Part shown: in pieces, positions 1 to 63,544 of the stretch
How the letters are laid out: every line of letters starts with the position of its first letter
Position numbering within the stretch: the stretch's first letter is position 1
Assembly (NCBI GenBank): GCA_900318645.1
Contig: ONLH01000013.1
Span: 1-63,544, forward strand
Direction: 5' to 3'
Origin: an uncultured Prevotellaceae bacterium
Lineage (GTDB): Bacteria; Bacteroidota; Bacteroidia; Bacteroidales; Muribaculaceae
DNA: 63,544 nt
Program-made: the position numbers and the translations under genes
Notes under the pieces: model-generated
What the model was told of the DNA's origin: nothing
What the model saw: only the letters and a program-made list of their open reading frames with translations
Database searches by the model: none

Positions 1-1
1 T

Positions 2-88
2 ATGTACAATCCAGATAATGGCGAAAGGATTCCTTACCCTAGAACAAAAATTGAGGCAGAGGAATTCATTCGAAAATATAAAAAGTAA
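2..88 (+). CDS. C-terminal fragment of an unidentified protein (window edge)
   Basis: An open frame enters at the window edge and stops with TAA at 86-88. It encodes at most 28 visible residues, beginning MYNPDNGERIPYP and ending in a lysine-rich tail. An ATG lies at position 2, but the gene probably begins before the window, so this is more likely the end of a longer protein than a short gene. I do not recognise the family. It sits just upstream of the first phage relic. Confidence 0.35.
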   Translation: MYNPDNGERIPYPRTKIEAEEFIRKYKK

Positions 89-109
89 ATTCCAATTTAT
101 CGGTATGTC

Positions 110-157
110 TTTTCAAGGTCTAATCGGCTGGCTTACCTTTGTGTAAACCAACCGATT
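110..157 (+). promoter_or_regulatory. Promoter-like element inside a palindrome, upstream of phage relic A
   Basis: TTTT at 110-113, a 20-bp spacer and TACCTTTG at 134-141 match the Bacteroidota -33/-7 promoter layout. The -7 box lies inside an imperfect dyad whose arms run from about 122-136 to 143-157 (13 of 15 positions pair). The same arrangement, with different arm bases, precedes relic B at 2799-2845. It could be an operator overlapping a promoter, a 5' hairpin, or the terminator of a lost upstream phage gene, since the right arm is followed by T-rich sequence. Confidence 0.45.
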
Positions 158-162
158 TTCTT

Positions 163-524
163 ATGATACTGACGATAAACGGAAAACAGGCAGCGCTGAA
201 GAAGGGATCCTCGATAGAATACGTATCGGAGAACCGTATCTTCACCGATGCCGACGACTACAGCATGGAGATTGAACTGCCCCTGGCAGACTGTCCGCAG
301 AACCTCGACATCTTCGGGATGATTACCCGCAAAGACGTCGATGCAGGCGACATCAAGTCCAGGAGAGTAAAGACTTGAGGGAGACCATCGCCCGTCTCAA
401 CGAGCGATTGGACGAGCCCTTCGTCACCGTCAACACCGTGACCGGCGACAAGGGCATCAAGCAGGCGCAGGACGAGTACCAGCGCCTCATGAACAATAAA
501 TCACCGAAAAATAAGAGAAAATAG
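163..524 (+). pseudogene. Prophage tail-gene relic A (two phage genes joined by an internal deletion)
   Basis: Translation from ATG 163 begins MILTINGKQAALKKG and continues with a block rich in acidic residues (residues 1-65). This resembles the N-terminus of a Bacteroidales prophage tail or baseplate-type protein and is nearly the same as relic B at 2854. Around 350-360 the reading frame changes. The second frame runs to TAG at 522-524 with a different, charged sequence ending in SPKNKRK, reminiscent of the C-terminus of a phage tape-measure-type protein. The simplest reading is a deletion that fused the start of one phage gene to the end of another. Family assignment is by memory of similar prophage proteins and is moderate at best. 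Confidence 0.5.
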
Positions 525-544
525 ATAAAAATACCCATTTGGGT

Positions 545-576
545 ATTGCCGACATGATTAAGAGGCAGTATATTTG
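545..576 (+). promoter_or_regulatory. Promoter for the cargo gene at 601
   Basis: ATTG at 545-548, a 20-bp spacer and TATATTTG at 569-576 fit the Bacteroidota promoter layout. The predicted start of transcription is about 15-18 nt before the ATG at 601. Confidence 0.6.
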
Positions 577-600
577 CAGTTATAAAAACAGTTAGAAGTC

Positions 601-1119
601 ATGAGAAAGCTACTGATTATTTTGATTGTTCTATTGGCCAGCCTTGTCATTTATGAAATGTACTGTAGGTATCATTTTGTGCAAATTAAGAATGGTTTTG
701 TAGAAATGACTTATGAGGATGATTTCAAAGCCTTTCAAGGATATGATTTCATTATTCGTGGTTGTGATTTGAATGGAGATAGTGCTGTCGTCTGTGTATC
801 TATGAATGACTCTAACTACTATAAACTTATATGTGACAAAACAGGCCAAACAATATACAGCGTGGATTCTATTCGCGGCTTTATAAATCAAGATTCTTTG
901 AAACAATTATTGCCTACTTTTATGTCGATGAACATTTCGCGACTTAGAATAAATAAAGGCGGTAATGTGTATGTTTATATAGTAGATTTTGAGAATGAGA
1001 ATTTAGTCCGTTTTTTTGATGAAAACGAGAAACGTGTTTTTATGAAAAAAGTTGGATTCGATTTTTGGAAGGAACACTATGACAGCCTATCAGGATTGTG
1101 GTTTGAATTCAAACAGTAA
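601..1119 (+). CDS. Membrane-anchored hypothetical protein
   Basis: A 172-residue protein with one N-terminal hydrophobic segment (about residues 4-20, rich in Leu/Ile) after MRK, which fits an uncleaved signal anchor or signal peptide. The remainder is a soluble, aromatic- and Asn-rich domain with no motif I recognise. It is the first gene of an AT-rich three-gene cassette lying between two phage relics, has its own promoter at 545-576, and differs in base composition from the genes to its right. Function unknown; an exported or periplasmic protein is the only supported statement. Confidence 0.7.
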   Translation: MRKLLIILIVLLASLVIYEMYCRYHFVQIKNGFVEMTYEDDFKAFQGYDFIIRGCDLNGDSAVVCVSMNDSNYYKLICDKTGQTIYSVDSIRGFINQDSLKQLLPTFMSMNISRLRINKGGNVYVYIVDFENENLVRFFDENEKRVFMKKVGFDFWKEHYDSLSGLWFEFKQ

Positions 1120-1174
1120 TTCAAGTATGCCATTTATATATTACACAAAATAAGCAACTAACTATTTGACTATT

Positions 1175-2284
1175 ATGAGACTGGATTATAAACATATCAT
1201 ATTCTATCTGATGATGCTACTATGGGCTGGAGTTACAATTGCTCAGCCTGTTGTGGATATCAGCTCACCTATAAATGTAACCGGTGTGGTCACTGATGCG
1301 ACTAATGACGAACCATGTATTGGTGCAACAGTTCTTGTTAAGGGATTTCGACATAAAACATGTACTGGTTTTAATGGCGAGTTCAGCATAGAAGCTGGAA
1401 TAGGCGATACATTAGTAGTGGATTTCATGGGTTGTGAAACAACAGAAAAGGTTGTCAATGGGCATCCAATGAAATTCCGATTATTGCCACCAAGATTCTG
1501 GTGCAGTAGATGCAGGTCTATTTCTGGCTGGAGAGGGCATGCCTTATATGGTACTGTCTATAATCAAAATGCAAAACCTCTTTCTGGTGCGACTGTTACA
1601 TCAATGCCTTCGGGCAATAAAGTTCTGACCGACTCCAATGGCCATTTTGATTTTACGCTGATAGAAAAGGGTGACGATTCACTTAAGATAGAACACCCGT
1701 TATATAAGCCTGTTCAAGGCCCTATTGATGGCCTTGAATTTGTCATTAGGCTTGAACAAAAGATTGTGACTGTAAAAGTCATCGATGGATGCGATGGTGA
1801 GCCGTTAGTTGGAGCGTTTTACCAACGTGACAATTCTCCAATGTTGAATAGGTCAGATCTTAATGGAGAATTTAAACTATGTGCCAAGGAGGGTGCTATA
1901 CTTACGATATCATACCCTGGTTTTTTGTCAAAAGACGTTATTGTTGATAGTTGTGACACAATAACTGTTGCACTTGAAGTTGATAAGCAAACGTTAGACA
2001 TGTTTGGACTAAAAGAGAAAAACCCTATCAAACTGTATCAAGTCTTGGGAACGGTTGTAGATGAAAATGATGAACCATTGATTGGAGCTAATGTTTGCGT
2101 AAAGGGTTGTGATTTGGGTACATTAACTGATTTTGAAGGTCATTTCTCATTAAAAGTACCCGAAGGGGTTGTTATTGAAGCTAAGTATTACGATTATTTC
2201 AGCAAGGATGTCCAAGTTGAAAAGAATCCAATGATCATCAGATTGGAGCATGATGATAATTGCCCAATTTTATGGGGCGATTGA
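1175..2284 (+). CDS. Exported protein with four CarboxypepD_reg-like repeats
   Basis: A 369-residue protein with a signal peptide (MRLDYK then a hydrophobic run ending near AGVTIAQ). Four immunoglobulin-like units follow, at about residues 30-110, 120-195, 197-275 and 285-362. Each carries the (N)GTVxDxxxxPLxGAxVxxKG pattern and a later TDxxGxFxL pattern typical of carboxypeptidase-D regulatory-like (CarbopepD_reg_2) domains. In this phylum such a domain usually sits singly at the N-terminus of a TonB-dependent receptor. Here no barrel or plug follows, so the protein is a stand-alone array. Units 1 and 2 are separated by a CxxC-containing linker. I chose ATG 1175; an in-frame TTG at 1166 is less likely. 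Confidence 0.7.
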   Translation: MRLDYKHIIFYLMMLLWAGVTIAQPVVDISSPINVTGVVTDATNDEPCIGATVLVKGFRHKTCTGFNGEFSIEAGIGDTLVVDFMGCETTEKVVNGHPMKFRLLPPRFWCSRCRSISGWRGHALYGTVYNQNAKPLSGATVTSMPSGNKVLTDSNGHFDFTLIEKGDDSLKIEHPLYKPVQGPIDGLEFVIRLEQKIVTVKVIDGCDGEPLVGAFYQRDNSPMLNRSDLNGEFKLCAKEGAILTISYPGFLSKDVIVDSCDTITVALEVDKQTLDMFGLKEKNPIKLYQVLGTVVDENDEPLIGANVCVKGCDLGTLTDFEGHFSLKVPEGVVIEAKYYDYFSKDVQVEKNPMIIRLEHDDNCPILWGD

Positions 2285-2320
2285 TAAAGAAAGATTAAAC
2301 AATAATTCAGAATACTAGAT

Positions 2321-2752
2321 ATGGTTCGTATTTATAAATATTTGGTAGTATCGGCTTTAATTGCTCTATTATGTTCTTGTGAAGCGGATTACAAGCCTGA
2401 CGATTTATTTGGTGATTGGCACGAGAACACAGGCGACTCCATATCTTTATCACTTCATGAGGACATGACTTTTATAGAAGTGATAAAACCCCGTGTATCA
2501 AGAACGATTAATCGAAACTCTGATAGCACGTTGGTATTATCAGGTAAATGGCGCATAGAAAAACCCTTGTCACCAGAATGTTGTTGGAATCTCAACCTTG
2601 AGTATCAGACTCATAATTCAACAGGACAAGTAATCAATGAGGAGCATCAATTGAGTATTGATGGTTTGCATCTCATGAATCATAATTTTAAGATATTTAT
2701 CCTTGATTGGGATTGGGGCCGAGATAATGGCTATGTATTAGAAAGGCAATAG
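2321..2752 (+). CDS. Putative lipoprotein, lipocalin-like size
   Basis: A 143-residue protein with a type II signal sequence ending in the lipobox LLCSC, so it should be lipid-anchored in the cell envelope. After the Cys come motifs such as LFGDWHEN, and a later SGKWRIE; these 'GxW' patterns recur in small Bacteroidales lipocalin-like lipoproteins, but the match is weak. It follows the CarboxypepD_reg-like gene by about 36 bp in the same orientation and is probably co-transcribed with it. Function unknown. Confidence 0.7.
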   Translation: MVRIYKYLVVSALIALLCSCEADYKPDDLFGDWHENTGDSISLSLHEDMTFIEVIKPRVSRTINRNSDSTLVLSGKWRIEKPLSPECCWNLNLEYQTHNSTGQVINEEHQLSIDGLHLMNHNFKIFILDWDWGRDNGYVLERQ

Positions 2753-2798
2753 GTTGAATGCTTTCAAAGAGTCTGTTAGGATTGCGTTCCAGCCCGTC

Positions 2799-2845
2799 TT
2801 TTCACAGCATACGCGGTTGATTTACCTTTGCGGCAAATCAACCGC
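2799..2845 (+). promoter_or_regulatory. Promoter-like element inside a perfect palindrome, upstream of phage relic B
   Basis: TTTT at 2799-2802, a 20-bp spacer and TACCTTTG at 2823-2830. GCGGTTGATTT at 2813-2823 pairs perfectly with AAATCAACCGC at 2835-2845, and TTTTGTTT follows. The geometry equals that before relic A, while the arm bases differ but remain complementary. That pattern argues for selection on the palindrome, either as an operator over the promoter or as an intrinsic terminator of a lost gene. Confidence 0.5.
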
Positions 2846-3082
2846 TTTTGTTTATGATACTCACCATCAACGGGCAGCAAGCCGCCCTCAAAAAAGGCTC
2901 ATCGATTGAGTACGTCTCGGAGAACCGCATCTTTACCGATGCCGACGACTACAGCATGGAGATAGAACTGCCGCTGGCGGACTGTCCGCAGAACATCGCC
3001 ATCTTCGGGATGATCACCCGCAAGGACGTGGACACGGGCGACATCTTCTTCGATGCGGTGCTGCAGGACACCAACTTCTTCA

Positions 3083-3146
3083 AAAATAGAGCAAGCCGAA
3101 TGCAGAGTCAAGCTTGCTTGAACTCTGTTAAGGCGTAGCCTATTTT
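3083..3146. repeat. Small palindromic insertion element, copy 1
   Basis: A 64-bp hairpin unit. The outer arms are AAAATAG (3083-3089) and CTATTTT (3140-3146), the conserved boxes are GCAAGCCGAA and AAGGCGTAGCC, and the inner stem is GCAGAGTCAAGC with GCTTGAACTCTGT around a TT loop (3114-3115). It interrupts relic B. Compared with copy 2, both arms of the stems differ in a way that keeps them paired. Confidence 0.65.
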
Positions 3147-3253
3147 ATCTAACCGAGGTGCTGTCGTGATCACCGGCATCACGCAGGAATCAGTCAAGGT
3201 GCAGTTCCTGGAGAAACGCTCCTACCAGAACTTCTTCCCACGCTTCGATGAAT

Positions 3254-3313
3254 ATTTGTGCAAGCCGAACGCAATGCCAAGTTTACTTGAGCATTGCTAA
3301 GGCGCAGCCAAAT
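3254..3313. repeat. Small palindromic insertion element, copy 2
   Basis: A 60-bp unit with the same layout as the element at 3083. The outer arms are ATTTG (3254-3258) and CAAAT (3309-3313), the boxes are GCAAGCCGAAC and AAGGCGCAGCC, and the inner stem is GCAATGCCAAGT with ACTTGAGCATTGC around TT. The changes from copy 1 are compensatory. It interrupts the same relic gene a second time. Confidence 0.65.
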
Positions 3314-3447
3314 TTATGCAGACCTACATCGACGAGCTCGACCTGGGCAAGTGGTCCAGCATCTACCCCGACTCGATGATTGCACTGTCAAACATAAATA
3401 TAAAGCTTGTCAGAGTTTTCTGTTATTGGTGCAGAGGGTGGTTGCGT

Positions 3448-5139
3448 TTATTTATTTATTTTTTGTTGTTGGTTTGGCGTGGTAGAAGTGACTATCAGGT
3501 TGATGGGAGTGCCGCCTTCAAGGGTGTAGGGGCAGAAGGTGAGACGGGCAACATCATCATCCAGCATGGGGAAGATGAGGTACTCGTGGCCCTGGTAGAG
3601 GAGGGGGAAGTAGGGCACGGGGAACTGCTTGGGTGTGCCATCGGCCTTGAATACGCTGGCAAACTGGTAGGAGCGCGATACGGTGTCCTGATGCATCTGC
3701 ACTGCGATGTAGTCTTGTCCTGGTACTGCGAGCACTGCCTCCACGTCCTTGCAGTCGGGAGAAGAGAACTGTATCTGTTCGGCATTGTCTAGCAGCCTGC
3801 CGCTGTAGTAGCGGTCAAAAATGGAGTCAGGCACAAACTGGATGTTGTCCTTGTCGTAATGGCGGCATAGTGTTTCCTCACGGATGAGGAAGTTCCACGA
3901 GTCAAAATTAAAGTACTTGATGAAACGGCTATAAGCGTCAAAATTTTGGACACGAAGCACTACCTGACGGCTTGGCGTCTGCCGGATGGTGTTATCCACC
4001 TGGTTGTAGAAGGCCTGGTAGTCGCGCATCGTCTTGATGTTGGCGGGATAGTACTTGGCACACAGGGCCAGTCCCGCAATAACCACAATAAGTTGCAGCC
4101 ACCAAACTTTTCTGGTCAGGGCATATACCGCCATGATTACCAGAATAAGCCCGACCATCGACACGGAGAAATAGAGCCTCTGTTGGTCCTTGCCGACGAC
4201 AAAGGCAAATGCCAGCAAGACTAGGAAAATCAAGGGATAGGGAGTAGATGCAAAAGTCTTTTTAAAGCCGCGGATAAGCAATGAGAGCAAGATGACAATC
4301 ACTGCAGCAGCTGGGGTGACATATTGTATTGACTTGGACAAGATGAGTCGGCAACGATCCATCATCAGGGTCATGAAACCGGCGTCGCGTGTCACTTCAT
4401 CGGAGGCTCGGTCCCATGCACCGGGGCAGGTGAGCAGCAAGAGTACCCCCATCAGATAGCCCGTCATGACGAGAACCACAGTGCGATCCACCTTATCACG
4501 GTTGAGCAGGTAGTAGAGCACCAGTCCTCCAAATACGCCGAAAGTCGTGCCCTCGTTGATGGCACCAACGAACATCGACAGCAATAGCAGTGCCATGCCT
4601 TTCAGCCACCTGGGCTGCTTGTCGCGATGCTTCATCAGGTAGATGACCAGCGTCAACGATGCCGTGAAATTCCACAGGTAATTGAATGCCCCAGTGACCC
4701 ACAATAGCGTCTCGCCTGGTACAGGCATTGCTGTTACGATGTAGGTATAGAGCATCACCAGGGCCATCGCCGAGTTGCGGGCCGTAGCCTGACGGCTGAC
4801 CCAATGGGCCATCAATCCGAAAACCAACGTGGTACACACGTTAAAGACGGATTTGCCCAAGATGCCGTTGAAGGTAAACGAGATGATGTTGGCAGTACGG
4901 CCGTCATACTTGTAATAGGCCACCCAAGAGCGCAATACATCCAATAACGTGTCGATGGGGCGGGTTGAGCCACCGCCGATGGTGCTATGGAACAGGTCAT
5001 CCTCTTTGGTGGTGGTGTAGAGGTTCATCAAGAAGAAGACGGCGCAACCGCCGATGAGCAGCACCCAATACAATACATCCAGGGTGCGGCTTCTGCGGGT
5101 GTTGTCCCCATCCAGTAATGTGCTGTTGCCGATTTTCAT
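3448..5139 (-). CDS. Polytopic membrane protein, DUF6056-like
   Basis: A 563-residue integral membrane protein with roughly ten or more hydrophobic helices. The first is near residues 24-40 (VLYWVLLIGGCAVFFLM) and others spread to about residue 365; a soluble C-terminal domain of about 200 residues follows. An acidic TTTKEDD segment sits in the first periplasmic loop, a layout common in GT-C-like glycosyltransferases that use polyprenyl-phosphate sugars. I believe the family is DUF6056 but recall it only from general resemblance. The start overlaps the stop of the upstream glycosyltransferase by 4 bp, so the two are translationally coupled. Likely role (inference): transfer of the lipid-linked sugar made by its partner. 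Confidence 0.7.
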   Translation of the reverse strand: MKIGNSTLLDGDNTRRSRTLDVLYWVLLIGGCAVFFLMNLYTTTKEDDLFHSTIGGGSTRPIDTLLDVLRSWVAYYKYDGRTANIISFTFNGILGKSVFNVCTTLVFGLMAHWVSRQATARNSAMALVMLYTYIVTAMPVPGETLLWVTGAFNYLWNFTASLTLVIYLMKHRDKQPRWLKGMALLLLSMFVGAINEGTTFGVFGGLVLYYLLNRDKVDRTVVLVMTGYLMGVLLLLTCPGAWDRASDEVTRDAGFMTLMMDRCRLILSKSIQYVTPAAAVIVILLSLLIRGFKKTFASTPYPLIFLVLLAFAFVVGKDQQRLYFSVSMVGLILVIMAVYALTRKVWWLQLIVVIAGLALCAKYYPANIKTMRDYQAFYNQVDNTIRQTPSRQVVLRVQNFDAYSRFIKYFNFDSWNFLIREETLCRHYDKDNIQFVPDSIFDRYYSGRLLDNAEQIQFSSPDCKDVEAVLAVPGQDYIAVQMHQDTVSRSYQFASVFKADGTPKQFPVPYFPLLYQGHEYLIFPMLDDDVARLTFCPYTLEGGTPINLIVTSTTPNQQQKINK

Positions 5140-6074
5140 TTTACTTTCTCGTCGTTGAACTCGCGCACGATGTAGTCGGGACGGTTCTTTGTCTCGTTGT
5201 AGATGCGCCCGATGTATTCACCGATGATGCCCAACGAAAGCAGCTGGATGCCTCCCAGGAACAGGATGAGAATGACCAATGTGGGATAGCCCTGTACGGG
5301 ATCACCCCAGATGAGAGACTTGATGAACACGTAGATCATGTAGAGGAAGGCGAACAGCGATACGACAAAGCCTATAACGGTAGAGATGCGTAGCGGAGCA
5401 TTGGTGAACGAAGTGATGCCGTCGATGGCGAACGAGAACAGTTGCTTGTAGTTCCATGACGATTCGCCTGCCACGCGGTCGCCCTGTTCAAACTCGACAT
5501 CCTTCTTCTTGAAGCCGATCCAGCTGTACATGCCTTTGGTGTAACGCTCGCTCTCACGCAGGCTTTTCAAGGCGTTGATGCAGCAGCGGTCCAGCAGGCG
5601 GAAGTCGCCCACGTTCTGCAGCACGTCAAAGCGTGAGGAACTTTGCAGAATCTTGTAGAACTGCAGCGACAGGCGCTTACGCAGCCAGCTCTCTTTGCCG
5701 CGCGTCTTGCGCTTGGCATACACGTCGTCATAACCCTGCTCCCACCAGCGGATCATCTCGGGGATGAGCGTGGGCGGGTGTTGCAGGTCGGCATCGATGA
5801 TGACCATGCAGTCGCCGGTCACATAGTCAAAGCCTGCCAGCATGGCGTTCTCCTTGCCGAAGTTGCGTGACAGGTCCACGTAGTTGACGCGCTTGTCCTG
5901 CTGACGCAGCTGTTGCAATACCTTTAAGGTATCGTCGCGGCTGCCGTCGTTGACAAACATGAGTTCCCACTCGTATGCTGGATTACCGTCCATGAGCTTG
6001 ACCAGCTCAGGATACAGTAGTGGCAGGGACTTTTCTTCGTTATAACACGGTATGAGTATCGAAATCTTCTTCAT
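5136..6074 (-). CDS. Family 2 glycosyltransferase, GtrB/DPM1-like
   Basis: A 312-residue enzyme starting MKKISILIPCYNEEKSLPLL. It has the GT-A fold signatures of polyprenyl-phosphate glycosyltransferases: the nucleotide-sugar segment FVNDGSRDDT, the metal-binding DADLQHPP, and two C-terminal membrane helices followed by YIGRIYNETKNRPDYIV. Family members transfer a hexose from UDP- or GDP-sugar to undecaprenyl phosphate at the inner membrane. The gene overlaps the DUF6056-like gene by 4 bp, supporting a donor-plus-transferase pair used to decorate a surface glycan. A weak -7 box (minus-strand TAATTTCG, 6104-6111) precedes it. An in-frame ATG at 6080 is an alternative start. Confidence 0.85.
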   Translation of the reverse strand: MKKISILIPCYNEEKSLPLLYPELVKLMDGNPAYEWELMFVNDGSRDDTLKVLQQLRQQDKRVNYVDLSRNFGKENAMLAGFDYVTGDCMVIIDADLQHPPTLIPEMIRWWEQGYDDVYAKRKTRGKESWLRKRLSLQFYKILQSSSRFDVLQNVGDFRLLDRCCINALKSLRESERYTKGMYSWIGFKKKDVEFEQGDRVAGESSWNYKQLFSFAIDGITSFTNAPLRISTVIGFVVSLFAFLYMIYVFIKSLIWGDPVQGYPTLVILILFLGGIQLLSLGIIGEYIGRIYNETKNRPDYIVREFNDEKVK

Positions 6075-6164
6075 CGTCAATCAGTCCATTGATTTAATTG
6101 GCACGAAATTAGTCATTATTCACTAATCTTGCAAGAAATACACTTCTTAATCCTCAATAGGCCC

Positions 6165-7388
6165 TTACTGGAAAGTCAGGGAGGAGAGACGGTCAGCTTT
6201 CAGGAAGGCTGCGGCTTGGGCAATCTGCTCGGGGGTGACGGCCATGATGTGGGCGATAGTGTCATCGATGGTCGCCACATTGCCGTGATAGAGTATTCCC
6301 CGGCCAGCACGCATGGCAATGAACTCGGTGCTGTCGGCGGCGACAACCATTTGTCCGCAATACTGCTTCTTGTAGGCCTCCAGGCGTCGCTCGGTCATGA
6401 GGTCTTGTCCCAAGCGGCTGGTGATGTGTTCAATGACACGCAGGCTGGAGCGTACGTCATCAGGGTCGCACCCCAAATAGATTTCCATCCAACCACAGTC
6501 GCTGAGCATCGACAGCGTGGACTCGACGGTATAGACATAGCCGCGGCGTTCACGCAGCTCCACGTTGAGCAGGGAATTCATGCCAGGACCGCCCAGGATG
6601 TTGTTCAGCAGCATCAACGCATAGCGCAAGGGATGCTTCATGTCGGGCACGCGGGCACCGACAATGGTGTGTGCTTGATGGGTGCCAATCTTGATGACCT
6701 TCTTGAAAGGCTCTACATGTTGCGGCGTGCTGCGGTGGCGTGGTGCCATGGCATGACTCATCGGTCCAAAGCATTTTTCGGCCAAGCGGAATACCCGCTC
6801 GGGTCGCTCGGGACCCACCGAGAAGAATGCCATATTGTCGGGAACATACAGGTTCTTGAGATAACCCATGCAGTCCTCACGGGTGAGTCGTTCCAGGTCC
6901 TCTTTCCGTCCCAGAATGTTGTGACCCAGTTCGCTGCCGGCAAACATCAGGTCCTCAAAATCGTCATACACGGCATCGCTGGGCGTGTCGCGGTAGCTGG
7001 CAGCCTCTTCAAGCACCACATCACGCTCACGGTCCAGTTCCTCCTGTGGGAAGACTGACCACTGCACTAGGTCAGCCAGCAGGTCAATGGCGCGTGGCAG
7101 ATGTTGGTGGGGAAACACCGAGTAGATCATGGTGCCCTCTTTGGTGGTATAGGCGTTCAGTTCGCCGCCCACGCGTTCCATGCGGTTGAGGATGTGCCAT
7201 GCGCGGCGATGCGTTGTCCCCTTGAAGATGGTATGCTCCACAAAGTGGGCTAGTCCGTAGTGGCCTTCTCGCTCGTCGCGGCTACCCGCATTGATGGCGA
7301 GACCGCACCACGCCACCTGGTTGGTGGTGTGGACATGGACCAGGCGTAGCCCGTTAGGGAGAGTATGGTAATGGATATTCATTGTCAT
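6165..7388 (-). CDS. M16 family zinc metallopeptidase
   Basis: A 407-residue insulinase/processing-peptidase-like protein. The inverted zinc motif HxxEH is present as HFVEH at residues 48-52, and a downstream RERDVVLEEAA segment provides the usual third Glu ligand. The second half contains the typical non-catalytic repeat, including GPGMNSLLNVELRERRGYVY. Length is normal for the single-chain bacterial M16B group. No signal peptide is visible, so it is probably cytoplasmic. It lies about 30 bp from the S24 regulator upstream on the same strand and may be co-transcribed with it. An alternative start is ATG 7382. Confidence 0.9.
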   Translation of the reverse strand: MTMNIHYHTLPNGLRLVHVHTTNQVAWCGLAINAGSRDEREGHYGLAHFVEHTIFKGTTHRRAWHILNRMERVGGELNAYTTKEGTMIYSVFPHQHLPRAIDLLADLVQWSVFPQEELDRERDVVLEEAASYRDTPSDAVYDDFEDLMFAGSELGHNILGRKEDLERLTREDCMGYLKNLYVPDNMAFFSVGPERPERVFRLAEKCFGPMSHAMAPRHRSTPQHVEPFKKVIKIGTHQAHTIVGARVPDMKHPLRYALMLLNNILGGPGMNSLLNVELRERRGYVYTVESTLSMLSDCGWMEIYLGCDPDDVRSSLRVIEHITSRLGQDLMTERRLEAYKKQYCGQMVVAADSTEFIAMRAGRGILYHGNVATIDDTIAHIMAVTPEQIAQAAAFLKADRLSSLTFQ

Positions 7389-7419
7389 CAGTATTATTAA
7401 TTAGTCAAAAGCCTCATGC

Positions 7420-8106
7420 CTAAAGCCTTGAATTGAGGTGCAGAACGTGTTGCACGAGCAACATCTCGTGGATATCGCTGCGGCGCACGTCCATGTCATC
7501 ATAGTTCGGGTTCTCACTGCGCAGGACTACCATGTTGGGGTCGGTGTGACGGCGTACATATTTTACCAGCCTGTAGTCATCGAGCTGGACAATGTAGATC
7601 TGTCCCCAATAGATTTGGTTGAGGTTGCTCACCTCGCGCACGGCTACAAAGTCGCCGTCCATGATGACCGGTGCCATCGAGTCGCCACTGACGCGCACGA
7701 TGCGGCAATGAGGGCTCACATTGGGCAGGTTGACCCATCCCACGATGTTCTCGGTGGCAAACAGTTCATTGCGGCCCGATGCCGTGCCTGCCGTGGCATC
7801 CACGTCATAGACTGGGGTGCCGGTTTCGCCATTGGCAACCGCTGGTGCACTGCCGCTGTCAATCCTCACGGGTGTTTTGCCGAAGGGCAGGTCGGTACCG
7901 TCGATGAGCCATTCCTTGGAGACACCCAGGTTCACCACCAGGCGGTTGAGGAATGAGTCACTGAGCGGCATGTGGGCATTGAGATACTTTGACAGGTTGG
8001 AGGTGTCCACTCCGATACGTTGGGCAAATTGCACCTGACGCATGCCCATTTCTTTCATCAAGTACTTGATGCGGGCAATGATTTCAGCATTCTTTTGTGA
8101 GTCCAT
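7420..8106 (-). CDS. XRE/S24 LexA-like regulator
   Basis: A 228-residue protein with an N-terminal helix-turn-helix of the phage-repressor class (residues 10-70, with RQVQFAQRIGVDTSNLSKYL). A C-terminal peptidase S24 domain follows, with the Ser nucleophile in VSGDSMAPVI and the general-base Lys in YRLVKYVRR. Proteins of this type repress target promoters and may self-cleave during DNA damage; whether this one cleaves is not shown by the sequence, although both catalytic residues are kept. No integrase or phage genes surround it. It is transcribed divergently from the CotH-like gene and could control that shared intergenic region. Confidence 0.88.
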   Translation of the reverse strand: MDSQKNAEIIARIKYLMKEMGMRQVQFAQRIGVDTSNLSKYLNAHMPLSDSFLNRLVVNLGVSKEWLIDGTDLPFGKTPVRIDSGSAPAVANGETGTPVYDVDATAGTASGRNELFATENIVGWVNLPNVSPHCRIVRVSGDSMAPVIMDGDFVAVREVSNLNQIYWGQIYIVQLDDYRLVKYVRRHTDPNMVVLRSENPNYDDMDVRRSDIHEMLLVQHVLHLNSRL

Positions 8107-8147
8107 TGTTACTGTGAGATTTGTGATGTGTTTTCATATTTTTGCGG

Positions 8148-8178
8148 CAAAATTACCACAAAAAATTGTAATATGCAA
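8148..8178 (-). promoter_or_regulatory. Promoter for the S24 regulator
   Basis: On the minus strand, TTG (8178-8176), a 20-bp spacer and TAATTTTG (8155-8148) precede the ATG at 8106 by about 40 nt. Confidence 0.6.
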
Positions 8179-8201
8179 CTTTTTGGCCGTTTTTTGCCAA
8201 C

Positions 8202-8233
8202 TTTTGAACTTTGCGCTTTTTTGTGTAACTTTG
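8202..8233 (+). promoter_or_regulatory. Promoter for the CotH-led gene run
   Basis: TTTTG at 8202-8206, a 19-bp spacer and TAACTTTG at 8226-8233. The box ends only 5 nt before the GTG at 8238, so translation most likely begins at the later ATG 8259. Confidence 0.6.
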
Positions 8234-8258
8234 CGGTGTGAAAACAAGTATAGTGAAG

Positions 8259-9671
8259 ATGAGGCGACTGCCGCAGGTGATGTTGATGGCAGTGATGATG
8301 CTTGCCCTTGGGGCTTGCGTCAGGCCTGTCGTGCACAATTTCCCGCCAGCCGACAAGGGCATACACCTTGACTCGACCAATCTGCCCATCGTGTGGATTG
8401 ATGTGGATGGTGACTCCATCATGCGGGATAAGCGCATCGGTGGACACATGATAATCATCTGGAACGGGGAGGGTAGGATGAATTATGCCGACACGATTGC
8501 CCATTCTGGACAACATATTGACTATGACGGGTATATTGCCATACGTCATCGTGGTAATTCTACCTACAATGACAGCCCCAAGAAACCTTACTCCTTCCGC
8601 ACGCTCAACGATCAGTTGAAGTACGATGGCAAGAAACAGAAAGTCTCTTTGCTGGGCATGGGAAAGGACAACAACTGGGCATTGTTGGCGCCCTATGCCG
8701 ATAGGAGCATGATCCGCGACGTGCTGACTTTTGAACTGGCACGACCCTGGATGGAGTATGTGCCGCAGGGACGCCATTGTGAACTCTTTGTTGACGGCAT
8801 CTACTACGGCGTGTATATCCTGGCCGAGGTGGTTTCCAAGGGGAAGCACCGATTGAACCTGACCAAGCCTGGAAAGGAAGGTGATGCTATCACGGGAGAT
8901 TATCTGATGGAAGTGGACTGCGAAGATGATGTAGTCTACATTTCCAAGCATCATCCGGTGGACACTGCGGGAACGCCCTATACCAATCAGATTGTTCGAT
9001 TCCAGTATAAATCGCCCGACTATGATAAATTGAACAAAGCCCAACTCAATTACATCAATGGCCGCATTGATGCGATGGAAGCGGCACTGGTAGCAGGTGA
9101 CTACACCAACTTTATCGATGTGCAGTCGTTTATTGATTACCAGTTGATGATGGAGCTGTGCCACAATGTCGATGCCTACCGTTTGAGCGGCAAATTCTAT
9201 AAACGTCGCGACAGCGTTGACCCGCGCTTCAAGATGGTGATCTGGGATACAGACTTGGCATACGGCAATGCCGATCACCGACAGGGTTGGCGTACCGACA
9301 CATGGATGTATCAGAACAACAACATCATGTATCAGGAGAAGGAAGTGCATCTGGTGCCCTTCTGGTGGTATGTCCTGAATAACGACCCGACTTATACAGC
9401 CCAAGTCAAGGCACGATGGGCTCAGTATCGTCAGGGAAACATGAGCAATGAGCGCATCATGGCTACCATAGACTCACTGGCAACGGTGCTAACGAGTTGT
9501 GGTGCCGAGCAGCGCAACAGCCGCGCATGGCCCTGCTGGGGAGTGAAAAAGTGGGCCAAACAACATTATGTGGCCGCTGACTATAACGATGAGATAGACC
9601 ACATCAAGCAATGGCTCCTCACCCGCCTAGCCTGGATGGATGAGCAATTGGAATTTGATATAAAGAATTAG
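8259..9671 (+). CDS. CotH-like kinase-fold lipoprotein
   Basis: A 470-residue protein with a lipoprotein signal (MRRLPQ, hydrophobic core, then LALGAC). The CotH family core follows: RHRGNSTYNDSPKKPYSF, then LLGMGKDNNWALLAPYADRS, ELFVDGIYYGVYILAE, and the Asp-bearing WDTDLAYGN. CotH is an atypical protein-kinase fold that phosphorylates secreted proteins in spore formers; in Bacteroidota the substrates are unknown. I chose ATG 8259 because the promoter -7 box ends at 8233 and the signal peptide fits; GTG 8238 and 8253 are alternatives. It heads a tight gene run with the next start 4 bp after its stop. Confidence 0.85.
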   Translation: MRRLPQVMLMAVMMLALGACVRPVVHNFPPADKGIHLDSTNLPIVWIDVDGDSIMRDKRIGGHMIIIWNGEGRMNYADTIAHSGQHIDYDGYIAIRHRGNSTYNDSPKKPYSFRTLNDQLKYDGKKQKVSLLGMGKDNNWALLAPYADRSMIRDVLTFELARPWMEYVPQGRHCELFVDGIYYGVYILAEVVSKGKHRLNLTKPGKEGDAITGDYLMEVDCEDDVVYISKHHPVDTAGTPYTNQIVRFQYKSPDYDKLNKAQLNYINGRIDAMEAALVAGDYTNFIDVQSFIDYQLMMELCHNVDAYRLSGKFYKRRDSVDPRFKMVIWDTDLAYGNADHRQGWRTDTWMYQNNNIMYQEKEVHLVPFWWYVLNNDPTYTAQVKARWAQYRQGNMSNERIMATIDSLATVLTSCGAEQRNSRAWPCWGVKKWAKQHYVAADYNDEIDHIKQWLLTRLAWMDEQLEFDIKN

Positions 9672-9675
9672 TGAT

Positions 9676-10041
9676 ATGATTGGATTGACTTATACCAGTG
9701 AGATGAGGGTGACGGATTCTGTTACCGCCCTCGCAATGGGCTCGGGTGACTTGCCCGTGCTCGCCACGCCGGCAATGATGGCGCTCATGGAGAATGCCGC
9801 CATGCTGGCTGTCGCCGACCGATTGCCAGAAGGCCACACAACTGTCGGGGGACAAATCACAGCGTCTCATCTGAAGCCCACCCCCGTGGGCGAGACCGTT
9901 ACAGCCACTGCTACTGTAACTGCAGTGGATGGCAAGAAAATTGAGTTCAAGGTCGAGGCCCGTTGCGGCGATACACTGCTGGGCGAGGGCACGCACCTGC
10001 GTTTTATCGTCAACAAAGAAAAATTCATGTCAAGATTATGA
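9676..10041 (+). CDS. Hotdog-fold thioesterase (FlK-like)
   Basis: A 121-residue single-domain protein. It matches the fluoroacetyl-CoA-thioesterase-like hotdog family: an N-terminal TPAMMALMENAAM helix with the family's Glu, then TTVGGQITASHLKPTPVGE, and a final GEGTHLRFIV strand with the conserved His. It should hydrolyse acyl-CoA or another acyl thioester in the cytoplasm; the substrate cannot be read from sequence. Its stop overlaps the next gene's ATG, showing coupling with the thioredoxin-like protein. Confidence 0.85.
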   Translation: MIGLTYTSEMRVTDSVTALAMGSGDLPVLATPAMMALMENAAMLAVADRLPEGHTTVGGQITASHLKPTPVGETVTATATVTAVDGKKIEFKVEARCGDTLLGEGTHLRFIVNKEKFMSRL

Positions 10042-10544
10042 AAAAGATTCTTTCTATTGTAGTGCTGGCCGTCGCACTGTTCACTATGGCGGCTCATGCC
10101 CAGACTGAGGGCGAGACGACACCCAAGAAGGTGTATAACGAGCAAATCAATCCCTTGGAGCAGATTGACCAAGCCCTTGCCCAGGCTAAGGCCGAGGGCA
10201 AGTTCGTCATCTGCCAGGTGGGTGGCAACTGGTGCCCCTGGTGCTTGCGTTTTGCCGACTTCATTACCAACGACAGCACCATCAACAGCGTCATTGAGCA
10301 GAACTTCGTCTATATCCATGCCAACTATCATCCCCGCAAGGCCGGTGAGGTGGGCAAGGCCTTGATGAAGCGGCTCAACAATGCTGGGCGCTTTGGCTTC
10401 CCCGTGCTGGTCGTGCTCGACGAGCAGGGCAATGTTCTCCACATTCAGGACTCGGGACTGCTCGAGGAGGGCAAGGGTTATAACCAAAAGAAAGTGCTCA
10501 GTTTCTTCCAGAATTGGACCCCCAAAGCTGTGAGGACAGAATAA
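10038..10544 (+). CDS. Exported thioredoxin-fold protein
   Basis: A 168-residue protein with a signal peptide (MKKILSIVVLAVALFTMAAHAQ) and a thioredoxin-like domain with the redox motif WCPWC (Cys66 and Cys69). A later GFPVLVVLDEQGN segment contains the expected cis-Pro region. The family resembles periplasmic DUF255/thioredoxin_7-type proteins that reduce or isomerise disulfides. The start is fixed by the signal peptide and by the ATGA overlap with the preceding thioesterase; longer in-frame extensions would destroy the signal sequence. Confidence 0.85.
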   Translation: MKKILSIVVLAVALFTMAAHAQTEGETTPKKVYNEQINPLEQIDQALAQAKAEGKFVICQVGGNWCPWCLRFADFITNDSTINSVIEQNFVYIHANYHPRKAGEVGKALMKRLNNAGRFGFPVLVVLDEQGNVLHIQDSGLLEEGKGYNQKKVLSFFQNWTPKAVRTE

Positions 10545-10560
10545 TTCGTACAGCAAGGCT

Positions 10561-10887
10561 ATGGCAAGCAACGCGGACTTTGTGCAATACATCGCCGACC
10601 AGTGCGCGGGAGCAGGAGAGATTGCTGTCAAGAAGATGTTTGGTGACTACGGCATCTATTGCGATGGCAAGATTTTCGGGCTCATCTGTGATGACTGCTT
10701 CTATCTCAAACCCACCGAGGCGGGAAAGGAGCTGTTGCGTACGATAGAACTGCGCCCACCCTATGAAGGTGCCAAGGACTACTTCCTGATTACCGATGTG
10801 GATGACCGCGACCACCTCGGCACACTCGTGCGTGAGACATGCAAGGCTTTGCCAGATCCAAAACCCAAGAAAAAGAAGAAATCATGA
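10561..10887 (+). CDS. TfoX N-terminal domain protein
   Basis: A 108-residue protein matching the TfoX/Sxy N-terminal domain: VQYIADQCAGAGEIAVKKMFGDYGIYCDGKIF, followed by FYLKPTEAGKELL and PPYEGAKDYFLI. The C-terminal TfoX domain found in competence regulators is absent; the protein ends in a Lys-rich tail. Stand-alone TfoX-N proteins are common in Bacteroidota and have no settled function, so a role in competence should not be assumed. Its stop overlaps the carbonic anhydrase start by 4 bp. Confidence 0.85.
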   Translation: MASNADFVQYIADQCAGAGEIAVKKMFGDYGIYCDGKIFGLICDDCFYLKPTEAGKELLRTIELRPPYEGAKDYFLITDVDDRDHLGTLVRETCKALPDPKPKKKKKS

Positions 10888-11426
10888 TTGACAAGATTAT
10901 TGAATACAACCGAGAGTTTGTCGCCCGCAAGGATTACGAGCAGTATGTGACCGACAAGTACCCCGACAAGAAGTTGGCGGTGCTGTCATGTATGGACACG
11001 CGCCTGACCGAACTGCTGCCCGCCGCCTTGGGGCTGAAAAACGGTGATGCCAAAATCATCAAGAATGCCGGCGGACTGGTGATCTCTCCTTTCGACTCAG
11101 CGATGCGCAGCCTCGTGGTTGCCGTCTATGAGTTGGGCGTAGAAGAAATCATGGTTGTGGCTCATTCCACATGCGGAGCATGCCACATGAGTTTCAGCCA
11201 CTTCCATGAGGAGATGGTCAAGCGCGGTGTGACCGACGAGACGCTCAACACCATTCGCATGTGCGGTGTTGACCTTGACCAGTGGTTGGAAGGCTTCAAG
11301 GACACGCCCGAGTCGGTACGCAAGACTGTCGCTACCATCAAGACCCACCCCTTGATGCCCCACGACATCACCGTGCGCGGTTTTATCATCGATTCAGTGA
11401 CGGGTGCTCTTGAAGAAATCGCATAA
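10884..11426 (+). CDS. Beta-class carbonic anhydrase
   Basis: A 180-residue enzyme with the beta-carbonic anhydrase zinc site: Cys36 and the Asp-Arg dyad in CMDTR (36-40), then His94 and Cys97 in HSTCGAC. It interconverts CO2 and bicarbonate in the cytoplasm. It is shorter than the plant-type enzymes and close to the small bacterial clade. ATG 10884 overlaps the TfoX-N stop, which fixes the start; an upstream ATG at 10839 lies inside that gene. Confidence 0.92.
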   Translation: MIDKIIEYNREFVARKDYEQYVTDKYPDKKLAVLSCMDTRLTELLPAALGLKNGDAKIIKNAGGLVISPFDSAMRSLVVAVYELGVEEIMVVAHSTCGACHMSFSHFHEEMVKRGVTDETLNTIRMCGVDLDQWLEGFKDTPESVRKTVATIKTHPLMPHDITVRGFIIDSVTGALEEIA

Positions 11427-11440
11427 ACGTTACTATCTAA

Positions 11441-12415
11441 GTGGAAGAGAACAAAATCATCATATACCAGAGCGAAGACGGGCAGACGCAGATAGACGTC
11501 CGCTTGGAAAACGAGACAGTCTGGCTGACACAAGCCCAGATGGCTGAACTGTTCCAGAAAGATCAGTCAGTTATTGCACGTCACATCTCCAATGTTTTTA
11601 AGGAAGGTGAATTGGAGAAGGTTAGTAATATGCAGATTTTGCATAATACTCTATCCAAGTATAAACCTACTGCAGTTTACAACCTTGACGTCATCATCTC
11701 TGTCGGCTATCGCGTGAAGAGCAAGCGAGGCACGGCTTTCCGCATTTGGGCAAGGAATGTTATAAAGGACTACCTTGTCAAGGGTTATGCGGTCAATGAT
11801 AATATCCGTCGTGAGCAGATAGGCGAACTTCGGCAACTCGTTGGCATACTAGGCCGTACCATCCAGAGCCAGCCCTTAATGCCCTCGGAAGACAGCCAAG
11901 CCTTGTTCGACGTGGTGACCGATTATGCTTACGCGTTGGATACGCTAGACAACTATGATTATGAGCGATTGGTAATTGAAAAGACCACTCAAGAAGAACG
12001 TTTCCATGCTACGTATGAAAATGCCATCAGCGAAATAGAAGGGCTTCGAAAGAAATTCGGTGGGAGCAATCTGTTCGGCAACGAGAAGGATGATTCCTTC
12101 AAGAGTAGTATTGGGCAGATTTACCAAACTTTCGGCGGCCAGGAACTTTATCCTAGCGTGGAGGAAAAAGCCGCTATGCTGCTCTATCTTGTCACAAAGA
12201 ACCATTCTTTCAGCGATGGAAACAAACGCATAGCCGCCACACTGTTTCTTTGGTTCCTCAACAACAATGGCATCCTCTATCGTGAGGATGGAACCAAGCG
12301 ATTGGCTGACAACACCCTGGTTGCTATCACGCTCATGATTGCCGAGAGCAAGACCGAGGAAAAAGATGTGATGGTGAAAGTGGTGGTGAATTTGATTAAT
12401 CAGACTAATCAATAG
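11441..12415 (+). CDS. RhuM-Fic/Doc fusion protein
   Basis: A 324-residue protein with a GTG start 14 bp after the carbonic anhydrase. Residues 1-120 form a RhuM-type domain (IIYQSEDGQTQIDVRLENET, QKDQSVIARHISNVFKEGEL, AVYNLDVIISVGYRVKSKRG). The C-terminal half is a Fic/Doc domain with HSFSDGNKRIAATLFLWFL and catalytic His255. Doc-type enzymes modify translation factors or other targets with AMP or phosphate and are often toxins; RhuM was named from a Salmonella pathogenicity island and has no firm biochemical role. No separate antitoxin gene is obvious, though an inhibitory helix could be internal. It ends the CotH-led gene run. Confidence 0.85.
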   Translation: MEENKIIIYQSEDGQTQIDVRLENETVWLTQAQMAELFQKDQSVIARHISNVFKEGELEKVSNMQILHNTLSKYKPTAVYNLDVIISVGYRVKSKRGTAFRIWARNVIKDYLVKGYAVNDNIRREQIGELRQLVGILGRTIQSQPLMPSEDSQALFDVVTDYAYALDTLDNYDYERLVIEKTTQEERFHATYENAISEIEGLRKKFGGSNLFGNEKDDSFKSSIGQIYQTFGGQELYPSVEEKAAMLLYLVTKNHSFSDGNKRIAATLFLWFLNNNGILYREDGTKRLADNTLVAITLMIAESKTEEKDVMVKVVVNLINQTNQ

Positions 12416-12458
12416 ATGTGATTTTCATCCAATCTTTTGTGTTAAAACCAATTGAATT

Positions 12459-12848
12459 ATGCTGCATCTCAACAAAGTACATCACATTGCCTTAATTTGC
12501 TCCGATTACCAGCGGAGCCTTGATTTCTATACCCGCGTGATTGGCTGCCAGGTCATTGCCGAACATTGGCGCGAGGAACAACAGTCCTACTTGACCAAGC
12601 TGTCCTTGAACGGCGACTATATCATTGAACTGTTCTCGTTCCCCTCGCCGCCGCAGCGCCTGAGTTATCCCGAAGCGGCAGGCTTACGACACTTGGCCTT
12701 TGAGGTAGACGATATCGTGGGTCAAGTCGCCGAACTGGACCACTTGGGCGTAGCCCACGAGGAAATCAGGACTGACGCGACAACAGGCAAACGCTTCGTC
12801 TTCTTTGACGACCCTGATGGCCAACCCCTGGAAATGTACGAGAAATGA
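12459..12848 (+). CDS. VOC-superfamily protein (glyoxalase-like, YaeR type)
   Basis: A 129-residue single-domain vicinal-oxygen-chelate protein. Metal-ligand positions look intact: His in VHHIALICSDYQRSLDFY, Glu in YIIELFSFP, His in GLRHLAFEVDD, and Glu in GQPLEMYEK. It resembles YaeR/SMU1112c-type proteins, whose reaction is not established, so 'lactoylglutathione lyase' would be over-annotation. It follows the RhuM-Fic gene by 43 bp, with a separate -7 box after its end at 12881-12888. Confidence 0.85.
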   Translation: MLHLNKVHHIALICSDYQRSLDFYTRVIGCQVIAEHWREEQQSYLTKLSLNGDYIIELFSFPSPPQRLSYPEAAGLRHLAFEVDDIVGQVAELDHLGVAHEEIRTDATTGKRFVFFDDPDGQPLEMYEK

Positions 12849-12880
12849 ACACACAATTCGCCACAGTTGTGAATTTTGGA

Positions 12881-12888
12881 TAATTTTG
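12881..12888 (+). promoter_or_regulatory. -7 box for the YdcZ-like transporter
   Basis: TAATTTTG about 25 bp before the ATG at 12914. No clear -33 box at standard spacing. Confidence 0.4.
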
Positions 12889-12913
12889 TGGCCTAATTGA
12901 AAAGAATGACGAC

Positions 12914-13855
12914 ATGTTTTATTTGATAATAACTCTGGCAATAGGTCTGCTGGTGCCTTTCCAGATCGCGGCCAATTCCCGTTTGCGTCAAGTCGTAGGG
13001 CCCGCCTACGTCTCGACGCTCGTGTCATTTTCAGTTTCCACACTGGCCTTGCTGCTGGTGTCGCTATTGTCAGGCAGCCCTATCGTCCCCACGGGCGAGA
13101 TGCTAGCCGACGCGTCCTGGTGGAGCTGGTTTGCTGGGCTGGTAGCTGTAGTGACCATCACTATTTCTATCCATCTGTTTAAGGAAATCGGTCCTTTACA
13201 GGCTATTATCATCCCGATGTTCAGCCAACTGATCTTCAGCTTGCTGATTGACCACTTCGGGTGGTTCGGGGCTAATGTGATACCTCTTGACGCCAAGCGT
13301 ATTATCGGCTCCTTATTGCTCATTGCGGGCGTGTCGCTCGTCGTTGTGCTGCCCAAACTCAAGTCCTCGCGACAAGATGCTAGTGCTGGCAAAGGGTCTC
13401 GACAATTATTCTGGCAGCTGTGTGCGGTCGTGTCCGGCTGTCTGTCGGCCAGCATCACGGGTGTCTACGCCCAGTTGTCGGGTGTTGTGGTTGCCAACGG
13501 TGGCAATCCCATGCAGGCAACGACAGTGGCCTTCTTTGTCGCCACAATGGTGCTGCTGCTCTTCTGCACACTCAATGGCAGTGTACGCTTGATTGGCAAG
13601 GCCTTCTCGCGTGAGTATCCGTGGTGGATGTGGACGGGCGGCTTGTGTGGCGCTATCATCGTCTTCGGCAACGCATGGCTTGTCGCCCACGTCGGGGTCG
13701 GCGTGTTTGTCATGGCACTGCTTGTCGGTCAATTGGCCTTGAGCCAACTGATGGAACACTACGGCTGGCTCGGTGCCCCCCGCAAGCGTATTACTTGGTT
13801 GCAGATTGTCGGCATCCTGCTCATGCTTGGCGGTGTTGCCCTCATCCGCCTGTAA
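12914..13855 (+). CDS. DMT transporter, duplicated YdcZ/DUF606 type
   Basis: A 313-residue protein with about ten membrane helices. The start MFYLIITLAIGLLVPFQIAANSRLR matches the YdcZ (DUF606) unit of the drug/metabolite transporter superfamily, and a second unit begins near residue 160 (LFWQLCAVVSGCLSASITGVY). Internal duplication gives the ten-helix form. Members are thought to be exporters of small metabolites at the inner membrane; the substrate is unknown. Confidence 0.8.
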   Translation: MFYLIITLAIGLLVPFQIAANSRLRQVVGPAYVSTLVSFSVSTLALLLVSLLSGSPIVPTGEMLADASWWSWFAGLVAVVTITISIHLFKEIGPLQAIIIPMFSQLIFSLLIDHFGWFGANVIPLDAKRIIGSLLLIAGVSLVVVLPKLKSSRQDASAGKGSRQLFWQLCAVVSGCLSASITGVYAQLSGVVVANGGNPMQATTVAFFVATMVLLLFCTLNGSVRLIGKAFSREYPWWMWTGGLCGAIIVFGNAWLVAHVGVGVFVMALLVGQLALSQLMEHYGWLGAPRKRITWLQIVGILLMLGGVALIRL

Positions 13856-13909
13856 ACCGTTTTTGCCCACATAACCGGCCAATATTTTGTTCCATCAATA
13901 ATTAATGAG

Positions 13910-13917
13910 TACATTTG
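13910..13917 (+). promoter_or_regulatory. -7 box for the Kelch-AraC regulator
   Basis: TACATTTG in the 123-bp gap before the regulator, giving a predicted leader of about 55 nt to the TTG start at 13979. Confidence 0.4.
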
Positions 13918-13978
13918 TCGCAATCTTGAGTGAAATTATCTTCGTTGGATTGATAGATTTTTAACTACCCAACAACTG

Positions 13979-15733
13979 TTGAGACACCTTATAATAGTCA
14001 TATACACCGTCCTTGCCCTGTTGCCTCTGATGGCCATGCCACAAGGTAACAACGCTGTCAAGTGCCCTGTGGTGAAGGTCCAGGCTGAGCGGTTGCCCGA
14101 CCTGAACGTACCCCGTTCTGGGCATTCAGTGCTGCTGTTGAATGGCGAGCCTACAGTCATTGGAGGACACACCACCAACTTTGTGCCGACGCCAACCCTC
14201 GAGTACTATAAGGACGGCAAGTGGCATTTGGTATCGACTGCATTCACCCATGATGACGGCTGTGCAGTGGAACTAGCGACGGGCAAAGTGCTTATCATGG
14301 GGGGACACAAGGAAAATATGGGCATCGGGCAAAGTTTTGAAGTAGAACTCTATGATCCGTTAACGCACACATCTGAGGGGTTCGCCAGTCTTGATACCAA
14401 GAGGTCGATGCTTTCAGCACTTGCGCTCGACGATGGCCGTGCCGTCATTGCCGGCAACTGGTACCATAAGGATGCCATCGAAATCTATGATGGTAAGAAT
14501 AGCTTCTTGCCCGTAAAGGACGTGAGTATCGGTCGAGCCACCCCGTTCATCCTGCAAACGGCTAAAGACGACGCCATGATCATCGGTGGAATGGACACGG
14601 TAGGCCATCATATTACCCTGCCTGTGGCCGACCGCTTGCAGGGCGAACCTTGCCATGTGCCGTTACTTGAGGAGTGGAGAATCGCCCCGGTATACCTGTC
14701 ATGGCCCTCATCTACTGCCTTTATAGGCGATAAGTCCAAGGGTGACTATTCCTATTTGTTGCCCATCACCAATGACGAGGGGCAATTAGCGATTGCGCGC
14801 GTCACCAATGGGGAGTTCACCCTATTGCCCACCGATGTGCCTATCCCGAGGTCAAGCCAATGGGGAGAAATCTACTATTATGGTAGCATCCTTGTGGACA
14901 GAGAATGCCAACGTGCATATCTGGTTGGCGGCGACCTTCGTCATGAGGCGGCTGATTCCAGCGCCACAACCCGTGTATATGTCGTTGCCATCGATTATGC
15001 CACAGAGCCAGCCCGCCTGACATTATGTTACACCGAAGTCTTGACGGGTGTGAACATCAATAACATCATCCTAACCGCTGATGGAGACTTGATGCTGACT
15101 GGCGGGGTGCCGCAAGGTTCAAATTTTAAACCCACCGCTGCCACTTGGCTAATACACGTCAGCCCGTGCAGCCAGACGGCAGGCATCAGCAAATTCTACT
15201 CAATCTTACCCCCTTGGGGATGGGCACTCATTTGCATGTCCATCATGGCTTTATGTACTATTTTGATACTGCTGGCCCGCCGCAGGAAAAGAAGCCATCC
15301 ACAAGAACCCGACGCTGCGGTCCACGAGCAAGCACCCGTTATCGCTCAAGAGGCCCCAGCGACAGAGCACCTCGAGGACATGGATGGACAAGAGAACTAC
15401 GCTGAACTGATGCGTCGTATCTGCCAGTTGATGGAAGAGGAACGGCTCTACCTGAATCCCACCCTGAAGTTGACCGACATCGCCGTTGCTTTAGGCACCA
15501 GCCGCACCACCATTTCCAAATGCATCAACTTGCAGCGCGGATGCTCTTTCCCACAGTTTGTCAACACCTACCGTGTTGCCCGCGCCCAGGAACTGCTTCG
15601 CAAACAGCCTGACCTCAAGATTACCGAGGTGAGCCTGTCATCGGGTTTCTCCAACGAAGCCTCCTTCTACCGCATCTTCAAGTCCATCACCGGCACAACG
15701 CCCACCGACTGGCGCCTCGACAACAAGGCATAG
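13979..15733 (+). CDS. Membrane-spanning one-component regulator: Kelch-like sensor plus AraC HTH
   Basis: A 584-residue protein in three parts. A signal peptide/anchor (HLIIVIYTVLALLPLMAMPQ) is followed by a periplasmic domain of about 400 residues with Kelch-like repeats (GHSVLLLNGEPTVIGGHT, KVLIMGGHKEN, DAMIIGGMDT, DLMLTGGVPQG). A transmembrane helix near residues 410-432 (WALICMSIMALCTILILLA) comes next. The cytoplasmic part ends in an AraC-type DNA-binding domain (LKLTDIAVALGTSRTTISK and a second HTH ending GTTPTDWR). It has no kinase or receiver domain, so ligand sensing outside would have to act directly on DNA binding inside. The start is TTG, as no upstream ATG is in frame. It faces the repeat-bearing promoter region of the giant secreted protein. 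Confidence 0.85.
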   Translation: MRHLIIVIYTVLALLPLMAMPQGNNAVKCPVVKVQAERLPDLNVPRSGHSVLLLNGEPTVIGGHTTNFVPTPTLEYYKDGKWHLVSTAFTHDDGCAVELATGKVLIMGGHKENMGIGQSFEVELYDPLTHTSEGFASLDTKRSMLSALALDDGRAVIAGNWYHKDAIEIYDGKNSFLPVKDVSIGRATPFILQTAKDDAMIIGGMDTVGHHITLPVADRLQGEPCHVPLLEEWRIAPVYLSWPSSTAFIGDKSKGDYSYLLPITNDEGQLAIARVTNGEFTLLPTDVPIPRSSQWGEIYYYGSILVDRECQRAYLVGGDLRHEAADSSATTRVYVVAIDYATEPARLTLCYTEVLTGVNINNIILTADGDLMLTGGVPQGSNFKPTAATWLIHVSPCSQTAGISKFYSILPPWGWALICMSIMALCTILILLARRRKRSHPQEPDAAVHEQAPVIAQEAPATEHLEDMDGQENYAELMRRICQLMEEERLYLNPTLKLTDIAVALGTSRTTISKCINLQRGCSFPQFVNTYRVARAQELLRKQPDLKITEVSLSSGFSNEASFYRIFKSITGTTPTDWRLDNKA

Positions 15734-15764
15734 AATCACAAAAGAAACACCGCCTCCTACTGTA

Positions 15765-15786
15765 GAGACGCAATATTTTGCGTCTC
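15765..15786. repeat. GAGACGCAA palindrome, copy 1
   Basis: GAGACGCAA (15765-15773), 4-bp loop, TTGCGTCTC (15778-15786), preceded by TGTA. It is an intergenic dispersed palindrome, with a second copy 66 bp downstream. It lies just after the stop of the AraC regulator, so it could also act as a transcript-end hairpin. Confidence 0.7.
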
Positions 15787-15830
15787 CCAGGTTGTCGCGC
15801 CCAATGACAGAAAAGGCATTCGCTGTCTTA

Positions 15831-15852
15831 GAGACGCAAAATTTTGCGTCTC
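15831..15852. repeat. GAGACGCAA palindrome, copy 2
   Basis: A perfect 22-bp dyad (GAGACGCAAAA with its reverse complement) flanked by TTA and TAC. It is followed by two 11-bp direct repeats TACATTGAGGG at 15853-15863 and 15890-15900. Confidence 0.7.
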
Positions 15853-15952
15853 TACATTGAGGGTGAAACAGGTAAAAATCTTGCATCATTACATTGAGGG
15901 CGTAATGCATGAAATGGTGAAACGGAGGGATCGATGCAAAAAAAGGCTCTCA

Positions 15953-16012
15953 TTGTACGATTTGAGAGTCGCTTTGTACATTTTGAGAGTCGTTTTGTAC
16001 GTTTTGAGAGTC
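15953..16012 (+). promoter_or_regulatory. Three 18-bp repeats at exact 21-bp phase (probable activator-binding array)
   Basis: TTGTACRWTTTGAGAGTC occurs at 15953, 15974 and 15995, each starting exactly 21 bp after the last, i.e. two helical turns, so all copies face the same side of DNA. The last copy ends 20 bp before the -7 box TATATTTG at 16033-16040, where a -33 box would normally lie. It sits between an AraC-type regulator and the giant secreted protein. Binding by that regulator is an inference. Confidence 0.65.
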
Positions 16013-16032
16013 CACGAAAGTCCCTGTTTCAG

Positions 16033-16040
16033 TATATTTG
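16033..16040 (+). promoter_or_regulatory. -7 box for the giant secreted protein
   Basis: TATATTTG, predicted leader about 95 nt to ATG 16141. There is no TTTG at standard spacing; the phased repeats occupy the upstream region instead, as expected for an activator-dependent promoter. Confidence 0.55.
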
Positions 16041-16140
16041 CAGCACGCAATCCCCCGATACCATTTCTCCAAATTTCCTCATATATCCAGCACGCATTAC
16101 CCATTCATATCAATATTTACTTTTTAAACCAATTACTATT

Positions 16141-19100
16141 ATGAAGAAATTACTCAAACTAACCCTGTTACTACTGGCATCGATTGTGCTGGCAGTGCCG
16201 TTGCGCGCCACAGACAATCCGGTAACGCTGGTGCCAACATTCGGCGCCGCGGCACAGGGCAGCAATGACAAGAGTTACCTGCCCTCGAATTTTGGCGACT
16301 GGACCAACCTGAGTGCCAGCGTCAACGACCTTACCGTCACCTCGAGCGACCCACTGCCCATGCAGTCATGCGTCTCGGGAAATACCCTGCATGTCACCTG
16401 GTTTGACTTTAACCCCAATGCCGATGGCAAGTACTGCGTGTATTACCGCCGCAGTGTCGACCAGGGTCGCACCTGGGAGGCTGCCCGTGCAGTGGTCAGT
16501 TCGGATAATCTGCTCACGTCTGGCGGCTCTTTAGGCAGCGGCTATGGCAATAACAGCAAGTGGATGGCCGTGGAGGGTCAGAAAGTTTACATCGTCACCG
16601 TCAACGATGTGGATCGCACTCACGGCCAATTGGTTCTCACCTATTCCAGTGACGGCGGCAAGACATTCCAGCAACGTATCATCGACGAGAACTCATCTTA
16701 CACTTATGTCCGCCCACATGTGCAGTGTGACGGTCAGATGGTGGTTATCGCTGTTGAGTGCGGTGCTCGAAACGGAAGTACGGGTAATCCGCACGTGTTT
16801 ACCTCGCTTGACGGCGGCGCCACTTTTACCGATAAGTTGATTGATACAGAGCAGAAACTGGTTGATCTGCAAGTGTCGGGGCGCCGCTGGGCAATTCTCG
16901 GCAATGACATGTATTGGTATTATAACATGCATTGGGGCAATGTCTATCTTACCACATCGGCCGACGCTGGCCAGACCGTCACCACGCAGAACATCGCTCC
17001 GCTGGTTTTGGACAGCACTTCGTGGTGCGAATTGAATTACATGAAAGGATGGAACGGCAACGCATTCAACTACCACCCGCAGATGACCCTCGATGGCAAC
17101 GTGATCAACGTCATCTTCCGGGGCTGTGCCGAAGCGTTGGAGGATACATCCCCGACCAATGACCGTAACCACACCATTTTCCGCCGTTCGACCGACTTTG
17201 GCGTGACCTGGACCGATGCGAAATACATCCCCGGCACAAACGGTTCACAAGGTGCCATCGCCGCCAAAGGTCAACACATCTATGTGCTGCAAGCGCCGAA
17301 TAATAACATCTACATGTACCACTCCCACGATGGCGGTCAGACTTGGGAAATGCAGACTCGCGGCACTTGGAACAGATCTACTTCTAATTATTTTTATGAG
17401 TTGTACATCGCCCCCGATGACCCCACGGGTCAACATGTCTATATGACTGGCGTTCGTGGCCTCCTGGTGGAGTCACGCGACGGTTTCCGCACTGTGCACC
17501 GCAATTTTGTCATCGGCACCGAGTCCTGGCATCACAAGAACAGTAACAACCATGCACTCACCGTGTTGGTGGATCAGGAGGGCACAGAGCACTGGCTGAT
17601 GAACTACAGTCCGAGCAGTGTGAAGAGCTATACTTTCTGGAGCATCGTTCACCGCCGCAACGACCTGCTCCCCGCTATGGGCAACACCAACATGGCACTG
17701 GACATCTCCGAAATTGAAGGACAGGCCGTGGACATGCCGCTGACCAACGTCATCATCTCGATGACGCCCAGCATCATGGAGACTAGGGATGCCACCACCG
17801 TCGAGTGCTGGGTGCGTGTGGATGAGGGCACGGGCTTACAAATCTCCGGTTTGTCGAACGATGACCCTAACACCTCTGGCAGCATTTATAACGGCGGGTG
17901 GTATATCGGCATCAATAGCGATGGGTATGATTGGTATTCTGTTCAAGGCTCTGTGTCTACCGAGCATTCGGTGGACGGAAAAGGTAAGTTGATTTGGGAC
18001 CGTTGGCGTTTACAGATTAAAGATTGGGGCATGTGGCATCATGTCGCCCTCACCTACGATTCCAATGAAGAGAAAGACAACATCCGCCTCTATATGGACG
18101 GCCTGCTTATAGGTGTGAATACTGAACACGGCCCGTTGCGCATCGGCAGCAACCCCATCGTTATTGGTCGAGCCAATATGAATTATGAACCGAAGGCATT
18201 GGTGGATAACTTCGCCATCTATAGCCGCGCATTGACGCAGGAGGAAATCCGTGAGCACATCTACAACATGCCCGATGCCTCGGACCCCGACTGCCGCCTG
18301 CTGCTCACTTTCGACGGCTCACTGCAGGACAAGAGCCAGTATCACAATGACCCCGCACCGCTGCTCGACGCCCTGCTCGTGGATCACGACGGCATCCGTC
18401 CACCGCACCCCGAGTTCACCGTCTCGCAGGACTTGAGCGGAAAGAATGTCTATCTCAACGACATGACGCAGGACGGAGAGTGCTACTGGTGGATTCTACC
18501 TGACCCGTCGAATCTGGACCGCATCGACAAGTATTCCACCAAACAGACGCCCCACGTGGAGCAGTACGTTTCCGGCCATCCCGGCACTTATCGCTATGAT
18601 ATGGTTGCCAGGGGAACGGGAGACTGCAATGCCTACGCCACGGCCTCCTCACAGCCCCTCATCATCGGTGGCTTGAAGCGCGTCTATCCCGAATCGGCCG
18701 CACAAGCTGACGGCGTGTCGCTGCGCATCGAGGGCGGTTACCGCCTGACATACAGCAACAAGCCACGTGTGGCACTACACGGTGCCAGCGACGACATAGA
18801 GGGCGTATGGCTCGTGCAACGGGGTTACGACTCCAACAATATCTTCTCGCCTGAAGATTTGGCTCCCGCGCGATTCAATCTGAGCGGTGTTCCCACGGGC
18901 AAGTATGATGTCATCGTGGGCACCGACACGCTCTTCCAGGCATTCACTGTTGAACCGGGTGGAGAACCAGAAGTGTGGGCCGATGTCAACGGCAACGAGA
19001 AAATGCTCTGGGGCAAATACCAGAAGTTCACCATTAACTACGGCAACAGGTCGAATACACCTGCCTTCAACGTGCCCTTCATCATTGGCATACCCTCCAT

Positions 19101-20778
19101 GCATGGTAATGTTGACGTAGCCTTTGACTTCGACATCAGTGAGATTTGCCCGGATCTTGATGAAGACGCACAGGCTATGGCTATGCAGGCTACAGACTAC
19201 ATGATGATCTATGACGCAGAGCGGGGTGATTCAATCCGCTGCTATATGTTGTTGATTCCCTACATCGCACCCAACAGCACCGAGGCGAAGACTTTCCGCA
19301 TCCGCTACAATAGGCCCACCGGCAATTCATATTCCAACGAGGTGGAGATGTACTTCATGATTCAGGAACCATGGGGTGCCGAATTTACCGAGGGTGGCTA
19401 TGCGCGCGCTCCACAGAGGCTTTACACCATGGAGCAAATGGAGTGTATGGCCATGAAATTCGGTCAACAGTTGCTGGAAGACGGTGTCATTGGCCAAATT
19501 CCCGGTATCGGCTGCTTGTACAATGCCGGAAAGACCGTGATTCAAGGTGGCATAGACCTGTATAACCGCAATTCCGACGGATGGGCTAACTTCGGAAAGA
19601 ACTTCGTCAGTTCAGCCTTGGGTTGTGGCGCCGATCTCACAGGCGTTGGAGCTGTGGGCCAGGGTCTGTTTGTCATCGGCAATATGTGTTGGAGTGCTTT
19701 GAATGCCTATTGGAACCGCGAGGACTGTCTGAAAGGACCCGGCAATAAGAAGAAATCGAGCGCCGTCGGCAGCTATGACCCCAATGAGATGATAGGTCCC
19801 TTGGGTGCTGATGAAAATGCACACTACATCCAACCCATGGGTGCAATGCCTTACACCATCACTTTCGAGAACAAATCCACGGCGACAGCTCCTGCCAACG
19901 AGGTGTGGATCACCGATACGCTCGACTTGACCAAACTGGATGCCTCGACCTTCTGCTTTACTGATTTCGGCTGGGACAACCAAGACTTCACTGTCGGTGG
20001 TCAGAATACCAAGAATTTCACCCAAAATCTGCCCTACACCGTGAATGGACAGGAAATTCAGGTGCGTGTCAGTGGCCAGTTTGACCCAGAGGCTGGCGTT
20101 GTTTACTGGAGCTTCGTCTCATTGCAGAAGAATGGTAACGAACTTGAGGATATCATGTTGGGCTTCCTGGCTCCCAATAACGAGAACCATGTGGGTGAGG
20201 GCTATGTGAGCTTCACCATCAACCACAAGGAGGATCCCGCTAATGGCAGTACCGTGAGCAACGAGGCGACCATCGTCTTTGATGCCAACGAAGCAATCAA
20301 GACGAACACCTTCGTCAACACCTTCGACACCGACTTCCCGACATCAGAGATCGTGAACGTCACTGAGCGTAATGGTGGACTGGACGTGACCATCGCGGGC
20401 AGCGACGGCACGAGTGGTATTGATCACTATGACCTTCTCGTGTTCCTCAACGGCACCGACGACTTCATCGTCGTGAACAACCAAAAGCAGAACGTGATAC
20501 ACGTACCTTACATGGCTGGCGTGATGAAGTATGGTCTCTGTGTCATGGGCACCGACCGTGTGGGTTGGCACGATCGCAAGAACCTGACGCCCGAGGTGAA
20601 TTACAATACAGGACTGTGGGGTGACGTGAACCTCGACCTTGAGGTCAACATTGCCGACGTCAACGCTGTGATTGACGTCATTCTGAGTGGCGATAGTGGT
20701 GTGTTGTATGATGTGAACTATGACGGTGAAATCAACATTGCCGACATCAACACCATCCTTGACATCATCCTGCAATAA
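16141..20778 (+). CDS. Giant secreted protein: sialidase-like propeller, LamG, DUF7619-like and dockerin-type end
   Basis: A 1545-residue protein with a signal peptide (MKKLLKLTLLLLASIVLAVPLRA). Residues about 100-400 carry Asp-box motifs of sialidase/BNR propellers (SVDQGRTW, SSDGGKTF, SLDGGATF, STDFGVTW, SHDGGQTW). A LamG/concanavalin-like domain follows at about 549-709 (ATTVECWVRVDEG, GMWHHVALTYDSN, LVDNFAIYSRALTQEEI). Residues 1210-1400 resemble the DUF7619-type repeat common in Bacteroidota surface proteins (SYDPNEMIGPLG). The C-terminus has two dockerin-like calcium repeats (DVNLDLEVNIADVNAVIDVI, DVNYDGEINIADINTILDII). The catalytic Arg triad of true sialidases is not evident to me, so glycan binding or hydrolysis is open. 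Start chosen at the signal peptide; the frame is open 207 bp upstream through the operator repeats. Confidence 0.85.
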   Translation: MKKLLKLTLLLLASIVLAVPLRATDNPVTLVPTFGAAAQGSNDKSYLPSNFGDWTNLSASVNDLTVTSSDPLPMQSCVSGNTLHVTWFDFNPNADGKYCVYYRRSVDQGRTWEAARAVVSSDNLLTSGGSLGSGYGNNSKWMAVEGQKVYIVTVNDVDRTHGQLVLTYSSDGGKTFQQRIIDENSSYTYVRPHVQCDGQMVVIAVECGARNGSTGNPHVFTSLDGGATFTDKLIDTEQKLVDLQVSGRRWAILGNDMYWYYNMHWGNVYLTTSADAGQTVTTQNIAPLVLDSTSWCELNYMKGWNGNAFNYHPQMTLDGNVINVIFRGCAEALEDTSPTNDRNHTIFRRSTDFGVTWTDAKYIPGTNGSQGAIAAKGQHIYVLQAPNNNIYMYHSHDGGQTWEMQTRGTWNRSTSNYFYELYIAPDDPTGQHVYMTGVRGLLVESRDGFRTVHRNFVIGTESWHHKNSNNHALTVLVDQEGTEHWLMNYSPSSVKSYTFWSIVHRRNDLLPAMGNTNMALDISEIEGQAVDMPLTNVIISMTPSIMETRDATTVECWVRVDEGTGLQISGLSNDDPNTSGSIYNGGWYIGINSDGYDWYSVQGSVSTEHSVDGKGKLIWDRWRLQIKDWGMWHHVALTYDSNEEKDNIRLYMDGLLIGVNTEHGPLRIGSNPIVIGRANMNYEPKALVDNFAIYSRALTQEEIREHIYNMPDASDPDCRLLLTFDGSLQDKSQYHNDPAPLLDALLVDHDGIRPPHPEFTVSQDLSGKNVYLNDMTQDGECYWWILPDPSNLDRIDKYSTKQTPHVEQYVSGHPGTYRYDMVARGTGDCNAYATASSQPLIIGGLKRVYPESAAQADGVSLRIEGGYRLTYSNKPRVALHGASDDIEGVWLVQRGYDSNNIFSPEDLAPARFNLSGVPTGKYDVIVGTDTLFQAFTVEPGGEPEVWADVNGNEKMLWGKYQKFTINYGNRSNTPAFNVPFIIGIPSMHGNVDVAFDFDISEICPDLDEDAQAMAMQATDYMMIYDAERGDSIRCYMLLIPYIAPNSTEAKTFRIRYNRPTGNSYSNEVEMYFMIQEPWGAEFTEGGYARAPQRLYTMEQMECMAMKFGQQLLEDGVIGQIPGIGCLYNAGKTVIQGGIDLYNRNSDGWANFGKNFVSSALGCGADLTGVGAVGQGLFVIGNMCWSALNAYWNREDCLKGPGNKKKSSAVGSYDPNEMIGPLGADENAHYIQPMGAMPYTITFENKSTATAPANEVWITDTLDLTKLDASTFCFTDFGWDNQDFTVGGQNTKNFTQNLPYTVNGQEIQVRVSGQFDPEAGVVYWSFVSLQKNGNELEDIMLGFLAPNNENHVGEGYVSFTINHKEDPANGSTVSNEATIVFDANEAIKTNTFVNTFDTDFPTSEIVNVTERNGGLDVTIAGSDGTSGIDHYDLLVFLNGTDDFIVVNNQKQNVIHVPYMAGVMKYGLCVMGTDRVGWHDRKNLTPEVNYNTGLWGDVNLDLEVNIADVNAVIDVILSGDSGVLYDVNYDGEINIADINTILDIILQ

Positions 20779-20836
20779 CCCTTTGTAGCGGAAAAATACA
20801 AGAATATGGATTGATGTAATTTTTTAAGGATGAATC

Positions 20837-20869
20837 GGGCTGGGGTCAAGTGCCTCAGCCCATTTTTTC
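20837..20869 (+). terminator. Intrinsic terminator of the giant secreted protein gene
   Basis: GGGCTGGGG (20837-20845) pairs with CCTCAGCCC (20853-20861) with one G-U pair, followed by ATTTTTTCT. Confidence 0.75.
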
Positions 20870-20932
20870 TAACAACTGATTTTTCTGAAATTTCTGATTG
20901 CATCCATATTTGCTTGTCTCAAGCAATTTGCT

Positions 20933-20940
20933 TATCTTTG
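20933..20940 (+). promoter_or_regulatory. -7 box for the deoxyribosyltransferase-like gene
   Basis: TATCTTTG, about 25 bp before ATG 20966. Confidence 0.5.
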
Positions 20941-20965
20941 TGAGTTGAAATCATAGAGCAAAGAT

Positions 20966-21382
20966 ATGGCGAAGAAGATTTATTTTGCGGGGTCGATTAG
21001 AGGTGGACGCGTGGATGCCGACCTGTACCACCGCATCATCAGTTACATCCAGCGCACCGACGTGGTGCTCACCGAGCACGTGGGTAAGAGCAACCTGAGC
21101 CTTGTGGAGCAGGGCCGAGAACGGGATGCACGCATCTATGACCAGGACACGGCGTGGCTGCGCGAGAGCGACCTGCTGATTGGGGAGTGCACCTGTCCCT
21201 CGTTGGGCGTAGGCTATGAACTGGCTTATGCCGAGGCTCACGGCATCCCCTGCCACATCTTCTATGACAAGAGAAAGACGCAACTGTCGGCGATGCTCAC
21301 GGGTAATCCCTACTTCCACATTCATCCCTACGAGTGCGAGCAGGATATCTACCCCCTGTTGGATGAGATTCTGCAACGATAA
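20966..21382 (+). CDS. Nucleoside 2-deoxyribosyltransferase-family enzyme
   Basis: A 138-residue single-domain protein of the nucleoside 2-deoxyribosyltransferase/DNPH1 superfamily: KIYFAGSIRGGR at the N-terminus, RDARIYDQDTAWLRESDLLI, then the catalytic-Glu region CPSLGVGYELAYAEAHGIP. Relatives either swap the base of deoxyribonucleosides or hydrolyse deoxynucleoside monophosphates; the GSIRGGR start is closer to the DNPH1 (Rcl) hydrolase type. It would act in cytoplasmic nucleotide salvage or clean-up. Single gene with its own -7 box. Confidence 0.82.
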   Translation: MAKKIYFAGSIRGGRVDADLYHRIISYIQRTDVVLTEHVGKSNLSLVEQGRERDARIYDQDTAWLRESDLLIGECTCPSLGVGYELAYAEAHGIPCHIFYDKRKTQLSAMLTGNPYFHIHPYECEQDIYPLLDEILQR

Positions 21383-21473
21383 AAGATTCATCTGATTTCA
21401 GGCATATTGTTTGGCGCGTTGCAGGTTTTTTATTTAATTTGCACTCGGTTAGAATCTTAACATATTACTCAAG

Positions 21474-21968
21474 ATGAAAAAGACATTATCAGTTTTGTTT
21501 TCTATGTTATTGTTGGTGCTGTCGCTTGCTGGCTGCGGCACGGGTAGCGGCTTGACCAAGGCTGAGCGAGAGGCACAAGTCACCCGCCAAGTGCAGGAAG
21601 CTCTCGACACACGCCACTATACGATTGCAGTAGACTGGATGAAGCCGCTGGGAGGCATGCCGCGTCATGTGAGTTCCAATTATGAGTTGACGGTCAACGG
21701 TGATGAGGTGATCAGCTATCTGCCCTATGTCGGCGAGGCCTACCGTCTGCCCTATGGTGGTGGCAAGGGTCTGAACTTCAAGGGAACGATTGAAAACTAC
21801 ACGATCGAATACCTGACCAGTAACCGCGTTCACATTGAGTTTACCGTGACCAATGTCGAGGATTCCTATAACTTCCGCATTGATGTGTTCAATAACGGAA
21901 AATCGATTATTGACATCATCGCCCGTGACAAGGATGCAATTTCGTTTGACGGCGAAATGGTATTCTGA
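21474..21968 (+). CDS. DUF4251 lipoprotein, first of a tandem pair
   Basis: A 164-residue lipoprotein (signal ending LSLAGC). The body matches the Bacteroidales DUF4251 family: VQEALDTRHYTIAVDWMKPL, then YLPYVGEAYRLPYGGGKGLNF, and a FRIDVFNNGKSIIDI end. The family is exported and of unknown function. It has about 30-40% visible identity with the next gene and the same order of motifs, so the two are a local duplication. Confidence 0.85.
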   Translation: MKKTLSVLFSMLLLVLSLAGCGTGSGLTKAEREAQVTRQVQEALDTRHYTIAVDWMKPLGGMPRHVSSNYELTVNGDEVISYLPYVGEAYRLPYGGGKGLNFKGTIENYTIEYLTSNRVHIEFTVTNVEDSYNFRIDVFNNGKSIIDIIARDKDAISFDGEMVF

Positions 21969-22056
21969 TTCTTTTTGGGAGATGATCTGTTAAACGAAAC
22001 ACCCAATGTGCAGTCATACAAGTAAAAGTATTGTATAACCCTTCAACCCGATGATT

Positions 22057-22551
22057 ATGAAAAGAGTTCAACTATTCTCAATAGCGTTTTTGATGATATT
22101 GCTCACTGCTTGCAATACAGGCAATAAGGTGGTGGATGTACAACGTGCCGAGGCCATTAAGGGCTTGCTTGAGTCGCAGCAGTTTGTCGTAATGGTAGGC
22201 TCGATGCGTCCGCTGTCGGCACCGACGACTCCCGTATCTCAGGGACACAAAATGATTGTGCGTGACGGCTCGGTGAGCTGCTATCTGCCATACGCCGGTT
22301 CAGGACAGAACGTGGGCTATGGTGCCAGCGGCTACAAGGCAATGAACTTCACGAGCGAAGTCCTGGATTATAAGGTAGAATATCCCAAGGCCGACCGTGC
22401 CCGCGTGACCTTCAGGGTGAGCAACGGCGATGACAATTACCGTTTCCACATCGAGGTGTTCATGAACGGCAAGACGACCATTGATGTCGATCCCCGTGGC
22501 AGGGACGCCGTTTCCTACAGTGGCATAATCCACGGCCTTGAAATGCTGTAA
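22057..22551 (+). CDS. DUF4251 lipoprotein, second of a tandem pair
   Basis: A 164-residue lipoprotein (MKRVQLFSIAFLMILLTAC). It has DUF4251 features: IKGLLESQQFVVMVGSMRPL, CYLPYAGSGQNVGYGASGYKA, FHIEVFMNGKTTIDV. ATG 22057 places the Lys-Arg next to the start; ATG 22051 is an alternative. It is followed by a hairpin shared with the convergent sbcC gene. Function unknown. Confidence 0.85.
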   Translation: MKRVQLFSIAFLMILLTACNTGNKVVDVQRAEAIKGLLESQQFVVMVGSMRPLSAPTTPVSQGHKMIVRDGSVSCYLPYAGSGQNVGYGASGYKAMNFTSEVLDYKVEYPKADRARVTFRVSNGDDNYRFHIEVFMNGKTTIDVDPRGRDAVSYSGIIHGLEML

Positions 22552-22574
22552 CGCACGCTACCTCTATGAAATAA

Positions 22575-22606
22575 AAAATGGGCGGCATCATCGTGCCGCC
22601 CATTTT
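22575..22606. terminator. Bidirectional intrinsic terminator
   Basis: AAAATGGGCGGC (22575-22586) and its complement GCCGCCCATTTT (22595-22606) around an 8-base loop. A and T runs on both sides suit termination of the DUF4251 gene (plus) and sbcC (minus). Confidence 0.85.
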
Positions 22607-22609
22607 GTG

Positions 22610-25600
22610 TCATGATACCACCTTGACCCGACTGACGGTGTTGTCGTTGGGGTCGCGATAGACTTGAATCTGGGTAGTGACACGCTCCTTGAGCATCTCC
22701 ACATGGCTGATGATTCCCACACGCTTGCCGCCGATATTATAGAGCTGGTTAAGGGTCTCCATCACGTTGTCGAGATAGGTGGGGCTGAGCGAGCCGAAGC
22801 CCTCGTCGATAAACAGTGTGTCCACGCTGAAGATTTTGCCCATGGAGCTTGACAATGCAAGTGCCAGGGCCAGTGATACCATAAAGCTCTCGCCACCAGA
22901 CAGCGTGTTGACCGACGTGAGGTCGCCCTGTTGTTGATCTCGCACCAGAATGACGAGTTTGCCGGGACTGGCCACCAGTTCATATCGGTTGTTGAACTTG
23001 TTCAGGTAAAGGTTGGCAGCATCCAACAGCTCACCCAGGATGTAACTCTGGGCTATTCGACGGAACTTGCTGCCGCTGGAGTCGCCCAGCATCTCACAGA
23101 ATTCACTCCATAGCTGGAACTCGGCTTCGGCCTTTTCGAGGGCTTCCTTTTTTTTGCCCAAGGCCTTCTCGTTCTCTGCATCGGTACTGAGGCGAGCTTT
23201 GAGCGTGGCAATCTTTTCGCTCAGTTCTTTGTATTTGTTTTGGCTCTCGGTATAGATGCTGTCCAGTTTCTCGCGGTTTTCCTCATGGAAATCGGGCTTC
23301 ATGCCAGCGAGGTCCTGTTGGCGCTTGGCGAGCGAACTGATTTCACCGCGCATGTGGGTGATGCTGTCGTTCAGTTGCTGCTGACTGCGCTTGATAGCGT
23401 CAATCTCGCTCTGTTGATAGCCCTCTAATGCAGTAAGACGTGGCAGGTCAATAGCAGTGTTGCCGCTTAGGAAAGTGTTGAGTGCCTGTGTCGCCCGTTG
23501 CTCCTTGGCCTGCTCGTTTTCAAGCTGGTTGTTCCAGTTGATGCATTTGTTCTCGAACAGTCGCCACTGCTCGTCGAGCTTCTCTGGAACGTGGTCAGTC
23601 ACGTTACCGCTGTCTGTCAGCCCTGCGATGTTGCGCTTGTTGTCTTCCATAGCGGGAATCAGGGCAGCTGTTTTGCTGATGACCTCTTTGAGCTGTTGTG
23701 CACTTGTTTCCTTGTGACGGTAATCGGCGGCCTTGCTCTCAAGCTTTTGGATGAATTCCTCATCCTGGGCGATGCGCTCCTGCCAGTCCTTCATTGTGAA
23801 CTGGGCATCTAGGTCATGGGTCAGCGAGTGGACATGCTCAGTGCTGATCTTGATGGCTTCTTGCTGGTGCTTGATGCTCTCGTTGACCTTGTTGAGGTCG
23901 ATTTTGGCATCGTTATGACTTCTTGTAAGTGTGGTCAGTTTGTCACGCTCAGCCTTGATGCTCTTTTGGAGTTCAGTAGCTTGTTTGATGGCCTCATTCA
24001 AGGTCTCAACTTTCTTATCCAGCGTGATGATGATTTCATCGACACGGACGCTATCAGGCATGGCCTCAACGGTGATGTCGCATCGTTTCAGCAATCTGGC
24101 GGCTTCTTCCCACTGTCGGTTACGGGCAGTGGTGCTGTTTTTCAGCTCTTCATCAGCTTTGGCTACCTGCTGTTCCATCTGTTTGATGGTCTTGCGCGAT
24201 GCGGCAATGTCGGTTTCGGTCTTCTTCAGGTTGTCGTCGGCTAGTTTGAGACGTTTCCTCAAGTCCTCAATGATATGTTCACCCTTCGGCTCAAGTAGTT
24301 TAACGATATCGTTGCCGCAGATGGGACATTTCTCCCCCACGTGCAATGACTTGTGGGCCTGTTCAATCAGGTGATTGATATCGGTCTCGCGATCGACGGC
24401 GGCTTGGGCCTGTTCTTTGATGGTCTGCTTGTCGCCGAGGGTCTCCAGCACTTGATTGAGCGAGTTTCGTTCACCTTCAAGTGCTGACTTCATGTCAGTG
24501 ACTCGTTGTTCAATTTGACCTTGCGTGGCATCGGCATTCTTGAACAGGGTGAGTGCTTGCTTGGCATCGTTCAGGGCATCCTTTTGGGTATTGATGCCGG
24601 CCACATCCATCTCATTGTACTTCGCTTCAAGTTGCTTGACGGCTTCTTCTTGCTGTTGTGCGGCTTCAAGTGTTGACTGGACAATGCCTTGCACTTTGGG
24701 CTGGCGCGCCTGTTCCTGCTGCAGGGCGAGCGTGTATTTTCCGACATTGGTTTGCTCGTCTTTGCGCTGCTTCAACAGGGTCTTGATGCTCTTGATGCCG
24801 TTGTACATTTCTCTGTTCGGCTTTTCTTGCTGAAGATAGTCCTCAGTCTCGGCAAGCTGTTGGCGCTGTCCCTCCAAATGTTCAATCGTGGCACGTAGCG
24901 CAGCACACAGGACGTCAAACTCTTCCTGCATGGCCGGTTTCTTGCCTTTCAGCGTTTGAATCTGCATTTGTGCTTGCCGTGCTTCTTTCAGCTCCCGACG
25001 AGGTCCGATGGTCAGCTCCCAATCTGCGGCAAGTTGTTGTTTCTCGAGATAGTCGGCTTGGTGGGTCATCTCTTCCTTTTCGGCGAGATTTTTCTGCTTT
25101 TCGGCAAGGTCTCTTTCGTTTTGGGCTTTATCGTCAAGCCACTGAGCCATTTTCTTGGCTTCCTCACTCAATTTGAGTGTGGTTTCCTGCTCACTGGTGT
25201 GGGTGGCTATATCTTCAGCGATATGCTTCTTCTCGGTGTCATCCAGCAGGGTGATGTTCTGGACCTGTTCAAGCAGGTTATTGCGGACGTTTTCCTTCTC
25301 GCGGAAGGTCAAGAAGATTTTTTTGCCCACCTGGGTGTAAATCTCGGTGCCGGTCATCTTCTCGAGCAGTTTGGCTTTGTCGTCCTCATCGCTATTCAGG
25401 AACTCCGAGAATTTGCCTTGGGCGAGCACTACGGTGCGGAAGAATTGGTTCATGTCCAACCCGATGAGTTCCGAAACTCGCTGATTGATTTTTTTCATGT
25501 TGTGCTCGTGGTAGGCTGGCGTGACACCTTCGTCGGTCGATAGGGTGCGGGTGACGGACTGGATGTTTCCATCGGCCTTATTGCGTGCGCGATGCACTTC

Positions 25601-25930
25601 CCAGGTAGCAACGTAGGGGATTCCCTCCTTGTCGTCAAAGGTCAGGCAGATTTCGGCCTTTGCGGCACCTCGCCTCAACAGTTGCCTCACGTTGTCGGTC
25701 TGCAGGGTGTCTGCAAGGTTGTTTGTGTACTCGGTGCCTTTGGCGGCATCCATGCGCGGGGTGTCGCCATACAGTGCCAGACACAGGCAGTCGATGATCG
25801 TTGACTTGCCTGATCCTGTCTCTCCGGTGATGAGAAACAGATGCTCGTTCTCGAGTGGCGCTGCATCAAAATTGATTTCGGCGTGTTCGATGGATGCGAT
25901 GTTGTCGATTGTGAGTTTCTTAAGTTTCAT
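22610..25930 (-). CDS. sbcC: Exonuclease SbcCD ATPase subunit
   Basis: An 1106-residue Rad50-like ATPase. The Walker A motif GETGSGKST starts at residue 36. Two long coiled-coil arms flank the zinc hook CPIC (Cys535 and Cys538). The ABC signature LSGGES is at 1010-1015 and the Walker B stretch LFIDEGFGSL follows about 30 residues later. With SbcD it cleaves hairpins and blocked DNA ends during repair. Its start overlaps the sbcD stop by 4 bp. Full length for the family, and slightly longer than the E. coli protein. Confidence 0.95.
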   Translation of the reverse strand: MKLKKLTIDNIASIEHAEINFDAAPLENEHLFLITGETGSGKSTIIDCLCLALYGDTPRMDAAKGTEYTNNLADTLQTDNVRQLLRRGAAKAEICLTFDDKEGIPYVATWEVHRARNKADGNIQSVTRTLSTDEGVTPAYHEHNMKKINQRVSELIGLDMNQFFRTVVLAQGKFSEFLNSDEDDKAKLLEKMTGTEIYTQVGKKIFLTFREKENVRNNLLEQVQNITLLDDTEKKHIAEDIATHTSEQETTLKLSEEAKKMAQWLDDKAQNERDLAEKQKNLAEKEEMTHQADYLEKQQLAADWELTIGPRRELKEARQAQMQIQTLKGKKPAMQEEFDVLCAALRATIEHLEGQRQQLAETEDYLQQEKPNREMYNGIKSIKTLLKQRKDEQTNVGKYTLALQQEQARQPKVQGIVQSTLEAAQQQEEAVKQLEAKYNEMDVAGINTQKDALNDAKQALTLFKNADATQGQIEQRVTDMKSALEGERNSLNQVLETLGDKQTIKEQAQAAVDRETDINHLIEQAHKSLHVGEKCPICGNDIVKLLEPKGEHIIEDLRKRLKLADDNLKKTETDIAASRKTIKQMEQQVAKADEELKNSTTARNRQWEEAARLLKRCDITVEAMPDSVRVDEIIITLDKKVETLNEAIKQATELQKSIKAERDKLTTLTRSHNDAKIDLNKVNESIKHQQEAIKISTEHVHSLTHDLDAQFTMKDWQERIAQDEEFIQKLESKAADYRHKETSAQQLKEVISKTAALIPAMEDNKRNIAGLTDSGNVTDHVPEKLDEQWRLFENKCINWNNQLENEQAKEQRATQALNTFLSGNTAIDLPRLTALEGYQQSEIDAIKRSQQQLNDSITHMRGEISSLAKRQQDLAGMKPDFHEENREKLDSIYTESQNKYKELSEKIATLKARLSTDAENEKALGKKKEALEKAEAEFQLWSEFCEMLGDSSGSKFRRIAQSYILGELLDAANLYLNKFNNRYELVASPGKLVILVRDQQQGDLTSVNTLSGGESFMVSLALALALSSSMGKIFSVDTLFIDEGFGSLSPTYLDNVMETLNQLYNIGGKRVGIISHVEMLKERVTTQIQVYRDPNDNTVSRVKVVS

Positions 25931-27123
25931 TGCCTGTTTTCCTCCTTCACTGATTGATAAATCTTCTTGAACATTTCTTGTAATACTTCGCTCATGGGGG
26001 CTTTGTTTTTGTCCAGATAGTACCGTTGTGCCACCTCAATCGGGCTCATTCGGTTAAAATCTTCAAGTGTCATCTGGGTTGTGTGTTGAGTTGTGTCGGC
26101 AGTGGCGGTTTTCTTGATCTCGCAGAAACGGCACTGCTTGTCTTTCACGGCGAGAGCGGCGCGTTCGGGCGCTCCGGCGGGCAGATAACGGTCAACCTTC
26201 ACGTTGAGACGGATGTAGGCACGCTCATCGGCGCTGAACTGTTGCAGCAGTTCCAATGCGTCGTCAAAGGGGATGGGGTCACTGGCAGGGATGGTGTGCA
26301 GGGGATTCAGGTTCTTGATGGACTTGGTCTTGATGCTGGGTGCTGATCCATGGCTGTCAATCTCGACGATGCTCACCGAGTGCTCGCACTGCTCGTCAAA
26401 GCTCACGGGCACGGGAGTGCCGCAATAGCGGGTGTGTTCGCTCAACTTTTGTGGGCGATGGATGTGGCCCAGTGCAGCGTAGTCATAGCCTGTCCCCAGG
26501 GTATTGAGTTCTACACACTCCATGACCATGTTGCGGTCATGGCCCGTGAAATCGCTGTTGTTGACGGCAAGGTGAGCCATCAGCACAACGGGCACTTGGT
26601 TCGGGTTCTTGGCCTGGGCGAGGTCCAGCAGTCCTTGGAAGTATTGTTGTTGACGCAATTCACGCTTGGCTGTATCGTCAATGGGTGGAAAACTGCTTGG
26701 GTAGGCAAACGGCACTGCGGCAACGATGCCTTTACCATCCACATCAATGAGATGCTTGTCAAGGTCAGCATGTCCCTCATGGTCACGGGCCAGGCTGCCC
26801 AGCACGTTGATGCCATTGCGCTCCCACAGGAGCTTGTCACAGTCGAGGCGTGACGCACTGTCGTGGTTGCCGGCGATGACGATGATAGCCATTGAGGGAC
26901 ATGCGTCATGGATGTCGAGCATGCCCTCAACATAGAGGTTCACGGCCGCATTGGACGGGGCGGCGGTGTGGAAGATGTCGCCGCTCACCAGCAATGCGTC
27001 AGGCTGGGATTCGCGTACGATGTCGGCTAGTTGCCGCAGGAAGTCGCGTTGCTCTTCACTGCGGTCATAGCCATAGAAATTCTGGCCCAGATGCCAGTCG
27101 CTGGTATGAATGAATCTGAACAT
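25927..27123 (-). CDS. sbcD: Exonuclease SbcCD nuclease subunit
   Basis: A 398-residue Mre11-like metallophosphoesterase. Its metal motifs are in order: HTSDWHLG at the N-terminus, VSGDIFH, then IVIAGNHDS and GLGHIHRPQ-type GHIH near residue 220. It is the nuclease partner of SbcC, processing DNA hairpins and ends. First gene of the sbcDC operon, with a well-spaced promoter at 27192-27223 and a leader of about 60 nt. Confidence 0.95.
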   Translation of the reverse strand: MFRFIHTSDWHLGQNFYGYDRSEEQRDFLRQLADIVRESQPDALLVSGDIFHTAAPSNAAVNLYVEGMLDIHDACPSMAIIVIAGNHDSASRLDCDKLLWERNGINVLGSLARDHEGHADLDKHLIDVDGKGIVAAVPFAYPSSFPPIDDTAKRELRQQQYFQGLLDLAQAKNPNQVPVVLMAHLAVNNSDFTGHDRNMVMECVELNTLGTGYDYAALGHIHRPQKLSEHTRYCGTPVPVSFDEQCEHSVSIVEIDSHGSAPSIKTKSIKNLNPLHTIPASDPIPFDDALELLQQFSADERAYIRLNVKVDRYLPAGAPERAALAVKDKQCRFCEIKKTATADTTQHTTQMTLEDFNRMSPIEVAQRYYLDKNKAPMSEVLQEMFKKIYQSVKEENRQ

Positions 27124-27191
27124 AAATGAAGTTTTTTTACTTAGCTTGAAAGCTGATCACACTAATTTCCTCCTTGGGATTTTTCTTTAGA

Positions 27192-27223
27192 CAAAGATAG
27201 GAAAAATCCTTGAAATATGCAAA
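27192..27223 (-). promoter_or_regulatory. Promoter of the sbcDC operon
   Basis: On the minus strand, TTTG (27223-27220), a 20-bp spacer and TATCTTTG (27199-27192): a textbook Bacteroidota promoter. Confidence 0.65.
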
Positions 27224-27305
27224 TATGTAGTGTTAATTGTTGTTAGTGCATGAGTGATGTGAAAGAATCTCATTTAAGGGGATAGATTTGCCAGTCTCAG
27301 GGTGT

Positions 27306-27671
27306 TCAATGGGCACTGCGGGTATTGAGTTTCTTGCCGTTCTTATCCCAGGTGTAAATCCAGTTGCCCTTGCGGCTGGTGAAAGTGTCGCCAGTAGCGG
27401 CGAGAACCTCACCCACACTGCTCTCCGAGAAGGTGTGCAGCCGTTTGCCCTTGGCATTATAGGTGTAGATCCAACTGCCATGTTTGACGATGTAGAACGA
27501 ATCGCTGTAGGCGACTACTTCCCCCTGGGTGGTGCTGAAGGTGTATATCTTTTTGCCGTTTTCGTCATAGACGTAATACCATGACCGAGTGCTCTCGATG
27601 TAACTGATTTTCTGTGCTTGTATGGCAGTGAAAGCCATGAGCATGATGAGGGTAAAAAGTATTCTTTTCAT
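27306..27671 (-). CDS. Small exported protein with three WxYxYxxxGKK repeats
   Basis: A 121-residue protein with a cleavable signal peptide (MKRILFTLIMLMAFTAIQAQ). Three units of about 33 residues follow, each built on [SN]W[IY]Y[TV][YW][DN]xxGK[KR]L followed by T, then GEVxAxxDxFxxxxG. It resembles a short WG-repeat-like or beta-propeller blade array, but three blades cannot close a propeller alone. It lies downstream of the AlkZ-related gene in the same direction. Function unknown. Confidence 0.75.
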   Translation of the reverse strand: MKRILFTLIMLMAFTAIQAQKISYIESTRSWYYVYDENGKKIYTFSTTQGEVVAYSDSFYIVKHGSWIYTYNAKGKRLHTFSESSVGEVLAATGDTFTSRKGNWIYTWDKNGKKLNTRSAH

Positions 27672-27683
27672 GAAGATATGGTT

Positions 27684-28340
27684 TTATTTGATGAGATTTT
27701 CAAGTTGTTTCTCGGTGGCGTGGGGTAGTATGTGACTCAGGTGGGTGAGCATGCGCTCCAGCGATTCCTCGGGCGTGCGGTCACAGTGACACGCCTCCTT
27801 GCCCAGTAGTTGCTCAGGAGTGTTGAGCAGTGCCCAACCCCAGCCATATTCGTGGTTGTGCTTGTCGCGGGGATAGACAAAATCCTCGGTGACGATGCGG
27901 CATGCCATCTGCAGGCGTGTGACGTAGCCGTCAAAGCGGCTGCGCATCTTGGGACCCGTGAATCCGCAGGCACTCCGCAACTCCCGCGTGATGAGGCTGC
28001 CGTGCTCGCGCAGGGTCATCAGGATGGTTTCCTCAATAGAACCTGCCGATGGGGCAGGGTGGGCATGGTGGCGCCAGTTGTACAGGTCGGGCCACCAATC
28101 GCGGCTGACGAAGCCGGCCTTCTTGTTGAAAAACTTACCATACACGCAACCGCCCTCGGTGACGATGGGGCCTTTCCATTTCCATAAGGGCCAGTCCCAG
28201 CCTCCGTCGTCAAGCAACACATAGCGGCAATCGGGATCCACCGCCTCATCGGCCGAAAAACCGCGTATGCCGCTGTATAACAGTGGCAGGAACCCAATCT
28301 GCTGGATGTAATCCATCAATTCGGTGGCGTTATGTACCAT
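27684..28340 (-). CDS. AlkZ-related winged-helix protein
   Basis: A 218-residue protein. The aromatic segment DGGWDWPLWKWKGPIVTEGG, followed by FVSRDWWPDLYNWRH and then ILMTLREHGSLITRELRSACGF, fits the AlkZ/YcaQ-related (HTH_42-like) set of Bacteroidota proteins, as best I recall. E. coli YcaQ/AlkZ unhooks DNA crosslinks; this protein lacks the full-length architecture, so the activity is uncertain. I chose ATG 28340 rather than the TTG at 28373 because the -7 box at 28385-28378 would put the TTG at or before the transcription start. Confidence 0.6.
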   Translation of the reverse strand: MVHNATELMDYIQQIGFLPLLYSGIRGFSADEAVDPDCRYVLLDDGGWDWPLWKWKGPIVTEGGCVYGKFFNKKAGFVSRDWWPDLYNWRHHAHPAPSAGSIEETILMTLREHGSLITRELRSACGFTGPKMRSRFDGYVTRLQMACRIVTEDFVYPRDKHNHEYGWGWALLNTPEQLLGKEACHCDRTPEESLERMLTHLSHILPHATEKQLENLIK

Positions 28341-28377
28341 GGAGCGTTGCACAATATATAGATGTTTTATCAACTTA

Positions 28378-28385
28378 CAAAGTTA
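28378..28385 (-). promoter_or_regulatory. -7 box for the AlkZ-related gene
   Basis: Minus-strand TAACTTTG. It decides the start: with transcription beginning near 28372, only the ATG at 28340 leaves a leader. Confidence 0.5.
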
Positions 28386-28446
28386 GCCATTGCGTCCCAC
28401 TTTTCCAAGAAATGCACCTGTTTTTTCTATCGTCATGGTTTTTTTG

Positions 28447-28454
28447 TATTTTTG
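28447..28454 (+). promoter_or_regulatory. -7 box for the esterase gene
   Basis: TATTTTTG, about 27-39 bp before the two candidate ATGs (28481, 28493). Confidence 0.45.
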
Positions 28455-28492
28455 CCATCGTTAATCCATTCATCTTTCAAATGCTAAAACAA

Positions 28493-29359
28493 ATGAATCA
28501 TTTCAGAACGTTGTTGCTAGCCATGTTGCTGTCGCTGTTTTTTGTTGAAGTCAATGCCGGGCAATATGTGGAAGACTCCATCAAGGTCGATGGCAAGATG
28601 AGGAAGTTTGTGATGTATCTGCCCGACGGGCTGCAGGCTGATGCGCCGCTGGTGGTTGTCCTTCACGGCTACGGTGCGGGCATCAGGCGTGAGAATATCA
28701 TGATTGGGCCAGCCGACAGGCACGGCTTTGCCGTCTGTATCCCGCAAGGATTGAAAGACCCACAGGGTGAGCCCAGCTGGAACGTGGGCTATTCCTTCCA
28801 GCAAGGTTGGAAGGTTGATGACGTAAAAGCGCTATGCGAAATCGCCCGATATGCTCGGAAACGCCACCACTTGCATCGCAGGAATATCTTCCTGACGGGA
28901 ATGTCCAACGGCGGCGAGATGTGCTACCTGATGGCCTACAGCAACCAGTACACCTTCAGGGCCGTGGCGCCCATCGCTGGATTGACAATGCAATGGATGT
29001 ATGAACAGATGGAGGCAACGCGACCCATCCCCCTCATGGAAATCCATGGTACCGAGGATCGCGTGTCGGAATGGACGGGTGACTTGGAGAACAAGGGCGG
29101 TTGGGGCGCTTACCTGCCTGTCCCTGTCGCCGTCGGCTACTGGGTTGCCAAGAACCGTTGCACCAATGAGGAAATAGAGCGTGTCGAGAGCCTCAAGGGC
29201 AGCGAGGGACACCCCATCATCAAGCACCGCTACTCAGGCGGGCCAACACATTGCGACGTGTGGCTCTATGAAGTCATCGGCGGTGTCCACTCCTGGCACA
29301 CCGATGATATTGACACGGGCGAAGAAATCTGGCAATTCTTCTCCCGCTACCTGAAATAA
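28493..29359 (+). CDS. Secreted alpha/beta-hydrolase esterase (PHB depolymerase/feruloyl esterase-like)
   Basis: A 288-residue enzyme with a signal peptide (MNHFRTLLLAMLLSLFFVEVNA). The oxyanion region is VVLHGYGAG, the Ser nucleophile sits in LTGMSNGGEM (GxSxGG), the acid is probably Asp in HGTEDRVSEW, and the catalytic His is in GGVHSWHTDD. The layout is that of the esterase_PHB family, which includes polyhydroxybutyrate depolymerases, acetyl-xylan and feruloyl esterases. In a gut Bacteroidales, deacylation of plant polysaccharide is a reasonable guess. ATG 28481 is an alternative start. Confidence 0.85.
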   Translation: MNHFRTLLLAMLLSLFFVEVNAGQYVEDSIKVDGKMRKFVMYLPDGLQADAPLVVVLHGYGAGIRRENIMIGPADRHGFAVCIPQGLKDPQGEPSWNVGYSFQQGWKVDDVKALCEIARYARKRHHLHRRNIFLTGMSNGGEMCYLMAYSNQYTFRAVAPIAGLTMQWMYEQMEATRPIPLMEIHGTEDRVSEWTGDLENKGGWGAYLPVPVAVGYWVAKNRCTNEEIERVESLKGSEGHPIIKHRYSGGPTHCDVWLYEVIGGVHSWHTDDIDTGEEIWQFFSRYLK

Positions 29360-29382
29360 AGGAATAGAACAACTCGCGTTTT

Positions 29383-30135
29383 TTATCGGGTCATCCAGTA
29401 CTTGCGCTCATCATCGGACATCTGCTCGATGGCGTAGCGTAGGGCCGTGCGCGGCATCTCGTGGGCGTGGCGCTCAAGGAACTGGCACAGCAGGTCCATG
29501 CTGCACCGTTTGCCCACTTCGCGCAGCATCCACCCGACGGCCTTGTGCATTAGGTCATGTGGATGATGCAGATGCCATTCAGCATAACGCAAGCACCACG
29601 AGGGGTCCCCCTGCTGGGTGGTTTTCCAGGTGCTCACCATGCTCATGCGTTGTCGCCACAGGCAGTCGCTGGCGGCTAATCCGTCCATAATTTTGCGCTT
29701 GTCGCCTAGACGGGTGGGCAACAGCAGCCAGTTGCCGAGAATCTTCGGGGCTGACAAATCGACCAGGTCCCAGTTGTTGGCACGCTCGGCGTGTTGCAGG
29801 TACATACTCACGATTTCGTCACGCTTCTGAATGGCCGCTTCATCGTTCTCCAGCCGTTTTTTCGCCAATTTCTCAAATCTGGCCACCAGTATGAGCAGTC
29901 CGCACAGCCTCACCTCATGCCAGCGCGACATGAGCAACTCGGGAACTTCCTCAATGGGCAAGTCATGACCCACCAGTTTCACGACCTCACGCGTCTGTGG
30001 TACTTTCAGCCCAAGGAACTCGTCACCCTCGCCATATTCACCCGGTCCTGTCTTGAAAAACCCCATCAGCACCTGCCGCTGCTTCTCATTGTGCAACGAC
30101 TCCATATATCCTATTATCTCCTTTGCTGTCATCAT
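29383..30135 (-). CDS. DNA alkylation repair protein, AlkD-like
   Basis: A 250-residue all-helical HEAT-like-repeat protein of the AlkD family. Characteristic segments are GVKVPQ-like GLKVPQTREVVKL, HEVRLCGLLILVARFEK, NNWDLVDLSAPKILG and RRQRMS-like WRQRMSMVSTW. AlkD-type enzymes excise N3- and N7-alkylpurines from DNA without base flipping; Asp in the NNWDLVD segment corresponds to the catalytic region. The gene is convergent with the esterase and has its own -7 box. Confidence 0.88.
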   Translation of the reverse strand: MMTAKEIIGYMESLHNEKQRQVLMGFFKTGPGEYGEGDEFLGLKVPQTREVVKLVGHDLPIEEVPELLMSRWHEVRLCGLLILVARFEKLAKKRLENDEAAIQKRDEIVSMYLQHAERANNWDLVDLSAPKILGNWLLLPTRLGDKRKIMDGLAASDCLWRQRMSMVSTWKTTQQGDPSWCLRYAEWHLHHPHDLMHKAVGWMLREVGKRCSMDLLCQFLERHAHEMPRTALRYAIEQMSDDERKYWMTR

Positions 30136-30155
30136 AGTGTTGTCTTTATTTTTCG

Positions 30156-30163
30156 CAAAGTTA
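30156..30163 (-). promoter_or_regulatory. -7 box for the AlkD-like gene
   Basis: Minus-strand TAACTTTG, about 20 bp before ATG 30135. Confidence 0.5.
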
Positions 30164-30247
30164 GGGTTTTCGTGCTATAAACGCAAAAAAAGGAAGATTA
30201 TAACTGTTTTTTATAGGGCAGTTCTTCCATGTTTGAAAAAATGGTTG

Positions 30248-30255
30248 TAATTTTG
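30248..30255 (+). promoter_or_regulatory. -7 box for the uracil permease
   Basis: TAATTTTG, about 25 bp before ATG 30281. No attenuator or riboswitch structure was evident in this leader. Confidence 0.45.
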
Positions 30256-30280
30256 TGAAACTTTAATAAAGGTGTTTACT

Positions 30281-31492
30281 ATGAATAATACTACGATGGA
30301 TGCTTCCGCGTTGTCTTCAACAAGAAAGACAATCGTGGGTATCCAATTTCTTTTTGTGGCGTTTGGCTCCACAGTGCTAGTCCCGTTATTGGTCGGGTTG
30401 GATCCGGCCACAGCATTATTCACTGCCGGTATCGGCACTTTTATTTTCCACATGGTCACCAAGGGTAAGGTGCCCATTTTTTTAGGCTCAAGTTTTGCCT
30501 TCATCGCTCCCATCATTTCGGCCTCCAAGCAATGGGGCATGCCGGGCACGTTGGCGAGCATCATGGGTGTGGCACTGGTCTATTTCCTCATGTCGGCTCT
30601 CATCAAGTGGCAGGGACGCCGACTGCTGGAGCGGCTATTCCCGCCTGTGGTCATCGGGCCTGTGATTATCTGCATCGGTCTGTCGTTGGCACCTGCTGCT
30701 GTCAACATGGCTCAAGAGAATTGGCTATTGGCTTTCATTTCATTGTTGACAGCCATCCTCGTGCTCGTTTTGGGGCGTGGTCTCATCAAGCTGGTGCCCG
30801 TGGTGTGCGGTATCCTTGTGGGCTATTTGGCTGCCTGGATGATGGGGCTTGTCGATTTCTCTACCGTGGGTAGTGCACCGTGGTTTGCCCTGCCGTCAAG
30901 CATCACCCATTTCCAATTGCCCCAATTCGCATGGGAACCCTTCCTGTTCATGATACCCGTTGCCATCGCCCCCGTGATTGAGCACATTGGTGACGTCTAT
31001 GTGGTGGGTGCTGTAGCGGGCAAGGACTTTGTCAAGGATCCAGGATTGCACCGCACCATGCTGGGCGACGGCTTGGCTTGTGTGGCGGCTTCGCTGTTTG
31101 GAGGTCCCCCTGTGACTACCTATAGTGAGGTAACTGGAGCTATGCAGATTACCCGCATTACCAGCCCGGCTGTTATCCGCATCGCTGCGGGCACAGCCAT
31201 CGTCTTCTCCGTTATGGGCAAGCTGAGTGCTATCCTCCAGAGCATTCCTAGCGCCGTGTTGGGTGGCATCATGATGCTGTTGTTCGGTTCCATCGCATCG
31301 GTGGGCATTCAGAATCTGGTCAAGAACAAGGTGGATCTTGACCAGACACGCAATATCATCATCGTCAGTGTTGTATTGACCCTCGGCATCGGCGGTGCCG
31401 TCCTCCCGATGGGCTCGTTCTCGCTGAGCGGCATCGGCCTTTCGGCCCTCGCTGGTGTGATTCTCAACCTCGTGATTCCCAAGAAAGGTTAA
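30281..31492 (+). CDS. Uracil-xanthine permease (NCS2 family)
   Basis: A 403-residue membrane protein with about 14 hydrophobic segments and the NCS2/UraA layout: GIQFLFVAFGSTVLVPLLVG at the start, GSSFAFIAPI in TM3, IAPVIEHIGDVY carrying the proton/substrate-coupling Glu, and GGPPVTTYSEVTGAMQIT in TM10. It imports uracil or a related base by proton symport at the inner membrane. Start at ATG 30281 (an in-frame GTG lies 9 nt upstream). Sequence favours the UraA rather than the purine branch, but substrate is not proven. Confidence 0.9.
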   Translation: MNNTTMDASALSSTRKTIVGIQFLFVAFGSTVLVPLLVGLDPATALFTAGIGTFIFHMVTKGKVPIFLGSSFAFIAPIISASKQWGMPGTLASIMGVALVYFLMSALIKWQGRRLLERLFPPVVIGPVIICIGLSLAPAAVNMAQENWLLAFISLLTAILVLVLGRGLIKLVPVVCGILVGYLAAWMMGLVDFSTVGSAPWFALPSSITHFQLPQFAWEPFLFMIPVAIAPVIEHIGDVYVVGAVAGKDFVKDPGLHRTMLGDGLACVAASLFGGPPVTTYSEVTGAMQITRITSPAVIRIAAGTAIVFSVMGKLSAILQSIPSAVLGGIMMLLFGSIASVGIQNLVKNKVDLDQTRNIIIVSVVLTLGIGGAVLPMGSFSLSGIGLSALAGVILNLVIPKKG

Positions 31493-31507
31493 TTAGACTC
31501 TAACTTC

Positions 31508-32194
31508 TCACTTCTTGCTCTTCTCGAATTTCATGCCGTCCCACACGAGTTTCACCGTTTCGGTTCGTGTGGCGTAGTGTGTCTCTTCGATGATGTCCTT
31601 ACCTTCCCTGGGTAGCCAATAGGTAATAACGGACTCCTCTTCGGACTTAGGATCCGCCTCCACACCGAGTTCATACTCGGCAATGTCCCACATGATATGA
31701 CGGGCATTGTCATAGAGGCTGAGACTCAGTCCTGTGCTCTGGCCCTCAAGGTAGCGGCCTTCGGTCATGATATTGAAGTTGAGGGCAAACAGCTTGTGCT
31801 TACCGTCGGTGCAGTTCCAGTAGCACATCTCATGGATGGTCTTGTAAATATGATCCTTGCCATCAAAGTCAATCGAGTATTCGGTCGTGATGCGGACGTA
31901 TCCGTTCTTTTTATCAACAACGATTTCGGTCCCGGGCTTCTGTTCTTCATGACTCAGGTAGCGCTTCCACACATCAACATAATACGTGCCATCCATAGTG
32001 GTATCCACATCTCTGACATAAGAAGTGACAAAGTCAGCAATGTCGGGAGAGGCACCCTCAAACTTCACCGTAGTGTAATAGGGATACTCAACGTTCAGCA
32101 TATCCTCAGGGTAGTTCCATTGTTGGGCATAGAAGTCAATTCCGCACAACAGCAGCAACATAAGGCATATCAAGTAGGCATATCGTCTCATCAT
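31508..32194 (-). CDS. Exported hypothetical protein
   Basis: A protein of about 228 residues with a signal peptide (MMRRYAYLICLMLLLLCGIDFYAQ) and a soluble domain with no motif I know. Notable segments are EYPYYTTVKFEGASPDIADF and TYWLPREGKDIIEE. ATG 32194, 32191 and 32206 are all possible; the -7 box at 32226-32219 leaves only about 6 nt of leader for 32206, so I prefer the inner ones. Convergent with the permease with no strong terminator between them. Confidence 0.65.
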   Translation of the reverse strand: MMRRYAYLICLMLLLLCGIDFYAQQWNYPEDMLNVEYPYYTTVKFEGASPDIADFVTSYVRDVDTTMDGTYYVDVWKRYLSHEEQKPGTEIVVDKKNGYVRITTEYSIDFDGKDHIYKTIHEMCYWNCTDGKHKLFALNFNIMTEGRYLEGQSTGLSLSLYDNARHIMWDIAEYELGVEADPKSEEESVITYWLPREGKDIIEETHYATRTETVKLVWDGMKFEKSKK

Positions 32195-32218
32195 AAGTGT
32201 CACCATTTACTTTAGTCG

Positions 32219-32226
32219 CAAAATTA
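32219..32226 (-). promoter_or_regulatory. -7 box for the exported hypothetical protein
   Basis: Minus-strand TAATTTTG just upstream of the candidate starts at 32206-32191. Confidence 0.45.
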
Positions 32227-32322
32227 TAAAAAAGTAGTTTTCCTCAACAACGCCCTCCCCACATTTTCTCATCAATAAGAAAGAAAAATAATGTGAAGGT
32301 TTAAAGAGAGAGAAAAATACAC

Positions 32323-32330
32323 TATATTTG
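32323..32330 (+). promoter_or_regulatory. -7 box upstream of the DUF4298 gene
   Basis: TATATTTG, 154 bp before ATG 32484. The intervening leader holds only very short open frames. Confidence 0.4.
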
Positions 32331-32483
32331 CCATTGGTAATCATGATACCGTATGATGGAGATTTATGATTGTTCACTCTCGTAGCAGCATTGATGGCGG
32401 GCGTGGTGCGGGCAATCATCCGAGCGTTCAGTGGCATGGACGGTCATCTGTGTGGTTAATGAACAGCAACTTATAGAACGAAA

Positions 32484-32771
32484 ATGAAAGATAATAAACA
32501 GCAAATTGCACGCATCCGCCAGATGGAGCGGCGTCTTGACCGAGCCCTGCTTGCAGTGAAGCGGCTCTCGACGGCCCTCGACAAATGGGAGGCTGTTCAA
32601 GAGGACATCGCTGCCCTTGATAAGTACTACGGCAGCGATGAGTGGAAACAGGACTTTGCCGACGATGAGGCCGGCCTATTGCCCGCCGACCTGAAACGCG
32701 GTGTCCTCAGCGAGGACGCCATCTGGAACCTCCTCGCCGACAGCAAGGAATTGAATAAAAAGGTAAAATAG
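32484..32771 (+). CDS. Small DUF4298-like protein
   Basis: A 95-residue, highly charged helical protein: IARIRQMERRLDRALLAVKR, then LDKYYGSDEWKQDFADDEAG, LPADLKRGVLSEDAIWNLL. The YYGSDEWKQDFADDEAGLLP block is the hallmark of DUF4298 as I remember it. No catalytic motif. It lies 22 bp before the YcaQ/AlkZ-type gene and starts a same-strand run through 35481. Function unknown. Confidence 0.75.
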   Translation: MKDNKQQIARIRQMERRLDRALLAVKRLSTALDKWEAVQEDIAALDKYYGSDEWKQDFADDEAGLLPADLKRGVLSEDAIWNLLADSKELNKKVK

Positions 32772-32793
32772 GGACGGTTCTTTTGATGTAAAA

Positions 32794-33834
32794 ATGATGA
32801 ATCCTGTAGCCATCCGCCTTCTCAATCAGCAACTCGTGGCACCACAATTCAGTGATGCTGCCGAGGTGGTTCGTCACATGGGCGCCATGCAGGCACAGGA
32901 ATACCGCATGATGCGGTGGGCTGTGGAGATGCGTACCCGCAAACCATCAGCCAAGGCTTTTAAAGAGGCTTTCGACAGCGGACGGATCATCCGTCTGCAT
33001 CTGATGCGAGGCACGTGGCAACTGGTCTCAGCTGAGGATTATTGGACATTGATTGACTTGTGCGCCCCCAAGGCCATCGCTGTTACTCGTGGGTGGATGC
33101 ACAGCAACAAGATCAACATACCGGAGAAAGAGCATAGGACCATCAATGACATCCTTGCTCAAACGGCGGCCGACAAGGGAAGTGTGACAAAAGAGGATTT
33201 TGTCCAGGCATTGGCTGAACGCGATATCCAAATGGATGCCCATCGGCTGTCTTATCACATCCGCATGGCCGAGATGTCAGGAACCATTTGCAGTGGTGAA
33301 CTCTTGCCGATGAAAGCCACCTACTCGCTTACCGCCGATAAGGTCAAGCGACCAGAAAAAATGGATAGAGACGAAGCCTTGATGCTCTTTACTCGCAAGT
33401 ATTTCCAGAGCCACCAGCCTGCCACACTTGAGGACTTCGTCTGGTGGTCAGGGCTGAACATCGGCGATTGCCGCAGGGGCATAGCCTTGCTGGGGAATGC
33501 GATCCATTCAGAAAAATGGAGAGGCATGGAGTTTTATTTTACCGATGAGTGCCGCACACGAGGTTTCCGCAAGGGCAAGTACCTCTTGATCCCTCCCTAT
33601 GATGAATACCTCATCGGCTACAAGAGCCGCGATGTCGTGTTATCGGCGGAGCACACGCACCGCGCCCACAACAACCGAGGCATCTTCCAACCCATCATCG
33701 CCCATGATGGCATCATCTGCGGCAACTGGGCACCTTTTAAGAGCGACGGCCAAATGCAATTTTTTGATGCTAGAGAAGACGAGGCTGCCATGCAAAGCGC
33801 TTGGCAAGCATATCAACAATATTTAGTTCAGTAA
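32794..33834 (+). CDS. Winged-helix DNA-binding protein, HTH_42 (YcaQ/AlkZ-like)
   Basis: A 346-residue protein with the family pattern: RLLNQQLVAPQFSDAAEVVRHMGAMQAQEY at the start, HLMRGTWQLVSAEDYWTLIDL, and later RGFRKGKYLLIPPYDEYLIGYKSR. Proteins of this set carry tandem winged helices; some (AlkZ, YcaQ) are DNA glycosylases for bulky lesions. The Q-x-Q-type motif of AlkZ has a possible counterpart in MGAMQAQEY (QAQ), which favours glycosylase activity, but this is an inference. Confidence 0.75.
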   Translation: MMNPVAIRLLNQQLVAPQFSDAAEVVRHMGAMQAQEYRMMRWAVEMRTRKPSAKAFKEAFDSGRIIRLHLMRGTWQLVSAEDYWTLIDLCAPKAIAVTRGWMHSNKINIPEKEHRTINDILAQTAADKGSVTKEDFVQALAERDIQMDAHRLSYHIRMAEMSGTICSGELLPMKATYSLTADKVKRPEKMDRDEALMLFTRKYFQSHQPATLEDFVWWSGLNIGDCRRGIALLGNAIHSEKWRGMEFYFTDECRTRGFRKGKYLLIPPYDEYLIGYKSRDVVLSAEHTHRAHNNRGIFQPIIAHDGIICGNWAPFKSDGQMQFFDAREDEAAMQSAWQAYQQYLVQ

Positions 33835-33845
33835 TACTGGAAATA

Positions 33846-34538
33846 ATGACTATGACACTACTAGAAGCCATCCAAGCCCGGCACAGTGTGAGGGCTTATC
33901 AAGAGCAGCCGTTGACCGACGCTGACGCACAGGCGCTGCAAGAGAAGATAGATGAAGTAAACCGCATTGGGCGGTTGCACATCCAGCTGATACGCAACGA
34001 GCCGAAGGCCTTCTTGGGCCCCTTTGCACGCTATGGCAAGTTCCGTGGCGTGACGGACTACCTCGTCATGATTGGCCAAAAGGCCGATGACCTGGATGAA
34101 CGCATCGGCTACTACGGCGAGCAACTGGTGCTGTTTGCCCAAACCATCGGGCTGAACACCTGCTGGGTGGGCTTGAGCTATACCAAGATACCGAATACCT
34201 ACGTCCTCAACGAGGGCGAGGTCATTCTGGCCTTTATCTCTATCGGCTACGGTGCAACCCAGGGCGTGTCGCACAAAATCAAACGCATCGATCAGGTGAG
34301 CAACGTCAGCGACAGCACGCCCGATTGGTTCCGCCGCGGCGTTGAAGCCGCTCTGCTGGCACCGACCGCCATCAACCAACAGAAGTTCTCGTTTGAGTAT
34401 ATGGGCATGACCGAAGGCCGACATCTGGTGCGCGCTAAGAAAGGCTTCTCGCTCGTCGGCTACACCCACATGGACTTGGGCATTGCCAAGTACCATTTTG
34501 AAATCGCAGCCGGGAAAGAGAATTTCGAGTGGGCATAA
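33846..34538 (+). CDS. Nitroreductase-family FMN oxidoreductase
   Basis: A 230-residue flavoenzyme. It begins MTMTLLEAIQARHSVRAYQ, with the Arg-His-Ser-x-Arg that contacts FMN phosphate, and the central GLNTCWVGLSYTK and C-terminal APTAINQQKFSFE segments also fit. It is slightly longer than small nitroreductases and has the duplicated 'Nitroreductase-like TM1586' shape. It would reduce nitro, quinone or flavin substrates with NAD(P)H. It forms a probable operon with the next flavoprotein. Confidence 0.82.
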   Translation: MTMTLLEAIQARHSVRAYQEQPLTDADAQALQEKIDEVNRIGRLHIQLIRNEPKAFLGPFARYGKFRGVTDYLVMIGQKADDLDERIGYYGEQLVLFAQTIGLNTCWVGLSYTKIPNTYVLNEGEVILAFISIGYGATQGVSHKIKRIDQVSNVSDSTPDWFRRGVEAALLAPTAINQQKFSFEYMGMTEGRHLVRAKKGFSLVGYTHMDLGIAKYHFEIAAGKENFEWA

Positions 34539-34579
34539 ATAATCTTAAGAGAAGATACAGTATAATCAAATGTCATGAA

Positions 34580-35128
34580 ATGAGTAATATGAAAAAAGTA
34601 ATCGTTATTTCTACGAGCCTGCGTCCAGGCTCAAACAGCGATATGCTCGCTGATAAGTTTGCCGAAGGCGCCAAGGCTGCCGGTCACGATGTAGAGAAGA
34701 TTTCTCTTGTGGGTAAGAACCTGCAGTTCTGCAAGGGTTGCTTGGCGTGCCAAAAGCTTGGTCGTTGTGTCATCAACGACGACGTGAACGACATCATGGC
34801 ACAGGTCTTGAAGGCTGACGTCGTGGTATGGGCGACGCCTATCTATTACTATGAAATGAGTGGACAGATGAAGACGCTCATCGATCGCATGAATGCCATG
34901 TACCCATTGGACTACCAATTCCGTGATGTCTATCTGCTGACCACTGCAGCCGAGGATGAGGAGCATGTGCCCCAACGTGCTGTGGCTGGATTGACGGGAT
35001 GGATCGACTGCTATCCCAAGAGCCGTCTGGCAGGAACCCTCTTCTGCGGTGGCGTGAATGCTGCCCGCGATATTGAGGGCAACACCAAGTTGCAGGCTGC
35101 CTACGATTTGGGTAATAGCATTGCCTGA
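34580..35128 (+). CDS. Flavodoxin-fold NAD(P)H-dependent oxidoreductase
   Basis: A 182-residue protein with the FMN-binding loop STSLRPGSNSDMLAD, a CKGCLACQKLGRCVINDD cysteine cluster typical of the iron-sulfur flavoprotein-like/NADPH-FMN reductase family, and the second FMN loop WATPIYYYEMSGQMK. It probably reduces small molecules in the cytoplasm. ATG 34589 (MKKVIVIST) is an equally good start. It is 3 bp from the YjbR-like gene. Confidence 0.82.
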   Translation: MSNMKKVIVISTSLRPGSNSDMLADKFAEGAKAAGHDVEKISLVGKNLQFCKGCLACQKLGRCVINDDVNDIMAQVLKADVVVWATPIYYYEMSGQMKTLIDRMNAMYPLDYQFRDVYLLTTAAEDEEHVPQRAVAGLTGWIDCYPKSRLAGTLFCGGVNAARDIEGNTKLQAAYDLGNSIA

Positions 35129-35130
35129 AA

Positions 35131-35481
35131 ATGAATATCGAAGACTATAGGGAGTTTTGCCTCTCGTTGGGCGACGATGTGGAGGAGGAACTCCCTTTCA
35201 CAGCATTCCATTATGCCAGCGGCGTGCTGGTGTTCTATGTGCATGGCCACATGTTCTCGTTCTTTGACTGCGATCACTTCAACGTCATCACGCTCAAGTG
35301 CCAGCCCGAACGCATTGACGAACTGCGTGCTGCCCATGACTGCATTGTCAAACCTTTCAACATGTCACCCAAACATTGGCTTGGCATAGATACTAATACC
35401 GCCCCCGATGAACTACTGCAGGAACTCACCCGCAACTCCTATGAGATTGTCAAGGCCAAGTATAAACCGAAATTACCTTAG
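35131..35481 (+). CDS. MmcQ/YjbR-family protein
   Basis: A 116-residue single-domain protein of the YjbR/CyaY-like fold: MNIEDYREFCLSLGD, VEEELPF, then LKCQPERIDELRAAHDCI, and the terminal PKHWLGID and NSYEIVKAKYKPKLP patterns. Members bind DNA in a double-wing arrangement in the few tested cases; function is unknown. Its stop overlaps the convergent anti-sigma-like gene by 4 bp. Confidence 0.85.
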   Translation: MNIEDYREFCLSLGDDVEEELPFTAFHYASGVLVFYVHGHMFSFFDCDHFNVITLKCQPERIDELRAAHDCIVKPFNMSPKHWLGIDTNTAPDELLQELTRNSYEIVKAKYKPKLP

Positions 35482-35888
35482 ATCTTTGCTTTGACGTTGA
35501 AAATCGAGCGCATGCGCAAGACTTCTTGAATATTGCTGATTAATGCGGCAATGCCAAGTGTCATCAGCAGAGAAATGACTGTGACAGTAATGAACCGGGA
35601 GTTCTCGCCCAGCCATTGCAAGAGGAAAAATTGACTCTTGAAGGTGAATACAGGAGCATCCATTGGCGTTGAGAGAATGTATGCCATTGCAATGCCACCA
35701 CTGATAATACCGGCAATAAATGCCACGACCACAGCCATCTTGTAACGACGGATGGTCGCCTCCTGGTGTTGCTTGATAAACTCAACGGCATCCAAGCGCT
35801 TGGTGAGCGATGTCATAAAGGCATCCTCGTCGTCGAAGTGTGGTTGATGGGAGAGGAAGAGTTCCTCAAGGGCTTTATCTTTGTTCAT
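35478..35888 (-). CDS. Two-helix membrane protein, probable partner of the ECF sigma factor
   Basis: A 136-residue protein with a cytoplasmic N-terminus of about 45 residues (FDDEDAFMTSLTKRLDAVEFIKQHQE) and membrane helices near 50-72 and 98-120. Its start overlaps the sigma-factor stop by 4 bp. The position and topology fit an anti-sigma factor or sigma-linked regulator, but the N-terminal region is not a recognisable zinc anti-sigma domain. Functional role is inferred from context only. Confidence 0.65.
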   Translation of the reverse strand: MNKDKALEELFLSHQPHFDDEDAFMTSLTKRLDAVEFIKQHQEATIRRYKMAVVVAFIAGIISGGIAMAYILSTPMDAPVFTFKSQFFLLQWLGENSRFITVTVISLLMTLGIAALISNIQEVLRMRSIFNVKAKI

Positions 35889-36361
35889 AACTGTAATCTT
35901 GCTTTAAGTTTGTCACGTCCCCGGGAGAGTTGCTGCTTGACGGCACCTTCGGTTGTATCGGTGATGGCGGCAATCTCCTTGATGCCGTATCCGTTGAGGT
36001 AAAACAGTGTGATGGCCGAGCGTTCCTTGGGCGGCAACGTGTGCAGGGCGAGGTAGAGGTCCTGATGCTCAAAGGAAGCATCGGTAGCAGTGCTGCTGAT
36101 GAGCGTACGCGCCTCGTCAATACTCTCCATCGTACGGCAACTCGCCTTGTGGTTGAGGAAAGTATTATGGGCTATCTTGAAAATCCACGAACGGAACTTG
36201 CCCTCATCGCGATAACCTGCTAGCGAGAGGTAGGCCTTGACCAGGGCATCCTGTGCCAGGTCATCGGCATCGCTCTTGTTGCCGCAGCACAGGGCAAGCA
36301 AGAAGCCTCTCAGTGCCTCTTGCTCACGCTCCACATGTGCTATGAAGACTTCGCGGGTCAC
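35885..36361 (-). CDS. ECF-type RNA polymerase sigma factor
   Basis: A 158-residue sigma-70 family protein. Region 2 contains DADDLAQDALVKAYLSLAGYRDEGKFRSWIFKIAHN and region 4 contains LHTLPPKERSAITLFYLNGYGIKEIAAITDTTEGAVKQQLSRGRDKL (shown here by its parts: LPPKERSAITLFYLNGY and EGAVKQQLSRGRDKL). It would direct polymerase to a small regulon in response to an envelope signal. It sits between two membrane-protein genes, 4 bp after one and overlapping the other. Confidence 0.92.
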   Translation of the reverse strand: MTREVFIAHVEREQEALRGFLLALCCGNKSDADDLAQDALVKAYLSLAGYRDEGKFRSWIFKIAHNTFLNHKASCRTMESIDEARTLISSTATDASFEHQDLYLALHTLPPKERSAITLFYLNGYGIKEIAAITDTTEGAVKQQLSRGRDKLKARLQL

Positions 36362-36365
36362 CGAT

Positions 36366-36809
36366 TTATTCTTGTGTCGTCACTCTTTTCTCCTCGGCCT
36401 CAATCTCCTTGGCGAGCATCTTCTTGCCCACGAAATAATTCACAAGAAATGCGATGCCCACTCCAAGGGCAATCAAGCCAAAGCAGCAGGCTGCAAAGGG
36501 GTCATTGGAACCGCCGCCACCTATCCAACCAAGCCATGCTCCTGAGCCTATCAAGCCGATGCCGAGCAGAATGGCCAAGGTACCACACAACAGTTTAGTG
36601 AGCAGTTTCTCCTTCAGCAGTTTGGGCTTGGGCGAAATCTTCTTCATGATTTCTTCAATATCCATTTCGGGATTCTTCTCGATAGCGGCCAGCACGATTT
36701 GTGTGCGTTGGTTGGTCTCATTCATCTTGCGGCGAACGATCAACCAGACAACCATGATAGGAAGAACGCAGCATATTGAAATTGGCACTAAAAAACTAAG
36801 ATGTTCCAT
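36366..36809 (-). CDS. Membrane protein, DUF6249-like, first gene of the sigma operon
   Basis: A 147-residue protein with three hydrophobic helices (about 6-26, 72-92, 106-128) and a cytoplasmic segment NPEMDIEEIMKKISPKPKLLKEK between the first two. I associate this architecture with DUF6249 proteins found next to ECF sigma genes in Prevotella-like genomes, with limited certainty. Only 4 bp separate it from the sigma gene, so it is part of the same transcript. Confidence 0.6.
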   Translation of the reverse strand: MEHLSFLVPISICCVLPIMVVWLIVRRKMNETNQRTQIVLAAIEKNPEMDIEEIMKKISPKPKLLKEKLLTKLLCGTLAILLGIGLIGSGAWLGWIGGGGSNDPFAACCFGLIALGVGIAFLVNYFVGKKMLAKEIEAEEKRVTTQE

Positions 36810-36973
36810 TTTCTTTTTATTGTTTTTAATTGTTATACTTTTGTTTTATTGAACCAGTTCACCCATATAACAAGCCAAGAGCCCAAAAGGTGACGGCAAT
36901 AAGAAGAAAAAATGACGTTTTTCGAGAAATGCTATACTGGCATTGTTGATTTGTTTCTGTTCTCCAAGCGCTA

Positions 36974-37006
36974 GCGGGTACCTTCCATAGAGAAAAAGGT
37001 ACCCGC
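36974..37006. repeat. Intergenic inverted repeat between the sigma operon and a lipoprotein gene
   Basis: GCGGGTACCTT (36974-36984) with AAGGTACCCGC (36996-37006), an 11-bp perfect stem. It lies after the stop of the minus-strand lipoprotein gene and so may end its transcript, although no T run follows on that strand. The rest of 36810-37074 is AT-rich with nothing else I can name. Confidence 0.5.
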
Positions 37007-37074
37007 CAGCAGAAAAATCAGGATAAATCAATCAATTTTTTGTGGTGAGAGTTTCAGCGCTGGTGCATCTCTGC

Positions 37075-38121
37075 TCAAATAACGGTGAAACTGGTGGTCT
37101 GTAATCCGGCGTATGCCCTGACGGGTGAGCCGTTTTTCCACAAGATGGTGTTGGTGATAAACTCCTTGTTCTCGTTGAAGAAGTATTCAAGAGTGACGAC
37201 ATAGATGTCGGAGCCATAAGTCTTGATTTCGACCACTTCAGATGACATTGACTTCTCGGGATAATACTCCAGGTGAGTAATCTCGCCATTGTGCCAAACC
37301 GTAGCCACCGATTTGTCATGATAAGGCTCAGAGCCTCCGGCAAAGATGTCGCCATAACACTCGGTAAGGGAACACACTTCACCTAAACTGGTATCTTCAT
37401 CGTATTGATCAAATGAGGCCTCGGACAATGGCATCACTTGAAGTTTCTTGTCGACCCAAATCACTGGCCATCCATTGATTGAGCCACCTATCAGGCAATG
37501 ATTGCGATCATAGGCATATACACTTGTGCACTCTCCCCTAATGCCTTTGTCAAAGAGGGGAAGCATCTCATAGGTATATTTGCCCTTGTGCTCGGTGTAG
37601 AGCACTGGCAGATATTCCCCATGTGAGTCATCGGTGACTTTATGCCCTACCACATAGCATTCTCCTTCGCTCACTGAAAGCGCTTGTTTTGCCGGGAGAT
37701 AACGCTTAGCATCCTCGAGAGGGAAAATGCCGCTATTCTTCAAAACATTCGGATAGTCTAACAGGTAGATGTAGTAATCCCACTTAGCCATGCCATTAAT
37801 CCAGTGATTAACGTCGTCAATGAAATCGACATGCAGTGTGTTCCACTTTCCGTTTTTCCAATAGCCTTCTTTCTCTTTTTCATGGATGCCAGATACAAAA
37901 TAGTCGCCTTTATCTGCAATGATTTGGTTAGCATAGCTGCAGTTTGGCAAAGTGGTCACAAGTTCCTGGTTCTGATCGTAAATCTGGCCCTGTGGAGTGA
38001 GAAACAGCACCGTACGCTCGCCCTCAGGCTTAATCCAGTTATCAGGTTCGTGGTGCTCGCATGAGGTCGCAAGGAGTAAAATGACCTGCACGATTAAGAG
38101 GAGGATATACTTGTTATTCAT
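37075..38121 (-). CDS. Putative lipoprotein, beta-propeller-like
   Basis: A 348-residue protein with a type II signal sequence (LLLIVQVILLLATSC). The mature part has recurring short blocks of the type 'GD-Y/I-hydrophobic-G...K-NG-W' (DKGDYFVSGIHEKEKEGYWK, GECYVVGHKV, NHCLIGGSINGWPVIW, GDIFAGGSEP). These suggest a repeated beta-sheet, probably propeller, fold. It would be anchored in the envelope. No enzyme motif was identified; function unknown. Confidence 0.7.
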   Translation of the reverse strand: MNNKYILLLIVQVILLLATSCEHHEPDNWIKPEGERTVLFLTPQGQIYDQNQELVTTLPNCSYANQIIADKGDYFVSGIHEKEKEGYWKNGKWNTLHVDFIDDVNHWINGMAKWDYYIYLLDYPNVLKNSGIFPLEDAKRYLPAKQALSVSEGECYVVGHKVTDDSHGEYLPVLYTEHKGKYTYEMLPLFDKGIRGECTSVYAYDRNHCLIGGSINGWPVIWVDKKLQVMPLSEASFDQYDEDTSLGEVCSLTECYGDIFAGGSEPYHDKSVATVWHNGEITHLEYYPEKSMSSEVVEIKTYGSDIYVVTLEYFFNENKEFITNTILWKNGSPVRAYAGLQTTSFTVI

Positions 38122-38165
38122 GAGTTTTTGATGATGAAATTAGTATAGTCAGTTGTTGGCGTTGG

Positions 38166-39263
38166 CTAGAAAGAAGATAGCAACCCCTGGATGAAGTCGG
38201 TCATTATGGCGTCATGGCGGCGCACGTCGCGGTACATGGCCAGCTGGTTGCGGGTGCGGTCCAGATTGTGGGTGGGATACTTGATCTTGTAGTAGGTGTC
38301 CCCATTGATGTAGTCGGCGAGGAAGCGCACACACTGCATGTAGGGGAACAGTGCCACGGCGTAGGGCAACAATTCAATCTCGATGGGCGTGAGGAAGTCG
38401 CGTGCCGATTCCAGATAACCCTTGGTAAAAGCCTTGAAGATGTCCTCGTTGAAGCCCACACGGGACAGGTCGGGGTCATCCTCGGCAGTGAAATTGGCGC
38501 CGGTGCGCAGGAAATCACCGTAGTCCGAGAAGACGAACGACGGCATCACGGTGTCGAGGTCGATGACGCACAGCACTTTGCCCTGTTGGTCAAAAAGCAT
38601 GTTGTTGACCTTGGTGTCGCAGTGGCAGATGCGTTTGGGCAAACGGCCCTCGCGATAGAGGCGCTCGGCCTGGCACATCTCGTCGGCATCACGCTCCAGT
38701 TCCTCGATGATGTCACGCACCTCGTCAAGTCGACCTGCAGCATCGTTCTGGACGGCTTCGCGCAGCTGGCGCATGCGCAGCTCCATGTTGTGGAAATCGG
38801 GGATGGTCTCGCCCAGTTGTTCGGGCACGTCCACCAGCATCTTCTCAAAGTTGCCGAAGGCTTTGCCGCAGTCATAGGCACTCTCGGGTGTGACGGCCTC
38901 GTTGGTCACGGTGTCGGGAATATATACCATCACGCGCCAATAGCGGTCAACCTCGTCACGGTAGTAGGTCTTGCCGTCGCGGGCCTTGACAAATTGCAGT
39001 ACTTTGCGGTCAATATCATCGGTATTGCTGGCTTCCAGTTTATGACGGATGTGCGCGGTCACCACCTCGATGTTGTGTTGCAGCAGGTCCACGTCCTGGA
39101 AGATGGCATTGTTGATGCGCTGCAGTACATAGTCGGGCGCATCACCGTCAGTAACCACGTGATAAGTATCATTGATGAGTCCGTTGCCCAGAGGTTTTAC
39201 CTCCTGGACCTTGCCCTCAATCTCAAATTGTGCCAGAATCCCGGCTGTATCGATTGCTTCCAT
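38166..39263 (-). CDS. APH-fold sugar kinase (N-acetylhexosamine kinase-like)
   Basis: A 365-residue protein of the aminoglycoside-phosphotransferase/choline-kinase fold. It has a nucleotide loop PLGNGLINDTY, the catalytic loop ICHCDTKVNNML (Asp as base, Asn for Mg) and the metal-binding VIDLDTVMPSF. The closest remembered group is the NahK-like kinases that make N-acetylhexosamine 1-phosphate. It lies 70 bp downstream of a GH109 gene on the same strand, which supports action on the GalNAc or GlcNAc released by that enzyme. Kinase fold is secure; substrate is inferred. Confidence 0.8.
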   Translation of the reverse strand: MEAIDTAGILAQFEIEGKVQEVKPLGNGLINDTYHVVTDGDAPDYVLQRINNAIFQDVDLLQHNIEVVTAHIRHKLEASNTDDIDRKVLQFVKARDGKTYYRDEVDRYWRVMVYIPDTVTNEAVTPESAYDCGKAFGNFEKMLVDVPEQLGETIPDFHNMELRMRQLREAVQNDAAGRLDEVRDIIEELERDADEMCQAERLYREGRLPKRICHCDTKVNNMLFDQQGKVLCVIDLDTVMPSFVFSDYGDFLRTGANFTAEDDPDLSRVGFNEDIFKAFTKGYLESARDFLTPIEIELLPYAVALFPYMQCVRFLADYINGDTYYKIKYPTHNLDRTRNQLAMYRDVRRHDAIMTDFIQGLLSSF

Positions 39264-39281
39264 TATTCTTTTGCTTTAGTC

Positions 39282-39317
39282 TCTAGATATTCTAGATTTT
39301 CTAGAAGGTCTAGAAAA
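39282..39317. repeat. Four tandem 9-bp TCTAGAnnn repeats
   Basis: TCTAGA starts at 39282, 39291, 39300 and 39309, exactly 9 bp apart, with variable 3-bp spacers (TAT, TTT, AGG, AAA). It fills the gap between the GH109 and sugar-kinase genes, so it will be in their shared transcript. Confidence 0.8.
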
Positions 39318-39333
39318 GTTAATTCACTAATCT

Positions 39334-40872
39334 CTAATCAGTGGCGCCAGCCGCTTTCTCCCAATACTTAGCACCCTTGGCCTTCAACTGTTCGGTGAAG
39401 GCTTTGGCTGCAGCGCGTGTCGCAGCCTCGTCCTCGGGCTTTGCCCAGGCATGGCGGTATCCACGGAACCTGCTCCACTCGCCGCGGGTGAAATCGGGCA
39501 CTTGCACAGGCTTGTTGCCGTTGTCCATTGAGAGGCTGCCCAGTTCAGCCAGGCAGCACCACTCAGCCAGGTCATATACGTCAATGTCGAGAGGCAACCC
39601 GTTCTGCAGGCAATAGACCAGGCGTGAGTCCATGATGAAGTCCATGCCGCCGTGTCCGCCCACTTCACGAGCATCTTCGCCATAGCGCTTCACGAGCGGC
39701 GAGGTGAACTTCTGCAGGAGCGTCTCGGTGTCCTCTTTGTTCAGATAGGAATGGCCCGTATTGTCCTTGCTGACGTTGACGCCGGCTTTTGCCATCACGT
39801 CCTTGGCGAGTGCGAACCCCTCGACGGGATACTTGTTGACAAAGCCCTTGGTGCCGGTGAGCTGGTACATGCGGTTATAGGGTTGCGGCGTCATCACGTT
39901 GTGGTGGATCTCGATGACCTTGCCTTTCTCGGTTGAGATGAGTGTAGTGGTGTGGTCACCGTTCTTGAAGTCGGGGCAATACTCGCCTGTGCGAGCCTTA
40001 AACAGTTCCTGGCCATTAAAGGAGCGGGTATCCATCGCCACCAGCGTTCTCATGCGGTCGCCGCGGTGAAGGTTAAGCACTTGCGCGATGGGCCCCAGGC
40101 CATGGGTGGGATAAACGTCACCGCGGAATTTGCTGTTGTAGTCCAGACGCCAGCCCAACTTGTCATTGTCATCGTTTTTCCAATATTCGTCCCAGTAGGG
40201 CGACAACTCGTGGCGGTAAGCCCCTTGAACATAGATGACTTCGCCCAGCAGGCCCCTTTGAGCCATGTAGAGCGAGTTGAGTTCGAAGAAGTCATAGCAG
40301 CAGTTCTCGAGCATCATCACGTGCAGGCGCTTGCTCTCGCTCAGGTTGATCAACGACCAGATCTCGGTCATGTTCATCGCCGAGGGCACCTCGATGGCAA
40401 CATGGTGGCCGTGCTCGAGCGCCTCGCGTGCTACCAGATAGTGGTGAAGCCAATCAGTGGCGATATACACCAGGTCGATGTCGGTGCGCTTGCACAGGTC
40501 CTTATAGCCATCTTCCCCATAATAGACGTCGGCAGCAGGCATCGATGCCTTGTGCAAAATCTCTTGGCAAGCCTCGGCGCGGTCGCGCTCGTGGTCACAC
40601 AGGGCTTTCACTTCAATGCCAGGGATGTGTGTCCAGCGCTCTACAGCGTCGGGTCCACGCATGCCTAATCCCACGAATGCCACTCTCACGACAGGAATTT
40701 TGGGCACCGTCATCCCCAAAGCCGACTGTTGCCCTGCGGGTCGCTGGGGAACCTCGGTCACGATGGTCCCGTTCTGAATGGTATAAGGCCAATTAAACTG
40801 CGCCCATAGGCTTGACGGCAGCAGCACGGCAACCGTCAGAAGAACTGCTAAGGTGTTATAACGATATCTCAT
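39334..40872 (-). CDS. GH109-like NAD-dependent glycosidase (alpha-N-acetylgalactosaminidase type)
   Basis: A 512-residue exported protein of the Gfo/Idh/MocA fold. It has a signal peptide (NTLAVLLTVAVLLPSSLWAQ) and a Rossmann start VVRVAFVGLGMRGPDAVERW. GH109 features follow: the EVPSAMNMTEIW region, YPTHGLGPIAQVLNLHRGDR with the catalytic-region His, and GGHGGMDFIMD near residue 415. GH109 enzymes keep NAD bound and cleave terminal alpha-GalNAc by an oxidation-elimination route. Ordinary sugar dehydrogenases lack these motifs and the signal peptide. Likely periplasmic, using host mucin-type glycans. Confidence 0.85.
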   Translation of the reverse strand: MRYRYNTLAVLLTVAVLLPSSLWAQFNWPYTIQNGTIVTEVPQRPAGQQSALGMTVPKIPVVRVAFVGLGMRGPDAVERWTHIPGIEVKALCDHERDRAEACQEILHKASMPAADVYYGEDGYKDLCKRTDIDLVYIATDWLHHYLVAREALEHGHHVAIEVPSAMNMTEIWSLINLSESKRLHVMMLENCCYDFFELNSLYMAQRGLLGEVIYVQGAYRHELSPYWDEYWKNDDNDKLGWRLDYNSKFRGDVYPTHGLGPIAQVLNLHRGDRMRTLVAMDTRSFNGQELFKARTGEYCPDFKNGDHTTTLISTEKGKVIEIHHNVMTPQPYNRMYQLTGTKGFVNKYPVEGFALAKDVMAKAGVNVSKDNTGHSYLNKEDTETLLQKFTSPLVKRYGEDAREVGGHGGMDFIMDSRLVYCLQNGLPLDIDVYDLAEWCCLAELGSLSMDNGNKPVQVPDFTRGEWSRFRGYRHAWAKPEDEAATRAAAKAFTEQLKAKGAKYWEKAAGATD

Positions 40873-40917
40873 AATTGTAGTAATAGCATAGTTATTTCAT
40901 AATTAAGATATAGCATA

Positions 40918-40925
40918 CAAAAATA
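40918..40925 (-). promoter_or_regulatory. -7 box for the GH109-kinase operon
   Basis: Minus-strand TATTTTTG, about 45 nt before ATG 40872. Confidence 0.45.
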
Positions 40926-40945
40926 GATATAAAAACCGAAAGTGC

Positions 40946-40990
40946 AAAACAAAGTGGCAAAATGCACTGTTTGATGATGCATTTTGCCAC
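40946..40990 (-). terminator. Intrinsic terminator of murB-murA
   Basis: A perfect 13-bp stem (GTGGCAAAATGCA, 40954-40966, with 40978-40990) followed on the minus strand by TTTGTTTT. It ends the murA transcript before the GH109 promoter. Confidence 0.85.
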
Positions 40991-41030
40991 TCAATAACAA
41001 TAAGGGGTATTTCTTTTTCTCGCGGTAGTT

Positions 41031-42341
41031 TTACTGGACGCGGGTTATCTTAGCTCCGATGGCATTGAGGCGTTCATCTATCTTGCTATAGCCTCGGTCA
41101 ATCTGTTCGATGTGGTCGATGCGGCTCACACCATCGGCACTCATGGCGGCAATCAGCATGGCAATCCCCGCGCGGATGTCGGGGGATACCATGTGGTTTG
41201 CACGCAGGCGGATGTGATGGTCATGACCGATGACGACGGCGCGGTGTGGATCACACAGGATAATCTGGGCTCCCATATCAATGAGTTTGTCCACAAAGAA
41301 GAGGCGGCTCTCAAACATCTTTTGATGAATCAGTACGCTGCCATTGGCCTGGGTTGCCACAACCAGCAGCACGCTCAATAAGTCAGGAGTGAGGCCTGGC
41401 CAAATCGCATCGGCCAACGTCAGGATGGAACCGTCCAAGAAACGTTCCACCTCATAGTGCTCCTGCTGCGGAATGAACATGTCGTCTCCTCGCTTTTCAA
41501 GGCGCAATCCCAAGCGGCGGAAACTGTCGGGGATGATGCCCAAGTCGTTCCAGGACACATTCTTGATGGTCAGTTCGCTGCCTGTCATGGCTGCCATGCC
41601 AATGAAACTGCCCACTTCAATCATGTCTGGGAGAATGCGATGGCGCGTACCGTGCAACTCGTCTACTCCCTCAATGGTCAGCAGGTTGGAGGCAATGCCG
41701 GAGATTTTCGCTCCCATTTGATTCAGCATTCGGCACAATTGTTGGATATAGGGCTCACAGGCTGCGTTATAGATGGTTGTTGTACCCTGTGCCAGGACAG
41801 CGGCCATCACGATGTTGGCTGTACCGGTCACCGAAGCCTCGTCAAGCAACATGTAGGTTCCTTGCAGGCGTCCCTTCGTCTCAAATGCATAGGCTTTCTT
41901 TTCAGCATCAAAATCATATTTTGCCCCCAGATTACAGATGCCCCGAAAATGGGTATCTAGGCGACGGCGCCCAATCTTGTCTCCACCAGGGGTGGCAAAA
42001 TACATTTTGCCTAAGCGGCTCAACAGCGGTCCAATCAGCATGACCGAGCCCCGCAATCGGCCGCATTTGTTCATGAAGTCTTGACTCTCGATAAACTCTG
42101 TGTTGATGTTTTCGGCCTTGAAACTATAGGTGTTGCCGCTCAACTGCTTGACGATGACGCCCATGTCGCCGAGCAGATGAATGAGATTGTTCACGTCAAG
42201 GATGTCAGGAACGTTCTCGATGACAATCTCTTCGGTTGTCAGCATGGTTGCACAGATGACCTCCAGCGCTTCATTTTTGGCTCCTTGAGGTACGATTTCG
42301 CCGTGAAGGCGATGGTTGCCTTCTACAATAAATGATGCCAT
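41031..42341 (-). CDS. murA: UDP-N-acetylglucosamine 1-carboxyvinyltransferase
   Basis: A 436-residue EPSP-synthase-fold enzyme catalysing the first committed step of peptidoglycan synthesis, transfer of enolpyruvate from PEP to UDP-GlcNAc. It has the GAKNEAL substrate loop (Lys22, Asn23), GRLRGSVMLIGPLLSR, and the active-site loop ATPGGDKIGRRRLDTH. The residue equivalent to Cys115 of the E. coli enzyme is Asp121 here. That substitution is known in other bacteria to make MurA insensitive to fosfomycin. It follows murB by about 20 bp. Confidence 0.95.
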   Translation of the reverse strand: MASFIVEGNHRLHGEIVPQGAKNEALEVICATMLTTEEIVIENVPDILDVNNLIHLLGDMGVIVKQLSGNTYSFKAENINTEFIESQDFMNKCGRLRGSVMLIGPLLSRLGKMYFATPGGDKIGRRRLDTHFRGICNLGAKYDFDAEKKAYAFETKGRLQGTYMLLDEASVTGTANIVMAAVLAQGTTTIYNAACEPYIQQLCRMLNQMGAKISGIASNLLTIEGVDELHGTRHRILPDMIEVGSFIGMAAMTGSELTIKNVSWNDLGIIPDSFRRLGLRLEKRGDDMFIPQQEHYEVERFLDGSILTLADAIWPGLTPDLLSVLLVVATQANGSVLIHQKMFESRLFFVDKLIDMGAQIILCDPHRAVVIGHDHHIRLRANHMVSPDIRAGIAMLIAAMSADGVSRIDHIEQIDRGYSKIDERLNAIGAKITRVQ

Positions 42342-42361
42342 GGTATTCAGTTTTTAGTGTA

Positions 42362-43387
42362 TTAGATGTAGTTGACTTCTGGTTCAAGTTGTATGTTGAA
42401 TTTCTTGAAAACACTTTGTTGGATGAGGGCGGCCAGTTCCATGATGTCGTTGGCTGTCGCATGGCCCAGGTTGACCAGGATTAACGGTTGTTTCTCATAG
42501 ACGCCAGCCCCGCCATGTCGTTTGCCTTTCCAGCCGCATTGCTCAATGAGCCAGGCGGCGGGAATCTTGACTTCGTCCTCACTGATGACATAATGAGGCA
42601 CATCGGTATAGGCGGCTGCGATGGCTCGATAGACCTCAATAGGAATTACAGGGTTCTTGAAAAAACTGCCTGCACTGCCCATCTCTTTGGGTTCGGGCAG
42701 TTTGGAACGACGGATGTCGATTACCGCATCACGTATGGCCTGGGCCGTTAAATTCTCGCTTCGCGAGTTGAATTCCCGCAGGGGACCGTAGTCCAAGCGG
42801 ACCACTGGAATGAGCGACAGCCTGAAGACGACAGAAGTAACGATATATTCCCCCTTCAGGCGGTTCTTGAAGATGCTGTCACGATAGCCATATTCACATT
42901 CTTGGACTTGGAAAACCCTGGGCTGACCAGTGGCGACTTCAATCGTTTCCACCTCATGGATGATGGATGCCACCTCCACGCCATAGGCGCCGATATTCTG
43001 GATGGCCGAGGCACCGACTTCTCCCGGTATATAGGACAGGTTTTCGGCGCCATAATAGTTCTCCCGAGCCATCTGGGCGCAAAAATCATCCCACACCACG
43101 CCCGAGCCCACACGAAAGAAGATGTGTTGGTCGTCGCGAGAAACTTCCTCAATAAATTTGATCTCGGAATGCAGGATGGTGCCTTCAAAATCCTTGGTGA
43201 ACAGCAGATTGCTGCCACCACCGATGTGTAGAATTTGCTCCCCCTTGTCGCGGAGACTCGCCAATACTTCAATAAGCTCATCAATCGTTTGATAGCTGAT
43301 GAACTGTTTGGCCTTGACCTCCAACCCGAAGGTGTTGTGCTCGCGCAGTGAGTATTGATGTTTGATTGCTATGGGCATGTCTCTCAT
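42362..43387 (-). CDS. murB: UDP-N-acetylenolpyruvoylglucosamine reductase
   Basis: A 341-residue FAD enzyme that reduces enolpyruvyl-UDP-GlcNAc to UDP-MurNAc. It has HNTFGLEVKA, the FAD-binding ILHIGGGSNLLF, PGEVGASAIQNIGAYG, and the catalytic Ser in MGSAGSFFKNP. I start it at ATG 43387 because the promoter -7 box lies at 43414-43407, inside the longer frame that begins at 43438. ATG 43378 is also possible. It forms an operon with murA, giving two consecutive steps of peptidoglycan synthesis. Confidence 0.93.
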   Translation of the reverse strand: MRDMPIAIKHQYSLREHNTFGLEVKAKQFISYQTIDELIEVLASLRDKGEQILHIGGGSNLLFTKDFEGTILHSEIKFIEEVSRDDQHIFFRVGSGVVWDDFCAQMARENYYGAENLSYIPGEVGASAIQNIGAYGVEVASIIHEVETIEVATGQPRVFQVQECEYGYRDSIFKNRLKGEYIVTSVVFRLSLIPVVRLDYGPLREFNSRSENLTAQAIRDAVIDIRRSKLPEPKEMGSAGSFFKNPVIPIEVYRAIAAAYTDVPHYVISEDEVKIPAAWLIEQCGWKGKRHGGAGVYEKQPLILVNLGHATANDIMELAALIQQSVFKKFNIQLEPEVNYI

Positions 43388-43406
43388 TGTTTTTTGATTT
43401 AAGGCT

Positions 43407-43438
43407 GCAAAATTAGTGTAAGAAGAGCGATTTGCCAA
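43407..43438 (-). promoter_or_regulatory. Promoter of the murB-murA operon
   Basis: On the minus strand, TTTG (43438-43435), a 20-bp spacer and TAATTTTG (43414-43407). It sets the murB start downstream of 43400. Confidence 0.65.
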
Positions 43439-43547
43439 ATCTATTTGGGCAAATCCGAGGCGCCGCCTGAATTATCTAAATTAAGTGCAAGAAGAGAGAT
43501 TTCATAACCTTTTAGCAGGGAAATGCTTATCAAGTTGATAAAAACAC

Positions 43548-43555
43548 TATCTTTG
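43548..43555 (+). promoter_or_regulatory. -7 box for the GH97 gene
   Basis: TATCTTTG, 25 bp before ATG 43580, which argues against the upstream in-frame ATG at 43523. Confidence 0.5.
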
Positions 43556-43579
43556 CAAAAAACTCTAAAACATTACGAC

Positions 43580-45526
43580 ATGAAACAGAAATTATTGTCA
43601 TTAATGCTGCTGGCTGTATTCAGTTTGATTGCAGCTGCAGCGCCCAGAGTGGAATCTATCTCCTCGCCTGATGGAAACATCAGAATTGAAGTCACCGTTG
43701 GCGACCAGTTGCAGTACAGTGTCTATTACGGCGATGAACTGGTGCTGAAGGACAATGTGCTGACCCTGCAGGTGGGAAATGAGCGCTTTGGCGACAAACC
43801 GCAATTCAAGGGCATCAAGCGTTCTCGCATCGATGAGGTCATCAGGCCTGTCGTGCCCATGAAGTATGCCGCGGTGCCCAATAAGGCCAATCAGATGTCA
43901 TTGACTTTCAAGAATGGTATCGGTGTGGATTTCCGCGCCTATGACAACGGCATCGCCTACCGTTTCAATATCAACAAGGGCAAAAAGAAGGTAGATGTGA
44001 CGGACGAAGGCGTGGAACTGAATTTCCCGGCGCCCTTCATGGCTCACATCTCCAAGACAGATACCTATGCCATGTCATGCGAGAAACCTTATACCCACAT
44101 TTCCACAAGTGAGTTGCAGGAGGGTGACCAGATGACCTATCTGCCCATTCTGTTTGAAAGTCCGCGCGGCACTAAGGTGCTCTTCTCGGAAAGTGATGTG
44201 CGCGACTATCCACACATCTTCCTGACGCCTAATGGCAAGAACGGCTTCTCTTCCGTTTTCCCCAAGGCACCCGAGACCTGGGAACCCAGCGGAGATCGCG
44301 GCTGGAAGATTACCAAGGAGCGAGACTGCATCGCAGCCCAGGTTGACGGACGCCGTTCGTTGCCTTGGCGTTTTGCCGTCATCGGTGACGATGCCACCAT
44401 CGCGGGCAACCAGATGGAGGTCGTTCTAGCTGGAAAATGCGAACTCGCTGACGTGTCATGGATCAAGCCCGGACAGGTGAACTGGGACTGGTGGAACCAC
44501 TGGACCGTGTGGGGCGTGGACTTTGAGACGGGTATCAACAACGATACTTACAAATACATCATTGATGTCGCTTCTAGATTTGGCGTGGAGTACATCCTGC
44601 TCGATGAGGGCTGGAACAAGAGCGTGAAAGACCCCTTCACAACACGCGATGAGATCAACGTGCAAGAACTGGTAGACTATGGCCGCCAGAAGGGTGTTGG
44701 CGTCTGGCTGTGGCTGTCATGGCTCACGGTAGAAAACCACATGGACCTGATTCCCTATTATGCCCAGATGGGTGTGAAGGGACTGAAGATTGACTTTATG
44801 GATCACAGCAACCAATGGATGGTCAATTACTATGAGCGCATTGTCCGTGAGTGCGCCAAGTACAAGCTGATGGTCGATTACCATGGCGCATTCAAGCCCT
44901 CGGGACTTGAACAGCGCTTGCCGAACCTGCTGTCCTATGAAGGCGTGCTGGGACTGGAGCAATGTGCGGGCTGTGAGCCCAAGAACAGCATCTGGCAGCC
45001 GTTTATGCGTAACGCTGTGGGAGCGATGGACTTCACGCCGGGCGCAATGCAGAATGCACAGCCCGAGGACAACTGGGGCACTGGCTCCCTGCCGATGGGC
45101 GGTGGCACGCGAGCCTATCAGATGGCGCTCTACGTCTGCTTTGAGAGCGGTTTACAGATGCTTGCCGACAGTCCTACACGCTACCTGCGTGAGGCGGAAT
45201 GTACCGAATTCATCGCGTCGGTACCCACTACCTGGGACGACACCCGCATCCTTGCTGCCAAGGCTGGTGACTACTATGTCGTCGCCAAGCGAAAAGGCGA
45301 CCAGTGGTTCATTGGCGCCATCACAGGAGAACGTAAGCAGCCCCTCGACTTGACCATCTCGCTCGACTTCTTGACTAAGCCTGGCCAGTTGACCTATTTC
45401 CAGGACGGCCGCAATGCCCATCGCATTGGCGTGGACTACAAGAAGGGCGAGCAGGCAGTCACCCCGCAGACCCAGTTACATCTTCACCTTGTCCGCAACG
45501 GCGGTTGGTGCGGCGTTGTGAAATAA
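43580..45526 (+). CDS. Glycoside hydrolase family 97 enzyme
   Basis: A 648-residue exported enzyme with a signal peptide (MKQKLLSLMLLAVFSLIAAA). It has the GH97 N-terminal beta-supersandwich (SISSPDGNIRIEV) and a TIM barrel with WDWWNHWTVWGVDFETG, EYILLDEGWN, GLKIDFMDHSNQW and VDYHGAFKPSGLEQR. GH97 acts on alpha-linked galactose or glucose. Asp405 in LKIDFMD sits about where the retaining GH97 enzymes have their nucleophile, so a retaining alpha-galactosidase is favoured over the inverting SusB type. It is probably co-transcribed with the FAD oxidoreductase 27 bp downstream. Confidence 0.88.
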   Translation: MKQKLLSLMLLAVFSLIAAAAPRVESISSPDGNIRIEVTVGDQLQYSVYYGDELVLKDNVLTLQVGNERFGDKPQFKGIKRSRIDEVIRPVVPMKYAAVPNKANQMSLTFKNGIGVDFRAYDNGIAYRFNINKGKKKVDVTDEGVELNFPAPFMAHISKTDTYAMSCEKPYTHISTSELQEGDQMTYLPILFESPRGTKVLFSESDVRDYPHIFLTPNGKNGFSSVFPKAPETWEPSGDRGWKITKERDCIAAQVDGRRSLPWRFAVIGDDATIAGNQMEVVLAGKCELADVSWIKPGQVNWDWWNHWTVWGVDFETGINNDTYKYIIDVASRFGVEYILLDEGWNKSVKDPFTTRDEINVQELVDYGRQKGVGVWLWLSWLTVENHMDLIPYYAQMGVKGLKIDFMDHSNQWMVNYYERIVRECAKYKLMVDYHGAFKPSGLEQRLPNLLSYEGVLGLEQCAGCEPKNSIWQPFMRNAVGAMDFTPGAMQNAQPEDNWGTGSLPMGGGTRAYQMALYVCFESGLQMLADSPTRYLREAECTEFIASVPTTWDDTRILAAKAGDYYVVAKRKGDQWFIGAITGERKQPLDLTISLDFLTKPGQLTYFQDGRNAHRIGVDYKKGEQAVTPQTQLHLHLVRNGGWCGVVK

Positions 45527-45553
45527 GAATCACATCTCATCACCGTTCCAGCG

Positions 45554-46900
45554 ATGACTGTCTATAGAAAAATTGCTATAACGCTTTCACTCATGCTGCT
45601 ATCCCTTGTCTCTTGGGGGCAGCAGTTGCCGCTTGCGACCAATGGCGTTAAGGTGGATACACCAGTCTATGATGTCGTTGTCGTTGGCGGTGGCCCTGCC
45701 GGCATCGGAGCTGCACTCGCGGCGGCCAAGGTCGGTGCGCGGACGGCGCTCGTGGAGCGAGATTCCAGGATAGGCGGAACGACAGTTCAGGCCGAGGTGT
45801 GCGATATGGGGCTTTTCTATGCGTGGCGACAGCAGATTATCGCGGGTCCGGTATGGGATTTGGTCACCGAGGCGGTTGCCGCTGCTCATGGTATCCTGCC
45901 CGATTTTTCCAAGCAAGAACCGGACAAGTGGATGGAGAGTTGTGTTCACGTTGACCCCGTTGTTTATTCTCGTGTTGCAGAGGAAACTTTGTGCAAAGCG
46001 GGTGTGAACCTCATTTTGAATGTTGAAGTGACCACTGTCGAACGTATTGACTGTGGATGGCGGGTCGGGCCGGTCATGGGACGGCAGGTCGTGGATGCGA
46101 CGGGCAATGCGACGGTGGCTGCATTGGCCGGTGCTGAGCGCGTTAAGCCATCAGACGATATCCGTCAACCAGGCTCCTATTTCTTTTGGATTTCCTCACA
46201 GGGTTTAGAATTTGACGCCGAGGCCGTGAATCGCGCGCACAAACAGGCGATTGCCGATGGCGAACTGCTGCCGACGGATGTCTATGTGGGTATGCCGTTT
46301 TTCATTCGCAAGGGTGGCGGCTCCGGGTGCTACATTCCTCTGGCAGACAATTCCACCCCGGAGGCTCGCGCTGAAACGAACCGTCGGGGCGTGGAGGCGC
46401 GGGATCGTGTCCTGTCATTTATCCGACGCCAGAAAGGACTGGAGAATGTTGAACTTGTGGCCTGCGCGAGCGAAGTCGGCGTGCGCGAAACCTATCGTGT
46501 TGTCGGCGAGAAGACTATAACCGAGAGCGAGTATCTTGAAGGCTATGTGCCTGACGATGCGCTCTCATGGTCCTACTGGATGGTGGACGAACACAAAGCC
46601 GGGAGCAGTGGCGCCCATCTTGTCTTCCACGAGCAAGGCCGCGTCGGTGCGGTGCCCCTTGGTGCCATGCTGCCCAAGGGGGTGCCTGACATGCTTGTCG
46701 CCGGGCGCGCAGTCTCGAGCGACCACGGCGCTAATTCTGCCCTGCGTGTCCAGGCGTCATGCATGGCGATGGGGCAGGCCGCCGGGGTTGTTGCCGCCCT
46801 CGCTGCTGCCAGCCAGGTCGATCCCCGTGAGGTTCCTCTTGACCTCGTGCGCCAGCGCCTGACTGATATCGGCCATATTGTCCCTGATAAACCCCATTAA
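45554..46900 (+). CDS. Exported FAD-dependent oxidoreductase
   Basis: A 448-residue protein with a signal peptide (ITLSLMLLSLVSWGQQ) and an FAD Rossmann motif VVVVGGGPAGIGAALAAAKVG ending at Glu68 in ALVERD (shown by its core GGGPAG). RIGGTTVQAEVCDMG and the C-terminal VAGRAVSSDHGANSALRVQ segment, which closes the FAD site, follow. It belongs to the FAD_oxidored group often found beside sugar-degrading enzymes in Bacteroidota. Substrate unknown; the link to GH97 suggests a sugar or sugar derivative. Its GC content is higher than that of its neighbours. Confidence 0.82.
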   Translation: MTVYRKIAITLSLMLLSLVSWGQQLPLATNGVKVDTPVYDVVVVGGGPAGIGAALAAAKVGARTALVERDSRIGGTTVQAEVCDMGLFYAWRQQIIAGPVWDLVTEAVAAAHGILPDFSKQEPDKWMESCVHVDPVVYSRVAEETLCKAGVNLILNVEVTTVERIDCGWRVGPVMGRQVVDATGNATVAALAGAERVKPSDDIRQPGSYFFWISSQGLEFDAEAVNRAHKQAIADGELLPTDVYVGMPFFIRKGGGSGCYIPLADNSTPEARAETNRRGVEARDRVLSFIRRQKGLENVELVACASEVGVRETYRVVGEKTITESEYLEGYVPDDALSWSYWMVDEHKAGSSGAHLVFHEQGRVGAVPLGAMLPKGVPDMLVAGRAVSSDHGANSALRVQASCMAMGQAAGVVAALAAASQVDPREVPLDLVRQRLTDIGHIVPDKPH

Positions 46901-47128
46901 CCGACGTTCATGCCGCGTTGATTGTAAATAGTAATTGAAAAGTATACCACCATAATAATCGAATATTATACCATGCGGATCAGTGGGTTTGCGCTATTTA
47001 AACAAGTCTTTTGCGATAATCTTTGTGCGGTATCAAAGTTTTCTGTAAATTCGCACCCAGACTCCATATCACGGAAGGGAAAGATCATCCGTGAAGAGAT
47101 TGTGAACATAATCAAAATGTAAAGATAT

Positions 47129-47722
47129 ATGGAAAGTCAAATTACAAGAGAGTCAGCTTGGGAGCTGCTGAGGAAGTACAACAAAGACCCGTTTCACCTG
47201 CAGCATGCGTTGACGGTGGAAGGCGTCATGCGATGGTATGCCGGGCAACTTGGATTTGCCGACGAAGTGGATTTCTGGGGTATGGTAGGACTGTTGCACG
47301 ACATCGACTTTGAGCAGTATCCTGAGGAGCATTGCATCAAGGCACCTGAACTGCTGCGTGCAGGGGGCGTGGGCGAAGAAATGATTCATGCCATCTGTAG
47401 TCATGCTTATGGCTTGCACGTGGATGTAAAGCCTGAACACCTGATGGAGAAGGTGCTCTTCGCTACCGATGAACTGACAGGACTGATTTGGGCAGCTGCA
47501 CTGATGCGCCCGTCAAAGAGTGTCCAGGACATGGAGCTGAAGTCTCTCAAGAAGAAGTACAAGACCAAAGCATTTGCCGCAGGCTGCTCCCGCGAGGTGA
47601 TTGAACAGGGAGCGGAAATGCTGGGATGGCCGTTGGATGAGGTGCTGCAAAAGACACTCGACGCCATGAGGGATTGTGAAGCCCGGGTGGCAAGTGAGAT
47701 GGAGACCATCCTCAAAGGATGA
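47129..47722 (+). CDS. HD-domain phosphohydrolase-like protein
   Basis: A 197-residue protein with the HD signature: HLQHALTVEGVMRWYA, then GLLHDIDFEQYPEEHC (His-Asp pair), a following AICSHAYG His, and LFATDELTGLI providing the last Asp. The metal site of HD phosphohydrolases thus looks intact. It resembles stand-alone HDIG proteins of unknown substrate, often nucleotides. Upstream, 46901-47128 is AT-rich, with an imperfect -7 box but nothing else I can name. Confidence 0.85.
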   Translation: MESQITRESAWELLRKYNKDPFHLQHALTVEGVMRWYAGQLGFADEVDFWGMVGLLHDIDFEQYPEEHCIKAPELLRAGGVGEEMIHAICSHAYGLHVDVKPEHLMEKVLFATDELTGLIWAAALMRPSKSVQDMELKSLKKKYKTKAFAAGCSREVIEQGAEMLGWPLDEVLQKTLDAMRDCEARVASEMETILKG

Positions 47723-47765
47723 ATTCTTCTCCCACTAGACCAAACGACAACACACTTTTGCCAAA

Positions 47766-47806
47766 CAACAAGGACAACTATTTTTGATTTTAGTTGTCTT
47801 TTGTTG
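47766..47806 (+). terminator. Hairpin after the HD-domain gene
   Basis: CAACAA-GG-ACAACTA (47766-47780) pairs with TAGTTGTC-TT-TTGTTG (47791-47806). The inner 8-bp stem is followed by TTTTGTT, so an intrinsic terminator is likely; the stem can also extend as a longer interrupted hairpin. Confidence 0.6.
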
Positions 47807-47963
47807 ATTAATCATTGTATTATAATTATCTGAAAAACAATAAATTAATAAAATAACTATTTCGGAAACTTTAACCGAATTTAGCAGAAAAAATTCTTTT
47901 GTTCGCAGATATTTATTGACCTTTGCCGCCAATGGTTAATATCTATAATTGAACGAAAGGAAT

Positions 47964-48800
47964 ATGATTACCAATTTTGAAACCAACAAAGTTTATTTTG
48001 CCCAGGGATTAAGTTCACCAGTATTTGAGAATGCTGCTGATTCCCTTGTCTCTGCCTTTCATGACTCTCATGTTAATTGGGCCAAAATCCCGTCCACTCA
48101 TTCGCCACAACATATTTGGGTGCGTGACTATATGCCCGTACAGGTGAGTAGGAACAGGTTTATTCAGTTCCGCTATGAGCCAGATTACTTAATGGAAAGT
48201 CCTGAGTATAAGCCGGATGTTCATGGCCTTCTAAACCAACTCGGTATCGATGTCACCTGCTCTACCATTAATCTTGATGGTGGGAATATTATCAGTTGTG
48301 GTGATAAAGTAATAATGACAGATAAAATCTTCCAGGAGAACCGTCAGTATAGCCACAGCAGGCTAATAGAAGAACTGACTGAATTGTTGGATGCTGAGCC
48401 CGTTTTAATTCCCTGGGATATCTATGAAGAATACGGCCATGCCGACGGAATGGTGCGGTATGTGGGAGAGGGTAGGGTCCTGCTCAACAATTATTGTGAT
48501 TTTGACAAAGCTCTGCGCAAGAAACTGCTAGCCGCGCTCAGTCCTTATTTCAACGTCACAGAACTGCATTATGGCACTTTCTCCGACATGAGTTGGGCTT
48601 ACCTCAACTTTCTGCACGTGGGACATCAGATTTTTATCCCGATGACCGACGACAAACTTGGCGAGATAGCATTCAGACAAATCGCCGAGTCCTACCCCAA
48701 CTGCCATTGCCACCCAGTACAAAATTGCAAATCCATCGTCTCCGAAGGCGGCGCCCTAAACTGCTCCACCTGGAACACCCTTACCGAAATAGTTGTATAA
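47964..48800 (+). CDS. Agmatine deiminase/peptidylarginine deiminase-family protein
   Basis: A 278-residue protein of the PAD_porph/AgDI family. It has IWVRDYMPV (substrate carboxylate and guanidinium contacts), NLDGGNIISCGD, EYGHADGMVRYV with the His-x-Asp pair, and a C-terminal SEGGALNCSTWN carrying the catalytic Cys. Enzymes of this fold hydrolyse guanidino groups. At 278 residues it is shorter than typical agmatine deiminases (about 350), so the substrate may differ. ATG 47964 is preferred to TTG 47949. Confidence 0.82.
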   Translation: MITNFETNKVYFAQGLSSPVFENAADSLVSAFHDSHVNWAKIPSTHSPQHIWVRDYMPVQVSRNRFIQFRYEPDYLMESPEYKPDVHGLLNQLGIDVTCSTINLDGGNIISCGDKVIMTDKIFQENRQYSHSRLIEELTELLDAEPVLIPWDIYEEYGHADGMVRYVGEGRVLLNNYCDFDKALRKKLLAALSPYFNVTELHYGTFSDMSWAYLNFLHVGHQIFIPMTDDKLGEIAFRQIAESYPNCHCHPVQNCKSIVSEGGALNCSTWNTLTEIVV

Positions 48801-48818
48801 ATGTCGTAGAATAGGAGA

Positions 48819-48854
48819 CAAAAGGCTCGCACAAAAATGATACTTAGCCTTTTG
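48819..48854. terminator. Convergent-gene hairpin at the left border of the accessory island
   Basis: CAAAAGGCT (48819-48827) pairs with AGCCTTTTG (48846-48854). It lies between the deiminase-like gene (plus) and the unassigned gene at 48870 (minus) and can serve both. Confidence 0.6.
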
Positions 48855-48869
48855 CGTTTAATCTCATTA

Positions 48870-49646
48870 TCAGTTGAGTAAAAGATATTTATATCGTTCT
48901 TCGGTATTAAATATCCGAGCAACTTGATATCCCTGTTCCCATTCGATTCCCTTTAAATAGAATCTGTATTCTGCTTTCAGATAATCACAGAAGAAGTTGA
49001 AAAGATTATCATCTAGTTCTAGATAGTCGCCATCTTGAAATACGAGTTTTTTATATTCTTTCAATATGTTTTTGATTTTTGTTTCTACTTTACCCTTGAT
49101 GGCGTTCTGATACTTTTCTTTATCATTACAATCTTCCTTTAATTCTAATTCATTTTTAGAGATATTAAAAGTTATGTATCGTTGAGAAGAACAGACTTCT
49201 ATATCACAAAATTTAGTTGTTTCGATAAGCAGCGGAGTGAGGTTATGGTTAGAATCAAAAGCATCTAGAACATCAAAAAGTTCATTAACACATTTTTGTG
49301 GCCCACAAATTGTTTTTAAATAATTCCAGTCCCCGTCATATTTTCTTATACTTCTAATTAATATGCCTCCGAATTTGATTGGTTCACCTTTTTGATTGCT
49401 TTCAATGGTCAAATCAACACCGCTTTGATGAAAAAACCATTGTTTTTCTGAGCAAGATCTTGGATATGTTATGATGTCAGGATGGTTAGGCCCATAATAA
49501 TAAAACTCAATCTCAGCAATCTGATAATAGGCATCTTCTTTCTTAATACAATAGCGACCCATTAACATCTTGGCGCATTCCTCAAGAATGCTCTTATCCA
49601 GATGGTTGCCGTCTAGATATTGATAAAATTTTAAAATATCGTCCAT
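48870..49646 (-). CDS. Unassigned AT-rich gene
   Basis: A 258-residue soluble protein I cannot place. Near residue 45 it has IAEIEFYYYGPNHPDIITYP followed by WFFHQSGVDLTIE and a GGILIRSIRK segment. This reads like a compact enzyme core (Glu, His, Asp in a row of conserved-looking blocks), followed by a Lys/Glu-rich C-terminal half. It is markedly AT-rich compared with the chromosomal genes to its left, and is the first gene of the accessory island. I see no signal peptide or membrane segment. Confidence 0.6.
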   Translation of the reverse strand: MDDILKFYQYLDGNHLDKSILEECAKMLMGRYCIKKEDAYYQIAEIEFYYYGPNHPDIITYPRSCSEKQWFFHQSGVDLTIESNQKGEPIKFGGILIRSIRKYDGDWNYLKTICGPQKCVNELFDVLDAFDSNHNLTPLLIETTKFCDIEVCSSQRYITFNISKNELELKEDCNDKEKYQNAIKGKVETKIKNILKEYKKLVFQDGDYLELDDNLFNFFCDYLKAEYRFYLKGIEWEQGYQVARIFNTEERYKYLLLN

Positions 49647-49881
49647 AACTTTATTCTTTCACTTCCCGACGCAGAAGATGCGACCTATTGATTATCAGAT
49701 ATTTATATACTATACGGTACAAATATGGTAGAGTTTTGCAGTACCGCTTTCAAAGCCTTCACATTTAACACTTTTGACTAAGTTTAACCGAAAAACAATG
49801 GACTAATGTAAGAAGATGGTTTGCTCTTGTTGTTTGCAGCATCTTAGTTAATGCCTTTTTGCCCCCAAAACGCTATAAGAA

Positions 49882-50898
49882 TTATTTCCCACCATCGTCA
49901 CCACCATCGTCACCTTCGCCCTGTTCGAGCATGCCCCTGACGCGCTTATCAAAGTCTGAGTCAATGCGCTGCGTTCGGTTAAAGATGTCGTACTCGCGCT
50001 CAGCCTTGTCTTTTGCCTGCTTAGCGGACACGCTTCCCTTGTCTGGAAGTATCTCATATCGCCTAAAAGCGAGGAACTCGTTGACGCTGGCTGCGAACTG
50101 CTCCATGTTGAATGTGTTTTCACGTTCGATAAGGTCTTCGATGTAGTCGAAATAACCTGAGACTGCTCGCTCGAGCTGGCGAATCTCTTTCTCGGTCAGG
50201 TAGTTTTTTGCCACCGACACGTCAGACTTAAGGATGCGCCCATCGGGGGAGTTCTTCCATGTGGTCAAACCCATGTGCTCCTTAGCGTGGTCTGCCTTGG
50301 TGTAGATTATTTCGGCAGCCGTCTGCCCAGTGATGGCATAATGAAAGCGATTCTGAACCATGGCATAAAATTCTCGTGTTGTAGGCGAATTCCTGTCATA
50401 GTCGGTGCTGCACTCGGCATAGATGTCCGTTATTTGCTGCCAGATCCTGCGCTCGCTGGCGCGGATGGAACGCACCCTCTCCAGCAGTTCGCGGAAGTAG
50501 TCTTTGCCGAACACAGCGATTCCCTGTTTCAACCTATCGTCGTCAAGTACGAATCCCTTGCGGATATACTCGTTGAGTATCTTGGTGGCCCACTGGCGAA
50601 ATCTGGTCGCTCTAAGCGAGGACACGCGGTAGCCTACAGCGATAATGGCGTCAAGACTATAAAAGGCTACTGGCTTATCGGAATTTGCAATTTGCATTTT
50701 TTGCAAACTGCTTTTTTCATCCAGCTCACCACTATCAAAGATATTACTCAAATGACGGGAAATGCCGGAAGTATCTACCCCGAAGAGTTGTGACATCGCC
50801 TTCTGTGTGCACCAGATAGTGTCGTCCTTGATTACCACTTGGACTTTACCATCATCCTCGGGCAGGTTGTATAACAAAAACTGTATTTCGTTGCTCAT
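49882..50898 (-). CDS. RhuM-family protein
   Basis: A 338-residue protein. Its N-terminal half matches RhuM: IQFLLYNLPEDDGKVQVVIKD, CTQKAMSQLFGVDTSGISRHL, VAFYSLDAIIAVGYRVSSLRA, RFRQWATKILNEYIRKGF. The C-terminal half differs from the RhuM-Fic protein at 11441; it has no Fic motif and ends in an acidic Gly-Asp tail. RhuM proteins cluster with restriction systems and islands but lack a proven function. ATG 50898 is chosen because the promoter at 50941-50971 lies inside the longer frame. Confidence 0.85.
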   Translation of the reverse strand: MSNEIQFLLYNLPEDDGKVQVVIKDDTIWCTQKAMSQLFGVDTSGISRHLSNIFDSGELDEKSSLQKMQIANSDKPVAFYSLDAIIAVGYRVSSLRATRFRQWATKILNEYIRKGFVLDDDRLKQGIAVFGKDYFRELLERVRSIRASERRIWQQITDIYAECSTDYDRNSPTTREFYAMVQNRFHYAITGQTAAEIIYTKADHAKEHMGLTTWKNSPDGRILKSDVSVAKNYLTEKEIRQLERAVSGYFDYIEDLIERENTFNMEQFAASVNEFLAFRRYEILPDKGSVSAKQAKDKAEREYDIFNRTQRIDSDFDKRVRGMLEQGEGDDGGDDGGK

Positions 50899-50940
50899 GT
50901 CTCTGTGATATAATAGTTTTATTACGCTTCTTTCGTTGCA

Positions 50941-50971
50941 CAAATGTAACAATAAAATCCCAAATATCAAA
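50941..50971 (-). promoter_or_regulatory. Promoter of the RhuM gene
   Basis: On the minus strand, TTTG (50971-50968), a 19-bp spacer and TACATTTG (50948-50941), about 45 nt before ATG 50898. The tandem repeats at 50987 begin just upstream of it. Confidence 0.6.
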
Positions 50972-50986
50972 GGAAAAGTGCAGAAT

Positions 50987-51085
50987 TGCCGAAATCCTCA
51001 ATGGCTAAACACTGAAATATGCCGAATTTCTCAATAGTTGAGTGCCGAAAAATGCCGAAATTCTCAAAGATTGAATACTAGATTG
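50987..51085. repeat. Three 33-bp tandem repeats upstream of the RhuM promoter
   Basis: Units start with TGCCGAA at 50987, 51020 and 51053, exactly 33 bp apart. The first 15 bases (TGCCGAAATTCTCAA with one or two changes) are kept and the remainder drifts but still shows TTGA or CTAAACACTGA-like parts. There are no spacers and no cas genes. A 33-bp period equals about three helical turns, as in iteron or operator arrays. Confidence 0.75.
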
Positions 51086-51207
51086 TACCAAAATGTTTTA
51101 GTGGAAAACCTACGAAAATACGCAAATGTTTCAATTTCGTTTGGTCATTTGGCATTATGTGTTTGTAGCCATAGACTCCAACAATCCTTTGAGATAAGTA
51201 AAACACC

Positions 51208-51246
51208 TCGGGCGAAATCTATCCATTTTTGTTAGATTTCGCCCGA
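51208..51246. repeat. Long perfect inverted repeat
   Basis: TCGGGCGAAATCTA (51208-51221) and TAGATTTCGCCCGA (51233-51246): 14 bp, perfect, 11-base loop, flanked by AAAA on the right. It lies in the 386-bp space between RhuM and the GIY-YIG relic. With no T run in either reading direction it is not a clear terminator; an attachment or protein-binding site is possible. Confidence 0.65.
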
Positions 51247-51284
51247 AAAATGACGTAATCAGATAAGATTCTACTTGAAGTCGT

Positions 51285-51835
51285 TTATAATAGATCGCCA
51301 ATATGTTTTAGTCTGGCTATTCCATACAAGGCTTGGGTTTGTCCGTAGTATGCCAATACATCAGGGATGACATCAGGGACGCTACCACGAGATATTTTCT
51401 TAACCTCATCTTCATTTATTTTCCACCACTCATTGATAATGTAAACATTATTAATTGGAGGTTTTTTGTTAGTTCTATTTTCGAGATTCTTTTCACCAAT
51501 CGTAATTTTCGCCAATTCGCTAGTGATGATGTTTTCGCAGATTCGAACATCAGCTCTTTAGCCTTGACATTGGCGATAGTCCCTATCCATATTTGAAGAA
51601 TTACATTCTGCCTGTTTTCATAGTCATGAATGTGATGATCATGATTCTTCAAGCGTTTACCAACTGTTTGTCTGATAGTCATTCCACAATAATACTTATC
51701 ACTTTTGCCAGTTTGTTTAGCTTGAAAAACATATAAGTTGAATTTATCAGAACGAGTATCTTCCCATTTCTTCAGTTCTTCTTTGGAAAAGAATGGACCA
51801 TACCATTCTATAAGATATGTATCACTTTTTTGCAT
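51285..51835 (-). pseudogene. GIY-YIG nuclease-like gene with a one-base frameshift
   Basis: The first frame (from 51835) encodes LYVFQAKQTGKSDKYYCGMT, RQTVGKRLKNHDHHIHD and KAKELMFES, a GIY-YIG-like core preceded by a short N-terminal domain. At the AAAA run on the minus strand (51535-51532) the frame breaks. Adding one A restores a continuous frame to 51285 (NIITSELAKITIGEKN, then NNVYIINEWWKINEDEVKK) for a product of about 183 residues. Either the gene is inactivated, it uses slippage, or the assembly has a homopolymer error. Confidence 0.6.
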
Positions 51836-51991
51836 GATATTATCAAGAAAACTTGATTTATGGTTGTATAGATGAATCTTATTTGCCCCAAATTTTAATT
51901 GACGAATATATTAAGCATTGATAATCAATAACTTATACATTAAACGGTAGAGAGGTGGATTGAGGGTTGGACAATGTCAGAAATAAGGAGG

Positions 51992-51999
51992 CAAAATTA
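51992..51999 (-). promoter_or_regulatory. -7 box after the five-gene array
   Basis: Minus-strand TAATTTTG between the HEPN-like gene end (52036) and the GIY-YIG relic (51835), about 155 nt upstream of the latter. The rest of 51836-52035 is AT-rich with no gene I can support. Confidence 0.35.
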
Positions 52000-52035
52000 A
52001 CGTATTTAACCTTTGTTTTATTCAAATGCATAATA

Positions 52036-52701
52036 TTATTTCCCAAAAGCCTCCCCAATTTTCTTCAGCCCAGCTTCCATTAAAGGTCTCATCGTCTTCC
52101 CTAACTCCAATGTCACCTCTTCAAATCTATGCAGCCGGTCAATCGTGCCTGACCAACCAACACCTTCCAACACTTCCATTTGCTTCATGAAGTCATGTTC
52201 TCGATGTGCCCCTGCGTTATGCCGTATCTCAGAAAGCACAGGTTTCTCCTGTTTAAAGAAATCTGCCAGTTTCTTCCTGGCAATTCTGGTCTTGGCCAAC
52301 GCAGCCTGCGACAACAACCTTTGGGCTATATCTTGATACTTCTTTCCGGTAAGTTCATTCAAATCTTCACACCATTCATACATCATCACAGAAGCTTCAA
52401 CAGCATTTCTTTCCTTACTACTTTCATTCTTTTCAAAATATAGCAACTTCTGAATTCCTTTGGTCTCATAAGAACACTGCTGGATTTGCGCTGCAACATT
52501 CAGCACAAACTCCTGTTCCTCAAAGGCATGTTTTTGGGTCATAAGTTCATGAGTGTGCCACCCAACAGCAATTCTCTCACCAATCAATGCTAATTGTTGC
52601 TGGCAATGCCTTATCTGTACTTTATGTCCCCTCCGCTCCTTCTCAGGGTACTTATTAAACCACAAAGAGGTATGCGCTCCTAGCACATACCCCTTCAACA
52701 A
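52036..52701 (-). CDS. HEPN-like helical protein (array gene 5)
   Basis: A 221-residue, all-helical-looking protein. Near the C-terminus is SEIRHNAGAHREHDF, with Arg160 and His166. An R-(4 to 6)-H motif in an Asn/His-rich helix followed by acidic residues is the mark of HEPN RNases in defence and toxin systems. It is the last gene of the array, 9 bp after the PD-(D/E)XK gene. No ATG is in frame near the start; TTG 52701 or 52698 follows the preceding stop directly and is the best candidate. Role as an RNA-cleaving effector is inferred from motif and context. Confidence 0.55.
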   Translation of the reverse strand: MLKGYVLGAHTSLWFNKYPEKERRGHKVQIRHCQQQLALIGERIAVGWHTHELMTQKHAFEEQEFVLNVAAQIQQCSYETKGIQKLLYFEKNESSKERNAVEASVMMYEWCEDLNELTGKKYQDIAQRLLSQAALAKTRIARKKLADFFKQEKPVLSEIRHNAGAHREHDFMKQMEVLEGVGWSGTIDRLHRFEEVTLELGKTMRPLMEAGLKKIGEAFGK

Positions 52702-52710
52702 TCTTTATTC

Positions 52711-53322
52711 CTATATCACCAACCCCGAAAAATCCAACCACAAATGATACAATACAAAATCATATGGCGTACCGTGTCGGGATTCCAAATCCACCCTGGT
52801 GCTCATGGTTGAATTCGTTGTGACCAAATACTCTGTTTGTTCTAGATGGCTGTTTATCTGACTCATTGTAGCTGGCAAGTCAATGGTACAGACCACAAAT
52901 CCCAGCATGGCATTACATCCAAGCAACGACGGATACTTACCTTTCGTAAAACGCCTGATACCATTATCTACATACTCCTTGCTAAGATGACTCCTTCCAT
53001 CAAGTCGCTTGCACTCTATCGCAAAGAATGCATCTTGATGTTTATAACAGTTGGGGGATAGAAATTGCATATCAATACGACCAGCCGTCAATTGCAACCA
53101 CACTTCAGAACCATAATGGTAATCCTTTGCTGTGGTTGTAGTCATCTTATAAGCCTGGTCAAAGAAATACTTACCAAAAGCATCCCGAATCTTGTTTTCG
53201 TCGTCTGGCAAATGCTGTTCACTCTGACATATAAGGGCATACACACCACAAATATCATTCAACAAACCTTGTAGTTGCAAACGATAATATACTTTTCTAT
53301 ATTCAAACACCGATGCATCCAT
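52711..53322 (-). CDS. Small PD-(D/E)XK nuclease-like protein (array gene 4)
   Basis: A 203-residue protein starting MDASVFEYRKVYY. It has GRIDMQFLSPN (Asp84) followed by an AFFAIECKRLDG strand with Glu103 and Lys105. This D-(18)-E-x-K spacing, with the hydrophobic strands around it, is the core of PD-(D/E)XK restriction nucleases. An upstream Glu (DENKIRDAFGKYF) could complete the site. ATG 53322 lies 5 bp after the methyltransferase stop, so the two are translationally linked. It is the best candidate for the DNA-cutting subunit of the array. Confidence 0.7.
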   Translation of the reverse strand: MDASVFEYRKVYYRLQLQGLLNDICGVYALICQSEQHLPDDENKIRDAFGKYFFDQAYKMTTTTAKDYHYGSEVWLQLTAGRIDMQFLSPNCYKHQDAFFAIECKRLDGRSHLSKEYVDNGIRRFTKGKYPSLLGCNAMLGFVVCTIDLPATMSQINSHLEQTEYLVTTNSTMSTRVDLESRHGTPYDFVLYHLWLDFSGLVI

Positions 53323-53327
53323 TCCCG

Positions 53328-56315
53328 TTACCTTTCTGTTTTCGTTAATAATGCATCTACAAACTCCTGAACATCCACGTATGCCATGGCAGGATGCCAC
53401 AGTCGTTGCTCACAAGGTTTGATGATATAGAAACCGTTTTTCTCAAAACCGCGTATATCTTTACGAAGATACAATTGGTCTGTCACCCTCTCGGTCGACA
53501 ATGCCAACAGAAATGCTTCCAGTGTACTGTAAGAGCCTTGTTTACAGTCAAATGCCTTTTTCTCTTTTGCAAGGTTAAAACGCATCAGAACATGAGAAGA
53601 GCCTATCTCACAACTACAATTCAAGTACATTCCTTCACCAAATTGTCCTTCGAATCTATTCAGAAAAACACAAGCATACGCTTCCATCAGTTTCTTTCCT
53701 GTCCTGTCATTCTTCACAGGCTTTGTGTCGACATTGCCGGTGGCTATCGGAATTGAATAGTTATTGGCATAGTCAATAAGCAATTGTTCTACCTGAGACA
53801 AACCCAACTGACTGGCTATGCTATCTTCAATTTGGTCTTTTTCTCGTTCAATTTGCCTAGCAAATACATCTGGATTCTGAAGAGAGCCTTCCTCAAGTCT
53901 ACTATATTTCTTCTCAATTCGTTCAACAATCTTATGAATATCACCACTCATATATGGCAGTGAGAACTTCTCCATATTGTGTCCCTGCTCTCGTTCAATT
54001 CCCAATGAACTGAAGCACATCATGGCATAATATGTAAAGAAACGGGAATTTAACGTTCCTGCAATATTCCTCAACACCTCAATACTATCACCATGAACTC
54101 CGGTAATAGCATCTTTATACACAGCGTCCTCTGTGCAGACTGCCGCTCTACATGAAAAGTCTGACGCATCCAAACTCTTCCTTATCAGCAACAAGGGTGC
54201 CTCAAACAATTGCTTACGTCGTCCCCATTGGGCAGAAGCTAGCTCCCATCGTTCATCCGATGGACTTACAACATATTGATGCAGTTGGTCAGCCTCTATT
54301 TTTTTCTTACCAACATAATCACTGATGTTGTAATGCCTATTCCCTTCTTTTCCGCAAGTAACACCAAGTCCACATTCAAAGCCATGTTCATTTAACTTCT
54401 CCTTGATGGTTTTCTTCTCTTTAAGTCGTTTCACAAAAAGGAAATCCAGATAAGAACCATAAAGTAATATCTTCCATAGATAATCATACTGGCTGAGCAA
54501 TTCTTGGCGTACATACTGTATATCCGCCTTCTCCACTGTCAGTACCTTGAAAAGTGAGAAAAAAACACTGGGCTTGACTGAAGTATGCTTCACAAGATGC
54601 CCATTATCAATATCCCCCATTCGCTTTCTCTGATAGAACATCACACAAGCCGGGGCAATCGAAGGATCACTGGACTGTGAGAAAACTTCACGTCTTACCG
54701 ACGACAATTCCAGTACTGCATTCAACTGAACATTTTCCCAAAAATAACTGCGGAAGTGACTGCTCTGGTTGTTATAGAGTACTTTACTCGTCAGCACAAA
54801 GGCCGTTTTGGTTTCAGCACCCATGAAGTCAAGAGCCCTCACCATGAAAGCCTGAGCAATTTCTTTGTTTCCAATAATGCTACGTCTTCTCTCTGCACGG
54901 GCACGTATTTCGATATACTTTTGGTATTCCGGCTTGATTTCCACACCCGCTTCGTCATATTCCTTACGTCCTCTGTTCCAAGGTGGGTTGCCTATGATAT
55001 AGTCAAACTTCACGTCTTCAAATCCTACTGGACAGAACGCATCTTGGCAAAGCAGATTCGATTCAAGAAGATTCGGAAACCTGAACGTAGAGACATCCGC
55101 GGGTTTTTGGTAATCCAACAACGTAAGATAGATGGAAAATGCTGCCACTTGCACGGCACTTTGGTCACTGTCTATGCCAAAAATATTATTAAGTGCCAGT
55201 TCTCGCAACTTCTCCTGGAATCTCGTTCCCTGCAAATCCTCTTTTTTAGCATGGGCGATGTAATGATTTATAATACGACGAAGTGTTTCAACCAAGAAGA
55301 TACCCGACCCACATGCTGGGTCCAACACCCTACATCCGCTCTCTGTTGTCGTCTTTAGATAACGGGCTACAGTGTTCTCTACAACGTATTCGGCAAGGAA
55401 CAAGGGGGTATAGTATGCGCCCTCCTTTTCCTGATTCTCTTTTCCAATAAAACGCTCATACACATTACTGATGAACTCAACGGGAAGAATAGAGAAATCA
55501 TATATATCAAACAAAGCCTGTGAGCCATCTTCCAAATCGTCGCTTCTTAGCAGTCTGATAAGAACATTCAGGGCCGCATCAGGTATAGTTACCAGTTCTT
55601 CTCTCGAAATCTTAAACAAGTCACCATGAAAGCCCTTTTCCTTGTCTTGCAGAGTCTCAAACAAATCAGACAGCCTATTCTTGTCTTGCAGAAGTTCTAT
55701 AAGGTCATCGTTGGTTAACGCCTTTTTTACTCCCTCAAACCTCAGCACGATATGCCGGTCTGTCAGATAGCGCAAAAAAATCATCTTACCTATCAGACGG
55801 TTTGCCAGGTTACGCGAAACTCCTATTTTTTGAATACGCAGCTGAGCGAATTCTATATTTTTCAGCAAATAATAGTCTACCCTGTTGTGATAAGCCAAGC
55901 GGGTGCGGTATTCCTCCCAACTTTTACCGGTAACCAGTTTAAAGTATGTGAACTGATCAAGAACCTTCTCATTACCTATCAACTGGAGGGTTTTCAGTTC
56001 CTTTTCATATTTGAAGCCATTGAATACATCAACATGGGTATCATTCACCAATATCACAATTGGCACTTCATTCAAGTTCCATATAGCTTTGAATAAGGCC
56101 GTAGTATCTTGGGGGCGCTCAAAGAAAAAAAGCAAGGGCCTGCCGCCTATTGCAAACAAGGCTGACATCTCGTGAAGGGGGCTTGATACATCTTGGATAA
56201 GCGAAAAAATTCTTGGTGACAACTGAACCTTGTTGGGCCAGTTTGCATCATCAAGGGTAACAAAGCCATCCTTAGACAAAAAGTCTAATTTCCGATATAG
56301 CTCTTCGATACTCAT
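53328..56315 (-). CDS. Large N6-adenine DNA methyltransferase, type IIG/PglX-like (array gene 3)
   Basis: A 995-residue protein. Residues 1-310 form an N-terminal domain (HEMSALFAIGGRPLLFFFER, VILVNDTHVDVFNGFKYE) placed where type IIG enzymes have their nuclease, but without a D...ExK motif I can see. The methyltransferase core has the SAM site DPACGSG (332-338) and the catalytic NPPW (443-446). The C-terminal half resembles the target-recognition part of type IIG/BREX-PglX-like proteins. It should methylate adenine at a specific sequence. It has its own promoter in a 161-bp gap, unlike the other array genes. Confidence 0.85.
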   Translation of the reverse strand: MSIEELYRKLDFLSKDGFVTLDDANWPNKVQLSPRIFSLIQDVSSPLHEMSALFAIGGRPLLFFFERPQDTTALFKAIWNLNEVPIVILVNDTHVDVFNGFKYEKELKTLQLIGNEKVLDQFTYFKLVTGKSWEEYRTRLAYHNRVDYYLLKNIEFAQLRIQKIGVSRNLANRLIGKMIFLRYLTDRHIVLRFEGVKKALTNDDLIELLQDKNRLSDLFETLQDKEKGFHGDLFKISREELVTIPDAALNVLIRLLRSDDLEDGSQALFDIYDFSILPVEFISNVYERFIGKENQEKEGAYYTPLFLAEYVVENTVARYLKTTTESGCRVLDPACGSGIFLVETLRRIINHYIAHAKKEDLQGTRFQEKLRELALNNIFGIDSDQSAVQVAAFSIYLTLLDYQKPADVSTFRFPNLLESNLLCQDAFCPVGFEDVKFDYIIGNPPWNRGRKEYDEAGVEIKPEYQKYIEIRARAERRRSIIGNKEIAQAFMVRALDFMGAETKTAFVLTSKVLYNNQSSHFRSYFWENVQLNAVLELSSVRREVFSQSSDPSIAPACVMFYQRKRMGDIDNGHLVKHTSVKPSVFFSLFKVLTVEKADIQYVRQELLSQYDYLWKILLYGSYLDFLFVKRLKEKKTIKEKLNEHGFECGLGVTCGKEGNRHYNISDYVGKKKIEADQLHQYVVSPSDERWELASAQWGRRKQLFEAPLLLIRKSLDASDFSCRAAVCTEDAVYKDAITGVHGDSIEVLRNIAGTLNSRFFTYYAMMCFSSLGIEREQGHNMEKFSLPYMSGDIHKIVERIEKKYSRLEEGSLQNPDVFARQIEREKDQIEDSIASQLGLSQVEQLLIDYANNYSIPIATGNVDTKPVKNDRTGKKLMEAYACVFLNRFEGQFGEGMYLNCSCEIGSSHVLMRFNLAKEKKAFDCKQGSYSTLEAFLLALSTERVTDQLYLRKDIRGFEKNGFYIIKPCEQRLWHPAMAYVDVQEFVDALLTKTER

Positions 56316-56360
56316 AAGTCTTGACTCAAAATATTCCAGCTATTGTTTCTATCCATCCTG

Positions 56361-56388
56361 CAAATATAACAATTTCTCCCCAATCAAA
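56361..56388 (-). promoter_or_regulatory. Internal promoter for the array methyltransferase
   Basis: Minus-strand TATATTTG (56368-56361), with TTTG (56388-56385) 16 bp further upstream. It lies in the only large gap inside the five-gene array, about 45 nt before ATG 56315. The array's first promoter (61066-61093) has the same 16-bp spacing. Confidence 0.55.
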
Positions 56389-56476
56389 TTGCATTTCTTT
56401 GAAATAATTATTCTTTTTTAACCAAAGGCCTTTCCTACCCTTTTCGTCAGGCACTCTTGTCCCTTTTTCCTCTATG

Positions 56477-58159
56477 CTATTGATGTGGCAAATCAATGCC
56501 TATCCGCATAGCATTGCTGAACACATTGTTGATAATCCTATAAGTGTATGCCTCCTTTTGCGTCCCAATGAAAGTGGCAGTAAAATCTCCATCTATATAA
56601 TGGAACGTAAAACTCCTATCACCATCTGCAAGTGGCAGTTTTGTATCAGCTATATAAATTGTAAAGAATCGTTTTGACCATTTAACTACTTTTTGGTCTG
56701 GGAAATATGAATAATGATCTTTCTCTGCACTACCTATACCCTCAGCCGCATCAACCAACTCTCCTAAAACAAAAGCCAAATTTTGATTTACCTTCTCTGG
56801 CCGCAGTGCATCGCACGTTTGCGTAATACACAAGATATACGGATAATTCAACTCCTTATCGCCATCCTTTCCTGTAATACCCCTGTCCAGTTCGAAAACA
56901 TCGCCTGTCTTTATTTGATGAAAAGGGGCTTTTATGGCTGTCTTAGGGATAAACGTCAGCATGGAATTAAACTCCAATATTTGCGCATTTTCGTATTCCT
57001 GTATTTTCTCTCTTGCACCTAAAGTCATCAAATCCACAAATGAGAAATCCATTTCCCCTTCATGGAATGAATGTAAAACTTGCTCCGTCAAAGCTGAAAC
57101 AACAAAATTGCTCACATTCTCTTCTGGGATGCCAGCCTCTTCAAGCGACCTGCAATGTTTTAACAGAGCTTCTTCACTGATTTTCCCAAGGGCTTTCCCA
57201 ACGGATGCGAGATTGCTACCTACTACCTGTTTCAAAAGGAGGGAAAGCAACAGAGAGCGATGTCTGGGTATATCTGTCACAGCATTTACCAAGTCAGTAA
57301 AAAGTCCATCGGGATTAATCGTATTCTTAGATGTCACATGAACCACCGTTCCATTCACAAGAACTGTAGTTGGATTCACAGCCTTTGCCATCAAACCAGA
57401 TGCTGAGACCTTTTCAGATTCACATAAAAAACATATGCAATAGGCTCGAATAAAGGCAAGCGTATCTTTAAACTGATTCTTATTAGCTTGTAGCAAAGGT
57501 CTGAACTTCATACACATATCTTTCTTGACATTTCCTTCACCTTTAGCCTCGGAGTATGTTCTCGCTATTTGATCTATGAAATTCTTCTGAATCTCCTCAC
57601 GCCTTGACGGATTCATAATAAAATCCCCTAACACATCTTTGGCAACACCTTGTACAGTAGCAGCATCAAAGCCGTCCATCTCATAACTGTCAAATAGTTC
57701 TGCCATCGGTCCTGTAATTGCATCCACATGAGGCTGCAATTCGTCACGTAACTGCAACTTGAAATAGCTATAAATTGTATGTGCTATTCCACTTAAGTTT
57801 TCAGCCTGAGTATAAATATCCACAAAATGGATCTGGTCGTTCTGGCAAACATCGTCAAGTACTGCTAACGCTGCTTCATATTTAGGTGCAGCATTGCTTA
57901 ACTCCCAGTCCAGAATTACCAAGTCCCGATTGCGGAGCAACTTCTCCTTATCACGCTGATAATCTGCCATATTAGTGAACGTATAGATATCAAGATGGCA
58001 CTTCCCGCTATCACGGAATGACTCATAGAGTTGTTTTGAGTCTGCATAATTGGCATCACCTGCGTTTCCTGAATATGCAGCTACATACTCATTATCTATA
58101 CAGACTGCCGAGTTAATAGTCTCTCTTATCAGTTTTTGTTGTACCTCCGGTGTTAACAT
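56477..58159 (-). CDS. Receiver-domain protein with unknown C-terminal domain (array gene 2)
   Basis: A 560-residue protein. The first ~125 residues resemble a response-regulator receiver: an early acidic CIDNEY, the phosphoacceptor-like Asp84 in DLVILDWELS, and a later VDIYTQ strand with Thr. Residues 130-420 are helical and unassigned. The last ~140 (FVLGELVDAAEG, WSKRFFTIYIADTK, YRIINNVFSNAMRIGIDL) form a beta-rich domain I do not recognise. No DNA-binding HTH is obvious, so this is not a standard transcriptional response regulator. It lies 12 bp after the ATPase/kinase-like gene, implying a sensor-receiver pair. Confidence 0.7.
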   Translation of the reverse strand: MLTPEVQQKLIRETINSAVCIDNEYVAAYSGNAGDANYADSKQLYESFRDSGKCHLDIYTFTNMADYQRDKEKLLRNRDLVILDWELSNAAPKYEAALAVLDDVCQNDQIHFVDIYTQAENLSGIAHTIYSYFKLQLRDELQPHVDAITGPMAELFDSYEMDGFDAATVQGVAKDVLGDFIMNPSRREEIQKNFIDQIARTYSEAKGEGNVKKDMCMKFRPLLQANKNQFKDTLAFIRAYCICFLCESEKVSASGLMAKAVNPTTVLVNGTVVHVTSKNTINPDGLFTDLVNAVTDIPRHRSLLLSLLLKQVVGSNLASVGKALGKISEEALLKHCRSLEEAGIPEENVSNFVVSALTEQVLHSFHEGEMDFSFVDLMTLGAREKIQEYENAQILEFNSMLTFIPKTAIKAPFHQIKTGDVFELDRGITGKDGDKELNYPYILCITQTCDALRPEKVNQNLAFVLGELVDAAEGIGSAEKDHYSYFPDQKVVKWSKRFFTIYIADTKLPLADGDRSFTFHYIDGDFTATFIGTQKEAYTYRIINNVFSNAMRIGIDLPHQ

Positions 58160-58171
58160 GTGTATGCAGCG

Positions 58172-61045
58172 TTATTCGTTTTTAGCAATGACAAAGCAAG
58201 CGCCACCAAGTTTGTTATGCTCAGTGGCATTCGATGCGAAAATACGATAGCCTACGGCAGCCAGACTGTGAAGAGCCAAATATAGTCCAATACCTCTTCC
58301 GTCCTTTCTACGGGTGAAGAATATCGTAAATATCCTACTAAGATCCTGGTCTGATATAGGCACACCGTTATTCATAATGAGAATAAGTCCGTTATCCGGC
58401 CTATATTCGAATCGTATTTTACGGTTCTGTACAGGTATCAGCCAATAAAGAGCATTGTTCACAATGTTGATAAACACTGAGAGAACTTCCGACTCAAATG
58501 TAAAGAACTCGTAATTATCGAAATCTTCATTTGAAGTGATTTCGACGTCAAGTTCCTTTATTTTTTTATCAAAGAATGTTTCTATTTTATCCTTGATATA
58601 AGCTCCTGTGAATACCGTTCGCTGTCTGCGACGACTGCGGTAGAGAGGCCGAAGCATCTTATAGTTCTGCTCCATATGTTCAAACGCATTACGCAATTGC
58701 CTATAGGTGTCCCAAACCTCATCATGCTGTTTGGCATACTGCTGCAACAGATTAAGCGATGTTGACATCTGAGAGTATAGCACGTTGAACTCATGGTCGA
58801 TGATTTCTACCGAAATACCCAACTGTGCAAGCATAGCTGTCTGCTCCAGTTTCTCATCCACCATGGCCTTCTGCTCCTTGTACCATGCCATTAGCACATC
58901 GTCGTTCACATCCAGCGAAAGCGTTTCAAGATGGTTAACAAAGGGGCGTAACCTTTCGTCTATTTCATCCTTGATGGATTCTTCTGTCTGAATAACCTGA
59001 GCTATTGCCTGTCTATAGTCTTCTGCTGTAACAGGCGAAAATATACCCTCACTTACTAGGCCTTTATATTTTTCTATAAAGGAGCGTTGTTCTTCGTCAA
59101 ACAATCCACTTACCCTATTGCTAAAGTTGGCAACACCTTTTCTGAAGCTACTGATGGCTTTACCAATATTAGCTACAGCTATTAGCTGACGATTTTGGAA
59201 TTCATTCCGCAAGTCACTCACATCAAAACGCTTACGAACGTCATCCATCTGCAACGTACACTCACTAACCATGGCAGAAGTCTGATTGTAAGTATTCAGG
59301 TATTCATTATAGATACCGGCCTGTCGTTCTGTCAGGTTAATACGTTGCGACTTCCGAACCTGTAATCGTCTGAGTTGCGAACGCTTTATGTCGAGTTCTT
59401 CACCCAACTGCTTATATCGGTCGTATGATAGCTCTATCTCCACTGCTGCCTGTGCCATCCTGCGTTGCAAATCTTCCACTTCGGTTTGCAACTTTTGTAT
59501 TTCCGGCCCATTGTTCTTCAGTTCGTCCATAAACGCCTTGCGTGCCTGCTGTACATTCCGTTTTTCAGCATCGGCCATTTTCTCATTACGCTTACGAATC
59601 TCTTCCTGCTGCTCTGAACGGGCATTATCAGAATCCTTGTCAGGTGTTGCAAAGTAAGTCTTAGCCAAGTCGATGAAGAGTTCTATCAAGTCGCGCTTAA
59701 ACTCCCTATAAGCTTTGTTTTCTATCAAACCCTCTCGACCAGCCTTATCCGTCAGGTTCCTATTCGCATCACGGGTAATACCCAGATAGCCAAACATCTT
59801 GTTATATCGGAAGAAATATTCACCCATACGCTTGGCTCGACGTTCCTCAAATTTCAAGAAGTCAAAATCCACGCGTCCGTATGGCAGTACACGAAACTTA
59901 TCCCTGTAGATATACAGACCACCAAAACGCGAAGTCTTTCCATCCATCACTGCGTATGCATCAGGCGAAAGCATCGAGTTGCCCTGCTGGCCTTCTATCA
60001 CACCCAGTTCCATATTGAATGGGCCGTACGGTGTCTTTCCTGGCAGTCGAACAGGACGGAAAGAGTATTCGTATGTCTTTCTATATACTCTCACCGTACC
60101 TTCAAAGAAACCATTTTCATCAAATGAACCCTTAATGTAGTGGTCTGCTTCCTCAAAATCCTTCTTGTCAAAGAAATCATTGATAATATTATAGACCCCA
60201 TTGACATCCCTTACATTAAACGACGTTGTAAAGTCGGGTGTGTAAGCGAAGATATTAAACAGCGCACCCAGCGATCGACGTATCTCCCAGATAGAATCAC
60301 TCTCCTCTGTCGTATTATATTGAGCTAATTCTAACAATTGTTCATGGGGTTTAAACACAATAAACGTAGTACCATGAGCATCAGCATCCTGATAGCGAGA
60401 TACTATCTCGTCTCTTATAGCTTGAGGTATATTTAACCTCATTACGTCTTCCATGATGTTCTTTGCCAGTTCAGCCTGCTCCTGCCAAGCTTCTGTATTA
60501 TCGAGATTACTCAGCAATTCCTCCTTCATTCGAGAGAATTCACCATCCGAGATCCCCTCTTGGCCAAATTCCGTCATGGGGATGTCGACGTCATCTACAA
60601 AGAGATTATAGTTCTCCAATATACGCCAATCAAAGAATAGCGCTTGACAAGCCATCCCTCTCTTCTTTGTGAGCATCAGCATAGGCGAACCAAGATACGA
60701 CACTGAGAGTCGACCAATTCCCTTTTCGCCCATTGGTATTCGTTGTTCCAGCCCAAACCGTTCCTCTGTCGTCAGGAAGTTCATGCCCCGGGCTTTCGAG
60801 TCGGTACCCAGCACAATCCATTTCTCCAGGATGTCCTTTTTAGACATTCCAGTTCCTGTATCCGAAAGCACAAATACTGGGCTATGAATGTCCTTGTAGC
60901 CATTCATATACAGGTCGCAGGACAACGAATCAGCGTATGCGTCATAGCCATTCTTCCATAACTCAGAAATGGCTGTTGGCAAATCAGCTATCTGCCCCTT
61001 ACCCAACAGTTCTACTGCACGTGCTTTGGTTCTAAATTGTGCCAT
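58172..61045 (-). CDS. Dual-GHKL ATPase: MutL/Hsp90-like N-terminus, coiled coil, histidine-kinase-like C-terminus (array gene 1)
   Basis: A 957-residue protein. The N-terminal GHKL ATPase has its N box in AISELWKNGYDAYAD (Glu28, Asn32, Asp35), G1 in SDTGTGM (61-67), and G2 in GEKGIG (106-111), the MutL/MORC/Hsp90 pattern. A coiled coil spans about 480-640. The C-terminus begins with IIDHEFNVLYSQM (His751, a HisKA-like His box). It then has an N box in IVNNALYWL, a variant G1 IMNNGVPIS (Asn where Asp is normal) and G2 GRGIGLYLA. It lacks membrane helices, so it senses something in the cytoplasm. It is first in the array, behind its own promoter. Confidence 0.85.
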   Translation of the reverse strand: MAQFRTKARAVELLGKGQIADLPTAISELWKNGYDAYADSLSCDLYMNGYKDIHSPVFVLSDTGTGMSKKDILEKWIVLGTDSKARGMNFLTTEERFGLEQRIPMGEKGIGRLSVSYLGSPMLMLTKKRGMACQALFFDWRILENYNLFVDDVDIPMTEFGQEGISDGEFSRMKEELLSNLDNTEAWQEQAELAKNIMEDVMRLNIPQAIRDEIVSRYQDADAHGTTFIVFKPHEQLLELAQYNTTEESDSIWEIRRSLGALFNIFAYTPDFTTSFNVRDVNGVYNIINDFFDKKDFEEADHYIKGSFDENGFFEGTVRVYRKTYEYSFRPVRLPGKTPYGPFNMELGVIEGQQGNSMLSPDAYAVMDGKTSRFGGLYIYRDKFRVLPYGRVDFDFLKFEERRAKRMGEYFFRYNKMFGYLGITRDANRNLTDKAGREGLIENKAYREFKRDLIELFIDLAKTYFATPDKDSDNARSEQQEEIRKRNEKMADAEKRNVQQARKAFMDELKNNGPEIQKLQTEVEDLQRRMAQAAVEIELSYDRYKQLGEELDIKRSQLRRLQVRKSQRINLTERQAGIYNEYLNTYNQTSAMVSECTLQMDDVRKRFDVSDLRNEFQNRQLIAVANIGKAISSFRKGVANFSNRVSGLFDEEQRSFIEKYKGLVSEGIFSPVTAEDYRQAIAQVIQTEESIKDEIDERLRPFVNHLETLSLDVNDDVLMAWYKEQKAMVDEKLEQTAMLAQLGISVEIIDHEFNVLYSQMSTSLNLLQQYAKQHDEVWDTYRQLRNAFEHMEQNYKMLRPLYRSRRRQRTVFTGAYIKDKIETFFDKKIKELDVEITSNEDFDNYEFFTFESEVLSVFINIVNNALYWLIPVQNRKIRFEYRPDNGLILIMNNGVPISDQDLSRIFTIFFTRRKDGRGIGLYLALHSLAAVGYRIFASNATEHNKLGGACFVIAKNE

Positions 61046-61065
61046 ATCTTACTTAATTTAACTTG

Positions 61066-61093
61066 CAAAGATAACGATTTTTTGCCATTCAAA
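61066..61093 (-). promoter_or_regulatory. Promoter of the five-gene array
   Basis: Minus-strand TATCTTTG (61073-61066), TTTG (61093-61090) 16 bp upstream, about 20 nt before ATG 61045. Confidence 0.55.
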
Positions 61094-61767
61094 TTTCAAT
61101 CATTACATTTTTTTATATTTCTTTACAATATTGTCCTAAATAATTTTTGCGGAAAAACACAAAGGAGGTTGAACAGAAAGTAGAAAAATACTACTTTCGT
61201 AGTGACTGATGCCTATATGGTTTTTTATGTTTTATAACTCATTGTTTTCGCGAGACGATTGTATCTATATGTAGCGGCACTGAAATACAAATGGTTACGA
61301 TTTGCTATTGGTATAAAGAGTTGTAGCGAATGTGTCGCCTTATGTAGCATAGTGTAGTATAATTGTTAAAAGAATGTATTGAATGAGTACTGGATAAGAG
61401 ATGGGGGCAATTACCCTTCTCGTGTTACTTGGTCTTGCTATAGACGATGAATTAACTACTTATCTGCCAAAAAACATGTTATTGTGGGCTATTAATCATT
61501 GCGCCAGCAGAGTGCTGCCGTGCCGTTTTAGGACGTGAATCATAGAATAGCTGGATAGCTCAAAACTACCATTAGTAACTAAGTTGCAAATGAAACTAAA
61601 ACCTCCAGAGAAAAACAGCAAACGTCGAAAACGCAATACTTTGGCAGCCTCATATGCGCCATCACGCAGCATAATTGAACGCTACATCTATCTGTTATGG
61701 CGGTCAATTAGTTACAAACACGTTATCCATTTTCATTGGTGACAGCATAAGGAAGCCAAGTCCAAGG
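61094..61767. other. Long intergenic stretch at the right border of the island
   Basis: About 670 bp without a supported gene. It is AT-rich on the left and becomes mixed on the right. I found no tRNA, attachment-site duplication or transposase remnant. A 50-codon open frame (61590-61742) encodes a Lys/Arg-rich peptide without family features. A short GTAG...CTAC inverted repeat lies near 61180. Confidence 0.5.
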
Positions 61768-63544
61768 CTATTTCTTGCTATGATCGTTATGATGTGGGCT
61801 GTCATGCTCATCATCATTTGTCAGCACCCAGTCAAACTTCTTCACCCACCTCCAAACGGTGACGCGCGAGAGGTCCGTCATGCTCTGTATCTGTGGGTTG
61901 GACAGGCCAATGCGCATGAGGTAGCACACCTGCATCTTCTGCGTTGTCAAGCCGCGTCCCAGTTCAGCCGACACCCTGCCATGGAACTTCGGGTATAACT
62001 GATCAACAGCCTGGTATAGCTGCTTCCAGTCCGCTGGGCTCATGTCTTTCCTGCCGGTGGAAGATTGTTTGATGGCATAAACGACGTCTTCTGCTTTGCC
62101 TTCCAGTTCTGACTGATGCAGCAGCTTAATGTAAGTCCTGTTTTGTTCCATCTTCTCTGACAACTGCCGTTCTTTTTCTTTCAAAGCCTCTTCGTATTCT
62201 GACAGTTCAGCATTGACCTGTTGGAGTTCGCTTTTCACGTTGCTGAGTTCATCTGATGTCCTCTCTAATGATTTCCTAGATTTCTCAAGGTCTTTTTCCC
62301 TCAGTTCAATGTCCTTGCGGAGCTGCTTCCCATCATCTGACATTTGTTGCAATTCCGCCGAAAGTGACAACACTTCTTGCAGATGCTTATTACGTCTTCT
62401 GATATAAAGAATATAAGCGACACTAGCCAGCAATATTACCGCCAATGCGAAAACAACGAGAGTATTCTTGTACTTCTCTTTCTCATCTTTCAGCTTTTGC
62501 TCCTTCTTTTGATCCAAATGATACTGGAACTCATTATTAACTGTCGCAGCTAACTCTTGACGTTTCCCGAAGTCCAACGAATCGCTTAGTTCCAAATAGA
62601 CCGCAGCATACCGACTAGCATTACCTAGGTCCCCTTGTCTGTGATAGATCCGAAATAGTAGCTTTGACGCGTCATATATATTATAGATGTCAGATCCGTT
62701 GTCCAACAGGAGTTTCGCGTACACAATAGCGGAATCTGATTTGTTGCACAAATTATAGTATTGGGCAAAAGCCATACAAGAGAAATCAGAGAAATCTTTT
62801 ATTGGATCTATTTCAATCATGGAAAAACACTTTCTTGCTTTTGAATATTGCTCCAAAACGGCATAGTCATTTAGAAGATATAAAAGTGCATTCTGATACT
62901 TTGAAATATCTTTTGAACGTATTATCTCACCCAAAGCCGCGTCAAAAGCATTACCTGCCTGCTGTTGGTTGTCTTGCGCAAGATATGCCGTCCCAAGGTG
63001 CAGATATGGAAGGGTAACGTCTTTTTTCATCATTTTAGATATCTCAAGTTCTCCTTGGGCCATCTTAATGGCATCATCATAATTCTGAACTTTATAATAG
63101 AGGTCATTCAAATTTGAGTACGCATTACACATCATAATTGAATCGCAATCTCTTTCATTATTGTGCGCATATTCCAGAGACTTGAGGAAATATTCCAATG
63201 CCCTTGGAGCGTCTTGCAAATCACGATATGTACTTCCAGCGTAGTAGGACACTTCTTGTTTCTCAAGCATAGTTCCATTGTCCTCAAAATAGTTTATCAG
63301 TTTCTTGATCATCAAGTCTGAATTCGGTATGTGGAATGCCTTATCATTCAGCCTAATTCGCAATAAATCAAACTTATGCTTGACATAATCACTCTTATCT
63401 CGGATCTCAATTTCCAGGGAGTCAAGCATGACAAGAGCCTTATCCGGGTTCTCGTCACCAATCGTTTCAATGGTCTCAATATCTTCTAAAGTGCGTTTGT
63501 CAGAGCATGAAAATAATAAGCTCAAGACAATTACGCTCAGAATT
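61768..63544 (-). CDS. TPR-membrane-coiled-coil-HTH regulator (partial, start beyond window)
   Basis: At least 592 residues, 5' end cut by the window. The visible N-terminus is a lipoprotein or signal sequence (ILSVIVLSLLFSCSD). TPR-like helical repeats follow to about residue 320 (YAGSTYRDLQDAPRALEYFL, YLHLGTAYLAQDNQQQAGNA), then one membrane helix (NTLVVFALAVILLASVAYIL). A long cytoplasmic coiled coil and a C-terminal helix-turn-helix (GLTTQKMQVCYLMRIGLSN, then SDLSRVTVWRWV-like MTDLSRVTVWRWV) complete it. This architecture is common in Bacteroidales one-component membrane regulators. Target unknown. Confidence 0.8.
   Translation of the reverse strand, partial: ILSVIVLSLLFSCSDKRTLEDIETIETIGDENPDKALVMLDSLEIEIRDKSDYVKHKFDLLRIRLNDKAFHIPNSDLMIKKLINYFEDNGTMLEKQEVSYYAGSTYRDLQDAPRALEYFLKSLEYAHNNERDCDSIMMCNAYSNLNDLYYKVQNYDDAIKMAQGELEISKMMKKDVTLPYLHLGTAYLAQDNQQQAGNAFDAALGEIIRSKDISKYQNALLYLLNDYAVLEQYSKARKCFSMIEIDPIKDFSDFSCMAFAQYYNLCNKSDSAIVYAKLLLDNGSDIYNIYDASKLLFRIYHRQGDLGNASRYAAVYLELSDSLDFGKRQELAATVNNEFQYHLDQKKEQKLKDEKEKYKNTLVVFALAVILLASVAYILYIRRRNKHLQEVLSLSAELQQMSDDGKQLRKDIELREKDLEKSRKSLERTSDELSNVKSELQQVNAELSEYEEALKEKERQLSEKMEQNRTYIKLLHQSELEGKAEDVVYAIKQSSTGRKDMSPADWKQLYQAVDQLYPKFHGRVSAELGRGLTTQKMQVCYLMRIGLSNPQIQSMTDLSRVTVWRWVKKFDWVLTNDDEHDSPHHNDHSKK

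Follow-up and report, generated by a model that had tools for sequence, protein, structure and literature searches.

The question raised by this locus is whether five neighbouring genes, encoding a sensor-like ATPase, a receiver protein, a DNA methylase, a DNA nuclease and a HEPN-like protein, make up one defence system. In the window, namely the whole stretch of 63,544 nucleotides that was analysed (contig ONLH01000013.1 of an uncultured Prevotellaceae bacterium), they are laid out as follows:

58172-61045, minus strand: gene 1, 957 aa; N-terminal GHKL/paraMORC-like ATPase (HATPase_c_3), HEF_HK (H751) and C-terminal HATPase_c
56477-58159, minus strand: gene 2, 560 aa; Response_reg_2 receiver and a C-terminal domain
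53328-56315, minus strand: gene 3, 995 aa; N6-adenine DNA methylase
52711-53322, minus strand: gene 4, 203 aa counted from ATG; PD-(D/E)XK nuclease
52036-52701, minus strand: gene 5 as called, 221 aa from a TTG start; HEPN-like (R160-x5-H166) remnant, 5'-truncated

The ORF listing recovered the five same-strand genes and the gaps given in a preliminary description of this DNA, 12, 161, 5 and 9 bp in order from gene 1 to gene 5; the mechanical ORF of gene 4 extends back to 53400, beyond the ATG of the 203-aa product. That the five genes form one array was not confirmed, as the start region of gene 5 differs from that of its relatives and genes 1 and 3 are each preceded by a promoter-like site. 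The array is a composite, in which four genes resemble two known kinds of module side by side and gene 5 is a truncated leftover; its novelty is limited to an unusual pairing of known parts, and a new five-gene system is not upheld.

Gene 5, which has lost its 5' part, derives from a different locus and lies outside the system. Its common part belongs to a segment found in other genomes:

51903..52624, minus strand: shared segment comprising gene 5 residues 27-221 and 133 bp, present whole or in part at 95-99% DNA identity in four other genomes

The TTG start lies in DNA unlike that of the relatives, with which only residues 27-221 are common, and the junction falls at 52624/52625, its upstream side being visible in only one of the four sharing genomes, G405. 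In this genome of the same genus (95.8% identity over 722 bp to the window's gene 5 DNA), the copy stands behind RT_III-A and PRTase_III-A (locus L112), 6 bp after the reverse transcriptase (RT), has a native N-terminus that is absent from the window and common to G405 and G941, and contains an in-frame stop. The PRTase was found in 2 of 61 genomes of the genus. In G929, a similar DRT III-A operon (L118), identified by its resemblance to L112, lacks gene 5 after the RT, so the idea that gene 5 regularly belongs to DRT III-A is not supported.

R160 and H166, to which the preliminary description had drawn attention, are both there, and both are also kept in one distant relative. HEPN_AbiU2 weakly matched only the distant relative in L052, below the cut-off (E 0.015; 15.2 bits versus 26.8), while gene 5 itself had no Pfam match within E 0.1, a weak match to PADLOC PDC-M63A (0.039) and a single-sequence AlphaFold2 model with a pLDDT of 42.9. 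Nothing credible came from a PDB sequence search with gene 5, and no relatives from IMG/VR scans with gene 5 and with the L112 RT; plasmid tblastn returned none for gene 5 (1e-3), the L052 gene (0.01) or the L112 PRTase (1e-10), and a gene 5 profile run over 148 genomes of the phylum found the window and two weak matches (E about 0.002).

A joint action of the sensor ATPase, receiver, methylase, DNA nuclease and HEPN RNase would agree with five closely spaced same-strand ORFs, with the motif retained in gene 5 and with the below-cut-off HEPN_AbiU2 match in its L052 relative, but it is very improbable given that gene 5 is without a native 5' end and that its G405 copy sits behind other genes with a stop in frame. 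The neighbourhood survey that had been put forward as the test of the five-gene idea found the full set in no other surveyed locus, many of the stretches being short, and together with the junction at 52624 it leads us to reject this reading. Because gene 5 is 5'-truncated and its copy in G405 follows a DRT III-A operon, the RNA-cleavage arm once proposed for it loses its basis.

Judged by their sequences, genes 3 and 4 resemble a methylase with a partner nuclease, in agreement with the gene identities first suggested. Gene 3 carries the DPACGSG and NPPW motifs already reported, matches the N6_Mtase/Eco57I domains of Pfam (PF02384, 2.1e-20; PF07669, 1.5e-16), and most columns of its methylase motifs are invariant among 13 aligned sequences. 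It also matches the PADLOC REase_MTase_IIG (type IIG) model over its length; a single-chain type IIG enzyme was considered and rejected, since no conserved D...ExK precedes the methylase domain in the 13 aligned sequences, among which L090 starts later. A search of 149 genomes of the same family with gene 3, under a strict limit of 1e-60, found only the window, and plasmid tblastn with it returned none at 1e-50.

The triad D84, E103 and K105, earlier read as D84...E103xK105, is invariant in 16 aligned members of the gene 4 family, two of which weakly match PDDEXK_9 (best E 0.012). The window's gene 4 has no Pfam, NCBIfam or PADLOC match at E up to 0.1, a PDB sequence search with it gave nothing credible, and an IMG/VR scan with its profile gave no relatives. 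Its relatives occur in Bacteroidales genomes and on an Agrobacterium plasmid, and an N6 methylase lies directly upstream in 15/15 other loci, the two ORFs overlapping or standing no more than 13 bp apart. Gene 3 would methylate adenine at the target and gene 4, a separate nuclease, would cut unmethylated DNA, as a split type II-like restriction-modification (R-M) pair.

Genes 1 and 2 belong to an already known kind of cytoplasmic two-component-like pair, HEF_HK / Response_reg_2. Pfam places HATPase_c_3 at residues 24-145 of gene 1, HEF_HK at 741-806 (1.2e-23) and HATPase_c at 854-953, all above the Pfam cut-offs, which bears out the GHKL boxes seen at both ends of the protein; these boxes and the phosphoacceptor H751 are invariant across 8 aligned gene 1 proteins. 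A text search for H-E/Q/D-F in 30 gene 1 proteins gave no match in 8 and a match off its place in one (L072), and the HEF_HK membership of those 8 and of L072 therefore rests on overall gene 1 homology.

In gene 2, Response_reg_2 was matched at 2e-22 (80.6 bits versus a cut-off of 27), with the match ending at model position 147 of 180. The receiver residues are D22, D84 and T117, with N23 in place of the D or E of relatives, and the receiver-like Asp84 pointed out before does not vary in either of two alignments, of 7 and of 12 sequences. No beta-5 Lys was recognised in the sub-clade of gene 2 (n=7) and the Pfam match is incomplete, so that gene 2 need not switch as a standard receiver does. 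The C-terminal domain has invariant C444, C449-D450 and R552-x-G554; the AlphaFold2 model of gene 2 has a pLDDT of 54.9 overall, rising to about 80 or higher between residues 61 and 130, and had no Foldseek match with E below 0.001. PADLOC gave no match for genes 1 and 2, an IMG/VR scan with gene 1 alone gave no relatives, and phage records held one partial gene 1 match.

The proposal that gene 1 signals to the receiver gene 2 is upheld in so far as the two resemble phosphorelay partners set among R-M genes. The pair (PF19191/PF19192) is not new, and its association with R-M was published in 2021 (PMC8011034). In that paper, R-M genes near the pair are far commoner than in shuffled genomes, N6/N4 methylases are also among its neighbours (Fig. 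5 legend), and the pair is described without functional tests. No later functional work on the pair was found in the open-licence PMC literature, and the available part of a BREX survey (PMC12839542) holds nothing on it.

A C5-cytosine methylase lies next to genes 1-2 in 35/35 other loci examined (32 Pfam-confirmed), a count that leaves out L021 (below cut-off, no gene 1), 9 below-cut-off rows from 8 genomes, and L084, L085 and L086, which are gene 1 relatives without a HEF_HK match; L086 adjoins a C5 methylase, L084 an N6 methylase, and L085 ends at a contig edge. Within the window no C5 methylase was found beside genes 1-2, and in the source genome PF00145 (C5-methylase) matches are on contigs C39 and C44 only, so genes 1-2 could serve a C5 methylase in trans. 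In no surveyed locus outside the window, many stretches being short, were genes 1-2 accompanied by genes 3-4 or by gene 5.

Promoter-like sites of Bacteroidetes type lie upstream of genes 1 and 3:

61066..61093, minus strand: promoter-like site TTTG-N16-TATCTTTG, 20 bp before gene 1
56361..56388, minus strand: promoter-like site TTTG-N16-TATATTTG, 45 bp before gene 3, inside the 161-bp gap

The pattern has 12 matches in the window versus 1.23 expected in shuffles, with the spacer range widened to include 16 after the gene 1 site had been spotted by eye, the original range having missed that site. The sites before genes 1 and 3 suggest at least two transcription units. Each pair has a promoter-like site of its own, an observation that stands against their coupling.

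The limits of homology define one stretch:

52625..61259, minus strand: inferred acquired segment, exactly genes 1-4, with limits from two different genomes

Its left limit is the end of homology to L118 (61260) and its right limit the gene 5 junction; no empty site lacking the gene 1-4 segment was seen. The G+C of genes 1-4 is 0.40-0.44 versus 0.49 for the window, but the DNA just outside is as low (0.42-0.43), so the limits are not marked by a change in G+C. Repeats in 49400-62000 are short and chance-like only, with none at the segment limits, and Rfam at gathering score found none in 47000-63544. The most likely account is that the segment was acquired and carries two pairs, an ordinary split R-M pair and a signalling pair with a changed methylase partner.

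That the two pairs are independent modules, mere neighbours in a defence island, with genes 3-4 a self-sufficient R-M system and genes 1-2 an orphan or working with a C5 methylase elsewhere, is somewhat less likely than not. The constant C5 methylase beside the pair in the other loci and the C39 and C44 matches argue for it, as do the separate promoter-like sites and the finding of genes 1-2 in 0/15 other gene 3-4 stretches, most of them short. However, genes 1-4 share one strand and one segment, both inferred limits of which lie outside them, and an excess of R-M genes near the pair over shuffled genomes is reported in PMC8011034. Chance neighbourhood is nearly as likely as relay control of the R-M pair, and since no second locus with genes 1-4 was found, their coupling is argued from one neighbourhood. 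The earlier proposal that the signalling pair releases the nuclease is not supported by these observations.

We slightly favour a composite in which the relay pair, genes 1-2, probably monitors or gates the split adenine R-M pair, genes 3-4, with gene 5 a leftover. First, the N-terminal MORC-like ATPase of gene 1 probably senses DNA or nucleotide state, and its C-terminal kinase domain would autophosphorylate H751. Gene 2 would then receive the phosphate at D84 and deliver the output through its C-terminal domain. The pair, usually beside a C5 methylase, would here have come to lie by an adenine R-M pair, probably as its monitor or gate. More generally, HEF_HK / Response_reg_2 may be a portable phosphorelay for different R-M chemistries that here gates adenine methylase/nuclease cutting, a conjecture that we would sooner expect to fail than to hold; if true, this would be a restriction system with its cutting switched by a histidine-aspartate relay.

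The locus offers a natural case of the pair without its usual C5 methylase and beside a self-contained adenine R-M pair, and its four separable genes let the pair's control of restriction be asked. It is also a warning for neighbourhood-based discovery, as in a defence hotspot an acquired segment lying beside the remains of an older gene can mimic a multi-gene system.

Among defence systems, Detocs uses a two-component relay and MZA contains a GHKL protein, and any likeness of the window would be to the relay of the former or the GHKL protein of the latter. With DRT class III-A (RT_III-A/PRTase_III-A), the likeness is that the gene 5 copy follows the RT in G405, whereas no reverse transcriptase is among the window proteins scanned. 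Type II R-M, as modelled by PADLOC REase_MTase_IIG, is resembled in the full-length match of gene 3 and the abutting nuclease gene; unlike type IIG, the nuclease is encoded apart, as a small protein without a family match, and the N-terminus of gene 3 has no conserved triad. ParaMORC GHKL ATPases occur in R-M operons, according to Iyer 2008 (PMC2292703), and share with the window an N-terminal GHKL ATPase beside methylases and nucleases, to which gene 1 adds a C-terminal kinase core (HEF_HK and HATPase_c) and the locus a receiver protein. Closest in kind is the HEF_HK / Response_reg_2 pair itself, with the same two families adjacent, R-M neighbours and a gene 1 architecture that corresponds to group 1 of PMC8011034; it differs in its partner, which is a C5 methylase in the 35 other loci, but an N6 methylase with a PD-(D/E)XK nuclease in the window.

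The order, strand and spacing of the five ORFs in the preliminary description were borne out by an ORF check of the window, and the genes can be listed as follows:

58172-61045, minus strand: gene 1, dual-GHKL, HEF_HK kinase-like protein
56477-58159, minus strand: gene 2, Response_reg_2 protein
53328-56315, minus strand: gene 3, N6-adenine methylase
52711-53322, minus strand: gene 4, putative PD-(D/E)XK nuclease
52036-52701, minus strand: gene 5, putative HEPN-like remnant

Gene 4 is most probably read from the ATG at 53322, which makes it 203 aa long and leaves the 5-bp gap, consistent with the D84/E103/K105 numbering. Pfam confirmed the GHKL domains at both ends of gene 1 (HATPase_c_3 and HATPase_c, with HEF_HK too) and the N6-methyltransferase assignment of gene 3 (N6_Mtase/Eco57I), found Response_reg_2 in gene 2, and placed genes 4 and 5 in no family. 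PADLOC identified gene 3 as REase_MTase_IIG over nearly the whole protein (E 3.3e-224), matched gene 5 weakly (PDC-M63A, E 0.039) and did not match genes 1, 2 and 4; in NCBIfam, gene 1 had kinase matches only, all far under their cut-offs.

Judged by family and linkage, genes 3 and 4 are a recurrent pair of their own, separate from genes 1-2 and gene 5, and their restriction-modification (R-M) reading is well supported. Scanning genome contigs with gene 4 found two loci, L011 and L012 (about 64% for gene 3, about 60% for gene 4), its profile added 12 more genomes out of 393, and one of two Agrobacterium plasmid matches was viewed (L090). An N6 methylase lies directly upstream of the gene 4 relative in 15/15 loci, spaced by ≤13 bp or with overlapping ORFs. 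BLAST shows it to be a gene 3 homologue in 14 of them, and the assignment in L090 comes from annotation and alignment (L044 and L045 carry only the 3′ part of gene 3, and that of L039 is interrupted by undetermined bases). The proposed D84/E103/K105 triad of gene 4 is invariant in 16/16 members, and the aligned N-terminal region of gene 3 holds no conserved D...ExK, which points most simply to gene 4, not gene 3, as the nuclease. Genes 1, 2 and 5 were seen in none of the 15 stretches (BLAST in 14, annotation in L090), an absence that is weak evidence in the 9 of 12 order stretches that span only 4-12 kb. In L090 an ordinary HAMP kinase/response regulator pair lies some 4 kb upstream.

Other neighbours accompany this R-M core. 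In L011 (3810-6892) and L012 (10699-13784) a different accessory pair comes after it, namely a GmrSD_N (DUF262) protein together with a RecF/SMC-like ATPase (assigned by Pfam in the L011 copies). In the window, a RhuM-family protein (PADLOC PDC-S05; 49882-50970, minus) is encoded about 1.7 kb downstream of gene 4, and relatives of about 43% identity lie within 0.5 kb of the pair in L040 (4377-5387) and L050 (7996-8889).

Genes 1 and 2 are, by sequence, a member of the HEF_HK/Response_reg_2 pair already published by Bellieny-Rabelo et al. (2021; PMC8011034), the function of which its authors did not test. Beyond that paper, the accessible full-text literature naming HEF_HK, Response_reg_2 or both Pfam accessions (PF19191, PF19192) yielded one biosynthetic gene cluster paper. 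The DefensePredictor paper (PMC13092281) names HATPase and REC in a figure legend, for predicted systems whose domains were not validated as defensive and which may or may not be of the family of genes 1-2. Across 8 aligned gene 1 proteins, N-terminal GHKL residues (E28, N32, D35; D62, G64, G66; G106 to G111), H751, and C-terminal N860, N864, G916-R-G and G920 are invariant, and the C-terminal G1 box has Asn (N892) in 8/8 where Asp is usual, so that Asn is a family trait. The receiver-like Asp84 noted earlier in gene 2 is invariant in alignments of both 7 and 12 proteins, as are D22, C444, C449, D450, R552 and G554, W85 being invariant only in the smaller; by eye, no beta-5 lysine is recognisable in the sub-clade of 7 including the window. 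In the predicted model beta-3 ends at D84 (pLDDT near 80 there, 54.9 overall). A His-Asp relay by genes 1-2 would rest on these residues and the published R-M linkage rather than on experiment.

The usual neighbour of this pair is a C5-cytosine (C5) methylase. PF19192 searches, with the window counted in, matched 10 of 393 genomes of the order and 17 of 395 of the phylum, 9 over the cut-off each time. A C5 methylase adjoins the pair in each of the 8 + 8 other above-cut-off loci (L019 being partial, at a contig edge and without gene 1), in 3/3 plasmid loci, in 13/13 IMG/VR gene 1-type loci (L071-L083; L074 and L075 near copies, L082 partial), and in 3/3 E. coli loci viewed out of 212 records matching at the DNA level (two encoding the same protein, their C5 methylases called by annotation), 35/35 in total; Pfam confirmed 33/33 proteins scanned (32 non-E. 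coli loci and L086). A maximum-likelihood tree built from 30 gene 1 proteins (window and 29 other loci) places the window in a supported group of 7 (100/99); the 6 other rows of this group all have a C5 methylase, by which the adenine methylase beside genes 1-2 looks derived. In the genome to which the window belongs there is one Response_reg_2 match, and two other contigs have matches to C5 methylases.

Two further IMG/VR loci have dual-GHKL proteins without a HEF_HK match. L084 (8538-13579), holding a more distant gene 1 relative, has an adjoining N6 methylase, then this protein, a short ORF (receiver-like by eye, no Pfam match) and an HNH nuclease; it may be analogous to the arrangement in the window. 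L086 (8782-13239) combines a C5 methylase, the dual-GHKL protein and a short protein that matches Response_reg below threshold, and may be a second kind of sensor/receiver set linked to a methylase.

Gene 5, by comparison with related genomes, does not belong to the gene 1-4 set. In G405 (L112), of the same genus, 722 bp at 95.8% DNA identity to window 51903-52624 hold a gene 5 copy, which comes 6 bp after the RT_III-A reverse transcriptase (2.3e-154), itself preceded by PRTase_III-A (3.3e-121). LmuA- and LmuB-like genes lie still farther upstream, and the 20 kb contain none of genes 1-4. The segment is shared in part, at 95-99%, with G941 (L113), G967 (L114) and G232 (L051, another family), whose contigs start within it, so that the DNA preceding gene 5 lies outside them; in DNA searches across the whole of all four genomes, one of them scoring only 4 candidates per genome, genes 1-4 had no match. 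Upstream of the junction L112 and L113 are alike and the window differs: the window's gene 5 lacks its native N-terminus, its first 26 residues being unrelated. The copy in L112 is interrupted by an in-frame stop, and that in L113 diverges past residue 167. This truncated gene, found behind RT_III-A in G405, contradicts a single DNA- and RNA-cleaving system of five genes; that it is a HEPN protein is plausible. A small conserved ORF nearby (51416-51835, minus; L115 5521-6069, 75% identity over 93 aa) is GIY-YIG nuclease-like by eye, neither copy having a Pfam match above cut-off.

On the other side, homology to G929 (L118) extends over the TPR-protein gene that precedes gene 1, ending at 61260, and in L118 an operon like the DRT III-A of L112 (RT 65%, PRTase 73%) adjoins that gene. 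Taking this limit with the gene 5 junction on the right, and so drawing on two different genomes, we infer that the acquired segment would be 52625-61259, exactly genes 1-4; no empty site was seen for it. The TPR regulatory gene (61768-63525, minus; L118 3-1487) stands at the island border in the window and in G929 borders the DRT III-A-like locus, which also has TIR and NACHT-type genes; this border is likely a defence hotspot.

Promoters were scanned for with the Bacteroidetes -33/-7 consensus, and two matches with a 16-base spacer, immediately ahead of each of genes 1 and 3, are candidates. The first spacer range missed both and was widened after they were seen, so the 12 matches against 1.23 expected speak for the pattern as a whole more than for these two sites. 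Three intergenic stretches, each about 120-150 bp long (49659-49790, 50941-51092, 51133-51250), have counterparts of roughly 80-90% identity elsewhere in the genus, some in several copies per contig; 49659-49790 showed no unusual RNA folding.

We propose that the relay of genes 1-2 may act on the R-M pair of genes 3-4, which is the most interesting step and the least supported; nearly as likely is the neutral rival, two modules that merely stand side by side. For comparison, VcSduA (PMC12137116), in which a GHKL ATPase and a PD-(D/E)XK nuclease are fused, requires residues of both domains for anti-phage activity. Although its architecture is different, it makes ATPase-gated nucleases plausible as a general idea.
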